A DNA stretch of 22,288 nt from positions 1-22,288 of the IMG/VR virus record IMGVR_UViG_3300029258_004438; one strand, 5' to 3'. Shown here piece by piece: positions 1-22,288 of this stretch. Under the pieces are notes generated by a model. The model was not told the DNA's origin. It saw only the letters and a list, made by a program, of their open reading frames with translations, and made no database searches. The stretch comes from a virus. How positions within the stretch are numbered: the first letter of the stretch is position 1; each line of letters opens with the position of its first letter. Made by a program: the position numbers and the translations under genes.

Positions 1-171
1 TGGCCAATCGGCATGAGCAACTACGATGGTGCTGTTCACATCGCTCGAGGATACGGCCGAAGCTTCATCGTCATGGGCAGCGATATACATGAGACGAGCG
101 AGGCTATGCCCGTAGACTACAACGTCGCCAAGTTCATGCGAGACCATGCGATCAAGGACAAAGATGTTTGA
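1..171 (+). CDS. C-terminal end of an unknown protein (5' partial)
   Basis: An open frame runs from the first base of the window to TGA at 169-171 and gives the last 56 residues of a protein that starts upstream. It reads WPIGMSNYDGAVHIARGY at its start and ends in KDKDV. I recognise no family. The next gene's ATG at 164 lies inside its last codons, giving an 8-base overlap of the same kind as many other junctions here, which supports this frame as coding. The composition resembles an ordinary soluble protein with no membrane segment. Function cannot be assigned from this fragment. Confidence 0.6.
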   Translation, partial: WPIGMSNYDGAVHIARGYGRSFIVMGSDIHETSEAMPVDYNVAKFMRDHAIKDKDV

Positions 172-637
172 TGAAACCCACGACCCGGACACCTGTGTGG
201 CGATCTTGGTCCCTGGCTCGAGGCGGCGCACGTTCAAGGCCGAGTTCAAGCAGGACTTCGTCGCCGGGGGGCAGTCCCTGACCATAGACGGGATCCCGAC
301 GAACCAGCAGAAGGCCGAGATGCTCGCGCGGGTCATGCTCAGCGCCAACATCGAAGCGCTCGAGTGTAAATACGTGATCGCCAACGGCGAGCTTTGGGTT
401 GTCGATGTGCTGGGCGAGGGGCTTGGCGTCGCCGACTCGTTCCGCCTCATGTCCGTCGTCGGGCAGGCAATGGGGCTCGCCCTGCCCTACACTCTGCCGG
501 TGTGGTCGAAGGGCGATTGGCAGGCTTGGGCAAAGTGGGCGAAGGCCTGCAAGACCCCCTATGGGGACCACAAGATCGGTGAGATTCGTGTCGTGTGTGT
601 CAGTGAGGAAAAGGAGGAGATGTGGACTATCTCGTGA
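164..637 (+). CDS. Hypothetical phage protein, 157 aa
   Basis: Unknown protein. I chose the ATG at 164 over the in-frame ATG at 146 because AAGGA at 154-158 is correctly spaced before it and it gives a short overlap with the upstream stop. The protein begins MFDETHDPDTC, appears to be a mixed alpha/beta soluble protein, and has a tryptophan-rich segment near residues 120-130 (WSKGDWQAWAKWAK). No catalytic motif, signal peptide or membrane segment was seen. Its 3' end overlaps the following exonuclease gene by 16 bases, so the two are probably translated from the same message. Its place directly before a nuclease cluster suggests a role in DNA metabolism, but that is only context. Confidence 0.75.
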   Translation: MFDETHDPDTCVAILVPGSRRRTFKAEFKQDFVAGGQSLTIDGIPTNQQKAEMLARVMLSANIEALECKYVIANGELWVVDVLGEGLGVADSFRLMSVVGQAMGLALPYTLPVWSKGDWQAWAKWAKACKTPYGDHKIGEIRVVCVSEEKEEMWTIS

Positions 638-1503
638 TGGTCGAGACGAGGCGTGGGTACTACGAGCACCTTTACAACAAGCCGCCGCGTCCCCGTAGGC
701 CGTTCATTCTCAACGTGACGGCGCCTAGCGAGGCGGCGGCAAGGCTCAAGGCCCACTACATTGCTGATGGCATGGGGCTGGGCCAGGTCGTGGTTCGACA
801 CGCCGAGGTGAGGAGCTTTGGCCCGGACGCGGCGTCCCTGCCGGACATCCCGTGGTACCAGGCCAAGATCGGCGTGTTCGACCTCGAGACCACGGGGCTC
901 GACGTCGAGCGCGATTGTCCGGTTGAGATCGGTGTTCTCGAGTACGACCTCGCTTCGAAGTCGTTTACGAACGCGAAGACGTGGATGGTCAAGCCCGACT
1001 GTCCGATGAGCCCCGGCGCTCAGGCGGTCCACAAGATCCCCGAGGAGGCGTGGGCCGACGCGCCAGAGATCTCGGAGGTCGCGCACGAGATCAAGGAGCA
1101 CCTCGAGTCGTTCGACGTTCTGATCGCACACAACGACGGGTACGATCAGCCGATGATCAGGCACACGCTGGCGCGCCATGGGGCTCACGTGAACATGCCG
1201 CCAACATGGTGCAGCATGCTGCTCGCGCTGAACGAGATCGACGAGGGCAGGCTGCGCCAAGGCAAGGCGAAGCTCGAGCTTCTCTCCGAGGAGCTGGGGC
1301 TACCCCTCCCTGAGGCCCACCGCGCAGAGTACGACGCGGCGGCCGCCGGGGATCTGTTCATGACGCTGGCTCGTGGCAATCCCTTCTTTCGGTCGCGCCC
1401 CTCGTTCGTCGAGGCCTGTGCATACATGCTCGGGCTCAAGATGCCTGCGGGGCCGCTCAAGCCTTTGAATCTCAAGACTATGTGGGAGAGGGCTGGCCTG
1501 TGA
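622..1503 (+). CDS. DEDDh 3'-5' exonuclease (DnaQ-like), first of two
   Basis: Probable 3'-5' exonuclease of the DnaQ/DEDDh superfamily, which removes nucleotides from 3' ends in proofreading, repair or degradation. Three motifs are visible: ExoI FDLETTGLD with D87 and E89, ExoII around residues 168-175 (IAHNDGYD, D175), and ExoIII HRAEYD with H233 and D238. About 80 residues precede the exonuclease domain and match nothing I know; about 45 follow it. The start is GTG at 622, preceded by a strong AAGGAGGAG at 611-619. No polymerase domain is attached, so it is a stand-alone exonuclease. The next gene, starting at 1500, encodes a second and dissimilar DEDDh exonuclease. The family call is secure; substrate and role are not. 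Confidence 0.88.
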   Translation: MDYLVMVETRRGYYEHLYNKPPRPRRPFILNVTAPSEAAARLKAHYIADGMGLGQVVVRHAEVRSFGPDAASLPDIPWYQAKIGVFDLETTGLDVERDCPVEIGVLEYDLASKSFTNAKTWMVKPDCPMSPGAQAVHKIPEEAWADAPEISEVAHEIKEHLESFDVLIAHNDGYDQPMIRHTLARHGAHVNMPPTWCSMLLALNEIDEGRLRQGKAKLELLSEELGLPLPEAHRAEYDAAAAGDLFMTLARGNPFFRSRPSFVEACAYMLGLKMPAGPLKPLNLKTMWERAGL

Positions 1504-2129
1504 AGATCCTGTGGTTTGACTACGAGACCGGGGGCTTTGCCCCGTCGCCCAACTGCGAAATCGTCGAGGCCGGCTGGGTCGTCACCGAGGGTGACGACCT
1601 GAAGGTGATCGAGCGTGCGAACCACATCGTGAAGGTGGAGCACCCGATTCACCCTCGCGCTGTCGAGGTTCACGGCATCACCTACGAGCAGTGCCAGCGG
1701 GAGGGGATCCCCTGGGTGGAGGTCGCGCAGAAGATGCTCGACTCGCTGGAGGGGTGCGTCGCGGTCGCGGGTCACAACTCTGCGTTCGACGTGCGCTTTT
1801 CGAAGTTCTGGTTTGGGTGGGCCAACCTCGAGTGGCCTGAGCTCCACGAGATCTGCACGCAGGACCTTGCGAACAGGTGGGTGCCCAAGAGCGAGTTCAA
1901 GTCCCGCAAGCTCGAGCGTCTTTACGAGCACTTCGTGGGAGAGTCGACGGGAGAAGCGCACCGCGCGCTCTACGACGTTGAGATGACCGTCGACCTGGCC
2001 AGGAAACTGCTCGAGAAGGGGCAGTCGAAGATCAGCGACGTCGTCTCCGGTGGGCCACTGCACGTCAATGGTATGGTGGGGCAGGATGAATACTCCGCCA
2101 TGCTCGGCGGATACAAGCGCAAGGGCTGA
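1500..2129 (+). CDS. DEDDh 3'-5' exonuclease (DnaQ-like), second of two
   Basis: A second DnaQ-like exonuclease of 209 residues. With the GTG start at 1500 it begins MKILWFDYETGGF, placing the ExoI aspartate and glutamate at D7 and E9. ExoII is GHNSAFDVRF near residue 95 and ExoIII is HRALYDVEMT near residue 155, so all DEDDh acidic residues plus the histidine are present. GTG at 1500 is preferred over GTG at 1482 because it forms a GTGA overlap with the upstream stop and has GGAGAGG at 1486-1492 well placed before it. The sequence around the motifs is unlike the preceding exonuclease, so this is not a recent duplication. The domain occupies nearly the whole protein, with a short variable C-terminal tail ending GGYKRKG. 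Confidence 0.88.
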   Translation: MKILWFDYETGGFAPSPNCEIVEAGWVVTEGDDLKVIERANHIVKVEHPIHPRAVEVHGITYEQCQREGIPWVEVAQKMLDSLEGCVAVAGHNSAFDVRFSKFWFGWANLEWPELHEICTQDLANRWVPKSEFKSRKLERLYEHFVGESTGEAHRALYDVEMTVDLARKLLEKGQSKISDVVSGGPLHVNGMVGQDEYSAMLGGYKRKG

Positions 2130-2132
2130 CCC

Positions 2133-2720
2133 ATGAAGACTCCGCACAGCAAAAGGACCGAAGAGGGAACCAAGGCGGAGGAGCGCGTGCTCAAGAGGCT
2201 GCGCCTCAAGGGCATCGACGCCAAGCTGGCGCCGCCGGGCGCGGCATGGGACATCGAGGCCGAGGGCAAGAAGATCGAGGTCAAGGCCGCGGTGCGCACC
2301 AAGCATGAGGGCAGCGACGGCCACCCCATCGACGGCGTGGTGTTCTCGAACATCAGTCGCGGTGCGGATCTGTACCACTTCATCGAGATGGATCAGGACC
2401 GTGATCGTGAGCTCACGTCTTGGACGCTCACCGGCAAAGAAGTGCCGGGTGTGACGCTGACGGTGACCGAGAAGAAGCGACGTGAGCTCCCAATGCGGTC
2501 TCTCAACGAGGTCCTCTCCAAGACGGCGGCGCCCACCTTTCTCGATTCGGTCGTGACGAACATGGTCGTAGGCAAGTCGTTCGACTTGTTGTCGCTTGGC
2601 GAGCCTAGCCTTGCCGGCAAGATCGTAGCTATACAGTCTGTCCAAAGCGCCCGAAAGGCGCGAGAGGACCACGATGACCGAATGAACCAGCGTGCTCGTC
2701 GTGTCAAGTTCAGGATGTGA
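2133..2720 (+). CDS. Probable PD-(D/E)XK superfamily nuclease
   Basis: Probable nuclease of the restriction-endonuclease-like fold. The signature is D40 (AAWDIEAEG) followed by E49-V50-K51 (KKIEVKAAV), with an upstream helix carrying E16/E17 (GTKAEERVLKRLR). This order and spacing, helix then D then ExK, is that of Holliday-junction-resolvase-like, Mrr-like and VRR-type nucleases. Residues beyond about 110 match nothing I recognise and end in a basic tail (RMNQRARRVKFRM). It starts three bases after the second exonuclease gene and is followed by an HU-like gene, so it lies in a DNA-processing group. Possible roles are resolving branched DNA before packaging or degrading host DNA. The fold assignment rests on motif spacing only. 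Confidence 0.65.
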   Translation: MKTPHSKRTEEGTKAEERVLKRLRLKGIDAKLAPPGAAWDIEAEGKKIEVKAAVRTKHEGSDGHPIDGVVFSNISRGADLYHFIEMDQDRDRELTSWTLTGKEVPGVTLTVTEKKRRELPMRSLNEVLSKTAAPTFLDSVVTNMVVGKSFDLLSLGEPSLAGKIVAIQSVQSARKAREDHDDRMNQRARRVKFRM

Positions 2721-2728
2721 GGCTAACT

Positions 2729-3070
2729 ATGTCTGTACCCAAAGAGGTAGAGGACAACATCGACGAGTCTGCGGCTCTTGCTCGCAGGCAGTTGATACAC
2801 GAGATCTACCATCACATGGGTGGCGAGGTGAAGCAGGCCCATATCGACATGGTTTTGAGCGCCTTTTGTGACGTGTCGAAAAGGGCTCTTGCGCAAGGTA
2901 AGATCATCAGGCTCGTGAACTTCGTGACGATCAGGCCTGAGATCCTCAAGCCCAGGGTGTCCAACATCCCAAATGGGGTGGGTGAGGTCCTGAACGGCAG
3001 GAGGCTCAAGGTCAGGTTCGTGCCGAGTGTTGGTTTGAGGAAGCTACTCAAGGGAGTCAGGGATGGATAA
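2729..3070 (+). CDS. HU/IHF-like DNA-bending protein
   Basis: A 113-residue protein of the HU/IHF type, which binds and bends double-stranded DNA as a dimer. The sequence shows the HU order: N-terminal helices (RRQLIHEIYHHMGG, then AHIDMVLSAFCDVSKRAL), a GKIIRLVNFVTIRPE strand region equivalent to the HU 'G..V.L..FG.F' segment, a DNA-arm region with the N-P-x-G analogue IPNGVGE, and the closing strand and helix KVRFVPSVGLRKLLKG. About 18 extra residues precede the fold. ATG at 2729 has TGAGG at 2718-2722 at good spacing; an alternative GTG at 2717 would add four residues. Phage HU-like proteins act in replication, recombination, packaging or late transcription; which applies here is not visible. 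Confidence 0.85.
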   Translation: MSVPKEVEDNIDESAALARRQLIHEIYHHMGGEVKQAHIDMVLSAFCDVSKRALAQGKIIRLVNFVTIRPEILKPRVSNIPNGVGEVLNGRRLKVRFVPSVGLRKLLKGVRDG

Positions 3071-3227
3071 GCTGGCCGTGAAGACGATCCACATGGATAC
3101 GTGCCCCCAGTGCGGGAGGCGTACTACCGTGGATGGTGGCGTTACGAGGTGCCCGGTGCACGGGTCGGAACCTTTCGAGAGTGATCAGGATGAAGCACGT
3201 CCGTCCGATGACGTATCGGGTCCTTGA
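3063..3227 (+). CDS. Small zinc-ribbon protein, 54 aa
   Basis: A short gene with a clear metal-binding knuckle. Residues C14-P-Q-C17-G and, 12 residues later, C30-P-V-H33-G form a C-x2-C ... C-x2-H site typical of a mini zinc ribbon or treble clef. The C-terminal third is acidic (SDQDEARPSDDVSGP). ATG at 3063 overlaps the HU-like gene's stop by 8 bases (ATGGATAA) and is preceded by AGGGAG at 3051-3056, good support for translation. It may be a nucleic-acid-binding accessory factor or a transcription regulator; it is too short to place in a family. Its 3' end overlaps the next gene by 38 bases if that gene starts at 3190. Confidence 0.65.
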   Translation: MDKLAVKTIHMDTCPQCGRRTTVDGGVTRCPVHGSEPFESDQDEARPSDDVSGP

Positions 3228-3555
3228 GGCATCGGCATACGAAGCCACGTCTGGCGCGTGGGTGTTGCTCGGCTACTTCGACCCCGAGTTGCCGCCCGGC
3301 GAGGTGGAGAAGGAGCTGGCCCCGTTCGCGACGAAGGTATGCGGAGAGGACGCGGCAGTTCGCTGCGAGGTACGATACATTCGACGGGGACTGATCTTTG
3401 AGTCCGTCTTCGAGGTGAGTTACTACTTTGCAAATGGGCTGACCTACGACGACCTTTTGTACCTCTTCACGCACGGAGACCATGACCATGAGCGAGATCC
3501 CCTTCTACAAGACGGCGAACCTGCAGAGCTGGGACGTCATCGATCATCAGGATGA
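3190..3555 (+). CDS. Hypothetical phage protein, 121 aa
   Basis: Unknown protein beginning MKHVRPMTYRVLEAS, with an alternating strand/helix look and a hydrophobic central part (EVSYYFANGLTYDDLLYLF). ATG at 3190 has GAGAG at 3177-3181 upstream; ATG at 3208 and ATG at 3133 are in-frame alternatives. The last 22 or so residues, after TYDDLLYLFTHGDHD, overlap the next gene by 68 bases and read like an out-of-frame shadow of it (ERDPLLQDGEPAELGRH), so the functional protein probably ends near the overlap. No known motif was seen. Expression is likely coupled to the genes on both sides. Confidence 0.6.
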   Translation: MKHVRPMTYRVLEASAYEATSGAWVLLGYFDPELPPGEVEKELAPFATKVCGEDAAVRCEVRYIRRGLIFESVFEVSYYFANGLTYDDLLYLFTHGDHDHERDPLLQDGEPAELGRHRSSG

Positions 3556-4432
3556 CCCTGGGTTCTTCTGGCAGGACAAGATCGCGGCGTACTGGCCCGA
3601 TGCGATCGAGCCCCCGAGCGTTGGCGGCCGCGGCGAGGCCACGGGCCACGTGGCGCAGTTCCTCCACGAGGGGCAAGTGAAGGTTGCCTACCCCACGGGC
3701 ACGCCCTCTGATGCCCTCGCTTCGTCGATGTACTTCTTGGCGCAGGCCTCTCGCGGCGTGTTCGAGAAGCAGGCTCTGCTCGACATCGCCGGGGCGCTCA
3801 AGAGTGCACGCGACGCGTGGGGTGTCCGCATGCCGGACGGTTACGTCACGAGCTTGGCGAGCGACATGGGCAAGGTGGCGAGCGTCGAGCACGACCCAGC
3901 TCACCGGGCAGATGCGTTCGTTAAGAGGGCGTCTGAGTGGTCTCCGGCGAAGCGGCTCGAGAAGAGCCTTGAGATCTCTGCGGAGCTTGAGGCGCACCAG
4001 AAGGATGCGTCTCACATGCCGTACATGGATTGCGGACTCAACCCCGAGTGGGAGCGCCACATCGAAAAGCGTCGTCGCATTCTCGCCCTCGCCCAGAACG
4101 CCCCCATGTACCTCTCCCGCCTGGAGAAGATCCGTGGCGGCATCTTGAACATGGACGACTTCGACGCCGTTGCGAAGACAGCCTCGCTGCTCGAGCAGCT
4201 TGACGTTGACTCTGGCATCCGTAATGAGTGGGGTCGTACGATTCTCGACCCGGTCGACACTCTGCTCGCGCCCTTCGTCAAGGAGGCCAAGTGGGCGAAG
4301 GCCGACCTCTCGAAGCTCGACGAATACTTCGATTCGGATACGCTCGACCAGATCAAGGGCGACCCCGACGCGGTGATCCCGACCCTCCCGATGCGGCAGC
4401 GCAAGCTCGTCGAGGAGATCCTGGGTAGCTGA
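3488..4432 (+). CDS. Hypothetical protein, probable virion-related, 314 aa
   Basis: Unknown, mainly helical protein. I chose ATG at 3488 because GGAG at 3475-3478 is nine bases upstream; ATG at 3482 would add two residues but is only three bases from that site. The N-terminus reads MSEIPFYKTANLQSW, with a K-T-A triplet at residues 8-10 comparable to the K-V-A leader of small genes further along. Similar triplets recur inside (GKVASVE, AKTASLLE). The body contains EKQALLDIAGALKSARDAW and many charged helices; no membrane segment or catalytic motif is visible. It lies two genes before the portal, so a head or neck structural role is plausible by position only. Confidence 0.75.
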   Translation: MSEIPFYKTANLQSWDVIDHQDDPGFFWQDKIAAYWPDAIEPPSVGGRGEATGHVAQFLHEGQVKVAYPTGTPSDALASSMYFLAQASRGVFEKQALLDIAGALKSARDAWGVRMPDGYVTSLASDMGKVASVEHDPAHRADAFVKRASEWSPAKRLEKSLEISAELEAHQKDASHMPYMDCGLNPEWERHIEKRRRILALAQNAPMYLSRLEKIRGGILNMDDFDAVAKTASLLEQLDVDSGIRNEWGRTILDPVDTLLAPFVKEAKWAKADLSKLDEYFDSDTLDQIKGDPDAVIPTLPMRQRKLVEEILGS

Positions 4433-4449
4433 ACACACTGAGGCATGAA

Positions 4450-5694
4450 ATGAGCGACAACATCTTCGGGGAGTTTATGCCCCGCCCGCCTGGTATGAGC
4501 CAAGGTGTCAGCATCACGCACGGCCCAGCGGCGCACGGCTCGTTTCTGCCTGATTCGCCCTATCAGGACGATGATGTGCTCACTTGGGATGATGAGCCCA
4601 AACATGCTGAGCTCGAGCGGGCGTTCGACAACGACCTGCCCGATGATGGTGTGATCGAGTCGGATGGCTTCGACGATGAGGGTTGGTTCGAGGAGGATAA
4701 GCAGAAGGTCGCCGAGGACCTTGGTATCCTCGGTGGCCAAATGCCGAACATCGGCAAGACCATCGACCTCCGCCCTCCGGGCCCCTACGTTGGTCCATCT
4801 ACCAACCTAGGGGCGCATGGTGGCCCGGATGAGGCCGGCGTGGTTCAGGAGGTGTCGCCGAGGCCTGGCCAAAAGGGCCTCAAGCTCAAGCTATCCGTGG
4901 GTGGGGTCAAAAGGCGCATCAAGACGATCCCAACCGAAGAGGTCGGGTCGATGCAGTCCGCCCTCAAGGACTCGATGGCGGCGCAGAAAGCGACCCACGA
5001 TCGCAACATTAGCTTGCCTACGAAGTCGACGTTCATGGAGGACGCGGGCCTTGAGGAGCTTCAAGACAAGCGCGCGTCTGCGTCGGATGATCCGATGCTA
5101 GATGTTGACACGCACCCCGTGAGGCGTGCCCTGGAGGCCGTCAGGCTCTGGGGGCGGGAGTGGTTCGACTGGGAGCCCGAGGTGATCAGGGCAGAGATCG
5201 AGTCGAGGTATGGCGAGGAGCCTGAGCCCGTCGTGTTGCATCAGCTTTTGTCGGACCGCGTGCTGAAGACGACGCCTCGCTTCTTCGATGATCCGATGGT
5301 TTTTGAGAAGGTGTGCGCTGCCTATTCGGGGCGCGAGCCCAACTGGTCGTTGGTCCAGCAGTCCGCCCCCCACGAGATGGCAGCAGTCGTCGCCATCGTG
5401 CGCAAGTACTACGAGCCCGAGATGTCCTTCTCTTCGGAGGTCGCGGCCTATGTCGCAGCGTCTTGCCTGACGTCGGGGCTTGCCTGTCTGCCCGAGGAGC
5501 TTACGTTCTGTAATGGGCCCTTTTCGGCGAGGCTTCTTCGCATGGACCCGAAGGTTGCTTCGTTTCAAAACGATGTTCGTGAGTGCATGTCGTCAGGTAC
5601 TCTGGACTGGCCGCAGAGCGTCCTTGCTCAGGTTGAGCGGCTCATGCTGATCAGGGCGCACGTGTCGGAGATGACCTCCGAGGGAGATGATTGA
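4450..5694 (+). CDS. Hypothetical protein next to portal, 414 aa
   Basis: Two-part protein. The first 200 or so residues are acidic and proline/glycine-rich and probably disordered (for example DDDVLTWDDEPKHAELE and FDDEGWFEEDKQK). Residues from about 220 to the end look folded and helical, starting with RRALEAVRLWGREWFDWEPE (tryptophans at 234, 238 and 241), and contain several cysteines. ATG at 4450 is preceded by TGAGG at 4439-4443. The gene ends on the portal gene's start (tgATG, one-base overlap), which ties its expression to the portal. Candidates include a scaffold, adaptor or other head-assembly factor; none is supported by a motif. Confidence 0.78.
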   Translation: MSDNIFGEFMPRPPGMSQGVSITHGPAAHGSFLPDSPYQDDDVLTWDDEPKHAELERAFDNDLPDDGVIESDGFDDEGWFEEDKQKVAEDLGILGGQMPNIGKTIDLRPPGPYVGPSTNLGAHGGPDEAGVVQEVSPRPGQKGLKLKLSVGGVKRRIKTIPTEEVGSMQSALKDSMAAQKATHDRNISLPTKSTFMEDAGLEELQDKRASASDDPMLDVDTHPVRRALEAVRLWGREWFDWEPEVIRAEIESRYGEEPEPVVLHQLLSDRVLKTTPRFFDDPMVFEKVCAAYSGREPNWSLVQQSAPHEMAAVVAIVRKYYEPEMSFSSEVAAYVAASCLTSGLACLPEELTFCNGPFSARLLRMDPKVASFQNDVRECMSSGTLDWPQSVLAQVERLMLIRAHVSEMTSEGDD

Positions 5695-7844
5695 TGCTAG
5701 ACGGATCGAAGCTCGGGCTCAGGAGGCACTCCTACCCCGACCCCTTCCTCGATATTGCCTCCACTAGGCTCCCGAAGGACCGTCGCAAGATGCTCCAGAT
5801 GTGCTTCGTCTTTGCGACGCAGCACCCCCAGATTGCACCGATCGTCAAGAAGCTCGCTCGCTACCCGATCACGCACATCAACGTCGACGCGAAGACTCCG
5901 GCTGCGGTGGAGCACTGGAAGGATTTGTTCGAGAACACCCTCGACATCTACCATCACATCGAGGAGATGGGTCTCGACTACTTCGGCTACGGCAATGCGT
6001 TCTACGTGGTGCACAGGCCGTTCATCAGGTTCTACAAGTGTCAGAACTGTGGTCATGACAACCGCGCCGGCAAGGTCCACTACACGATCAGGGGCAACCA
6101 GTTCCACGGTGTTTGCTCATCGTGCAAGACCCACGCTGTGCTCAAGCCTCGTGACGAACTGCTCAGGCGCGCGAAGGGCATGAGGCTCGTCCGCCTGATG
6201 CCGCAGAACATGGCGATCAAGACGGCGGCTATGTCTGGCTGGGTTTGCTACGACTACGAGCCTTCCAAGGACATCAAGCAGGCCGTCGCGCGCGGAGGCA
6301 AGCCACACCGCGACATCATCGACGCTACGCCGTGGACCTATGTGCAAGCCGCCTTGCAAAAAAAGAAGGTCCGGTTCGGCAAGAACAACCTCCTCCACCT
6401 CAAGGAGCCGTCACTCAGCCAGCCCATGTCCCTTGGCTGGGGCGACCCGATCACGCTCGCGGGCTTGAAGGATGCCTACCTGAACCAGATCTTCAAGAAG
6501 GCTGACGAGTCCGCCGCCAACGAGAGGTCGTTGCCGGTGCGATTCGTGTACCCGGCCGCGACGAGCCAAGATCCCATGCGTACGATTTCGCTGCGTAGGT
6601 TCAACCTCTTCATGGAGCGTGCGCTGCACGGCTGGCGTCGCGACAAGAACTCCGTGATCACGAGCCCCTTCCCCGTGGCCGTGAGCGAGGTTGGTGGCGA
6701 TGCGGCGAGGTTCAACACGGCGCAGCAGCGACAGCTTGCGATCAAGGAGATCATCGGTTCCACGGGCATGCCCGAAGGCTTCCTCTCCGACTCGATGTCT
6801 TGGTCGGGCGGCTCTGTCCAGCTCAGGATGCTCGAGAACGCGCTCATGCCGTACGCTCGCGCCGTGGCGAAGGTGCTCGATTTCGTGCGTCGTCAGGTCA
6901 TGTCTTATGCGGACGTGCCAGCCTGTGAGTCTGTCAAGATGAAGCCGTTCCGCATGTCGGATGACCTTCAGATGATGCAGCTCATGGTCAGCCTCGCCCA
7001 GATGAACGTGGTGAGCTGGGCGGAGGTGCTCGAACGATTCGACCTCAGCTGGGACGAGGAGCACGACAAGATCAAGCGCGAGGCCAGGTCCATCTCCGAG
7101 GTGGAGGGTATCCGCCAAGTTGGTCAGACCATCGCGATGCTCAAGTCCACGGGCGCTCAGGTCCAAGCCGAGTCCGTGGGGTCTGGATACCAGACGTTGC
7201 TTGAGGACCAGAACAACACGGCCGCAGCCGAGGAGCAGTCGCTTCGCGAGGGCGGCATGTCTGCGAACGAGGCCAAGGTCCAGATCGAGGAGCAGAAAGC
7301 CGAAGCGGCGCAAGAGCCCTCCACCGAAGAGGTGCTGGATAAGGCTAGGGCCCAAAAGTACGAGGCGGAGGCCAACCAGAAGGGCATTCATGCCGAGGTG
7401 ACGGAAAACCAGTCTGAGGACATCGCGACGCCTAGCTTTATCGACGACATGGCGCGTCAGCTGCAGGAGCTTCCAAGAGAGGAGGCCGAGGCGATTCTCG
7501 TCGATGTCTCGAAGGAGAGCCCGGACATTGCGGCGCAGATCGAGGCGCGCCTTGAGGAGCTCGATGGGCGCTCCGGCGTGGGCAATGCTCTTGAGGAAGA
7601 GGCTAGCGAACTCGACCAGCTCCGCGAAGAGTCGGCCAGCCCCGAGGACATGGCCAACAAGTTGCTGATGATGCCCGCCGCGAAACGTGAGAGGGTGTTC
7701 GGTATGTTGATTCAGGAGGATCAGTTGCTGGCCATGAGGGTTAGTAAGTTCCTGTCGCAAATGGGTGGCTCGGGGGGCTCGAAGGTCAAGCCTGTCATTG
7801 ACATGAGGCCTTCGCCCCAGCAAAAGCCACCCAGAAGGAGTTGA
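5694..7844 (+). CDS. Portal protein with cysteine knuckle and acidic helical tail
   Basis: Probable portal protein, the dodecameric ring at the head vertex through which DNA is packaged and ejected. Portal-like features are EEMGLDYFGYGNAFYVVHRP near residue 90, the region after residue 300 with EIIGSTGMPEGFLSDSMS followed by SVQLRMLENALMPYARAVAK, and the overall order of an alpha/beta wing followed by a helical stem and crown. Two features are unusual. One is a four-cysteine knuckle inserted in the wing (C116, C119, C141, C144). The other is a long acidic, coiled-coil-like C-terminal extension from about residue 490 to 700. The start is ATG at 5694 with GAGGGAGA just upstream; a TTG one codon earlier is less likely. 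At 716 residues it is long for a portal. Confidence 0.75.
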   Translation: MLDGSKLGLRRHSYPDPFLDIASTRLPKDRRKMLQMCFVFATQHPQIAPIVKKLARYPITHINVDAKTPAAVEHWKDLFENTLDIYHHIEEMGLDYFGYGNAFYVVHRPFIRFYKCQNCGHDNRAGKVHYTIRGNQFHGVCSSCKTHAVLKPRDELLRRAKGMRLVRLMPQNMAIKTAAMSGWVCYDYEPSKDIKQAVARGGKPHRDIIDATPWTYVQAALQKKKVRFGKNNLLHLKEPSLSQPMSLGWGDPITLAGLKDAYLNQIFKKADESAANERSLPVRFVYPAATSQDPMRTISLRRFNLFMERALHGWRRDKNSVITSPFPVAVSEVGGDAARFNTAQQRQLAIKEIIGSTGMPEGFLSDSMSWSGGSVQLRMLENALMPYARAVAKVLDFVRRQVMSYADVPACESVKMKPFRMSDDLQMMQLMVSLAQMNVVSWAEVLERFDLSWDEEHDKIKREARSISEVEGIRQVGQTIAMLKSTGAQVQAESVGSGYQTLLEDQNNTAAAEEQSLREGGMSANEAKVQIEEQKAEAAQEPSTEEVLDKARAQKYEAEANQKGIHAEVTENQSEDIATPSFIDDMARQLQELPREEAEAILVDVSKESPDIAAQIEARLEELDGRSGVGNALEEEASELDQLREESASPEDMANKLLMMPAAKRERVFGMLIQEDQLLAMRVSKFLSQMGGSGGSKVKPVIDMRPSPQQKPPRRS

Positions 7845-7848
7845 AAGG

Positions 7849-7989
7849 TTGAGAAGGTGGCGATTTGAGCTCAGGGGTGGCTTGGTCTGCCTTGCGATCA
7901 GGGTTGGGTCCAGATGGTACAGTTGCGTGTTGTCGGACGATGACTGCAAGGAGATGCGGAACGAAATCGCGAGGTTGAGTAGGGTATGA
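7849..7989 (+). CDS. Small hypothetical protein, 46 aa
   Basis: Short open frame filling the gap between portal and the next gene. It starts at TTG 7849, with GAAGGAG at 7834-7840 eight bases upstream, and its TGA (7987-7989) overlaps the next gene's ATG. It begins MRRWRFELRGGLVCLAIRVG and ends NEIARLSRV, with three cysteines. The strong ribosome site and ATGA junction argue that it is translated. Family unknown. Confidence 0.45.
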   Translation: MRRWRFELRGGLVCLAIRVGSRWYSCVLSDDDCKEMRNEIARLSRV

Positions 7990-8330
7990 TCGGGAAGCTA
8001 CCGCCGCGCGGGTCCGTGCCCAAGAGCATCGAGGCCCAGATTCAGGCCAAGGTGTTCGCAAAGGCAGATATTCACTACCACTCTCGTCTTTTTCGCATCC
8101 CTTTGGGGTCGGCGAGCAACGACGATCGGACCGAGTACCAAGATCTGATGTTGTTGTTGCTCGATGTCGAGCGTGACGACATTTGCATGCCCGCCAACTT
8201 CAGCCCCCTGAGGTCAATCGATTCGCGCGAGGGCGTCGCCTACGTGTACGTTGAGTGGGTGGTGCGCATTGATGATGAGGACGCGCCCCGTAGGCAAGCG
8301 TCCGTCGCGCAGGGCAATTACACGTTCTAA
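7986..8330 (+). CDS. Hypothetical phage protein, 114 aa
   Basis: Small protein of unknown family, beginning MIGKLPPRGSVPKSIEAQIQ and ending QGNYTF. It appears to combine helices and beta-strands, with strand-like stretches SREGVAYVYVEWVVRID and LMLLLLDVERDDICM. ATG at 7986 overlaps the preceding small gene by four bases and has a purine-rich GAGTAGGG just before it. It ends 12 bases before the RNA polymerase gene. Position between portal and polymerase suggests a virion-assembly or polymerase-associated role, but nothing in the sequence shows it. Confidence 0.72.
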   Translation: MIGKLPPRGSVPKSIEAQIQAKVFAKADIHYHSRLFRIPLGSASNDDRTEYQDLMLLLLDVERDDICMPANFSPLRSIDSREGVAYVYVEWVVRIDDEDAPRRQASVAQGNYTF

Positions 8331-8342
8331 GAGAGATGAAGC

Positions 8343-11300
8343 ATGTCAAGGCCCCGTCAAGCGCACGAGGATCTCAAGCGTAGGCTGTTCGACTACTTCA
8401 AGCGCAAGCTCGGGGTCACCGTCAAGGGCACCTCGCTCAAGGTTAACTCGATCGACGTGACCAAAGGCGGTAAGGGCAGCGCGGTGACGCGCCAGAAGCG
8501 CGCCAAAAGCCTTGGCATGAGCTACACCAGCCGCGTGCGAGCGAACATCTCACTCGAGCGGGGGGGCAAGGTCATCGACAGGGCCGACGTCAACCTCGCT
8601 GATCTGCCCGAAGTCACGAGCCGCGGAACCTACGTGGTCAAGGGGTCGGAGTATTCGTTCCCGATCCAGAAGAGGCTGCTCCCGGGCGTCTACGTGCGTG
8701 GCCACAACGATGGTGGGTACTCGGCCTGGTTCAATACCGGAGAGGGGCGCTCGTTCAAGATCGTGATCAAGCCGTCTTCGGACGTCATTCAGGTTCAGCT
8801 CGGCGGCAAGCATATCAGCTTGTATGCGTTGCTGACGGGCTTTGGCATGCAGCCAGAGGCCCTCAGGCGCGCACTTGGGGCCGACTCGTTCCAGGCGCAG
8901 CTCTCGGGCCGTGGAGCGAATGATTCCAAGGGTGCGATCGAGGCGCTTTACGAGTTCTTGCGCTACGAGTCCGACCCGCCCGCCGAAAAGGGCGTCGCCG
9001 GCAGAGTGGCGTGGATCAAGTCCTACTTCGACGACGACTCGTCGTTCGACCCCGGGAACATGGATCGTCTCCTCGGCCAGCCGACAGACAAGATCTCCCC
9101 GAAGCTCATGCTGATTGCGTCCAAGAGGCTGCTCGAGGTCAAGCGCGGAGACGTCGAGGAGCACGACACCGACAACCTGAACCACGCTGGATTCTTCGAC
9201 ATCGCGGACTTCATGATCGAGAGGCTCGAGTCGCGACAGATGCGGTCGAAGATCACGCGTCACCTGAACCGTCGACTTCCCAAGGCTCAAAAGGTCACAG
9301 ACGTTGTCGGCAAGCATCTCTTCTCGTCGGGCGTGGAGTCCACGTTCACGCAGACGGCCCTTGCTCGTGTGCCCAAGCAGAACAACCCCATGGACGTGAT
9401 GTCGTCTCACACCGAGATTACGACGAGGGGCGAAGGCGGCATCGCGAACGACCACGCTGTCACGAGGGCCACGAGGGCGCTCAACCCGTCTCACATGGGA
9501 TTCATCGATCCTGTTCACACGCCCGAAGGCACCAACATCGGCACTACGCTGCACCTTGCCGTGGGCGTGACCAAGAAGGGCCGGGACCTCGTCAGGTCTG
9601 TGTGGGACGTCAAGAAGAAGAAAATCGTCGAGGTCGACCACCGCGAGTTCTACGCCTCGGCCGTGGCGTTCTCCGAGTTTTGGGACCCGAAGGCCAAGCG
9701 CCTCAAGGGGCGCAAGATCAAAGTCTCGCGGATGGGCAAGATCGACATGGTCGACCCCTCCCAGGTCAAGTACGCGATCAGGCGTGCGACCGATCTGTTC
9801 GGCGTGAACACGCTCGGGGCCCCGTTCCTGTCACACAACAACGGTACGCGTGGCATGACGGCTGCGAAGATGCAGTCCCAAGCCAAGCCCTTGAAGTACC
9901 GTGAGGAGCCACTCGTGCAGGCGGCCCTTCACGAGAACACGGACGAGACGATCGAAGACATCATGGGTCGTGGATCCCTGCCGCGGTCGCCCGTCAGCGG
10001 GACGGTCTTTTCCGTGTCTGAGGATGAGGTCGTCATCAAAGACAAGGATGGCAAGAAGCACGAGGTTGAGGTCCCGCACAAGTTTTGGCTCAACGAGTCG
10101 AACTACGACTCGGTAGAGGTCACGGTCAAGAAGGGCGACAAGGTCAAGAAGGACCAAGTTCTCGGCGAGTCGAACTACACCAAGGGCGGCAAGCTCGCGC
10201 TCGGCGTCAACCTTCGGACCGCCTACATCCCGTACAAGGGCTACAACCACGAGGACGGCGTCGTCATCTCCGAGGAGGGCTCGAGGCTCCTCACTTCGAT
10301 GCATGCGCACCAACGTATCGTCAGCATGCGGGAGGGGGAGATTCTCGACCGTGGCAAGTACACTGCGCAGTTCCCCATGTCCTACAACCGCGACGTGATC
10401 GACAAGCTCGACGAGCGTGGCGTCATCAAGGTGGGCCAGAAGATCAAGCGCGGTGAGCCTTTGGTCGTCAAGATGCGTCGCATCGAGCAGGACACGGTGT
10501 CGAAAAGGCTCGCGTCGGTCTCGAGGTCCCTGATGAGCGACTTCAGGGACGCCTCTGTCGAGTGGGACAAGTCGGAGGAGGGCGTCATCGAGGAGGTGAC
10601 GTACCGAAACGATGAGGTCCTGATCGTCATTGCCACCGAGGAGAAGGCAAAGGTGGGTGACAAGCTCGTCGGGCGCTATGGCAACAAGGGTACGATCACC
10701 AAGATCGTCCCCAACTCCGAGATGCCTCGCAACCCAGACGGGGAGGTGATGCACCTGCTCATGAACCCCGACACGGTGCCGGGGCGCATGAACCTCGGGC
10801 AGGTCATGGAGACGACGGCGTCCAAGATCGCGCTCAAGGACAAGAAGCCCTTCGTGGCGAAGCCTTTCGGTACCGATCACCGAGACAAGATCCTCAAGGA
10901 GCTCAAGAAGAGAGGCCTGAAGGACTCCGGCTCGTTGATCGACCCTGAGACTGGCACCGAGATCGAGAACGTCCTGACGGGCCACCACTACACCCTCAAG
11001 CTCGAGCACCAGGTTTCGAAGAAGATGAGCTCGCGTGGTGCTGGCATCGGCGAGAGCTATGGCCTTGACGGCCAGCCCTCCGCGGGTGGGGGGCGTGCCG
11101 TGGGTCTGAACGTCATGTACGCGCTGCTTTCGCACGGCGCGCACGCGAACCTCAAGGAGATGTACGGCTTCAAGGGAGATCGCAACTTCGAGGCATGGCG
11201 CTCCATCGAGAATGGGACGTACATGCCTGCGCCCAAGGTGCCCGCCTCGAGCCAGAAATTCGTCGATATGCTGCGCGGCATGGGCGTCAACCTGAGCGAG

Positions 11301-14300
11301 GACGACAAGGGCATCGTCAAGATGACCCCGTTCCTCGACAAGGACGTGCGCAAGATCTCGAACGGCGAGGTCAAGGACGCGAAGGCTTTGCGCGCGAAGG
11401 ACATCAAGGAGGAGAAGGGCGGCATCTTCGATCTCAACGTCACGGGTGGCCTCGCGGGCGATCGTTGGTCCCACATTGAGCTCGCCGAGCCCATGCCGCA
11501 CCCCACCTTTGAGGATTCCATCCTCGCGGTGACCGGCATGAAGCGTTCGGACTTCTCAGCGATCATGAAAGGCACGAAGGGCGTGCTGGGCGGAGAGGTC
11601 GTGCCGGGCGGCACGAGCGGAGCAAAGTTTGGCGGCAAGGCAATCAAGTCGATGCTCGACAAGATCGACGTCGACAAGCGTATCGACGAGATCGCGAAGG
11701 AGTCGAAGGGGGCGCGCGGCACGAAGCTGAACAAGCTTCACAAGGAGGCGCGCATTCTGATCAACTTCCGAGAGCAGGGCGTCAAGCTTGGTGAGATGGT
11801 CGTGTCGACGATGCCCATCATCCCTCCTGCGATGCGACCTGTCTTCGACATGCCCGGTGGTGACCTGCACATCAGCGACATCAACGAGCACTACCGAGAG
11901 ACGATCCTCGCCAACAACCAGCTCAAGCAGATCTCGAAGCGTCCGGGCCTCGTGGACGAGGCCCAGAAGATGAGGTCGAAGCTCTACGACGGATTGTCGG
12001 GCGTGACGGGCCTTTCGCAAGGGCTCGTCGACAAGCCGGACGTCAAGGGCATCGCCGCCACAATCGCTGGCAGCACGCCGAAGCGTGGCTACTTCCAGCG
12101 CAAACTCCTCCGTCGCCGGCAGGAGAACTCCGGCACGGGCGTGATCGAGCCGGACCCCAAGCTCTCCATGGATGAGGTGGGCATCCCCGAGGAGATGGCC
12201 TGGGACATCTTTGGCACCTTCGGGCGTAAGGAGCTCATTCGATCGGGCATGACCCCGTTGACGGCGAAGAAGGAGTGGGAAGACCGCTCGACCATGGCGA
12301 GAGAGGCGCTCGAGCGTGCGATGAAGGAGCGGCACGTGCTGCTCAACCGCGCGCCGACGCTGCACAAGTTCTCGATCATGGCGTTCAAGCCCAAGCTCGT
12401 CCCCGGGTACGCCGTCAGGACGCCCGTTGAGGTACTGGGTGGTCTCAACGCCGACTTTGACGGCGATACGGCAGGCATCCACGTTCCTGTGAGTGATGAG
12501 GCGAATCGCGAGGCGGAGGCCATGCTGCCTTCGAACAACGCGTTCGCCCCGGGCACGAAGCGTAAGAAGCTCATGCCTCAGCTCACGCGTGAGTTTTCGC
12601 TGGGCGTCTACAAGCTGACGCGGCTTGGGCGCACCACGTCCAAGTCCTACATCGACCCGCGCGCTGCGATCAGGGATGCTGAAGCTCGCAAGATCAAGTG
12701 GACCGATATCATCTCGGTCAAGATCGACGGCAGGCGCGAACGCACGACGGCCGGCAAGGTCATCGTCAACATGGGCTTGCCCCGAGAGGTTCGGGACTTC
12801 CAGGCGACGTTCGACAAGAAGGGCATTGAGCGTGTCTTGAAGAGGCTCGAGAAGAAGAGCCCCAAGGCGTTCAGGGACGCGACGGACCACTTCAAGCACC
12901 TCGGTCGCAAGTACGCCTACCTTTCGGGCTCGAGCTTCATCCTGTCCGACCTCAAGGTCCTCGACTCCAAGCGTCGCCAGCTCTACATGGCGGCGGACAA
13001 AAAGGCCGACGCCGTGCGTCGCAACCGCAAGCTCTCCGCGGAGGAGAAGGACAAGAGGATCATCGAGATCTACGCCGCCGTGGACTCGAAGGTCGTCGGC
13101 GCGCTCGGGTCGATGGGGAAGAACTCTGGCGGCGAGACGAACAACCTATCGGACATGATCGCTTCGGGCTACTCGAAGCCTGGCGTCCACCAGCTCAAGC
13201 AGATGGTTGGGTCCGTCGGCCTGATGCTCGATCACAACCAAAAGGTCATGCCCGTGCCCGTGCGCGGGAACTACTCGGAGGGCCTGAGCTCGAGCGAGTA
13301 CTTCCAGCACATGTATGCCCAGCGAAAGGGCATGATCGACAAGTCGCAGTCCGTCTCGGGGCCGGGCGCCCTGACGAAGCAGCTCAGCAACCCGGCGACG
13401 ACGCTCAAGGTGACGATGAGCGATTGCGGCACCCGCCTTGGCAGGGTCGAGAAGGCCGACGAGCACGTCGTCGACCGCGTGCTCGCCAAGGACGTGGGCA
13501 AGTTCAAGCGTGGTGACGTCATCACAGGCGAGATGCTCACGAAGCTCAAGGGCCAGATGATCACGGTCCGCTCTCCTCTGTCTTGCGAGGCTACGGGGGG
13601 CGTGTGCGCGAAGTGCTTTGGCTACGACGAGACGGGTAACTACCCGGCGATCGGCAAGCTCATCGGCCTGTCCGAAACGCAAGCCATCACTGAGCGTTCG
13701 ATCCAGCTCCCGATGAAAGCCTTCCACTCGGGCGGCGTCGCGACAGCCGACAGTGGCCTTGCGAGCGCGTTCGACCGTGCTGTGGACATCCTGAATATGC
13801 CCGACAACGTCAAGGGCAAGGCCACACTCGCCACGGTGACGGGCCGCGTCGACTCCATCCGCAAGACAGGCCTTGGCGGCTTCGTCGTGATGATCGCAGG
13901 CAAGCAGCATCGCGTGGGCGAGAAGCTCAAGATGCTGGTCAAGGTTGGCGACCAGGTAAAGAAGGGCGACAAGATCTCGAGCGGCATCGTCAAGCCTCAG
14001 GAGCTTCTCAAGCTCAGGGGCATGGCTGCGGTGCAGCGTCAGGTGCGAGATGACCTCCACGCGACGTACCAGTCGGCCGGCGTTAACCTCGACCGTCGCA
14101 CGTTCGAGATGCCTGTGAAGATGCTCACCGAGATGTGTCGGATCACGGACCCGGGCGACAGCAACTACATCGCTGGGGATCTGGAGACCCGGCCGAAAAT
14201 CGTCTCTTGGAACCGCTCGAACCCCGGGCGCCAGCAGATCAAGTTCACCGAAGAGCTTCCGGGCGCCAATCAGCTCCCCTACCAGACGCAGGACTGGGCA

Positions 14301-14450
14301 AGGAGAATGGGTCTCGGGCATATTAAGAGGACGATCAAGGAGGGCGTCGGCGCGGGCTACGCTTCAGATCGCAACGATTCACCCTTCTCGGGCTTGGGCC
14401 TTGGTGCCGGCGCCAAGGTCGAGCCGCCCAGCAACTGGAGAAAAAAATGA
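8343..14450 (+). CDS. Single-chain RNA polymerase, beta fused to beta-prime
   Basis: DNA-directed RNA polymerase with both large catalytic subunits in one 2035-residue chain. Beta part (about 1-990): GYNHEDG at 633-639, active-site lysines K774 and K782 in GDKLVGRYGNKG, and GRMNLGQ near 815. Beta-prime part (about 990-2035): GEVKD near 1008, HIELAEP at 1044, clamp helices from about 1179, catalytic NADFDGD at 1369-1375 (D1371, D1373, D1375), bridge helix from G1647, zinc site C1695/C1748/C1755/C1758 and trigger loop QLPMKAFHSGG with M1791 and H1795. The junction has no linker: the GINIE-like end of beta runs directly into the start of beta-prime. The beta-prime N-terminal zinc domain is missing. 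It is shorter than the bacterial pair (about 2750 in E. coli). ATG at 8343 follows GAGAG at 8331-8335. No alpha, omega or sigma is nearby, so promoter recognition must come from elsewhere. Confidence 0.97.
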   Translation: MSRPRQAHEDLKRRLFDYFKRKLGVTVKGTSLKVNSIDVTKGGKGSAVTRQKRAKSLGMSYTSRVRANISLERGGKVIDRADVNLADLPEVTSRGTYVVKGSEYSFPIQKRLLPGVYVRGHNDGGYSAWFNTGEGRSFKIVIKPSSDVIQVQLGGKHISLYALLTGFGMQPEALRRALGADSFQAQLSGRGANDSKGAIEALYEFLRYESDPPAEKGVAGRVAWIKSYFDDDSSFDPGNMDRLLGQPTDKISPKLMLIASKRLLEVKRGDVEEHDTDNLNHAGFFDIADFMIERLESRQMRSKITRHLNRRLPKAQKVTDVVGKHLFSSGVESTFTQTALARVPKQNNPMDVMSSHTEITTRGEGGIANDHAVTRATRALNPSHMGFIDPVHTPEGTNIGTTLHLAVGVTKKGRDLVRSVWDVKKKKIVEVDHREFYASAVAFSEFWDPKAKRLKGRKIKVSRMGKIDMVDPSQVKYAIRRATDLFGVNTLGAPFLSHNNGTRGMTAAKMQSQAKPLKYREEPLVQAALHENTDETIEDIMGRGSLPRSPVSGTVFSVSEDEVVIKDKDGKKHEVEVPHKFWLNESNYDSVEVTVKKGDKVKKDQVLGESNYTKGGKLALGVNLRTAYIPYKGYNHEDGVVISEEGSRLLTSMHAHQRIVSMREGEILDRGKYTAQFPMSYNRDVIDKLDERGVIKVGQKIKRGEPLVVKMRRIEQDTVSKRLASVSRSLMSDFRDASVEWDKSEEGVIEEVTYRNDEVLIVIATEEKAKVGDKLVGRYGNKGTITKIVPNSEMPRNPDGEVMHLLMNPDTVPGRMNLGQVMETTASKIALKDKKPFVAKPFGTDHRDKILKELKKRGLKDSGSLIDPETGTEIENVLTGHHYTLKLEHQVSKKMSSRGAGIGESYGLDGQPSAGGGRAVGLNVMYALLSHGAHANLKEMYGFKGDRNFEAWRSIENGTYMPAPKVPASSQKFVDMLRGMGVNLSEDDKGIVKMTPFLDKDVRKISNGEVKDAKALRAKDIKEEKGGIFDLNVTGGLAGDRWSHIELAEPMPHPTFEDSILAVTGMKRSDFSAIMKGTKGVLGGEVVPGGTSGAKFGGKAIKSMLDKIDVDKRIDEIAKESKGARGTKLNKLHKEARILINFREQGVKLGEMVVSTMPIIPPAMRPVFDMPGGDLHISDINEHYRETILANNQLKQISKRPGLVDEAQKMRSKLYDGLSGVTGLSQGLVDKPDVKGIAATIAGSTPKRGYFQRKLLRRRQENSGTGVIEPDPKLSMDEVGIPEEMAWDIFGTFGRKELIRSGMTPLTAKKEWEDRSTMAREALERAMKERHVLLNRAPTLHKFSIMAFKPKLVPGYAVRTPVEVLGGLNADFDGDTAGIHVPVSDEANREAEAMLPSNNAFAPGTKRKKLMPQLTREFSLGVYKLTRLGRTTSKSYIDPRAAIRDAEARKIKWTDIISVKIDGRRERTTAGKVIVNMGLPREVRDFQATFDKKGIERVLKRLEKKSPKAFRDATDHFKHLGRKYAYLSGSSFILSDLKVLDSKRRQLYMAADKKADAVRRNRKLSAEEKDKRIIEIYAAVDSKVVGALGSMGKNSGGETNNLSDMIASGYSKPGVHQLKQMVGSVGLMLDHNQKVMPVPVRGNYSEGLSSSEYFQHMYAQRKGMIDKSQSVSGPGALTKQLSNPATTLKVTMSDCGTRLGRVEKADEHVVDRVLAKDVGKFKRGDVITGEMLTKLKGQMITVRSPLSCEATGGVCAKCFGYDETGNYPAIGKLIGLSETQAITERSIQLPMKAFHSGGVATADSGLASAFDRAVDILNMPDNVKGKATLATVTGRVDSIRKTGLGGFVVMIAGKQHRVGEKLKMLVKVGDQVKKGDKISSGIVKPQELLKLRGMAAVQRQVRDDLHATYQSAGVNLDRRTFEMPVKMLTEMCRITDPGDSNYIAGDLETRPKIVSWNRSNPGRQQIKFTEELPGANQLPYQTQDWARRMGLGHIKRTIKEGVGAGYASDRNDSPFSGLGLGAGAKVEPPSNWRKK

Positions 14451-14638
14451 ACGGCATGATTAAGGTCGCCAAGGCAAAAAAGAGTGACAAGCGGGATGAG
14501 CTTCGTAGGCACAACAGGCTTCGTCGCTTGACCTTTGGCATGCAGGCTGGCATGGGCGGAAAGAATGGCCCAACGCTTGGCGGCATGGCGCTTGGTGCGG
14601 GGGCGGCCTCCTCTACGATCAGACCTTTGGCCAGATGA
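14447..14638 (+). CDS. Leader-bearing Gly-rich protein, N-terminal part (frame interrupted)
   Basis: Starts with the shared leader MNGMIKVA, followed by a basic stretch (KAKKSDKRDELRRHNRLRR) and a glycine-rich stretch (LGGMALGAG). ATG at 14447 overlaps the polymerase stop (ATGA) and has GGAG at 14437-14440. After the GGGGG run at 14599-14603 the frame drifts into AASSTIRPLAR and stops at 14638. The sequence that should follow, by comparison with two paralogous repeats downstream, is GLLYDQTFGQMIDNSIDD, present one base back in the next frame. This is therefore the front half of one gene split by a frameshift in the sequence, either a real mutation, programmed slippage or an assembly error. 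Confidence 0.7.
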   Translation: MNGMIKVAKAKKSDKRDELRRHNRLRRLTFGMQAGMGGKNGPTLGGMALGAGAASSTIRPLAR

Positions 14639-14916
14639 TCGACAACAGCATCGACGACAGCAATGTCGACGAGGCGCTCCAGACGGGCCGCAAGGTCTAC
14701 CGCGGCGGACTTGCTGCGGGCACGGGGCTGGGCACTGTCGGAGGGGCCGCCATCGGTGCCGACATTGGCCGCGTTTATGGTATGCCGGCAAGTGGAGCCT
14801 TTGGTGGCGCAGTGGGCGGCGCGGCCCAAGGTGCGCTGCTCGGGGACCGAGCTGGCGGCCTGGGCAACGAACTGGCGATGCTTCACTACGCAGGAAAAAG
14901 GAAGAAGAAGAAATGA
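14635..14916 (+). CDS. Gly/Ala-rich protein, C-terminal part of the split gene
   Basis: Reads MIDNSIDDSNVDEALQTGRK, then a run of glycine-zipper-like segments (AAGTGLGTVGGAAIGADIG, SGAFGGAVGGAAQGALLG) and a lysine-rich end. Such small-residue repeats favour close packing of helices in or on membranes. The ATG at 14635 has no recognisable ribosome site, and the frame is open upstream with GLLYDQTFGQ, which continues the previous frame. I therefore read 14447-14916 as one ancestral protein of about 156 residues. If it is instead translated separately, the ATGA overlap at 14635-14638 would permit coupled re-initiation. A phage protein that associates with membranes during DNA entry is possible but unproven. 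Confidence 0.6.
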   Translation: MIDNSIDDSNVDEALQTGRKVYRGGLAAGTGLGTVGGAAIGADIGRVYGMPASGAFGGAVGGAAQGALLGDRAGGLGNELAMLHYAGKRKKKK

Positions 14917-15704
14917 ACGGCATGGTTAAGATCGCAGAGACAACGGCAAAGCAAAGACTGCGCCGTGAGGCGCTGGCCCGACGCGTCGCAGCGGGGGCCT
15001 TGGTGGGGCCGGTGAGTAATATCAGGTCGCCGGCGTCTGGTGCGCTTGCCGGTGCGGGGCTGGGCCTTGCCTACCACGCCACACTTGGTCGCCTTATCGA
15101 CGACGCCATCGACGAGCAGGATGCGGAGGCTGTGTTGCGCGAGGCCCGCGCGGTGCAGCTCGCGGGCGCGGCGGGAGGAGGCTTATTGACGGCCGGTGCC
15201 GGCCTTGGCGTTGGCGTTCCTGTCCTTGGTGGTGTCGTGGGGGGCGGGCTTGGTCTGGCTGCCGGATCTGTTGGGGCCGAGCTGAATGCCGCCCGCAGGG
15301 CCGCGTTTGGCGGCGCGCGGAAGGTCGCCAACCTAGACGCTCGAGACAGAATGCGTCGCGAGGCCATGGTCAGGCGCGTAGGCGGCGGGGCCCTCCTGCT
15401 CTCAGCGCCAGGCGCCAAGTGGGGAGTACCCTCTTATGTGCCCGCGGTGGGGGCCGCGTCTGGGCTCTTGTACCACGCGACCCTGGGCCGGATGATTGAC
15501 GATGCCGTTCGAGAGGAGGACCTTGAGGCGGCGCTTAGCCAAGACCGAGCAGCCCTGCTCGGCGTGGGCGCGGGCGGCGCGGCGCTTGGCGCCGCGGCGC
15601 GCTCACCCGCTGCTGTTGTTGCCGGTGGGGCGCTTGGCACGATGGCGGGCGGCGTTGGCGCGGAGCTCAATGCTATTCGTAGGGCTGCAACGGGTCGCTT
15701 ATGA
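14913..15704 (+). CDS. Leader-bearing Gly/Ala-rich protein with two internal repeats, 263 aa
   Basis: Begins with the shared leader MNGMVKIA, then carries two copies of one unit. Copy 1 (about residues 16-135) has RREALARRVAAGAL, GLAYHATLGRLIDDAIDE and VGAELNAARRAA. Copy 2 (about residues 147-262) has RREAMVRRVGGGAL, GLLYHATLGRMIDDAVRE and VGAELNAIRRAA. Each copy ends in glycine/alanine-rich, hydrophobic segments that could form packed transmembrane or amphipathic helices. Copy 2 is preceded by RKVANLDARD, which looks like a remnant leader, suggesting fusion of two leader-bearing genes. ATG at 14913 follows AAGGAAG at 14898-14904 and overlaps the previous stop. The frame stays open upstream of 14913, but that part is a shadow of the preceding gene. 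Function unknown; a membrane-interacting virion protein is a guess. Confidence 0.75.
   Translation: MNGMVKIAETTAKQRLRREALARRVAAGALVGPVSNIRSPASGALAGAGLGLAYHATLGRLIDDAIDEQDAEAVLREARAVQLAGAAGGGLLTAGAGLGVGVPVLGGVVGGGLGLAAGSVGAELNAARRAAFGGARKVANLDARDRMRREAMVRRVGGGALLLSAPGAKWGVPSYVPAVGAASGLLYHATLGRMIDDAVREEDLEAALSQDRAALLGVGAGGAALGAAARSPAAVVAGGALGTMAGGVGAELNAIRRAATGRL
14958..15698 (+). repeat. Tandem divergent protein-level repeat (two units)
   Basis: Two units of about 115-120 codons, roughly 14958-15315 and 15351-15698, encode the same order of motifs: RRExxxRRV, GLxYHATLGRxIDDA and VGAELNAxRRAA. A third, more diverged unit is the frame-interrupted pair at 14447-14916 (GLLYDQTFGQMIDNSIDD). The copies differ widely in DNA, so the duplication is old. 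Confidence 0.75.
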
Positions 15705-15949
15705 ACGGTATGATCAAGCTCGCCGAGAAGCTCAACAGCCCCATTCGCACCCCCGACCACCCAACGAAGAAGTTCAAGGTGCGGGTCAAGAACGACAAAG
15801 GCAATGTGGTCACGGTGCGCTTTGGCGACCAGAACATGAGGATCCGCAAGAATGAGCCTGGCCGGAAGAAGAACTTCCGGGCCCGGCACAACTGCGACAG
15901 CCCGGGCCCGAAGTGGAAGGCTAGGTACTGGTCCTGCAAGAAGTGGTGA
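15701..15949 (+). CDS. Small basic leader-bearing protein with conserved C-terminal motif, 82 aa
   Basis: Starts MNGMIKLAEKLN, the shared leader. Residues from about 23 form a compact basic domain: KKFKVRVKNDKGNVVTVRFG, then DQNMRIRKNEPGRKKNFRAR and HNCDSPGPKWKARYWSCKKW, with two cysteines and three aromatic residues near the end. I recall the pattern 'GDxNMxIxxxxPxRxxxFRARHxC...ARYWSC' from many marine phage and other viral proteins, as stand-alone genes or as domains on structural proteins; its function is unknown. ATG at 15701 overlaps the previous stop. The ribosome site is weak (CGGG at 15691-15694), so coupled translation is likely. High basic content fits nucleic-acid contact inside the head. 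Confidence 0.78.
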   Translation: MNGMIKLAEKLNSPIRTPDHPTKKFKVRVKNDKGNVVTVRFGDQNMRIRKNEPGRKKNFRARHNCDSPGPKWKARYWSCKKW

Positions 15950-15953
15950 AGAT

Positions 15954-16163
15954 ATGACGTTCGAAGACAAGGCCAACGACCTCATCAGCTCGATGGGGTC
16001 GAGTAGCATCGACGCTGACAAGATCTACATCTTGGCGAAGACGGCCGATGGCAAGACGAATGTCGCGTACGTGGCGCGCCTCGACATCACGCCCCGAGAC
16101 AGGGTCGAGGCCAAGGTCACTGAGGTGTTGAACTCCCTTGAGGATGGGGGCGTCATCAAATGA
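15954..16163 (+). CDS. Hypothetical small protein, 69 aa
   Basis: Acidic small protein starting MTFEDKANDLISSMGSSSID. The pattern helix, strand (ADKIYILAKTADG), strand (TNVAYVARLDIT), helix (PRDRVEAKVTEVLNSLED) suggests a compact alpha/beta fold. The frame is open further upstream, but the upstream part overlaps the previous gene, so ATG at 15954, four bases after that gene's stop, is the sensible start. It does not carry the MN-leader of its neighbours. The next gene starts within its stop codon (ATGA at 16160). Function unknown. Confidence 0.68.
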   Translation: MTFEDKANDLISSMGSSSIDADKIYILAKTADGKTNVAYVARLDITPRDRVEAKVTEVLNSLEDGGVIK

Positions 16164-16510
16164 TGAGGTGGGATGCTTCGGGGGATATGGAGTGGTACTC
16201 GGGCATGTCGCCCTTCGAGCGCGAAACGTTCTCTCGTAGACATCTTCGATTGTTCAAGATGATGTACGACAACCAGCCGCAGATGTATCTCATTGCCGGC
16301 GATCGTGATCCCGTAGCGTATTGGTTTTGTAGCGAAGGTAGGCGCTATTGCGTTGGCATGCTGTCGCTTATTGTCTTCGACGACGGTATGATCACTATGG
16401 CAAGCGCCGTCGTGCCCGATCTCGAAATAACCCTTTCGTGCATACTTGACGAGGAGCCACAAAATGAACGCCATGATCAAGGTGGCCTCCGACCCGAAGA
16501 CGCCCGCTGA
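16160..16510 (+). CDS. Hypothetical protein, 116 aa
   Basis: Unknown protein rich in methionine and aromatic residues, beginning MMRWDASGDMEWYSGMSPFE. The middle is basic and helical (RETFSRRHLRLFKMMYDNQP) and the second half has strand-like segments (RYCVGMLSLIVFDDGMITMA). The start is one of two adjacent ATGs at 16160 and 16163, overlapping the upstream stop. The last 15 or so residues overlap the next gene by 47 bases and look like its shadow, so the functional end is probably near CILDEEP. The 'SxxERETFSRRHLRLFKMMY' region may be a small helical domain. No family recognised. Confidence 0.65.
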   Translation: MMRWDASGDMEWYSGMSPFERETFSRRHLRLFKMMYDNQPQMYLIAGDRDPVAYWFCSEGRRYCVGMLSLIVFDDGMITMASAVVPDLEITLSCILDEEPQNERHDQGGLRPEDAR

Positions 16511-16868
16511 GCCTCACGAGCGTATCTCCGGCTCGGGACGCAACGAGCCTGGTAGCGCCAAGGGCTCAAAGGGCGGGATCAAGCTGGATCTCTCCACGGA
16601 CAAGTCGCTGCGTGGCAAGGTGGAGGAGCACAACAACGCCACGGGGGACAAGGACAAGAAGGTTGACATCGGAGCGCTCAAGGCCGTCTACCGCCGCGGA
16701 GCGGGCGCGTTCAGCTCGAGCCACAGGCCCGGCATGAACCGCAACCAGTGGTCGATGGGTCGGGTTAATGCATTCCTGCACCTGCTCAGGACCGGCTCCC
16801 CCAAGAACCCCAAGTACGTCAACGACAACGACTTGCTGCCTGCGAGCCACCCGAGGTCGACCAAATGA
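16464..16868 (+). CDS. Leader-bearing protein with a domain common in aquatic viruses, 134 aa
   Basis: Begins with the shared leader MNAMIKVASDPKTP. I set the start at ATG 16464 because GAGGAG at 16451-16456 lies seven bases before it; the frame extends six codons upstream to a TTG without support. After a flexible basic stretch come VDIGALKAVYRRGAGAFSSS, then HRPGMNRNQWSMGRVNAFLH and PKYVNDNDLLPASHP. I recall this arrangement (LKxVYxRGxxAxxxxHRPGxxxxQWAxxRVNxF) as a short uncharacterised domain found in many cyanophage, marine phage and giant-virus proteins. Its function is not known to me. The C-terminus overlaps the next leader gene by four bases. Confidence 0.78.
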   Translation: MNAMIKVASDPKTPAEPHERISGSGRNEPGSAKGSKGGIKLDLSTDKSLRGKVEEHNNATGDKDKKVDIGALKAVYRRGAGAFSSSHRPGMNRNQWSMGRVNAFLHLLRTGSPKNPKYVNDNDLLPASHPRSTK

Positions 16869-17179
16869 ACGCCATGATCAAGGTGGCTAGGCTGTCGACC
16901 GCCCGTGAGCGCGAGCGCTCGAGGATGTACCGCCAGCAGAACAAAGCCAAGGTCCGACTGGCGCGCAAAAAAAGAGAGCGGCTGCAGCGCTCCGGGGCGA
17001 AGCTCAAGAAGTCACGCATCGGCTCTGCGGCTGGCGGGTATAGCTTCGTCATGGCGTCACCTCAGACGTCGGGCTCGAGCTCGGGTGGGGTGTCTCCCCC
17101 TCGGATGCAGGCAACCGGTCGTCAGCAATTTCCCGTCGAAGTGGCATCTCGCCATACTGTGAGGAAGCTTGGGCGTTAG
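16865..17179 (+). CDS. Very basic leader-bearing protein, 104 aa
   Basis: Starts MNAMIKVARLSTARERERSR, with the shared leader nearly identical to that of the preceding gene. Residues 10-55 are dense in arginine and lysine (for example QNKAKVRLARKKRERLQRSG) and predicted helical, a good candidate for DNA binding. The second half is serine, glycine and proline-rich and probably disordered. ATG at 16865 overlaps the upstream stop (ATGA) and has GAGG at 16853-16856. It ends inside the start region of the large terminase. Position before terL is where a small terminase subunit often lies, but no terminase-small motif is visible; an internal, DNA-associated head protein fits equally well. Confidence 0.7.
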   Translation: MNAMIKVARLSTARERERSRMYRQQNKAKVRLARKKRERLQRSGAKLKKSRIGSAAGGYSFVMASPQTSGSSSGGVSPPRMQATGRQQFPVEVASRHTVRKLGR

Positions 17180-18701
17180 GCTGTCAACGTGGATGGCGAA
17201 TGCCATCTGGATCGATGAGAACACTCGTTTCAACTACGAGGGGAGGGGATTTGCTCCCGGGATGCACGACGATAGCGCGACGCGCCGGGTATGGTTGTGT
17301 TCACGCCAGGTCGGGAAGAGCCAAGGCGGCGCCGGCGAGGCGGTCACGATCCCGGTGATCCACCCGGGGCACCGTGTGCTCTACGTCGCGCCGTATGAGG
17401 ATCAGGTTCGCAAGTACAGCTACGACAAGATCGGCCCAACCATCAAGTCGTCAGCGATCATCATGAGCCAGATAGAGGGTGCGGACAACGTCTACGAGAA
17501 GGAGTTCCGAGGGGGCGGGCGCCTGTACATGAAGTGGGCGAGGAACTCGGCGGACGGCATTCGCGGCATTTCGTCGATCAACTTCATCCACTACGACGAG
17601 ATTCAGGACCTGAACCTCGACCTCATCGAGCCCGTCATCGACAACGTGTGCTTTGCCGTCGAGCACTCGAGGAAGCTGCTGTCAGGCACGCCGAAGTCGT
17701 TTGCCAACGACGCCCACCGTGCGTGGGTCAAGAGCGATCAGCGCGAGTTTTTGGTAGCTTGCAGGCACCACAGCCCCGTCAAGTGGATCAACCTCGGGAT
17801 CAGAAACATCGGTAAGCACGGCCCGGTGTGCCACCACTGCGGCTCGCCGCTCGACGTCTTGGATGGCAGGTGGGTGGCCATGAACCCGAAGTCCAGGGTG
17901 GCCGGCTTCCATGTATCTCAGCTGCACGCCAAGATCAGCCACATCAACCAGAACAAGTGGGACGAGTTGCTCTACAAGTTCGAAAACTACCCGGAGGATA
18001 AGCTCCTGAACGAGGTGTTCGGGCTGTCCGCCGACTCCGCAGAGCAGCCCATTACCCAGGCGATGATCGCGCAGGCCTGTGACTCAAGCAGGCCCATGTC
18101 GCATGAGTACCTTGCTCAGCACCGCACCGCACCCTGCTACGCAGGCATCGACTGGGGCCATGGCGAGGCGGCAACCGCGATTGCGGTTTGCCAGCTTTAC
18201 AAGGGGAAGACGCGTTACCTGTACTTCCAGAAGTGGGAGGGGGCCCAGTGCAACCCCTCGGTTTGCATTCCTGAGATACTCAACGTGCTCAGGCGCTTTG
18301 AGGTGACCAAGGCGCACTGCGACTTCGGCGGAGGATTCGGCCTGAACGAGGATATCTCGCTCGCCTTCGGCGTCGACAAGGTGACCACGAACATGTGGGC
18401 AAGCCCGAAGTCGAAGGAGGTGTCATGGTCACAGAAGCACGGTCAGGCTCCGCGACTTACGGCGAACAAGTCGGTGGCTTTTTCGTCGTGGATCCGCGAC
18501 CTCAGAAGGGGACGTATCGACTTCCCCGCGTACGGCTCGATTCACCCGACATTTACGCAGGACATCGAAAACGTCAGGACCGAGCTCAGGGGCGACGACA
18601 CGCTCGTCTACGTCAAGGCTGGCAACGAAGACACCCTCGAGGCGGCGATCTACGCCCGGATCATTGCGTACATGAATCAGGAGTACGACCCCTTTAGCTG
18701 A
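17169..18701 (+). CDS. terL: Terminase large subunit (packaging ATPase and nuclease)
   Basis: Motor that pumps DNA into the prohead and cuts it. ATPase domain: Walker A variant SRQVGKS at residues 45-51 (K50), Walker B FIHYDE ending D143-E144, coupling motif SGTP at 172-175. A cysteine/histidine knuckle follows (C198-R-H-H and C221-H-H-C224-G). The RNase H-like nuclease domain has AGIDWG with D328, HCDFGG with D385, and a late acid at D488 (NEDTLEAAIYAR). Length of 510 is normal. The start is uncertain: TTG at 17169 sits four bases after GAGG at 17161-17164 and overlaps the previous gene by 11 bases; ATG at 17193 is an alternative with a poor ribosome site. The reading frame meets a minus-strand gene tail to tail, with stops overlapping. 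Confidence 0.93.
   Translation: MGVRLSTWMANAIWIDENTRFNYEGRGFAPGMHDDSATRRVWLCSRQVGKSQGGAGEAVTIPVIHPGHRVLYVAPYEDQVRKYSYDKIGPTIKSSAIIMSQIEGADNVYEKEFRGGGRLYMKWARNSADGIRGISSINFIHYDEIQDLNLDLIEPVIDNVCFAVEHSRKLLSGTPKSFANDAHRAWVKSDQREFLVACRHHSPVKWINLGIRNIGKHGPVCHHCGSPLDVLDGRWVAMNPKSRVAGFHVSQLHAKISHINQNKWDELLYKFENYPEDKLLNEVFGLSADSAEQPITQAMIAQACDSSRPMSHEYLAQHRTAPCYAGIDWGHGEAATAIAVCQLYKGKTRYLYFQKWEGAQCNPSVCIPEILNVLRRFEVTKAHCDFGGGFGLNEDISLAFGVDKVTTNMWASPKSKEVSWSQKHGQAPRLTANKSVAFSSWIRDLRRGRIDFPAYGSIHPTFTQDIENVRTELRGDDTLVYVKAGNEDTLEAAIYARIIAYMNQEYDPFS
18694..18701. other. Convergent stop-codon overlap
   Basis: The eight bases TTAGCTGA hold TGA of the plus-strand terminase and, on the other strand, TAA of the minus-strand 62-residue gene. 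The AGCT core is self-complementary, so both proteins end in D-P-F-S. There is no room for an intergenic terminator and I see no stem-loop plus T run here. Confidence 0.85.
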
Positions 18702-18882
18702 ACGGATCATCTTCGGCTCCAATGTCGATGTAGTCGTCCTGGGAGAACACGTCGTCACCGGGCAGGCCGTGAGCATCAAGTTGATCCTCGAGCGACTTGC
18801 CAGTCTTCTTTGGCTCAGGGCTCGGTATTGCCAAGTCTTTGCTTAATCGCTTCATACTCCCCCGGGGCAAGGGCGGAGCCAT
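18694..18882 (-). CDS. Small acidic protein, 62 aa
   Basis: Last gene of the minus-strand block. The protein begins MAPPLPRGSMKRLSKDLAIP and ends in an acidic tail (DDYIDIGAEDDPFS). I chose ATG at 18882 because a GGAAG-type site lies about seven bases before it on the minus strand; ATG at 18855 would give a shorter form, and the frame stays open up to 18954. It overlaps the end of the preceding minus-strand gene by 68 bases in a different frame, so part of the N-terminus may be constrained by that gene. Low complexity and charge suggest a disordered peptide. Function unknown. Confidence 0.55.
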   Translation of the reverse strand: MAPPLPRGSMKRLSKDLAIPSPEPKKTGKSLEDQLDAHGLPGDDVFSQDDYIDIGAEDDPFS

Positions 18883-19606
18883 CGTCTTCTTCCGGGTCAT
18901 ATCCAGCCACCATGTCTTGGGGTATTGCCGTCGAGTCCATGTACTCGATCTCAACGTCGAATGCCTGCGGGAGCTTTTTGGCCGCGCCGGATGACGTAGC
19001 CGTCTTCTGGAGTGAGTTGTAGATGGACGTCGCGGCCCCTTGCAGCTTCACCGAGAGATCGATGCCCGCTATGCCCAGCTCGCGGATGACCTTCTCCGAC
19101 TCGAAGAAGTTGCGCGCGAACATGTGACGCATCGCAGCGTCCATGTCGAGCGACTCCGCATACCCAGCCTCGAAGGCAACATACGCCTCCCTGAAGCGCC
19201 CCTGCATGGAGGGCTTCTTCGGCATCAGGTGAAGCTGCTTGCTTTGCTGGAGGTGCTGGGCGATCTGGACGCCCGTCATGGAGTCCACGTCCCAGTACAG
19301 GGCGCGGTACGCGTCGATCTCCTCTTCGCTGTAGAAGGCCTTGAAGCGGTGGGCGATCGAGTCCTTGATCAGGCTCAGTGGCGCCCTCTCATAGAGGAGC
19401 TGCTCTACCGTGGCCCTGCATTCAGGGTTCCCCCTGATGAAGCGCGTCGCCTCGTTCGGCCTCCACCCCCCCAGCGCGGCCATTGGATCATCATGCTCTT
19501 CGCGTAGGTGTGCCGCGTATTCGGCGAAATCCGCAGGGGCCTCCCCGGGGTTCTCGAGCGCGAACATCGTCTTGTATCGCCAAGCTGGGTCTACAGGAGG
19601 GTTCAA
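18815..19606 (-). CDS. Hypothetical helical protein, 263 aa (possible small terminase-like)
   Basis: Mostly helical protein with ALGGWRPNEATRFIRGNPEC, YERAPLSLIKDSIAHRF and EIDAYRALYWDVDSMT. The first third resembles a helix-turn-helix recognition unit of the kind used by small terminase subunits or replication regulators, but this is weak. A K-T-A-T motif (LQKTATSSGAAKK) follows the central helices, and the C-terminus is acidic (YDPEEDDGSALAPGE). The start is probably TTG at 19606, which overlaps the previous gene's TGA as TTGA and has AAGG nine bases upstream; ATG a few codons later (MFALENPGE) is the alternative. The same frame is open far upstream (to 20185), but that portion lies under the larger minus-strand gene and is a shadow. 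Confidence 0.7.
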   Translation of the reverse strand: MNPPVDPAWRYKTMFALENPGEAPADFAEYAAHLREEHDDPMAALGGWRPNEATRFIRGNPECRATVEQLLYERAPLSLIKDSIAHRFKAFYSEEEIDAYRALYWDVDSMTGVQIAQHLQQSKQLHLMPKKPSMQGRFREAYVAFEAGYAESLDMDAAMRHMFARNFFESEKVIRELGIAGIDLSVKLQGAATSIYNSLQKTATSSGAAKKLPQAFDVEIEYMDSTAIPQDMVAGYDPEEDDGSALAPGEYEAIKQRLGNTEP

Positions 19607-19857
19607 ACCATGCCTTGGGGTTGCTGGTTCGTTGGCATCATGGGCGTCGAGGGCGGGTTCTTGTTGAACGGGTTCGCCATCTTCATCTTGAGCTTCACAT
19701 TGGTCGCCGTGTTGGTCATGTCCGGCGTGTGTGCATTCGGATTCAGGGACGGCGCCATCGATCCGACCGGCCGAGGGCGCATGGCTTGCGCCCCGCTGCT
19801 TGGCGGCTTGGTGTTGGGCTGGCCCATGATCTGGGCCAGCTTGATCATCGCGTTCAC
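19603..19857 (-). CDS. Leader-bearing Pro/Asn-rich small protein, 84 aa
   Basis: Starts MNAMIKLAQIMGQPNTKPPS from a GTG at 19857 that overlaps the upstream gene's TGA (GTGA). The first eight residues are the leader seen on five plus-strand small proteins. The rest is proline, asparagine, methionine and threonine-rich, with MRPRPVGSMAPSLNPNAHTP and NVKLKMKMANPFNKNPPSTP, and is probably disordered. No catalytic motif. The recurrence of the leader on the opposite strand, with different codons, is the best evidence that this short frame is translated. Function unknown; it probably shares the destination of the other leader proteins. Confidence 0.68.
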   Translation of the reverse strand: MNAMIKLAQIMGQPNTKPPSSGAQAMRPRPVGSMAPSLNPNAHTPDMTNTATNVKLKMKMANPFNKNPPSTPMMPTNQQPQGMV

Positions 19858-21824
19858 ATTGCACCCCTGTCGGCGAGGTTGACCTTGAGCTCCTGAATCG
19901 AGTCGCCCACCGAGCCCATCCCGCGCAGGGCGCGGGCAAGCCCTGAGTCGTCGAGCGACTCCTCGCCCATACGCGCCGCCAAGAGCAAACGCGCGATGGA
20001 GTCCTCACATTCTGCGAACACATCCGAGCGTTCGACGATGTCGGCCAGGTGCTCGTCACCAACGAACTGCATGGACAGGATCGCGTCCATCGAGTGCTCA
20101 TCGGGCGTGGCGCCCTGCTCGGCGGCGGAGTCCATGCCCTCGGCGACCTCGGAGGCCGCGACCTTGAACATGGCGAGTGCAGCACGCATCCGGTCGTTGA
20201 GCTCGGGGCGCTGAGAAGCGACCTTGAGCGACATCTTGGTCGGGGCCGGTGTCACACCGTAGATCGTGGCCGACTGACCGTAGCTCAGGCCCGACGCGTA
20301 GTCGATGGCGTGGTCGTTCGCGCCCATGCTCGCGAGCTTGATCCGCATTGCGCCAGTGTCGGAGAAGCTCTCGACGCCCCCCTTGGAGCTAAGAGACCAC
20401 GACAATGGCCCTGATCGGGTCACGACGGCGGACTCCCTGAGCTTCTGCTTCGCCGTAGGATCCTCGGCGACCATGGGGCCCTCGATGTCGATCCACGTCC
20501 AGCTCACCGGGATGTAGTAGACAGGTATCTTGGGCACGCCCAGGTCATGGAAGGGGTCGAGGGACTCGCGAGGGCGAATGAGCTCGCCCACGGGGATCAG
20601 GGCGCAGCGTTCGAGCGTGTCCTTGCGACGCACGATGTAGGTCATGTGACCGTCGGGCGATCCCACGATCGACTCAACGACGACGGTCGGAGAGAAGACT
20701 GGGAGGTGGTTTTGCGAACCCATGAAGCATCCGTTGGCCCCCATCGTGGGCTTGCCCATGGTGGGCACGTCGCGGGGGTTGAACTCGCAGCGCACCCCTT
20801 TCGCTGAGTGCGAGACGAGCTCACGGTTGTGGTACGAAATCGCCTTGACCCTCGAAGCCACATTGCCGTCGAACGACATCACCTGCGTCGACACGACGCA
20901 GGGGATCCCTTCGATCTTGTAGTAGCCTGGGTGTTTGATCGTGATCGGCGCCTTGGTGGGGAGCGGCACCTCGACGGCGGCGTTGGCCGGGAACTGCCTG
21001 ATCATGACGTAGCCCTTGCGCATCATGTCGGCGATCTTCGTGTCGGCCTCGGCGCCGATGAGCTCACGCAGGTCGCGGCCGCTGATCCCGAGGCGCTCGC
21101 CGTCGGGCGTGTGCGCGTAGAAGGTGCCGCTTGGCCCGGGTGTGAGCATCACCACGTCGGGCATCCTCGTGACCTCGGGGGCGTCGAGGCGCGGCCGAAG
21201 CGCATAAAGCGCGGGGTCGAGGCCGTACGACTTGGCGACGCGGACGAGGCTAGGGTAGCCGATCAGGACGCGCTCGAGCTGGTCGTACTCGTGCCCGCAG
21301 CCGGCCTCCTTGTTGATGGAGGCGCCCTTGGCGAAGCCCGCCCCGCCCGCTGCGCCTGGCGTCGGGACGATGTTGAGCGGGGTCACGTCGCCCGTCAGGT
21401 GGCCGATGTACTGGTTCGAGGGGGCCTCAGGGCTGTAGCTGTCGCCCTTGCGCCCATGAGGGAACAGGTCACCCACGCCGTCGCCGGCCATAGCCCGCAT
21501 GTAGCTCGACTCGCGCAGCGACCTCATCTGCTCGCCGTCGTACATCACGTCGACCGGGTCGAGCTTGATGTCGTTCGTGCGACCGTCGCGGCGGATCGTG
21601 AACGCGAGCGCGATTTTGTTGCCGATGTCGACCCACCCCGAGGCGCTACCTTTGGATGGGTCAGACTGCGTGAACTTCACGTTCGCGGACGAAAGCTCGA
21701 CGTAGGGGTGGCTCGACGCCACGGACTTCAGGACCTCGGCGCCCCATCTGGTCGGATCTTCTCCGATGGAGGCCCCTGCGGTCTTGCGGAGCGACATCTT
21801 GCTCTTCACGCGAAAGAAGGTCAT
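19854..21824 (-). CDS. Large hypothetical protein, probable virion protein, 656 aa
   Basis: Long protein of unknown family. I place the start at ATG 21824 (MTFFRVKSKMSLRKTAGASI), with GAGAGGAAC about seven bases upstream and 13 bases after the preceding gene's stop; the frame is open upstream, but that part overlaps the preceding gene. The protein is mixed alpha/beta with strand-rich central regions (for example TKAPITIKHPGYYKIEGIPC and SPTVVVESIVGSPDGHMTYI) and a helical C-terminal third from about residue 540. K-x-A motifs recur: RKTAG, IKLAS, LKVAS and FKVAA. No membrane segment. Size, strand-rich body and operon with a tail/decoration-like gene suggest a structural role, by context only. 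Confidence 0.78.
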   Translation of the reverse strand: MTFFRVKSKMSLRKTAGASIGEDPTRWGAEVLKSVASSHPYVELSSANVKFTQSDPSKGSASGWVDIGNKIALAFTIRRDGRTNDIKLDPVDVMYDGEQMRSLRESSYMRAMAGDGVGDLFPHGRKGDSYSPEAPSNQYIGHLTGDVTPLNIVPTPGAAGGAGFAKGASINKEAGCGHEYDQLERVLIGYPSLVRVAKSYGLDPALYALRPRLDAPEVTRMPDVVMLTPGPSGTFYAHTPDGERLGISGRDLRELIGAEADTKIADMMRKGYVMIRQFPANAAVEVPLPTKAPITIKHPGYYKIEGIPCVVSTQVMSFDGNVASRVKAISYHNRELVSHSAKGVRCEFNPRDVPTMGKPTMGANGCFMGSQNHLPVFSPTVVVESIVGSPDGHMTYIVRRKDTLERCALIPVGELIRPRESLDPFHDLGVPKIPVYYIPVSWTWIDIEGPMVAEDPTAKQKLRESAVVTRSGPLSWSLSSKGGVESFSDTGAMRIKLASMGANDHAIDYASGLSYGQSATIYGVTPAPTKMSLKVASQRPELNDRMRAALAMFKVAASEVAEGMDSAAEQGATPDEHSMDAILSMQFVGDEHLADIVERSDVFAECEDSIARLLLAARMGEESLDDSGLARALRGMGSVGDSIQELKVNLADRGAM

Positions 21825-21837
21825 CTTGCTGTTCCTC

Positions 21838-22288
21838 TCAGGTTGACCAGAATGTGCCCGCTGGCCATATCGTGGCTGAATCGTACTGACTCGAAAGTGT
21901 GATTGAGGCTGATCCTGCGATTTCCTCAGCGCCGTCTGGCTCAATGATAACCTGGCCGGCACCCGAATCGCCTTTGACTATATGTAAGGGCCCCACCCTC
22001 GCATTAGCCAACGCCGGCAGGCCCACCGTCTTGTTCGTGGCGCCAGTGTTCACCGTGACCACCATGACCTCGCGCTGTGATGACAGGTCAATGTTGTCGG
22101 CGGTCGTCACGCGGTCATTCGTCAAGCCTTCGCAGAGGACCTCGGCGAGGCTGCCGATCCCGGCGATCTGTTCCTTGTATACAGGAGAGTCCTCAGAATA
22201 GTCATCGAAGCTGTTCGCGATCGCGACGAAGGTCTCGCCGCCCACGTTCATGCCAAAAGCGTTAACCAAGGCGCTCGAAACCTGATCG
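21838..22288 (-). CDS. Tail-fibre or decoration-like beta-structured protein (5' partial)
   Basis: Minus-strand frame open to the end of the window, so the N-terminus is missing; it stops with TGA at 21840-21838. The first visible part reads DQVSSALVNAFGMNVGG. From about residue 65 of the visible part it has the repeating strand pattern VTTADNIDLSSQREVMVVTV ... VGLPALANARVGPLHIVKGD ... VIIEPDGAEEIAGSASITLS ... IWPAGTFW. This 'time-honoured' pattern, strand, T-V-x-L-P, HIVK-D, x-I-x-P-D-G-x-E-x-I-x-G, strand, tryptophan near the end, is common in phage tail-fibre, tail-tip and head-decoration proteins. Thirteen bases separate it from the 656-residue gene. The module call is good; the exact structure it belongs to is not known. 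Confidence 0.72.
   Translation of the reverse strand, partial: DQVSSALVNAFGMNVGGETFVAIANSFDDYSEDSPVYKEQIAGIGSLAEVLCEGLTNDRVTTADNIDLSSQREVMVVTVNTGATNKTVGLPALANARVGPLHIVKGDSGAGQVIIEPDGAEEIAGSASITLSSQYDSATIWPAGTFWST

Follow-up and report, generated by a model that had tools for sequence, protein, structure and literature searches.

A single-chain β-β' RNA polymerase gene in the structural module of an uncultured tailed phage

How the β- and β'-like subunits of phage RNA polymerases (RNAPs) stay together without α and ω is described as unknown in a review of jumbo-phage RNAPs (PMC7598289). In IMGVR_UViG_3300029258_004438, an uncultured tailed phage, a stretch of 22,288 nt (hereafter the window) encodes β and β' in one frame. 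Since a covalent link connects β to β' in all architectures observed in the phage family concerned, subunit cohesion becomes directly testable there, and the one-, two- and three-piece versions of one enzyme that this family contains form a natural series for asking where breaks in an RNAP are tolerated. A literature search, which covered few subscription papers and preprints, found no description of a full cellular-type β-β' fusion in a phage.

Reading frame and gene neighbourhood

The frame and its neighbours are as follows:

5691-7844, plus strand: portal protein, 717 aa, whose place upstream of the RNAP is conserved (homolog of the Arash portal Gp204, E 3e-57 / 2e-53)
7986-8330, plus strand: small ORF, 114 aa, in the gap between portal and RNAP (weak homology to an ORF at the equivalent place in contig L084, E 4e-5)
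8343-14450, plus strand: single-chain RNAP, β fused to β', 2,035 aa (open frame; Pfam β and β' domains; five other contigs with an equal fusion)
8343-11309, plus strand: β half, residues 1 to ~989 (Pfam Rpb2_3 and Rpb2_6; structure model of residues 1-1190)
11280-11342, plus strand: linker-free β/β' junction, residues 980-1000, MGVNLSEDDKGIVKMTPFLDK (alignments with relatives and with the RpoB/RpoC of Salmonella and Desulfoscipio)
16865-17179, plus strand: small ORF upstream of terL, kept in the fused clade (homologs in L011, L013 and L084; in L086 inside the RNAP frame)
17169-18701, plus strand: terminase large subunit, 510 aa (phrog_675, E 1e-51; PF05876; homolog of the Arash terminase)

From ATG to TGA, the RNAP frame runs through 2,035 codons without a stop. 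The β models come first (Rpb2_3 at residues 345-407 and Rpb2_6 at residues 609-915, E 6e-57) and are followed in the same chain by the β' models Rpb1_1, Rpb1_2 and Rpb1_5. The last part of β (MLRGMGVNLSEDD), which reaches roughly residue 989 (nt ~11309), abuts the β' start (GIVKMTPFLDKDVRKISNGE), with no linker between them in the alignments listed above. The open frame, the order of the Pfam domains and the junction alignments thus bear out the linker-free, one-frame fusion that an earlier note on this DNA had claimed, and the portal and terminase genes lie on either side of it as that note had said. Several small ORFs separate the RNAP from the terminase. In family members of types A, B and C alike, the portal lies ahead of the RNAP, and in both Arash and D69 an ORF of similar size likewise sits between the two. 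Neither tRNAs nor Rfam elements were found in the window.

The catalytic core

The elements located by alignment, or from the ORF map of relatives, are the following:

10662-10688, plus strand: β catalytic lysines K774 and K782 (GDK...GNK), equivalent to E. coli K1065 and K1073 (alignment to enterobacterial β; invariant across the fused clade)
11442-11471, plus strand: site of the missing β' N-terminal zinc-binding domain, residues 1034-1043 (alignment)
12447-12467, plus strand: β' active-site motif NADFDGD, residues 1369-1375 (alignment)
12552-12746, plus strand: zone (residues ~1404-1468) in which β' is split between genes in relatives of types B and C, unbroken in the window (ORF map of relatives)
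13278-13403, plus strand: bridge helix region, residues 1646-1687 (alignment)
13584-13616, plus strand: second zinc site (Zn2), C1748/C1755/C1758, with the fourth cysteine, C1695, at ~13425 (alignment)
13713-13736, plus strand: trigger-loop core MKAFHSGG, residues 1791-1798, including M1791 and H1795 (alignment)

In addition, β R503 aligns with E. coli R678 and R815 with R1106. Both the β and β' catalytic barrels, the DxDGD motif and the two β lysines are present and, as judged from these alignments, one polypeptide holds the whole catalytic core of an RNAP of the cellular type (two-barrel, multisubunit family). The earlier statement that all catalytic elements are intact is right for the catalytic residues, but the family as a whole lacks the β' N-terminal zinc-binding domain: no counterpart of the stretch carrying E. 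coli β' C70/C72/C85/C88 was seen in the alignment of types A, B and C. The rifampicin pocket is altered at four aligned positions (D516 to K345, H526 to S355, R529 to E358 and S531 to T360), and the one-chain RNAP is probably resistant to this drug.

The structure model of the β half (residues 1-1190) matches bacterial β chains with TM 0.59-0.64 by query length. The model of the β' half has a pTM of 0.40, i.e., a low global confidence that makes the junction geometry unreliable. A fold search with the β' half was discarded for global placement, as its significant E-values came with a TM of about 0.25, and the matches of this half in a viral fold library were further β'-like proteins whose TM was low as well.

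A phage family with breaks inside β'

Five further metagenomic contigs have the full-length fusion as well, at identities of 49-55%, and a near-identical 43.9 kb contig has the equivalent frame. While a close-relative search with the single protein returned the near-identical contig only, alignment searches found the further relatives. The fused RNAPs make up a single clade, whose neighbours are split enzymes from phages of ~125-190 kb that include the cultured Salmonella phage Arash and Vibrio phages D69, D148 and D181. These four belong to the same family as the window by RNAP and portal, with the terminase matching that of Arash as well, and they were the only matches of the window's portal among 50,697 phage records. 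The Arash lineage shares the order portal, small gene, RNAP, the joining of β to β' in one frame and the lack of the β' N-terminal zinc domain; it has sigma-like genes, and α was not found in it. In contrast to the window, β' is broken in Arash and the Vibrio phages after the active-site barrel (~residue 1404), giving proteins of ~1,525 and ~605 aa with about 30% identity to the window's enzyme; in D181 the first gene is interrupted too, with a homing endonuclease between its parts. The β/β' gene boundary has been erased in every one of these relatives, β' being broken elsewhere, which yields one-, two- and three-piece enzymes. The setting of the fusion proves less isolated than first assumed: the cultured relatives have the junction-fused enzyme in two pieces, which their annotation does not recognise as a fusion.

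Possible role in early transcription

The reading that we favour, with a probability of roughly 0.6, is that a virion-carried, α-free, single-chain RNAP core starts early transcription with a phage sigma. The window's phage would then probably carry its own transcription machine into the cell; for this phage, we infer activity, α-independence, packaging and sigma use. The β C-terminus, covalently continuous with the β' N-terminus, may stand in for the subunit contact that cells build with the α dimer and ω, and, with the fusion replacing this α/ω-aided contact, the core could form without α. The RNAP would be produced late, together with the head genes, and be packaged in the virion with a phage-encoded sigma-like factor of the Arash Gp10 type; it would then enter the cell with the DNA and transcribe the first phage genes independently of host RNAP. 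The β' active-site domain occurs once per record, hence one RNAP per record, and the same core may therefore also serve later genes, perhaps with a second sigma (Arash Gp196 type).

In the rows listed for the Arash virion proteome, Gp206 (β and the N-terminal part of β') has 3,516 spectra, the highest of all proteins, and Gp216 (the C-terminal part of β') ranks fifth with 1,210, next to 1,333 for the major capsid protein and 467 for the sigma-like Gp10; Gp196 is not among these rows (PMC10585845). The late or virion-gene position proposed in the earlier note fits these data, the syntenic homolog being detected more than any other protein. As a caveat on the analogy, the enzyme of Arash comes in two pieces and the kinship is distant, at about 30% identity.

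An unlikely alternative is a non-virion enzyme made during infection for middle or late genes, in the manner of the phiKZ/AR9 nvRNAP, with host RNAP transcribing the early genes and the Arash particles containing RNAP by carry-over. The Arash authors themselves raise the point that abundant enzymes could carry over into purified particles, their preparation having many metabolic enzymes (PMC10585845), and both the location of the gene in a late structural module and the second sigma gene common among relatives would suit such a role. However, Gp206 spectra well above those of the major capsid protein, together with the rank of Gp216, exceed usual carry-over (PMC10585845), and with one RNAP per record there is no separate virion enzyme.

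The fused chain might also be a hybrid enzyme that still requires host α, and perhaps ω or a host sigma, and is thus not self-sufficient, which we regard as quite improbable. α (PF01000) was absent by Pfam from all 20 related records, the window's own genome being incomplete, and the enzyme is closer to bacterial RNAPs than the phiKZ type is, with strong bacterial β' matches and a bacterial β fold. Against this, the RNAPs of phiKZ and AR9 function without α (PMC7598289), the sigma-like factors are phage-encoded, one being abundant in Arash virions, and the fusion itself holds β and β' together. Homologs of Gp10 occur in 14 of the 14 related records of at least 127 kb and in the 124.8 kb fused-clade contig L099 (E 4e-16, phrog_351 sigma E 9e-21), whereas none was found in the 43.9 kb contig containing the window, itself a fragment. 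Sigma region 4 (PF04545) gave one weak, sub-threshold match, in D69. As caveats on the α-free reading, L099, at 124.8 kb the longest contig of the fused clade, may be incomplete, in which case α could be missed; α might also have diverged beyond recognition by Pfam or come from the host. The absence of α and sigma from the window, noted earlier, says little, since these 22 kb are one part of a larger genome.

A one-gene cellular-type RNAP would also make a convenient enzyme for research. The existence of a cultured relative with virion proteomics makes the predicted rifampicin-resistant early transcription, α-free core and packaged sigma testable now.

Known polymerases and the origin of the fusion

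The mReC phages (Weinheimer and Aylward, 2020; PMC7481178) are metagenomic tailed phages, many of them from IMG/VR, whose β and β' are recognisable by cellular models and distinct from cellular clades; the window is likewise a tailed-phage contig with recognisable β, β' and NADxDGD. However, a β-β' fusion is not described in the main text of that study, and the PF07068 capsids reported there (PMC7481178) had no match in 11 of 11 window-family records searched, of which the fused-clade ones are fragments; among phages of the two-subunit type, Carin-5, GN1 and RHph_TM, for example, do have PF07068. For the PF03237 terminase, another mReC trait, the window contig scores 13.6 bits, below the cut-off, and some relatives score above it. 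The phiKZ and AR9 RNAPs are also phage-encoded and α-free, with one form packaged in the virion, and their β' is split after the DPBB (PMC7598289), at a place similar to the break in the type B and C relatives. They differ in that β and β' are spread over at least four proteins, with two RNAP sets and without a sigma (PMC7824862), whereas the window has one chain and its family one set, with sigma-like factors in relatives. The crAss-like phi14:2 gp66 and P23-45 RNAPs have both barrels in one polypeptide and provide a precedent for a virion RNAP, but cellular β/β' models do not readily recognise their clade (PMC7481178, PMC10770324). The window protein, in contrast, matches cellular Pfam models strongly, which sets it apart from the single-subunit gp66/YonO type.

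A natural in-frame β-β' fusion is also seen in the RpoBC of Helicobacter and Wolbachia, which is a cellular gene working with α, ω and cellular sigma. The window gene, by comparison, is a phage gene, distant from sampled bacteria and devoid of the β' N-terminal zinc domain. In quick trees, built with neither an archaeal outgroup nor Helicobacter sequences and with the "phage" records L102, L103 and L007 taken as bacterial DNA from their position, both the fused clade and the phage family around it are monophyletic for β, β' and the concatenation, and a branch sets the bacteria apart in the β and β' trees. The phage lineage claimed for this one-chain RNAP of a structural module is thereby upheld as one clade; its depth is not, as outgroup-free trees constrained to place the family beside Bacillota, beside Actinomycetota or beside a Lactobacillales pair survived the AU test (p 0.20-0.77). 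The sole rejection by the AU test concerned the fused clade alone united with Bacillota (p 3e-5), the other AU tests being mostly uninformative.

A tentative history, to which we give somewhat short of an even chance, is that the β/β' boundary was lost in the common ancestor of the phage family and that later breaks arose inside β', the product being a single-chain, α- and ω-free core, packaged in virions and steered by its own phage sigma. A fairly recent capture of a fused bacterial rpoBC is very improbable: natural rpoB-rpoC fusions are known in Helicobacteraceae and Wolbachia (PMC7483510) and the constrained trees above would accommodate it, but the best cellular β' matches reach just 28-31% identity and are spread across several phyla, the window clusters with phages having related portals and terminases, a union of the fused clade alone with Bacillota is rejected, and the zinc domain is missing throughout the phage family. 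That the frame is an assembly join of two genes, which the earlier note had kept in view, or a decaying pseudogene is practically out of the question, because, although the input is a metagenomic fragment, no positive support for this was found, and it is contradicted by the single frame of the near-identical contig and the five divergent ones, as well as by codon positions 1 and 2 being more conserved than position 3 across the β/β' junction, a pattern indicating that the junction is under purifying selection.

A single reading frame for β and β'

The earlier note had read the two large RNA polymerase (RNAP) subunits as one frame without linker, and this is borne out. The frame is open over 2,035 codons, Pfam places β domains in its first half and β' domains in its second, and at the aligned junction (...MLRGMGVNLSEDD-KGIVKMTPFLDKDVRKISNGE..., no linker) a β end matching the enterobacterial β C-terminus is directly followed by residues matching the β' N-terminal region.

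8343-14450 (+): single-chain RNAP ORF

An assembly join or a pseudogene is very unlikely as its source, because full β-β' fusion recurs in five divergent IMG/VR contigs (L011, L012, L013, L084 and L086; 49-55% identity) and because, within each half as well as over the junction itself, codon positions 1 and 2 are more conserved than position 3. A 43.9 kb contig also contains the window sequence at 99.99% identity. The proposed placement between portal and terminase likewise stands: homologs of both flank the gene in the window, L013, L084 and L086, with a match on the portal side only in L012 and on the terminase side only in L011. The L086 RNAP frame (9944-16591) extends well over 100 residues beyond the usual end and encloses a sequence homologous to the window's 16865 ORF. 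Two families listed as of unknown function, phrog_25354 (β' half, E 1e-109) and phrog_24349 (β half, E 3e-70), match the window RNAP.

Motifs of the window protein were placed by alignment to the Salmonella and Desulfoscipio subunits:

1369-1375: NADFDGD
K774 and K782: β lysines; also R503 and R815
about 1646-1687: bridge helix
M1791, K1792, H1795: trigger loop
1695, 1748, 1755, 1758: Zn2 cysteines

The claim that all catalytic elements are intact thus holds for these active-site, bridge-helix, trigger-loop and Zn2 residues, but the β' N-terminal zinc-binding domain is missing from every phage family member shown in the alignment. Several rifampicin-contact positions are altered, from which resistance would be predicted. 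The predicted model of residues 1-1190 (pLDDT 73, pTM 0.55) superposes on β chains of bacteria at a TM of 0.59-0.64 (by query length); that of residues 880-2035 is globally weak (pTM 0.40), its β' match arising mostly via local similarity.

One-, two- and three-piece relatives

Searches by tblastn of phage records recovered cultured relatives, namely Salmonella phage Arash and Vibrio phages D69, D148 and D181, and viral contigs searched with a profile yielded 67 loci. Architectures were read by mapping the relatives' ORFs onto the window protein:

Type A: one protein of ~2,035 aa
Type B: ~1,525 aa (β together with β' up to and including the active-site barrel, ending at query ~1404), plus a protein of ~610 aa for the β' C-terminal part, starting at query ~1468
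Type C: ~1,140 aa (spanning the β/β' boundary, ending at query ~1081), ~390 aa and ~615 aa

By this mapping, all three types have a fused β/β' boundary, and the breaks fall within β'. A few members have an extra break in β, near query 497 (L005, 2911-8479; L049, 6497-12012). Arash Gp206 (L003, 14968-19545) is labelled subunit β in GenBank, yet also contains the β' active-site barrel, Gp216 being the β' C-terminal part only. In D181, the parts of an interrupted β gene are separated by a homing endonuclease gene. In the L071 RNAP ORF (3516-8288), the counterparts of the catalytic β lysines K774 and K782 are separated by an intein-like insert of ~150 aa, starting with C and ending in ...SGN, followed by S.

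Phylogeny

In a concatenated tree built by a quick search under LG+C20 (47 taxa, 1,160 columns; the cellular taxa all bacterial, 24 from several phyla), type A and types A+B+C each form one clade with full SH-aLRT support, separate from the 24 bacteria. The β-only and β'-only trees give the same clades, and a β' tree enlarged with Rhizobium and Vibrio Va2 phage proteins agrees as well. The closest cellular β' matches reach 28-31% identity, and a constrained tree joining the fused clade alone to Bacillota was rejected (p 3e-5). Given clade support, low cellular identity and the Bacillota test, these sequences indicate a coherent phage family rather than a recent capture; constrained placements of the whole family beside Bacillota, Actinomycetota or smaller bacterial pairs were not rejected. 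Of the separate deep phage branch that the earlier note named as supporting evidence, these trees recover the distinct clade, but not its depth. Three phage-labelled records, L007, L102 and L103 (MT836236, OR844998, OR846602), cluster with bacterial rpoB/rpoC in the concatenated tree and are probably bacterial DNA.

Comparison with known polymerases

RNAPs of the phiKZ type are α-free, doubled and sigma-less (PMC7598289, PMC7824862); the window RNAP is likewise read as α-free, but is one chain where theirs are split into at least four proteins. The crAss gp66 and P23-45 enzymes are also single-chain, but form a group that cellular models do not readily recognise (PMC7481178, PMC10770324), whereas Pfam β/β' domains recognise the window chain. 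In mReC, metagenomic tailed phages with cellular-type RNAP (Weinheimer and Aylward, 2020), β and β' are recognisable as in the window; the window is not filed with them, because their PF07068 capsid had no match among the eleven phage-family records searched. Cellular rpoBC is fused in Helicobacter and Wolbachia (PMC7483510). Set beside these systems, the window is a variant in which a single phage chain holds the full β-β' core of cellular type, in a family spanning one, two and three pieces.

A possible role in the virion

Arash has the gene order portal - small gene - RNAP, adjoining as in the window, and in mass spectrometry of its virions Gp206 is the top protein (3,516 spectra), with 1,210 for Gp216 and 467 for the sigma-like Gp10 (PMC10585845). 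The main rival explanation, raised by the Arash authors, is that abundant enzymes are carried over into the particles (PMC10585845). Homologs of Gp10 occur in 14/14 related records of at least 127 kb searched, and a divergent one (E 4e-16), which matches the sigma factor family phrog_351, in a 124.8 kb fused-clade contig; standard sigma region 2 is present in 16 of 18 records. No α (PF01000) was found in the 20 related records searched, and the β' active-site domain occurs once per record in 13/13. The simplest mechanism would be a single-chain, α-free core carried in the virion, which with a phage sigma would start early transcription, the covalent β-β' joint taking over part of α's cellular role. 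For the window's own phage, we infer activity, packaging, α-independence and sigma use.

Neighbouring genes

Six small neighbouring ORFs with unrelated bodies carry at the N-terminus a common peptide, M-N-[GA]-M-[IV]-K-[VIL]-A, which was found in none of the relatives checked and is possibly a packaging or targeting leader. Two adjoining DnaQ-like exonuclease genes (PF00929) are followed downstream by an HU-like gene.

14447, 14913, 15701, 16464, 16865 (+): ORFs with the common peptide
19603-19857 (-): ORF with the common peptide, GTG start
622-1500 (+): DnaQ-like exonuclease
1482-2126 (+): DnaQ-like exonuclease
2717-3067: HU-like gene
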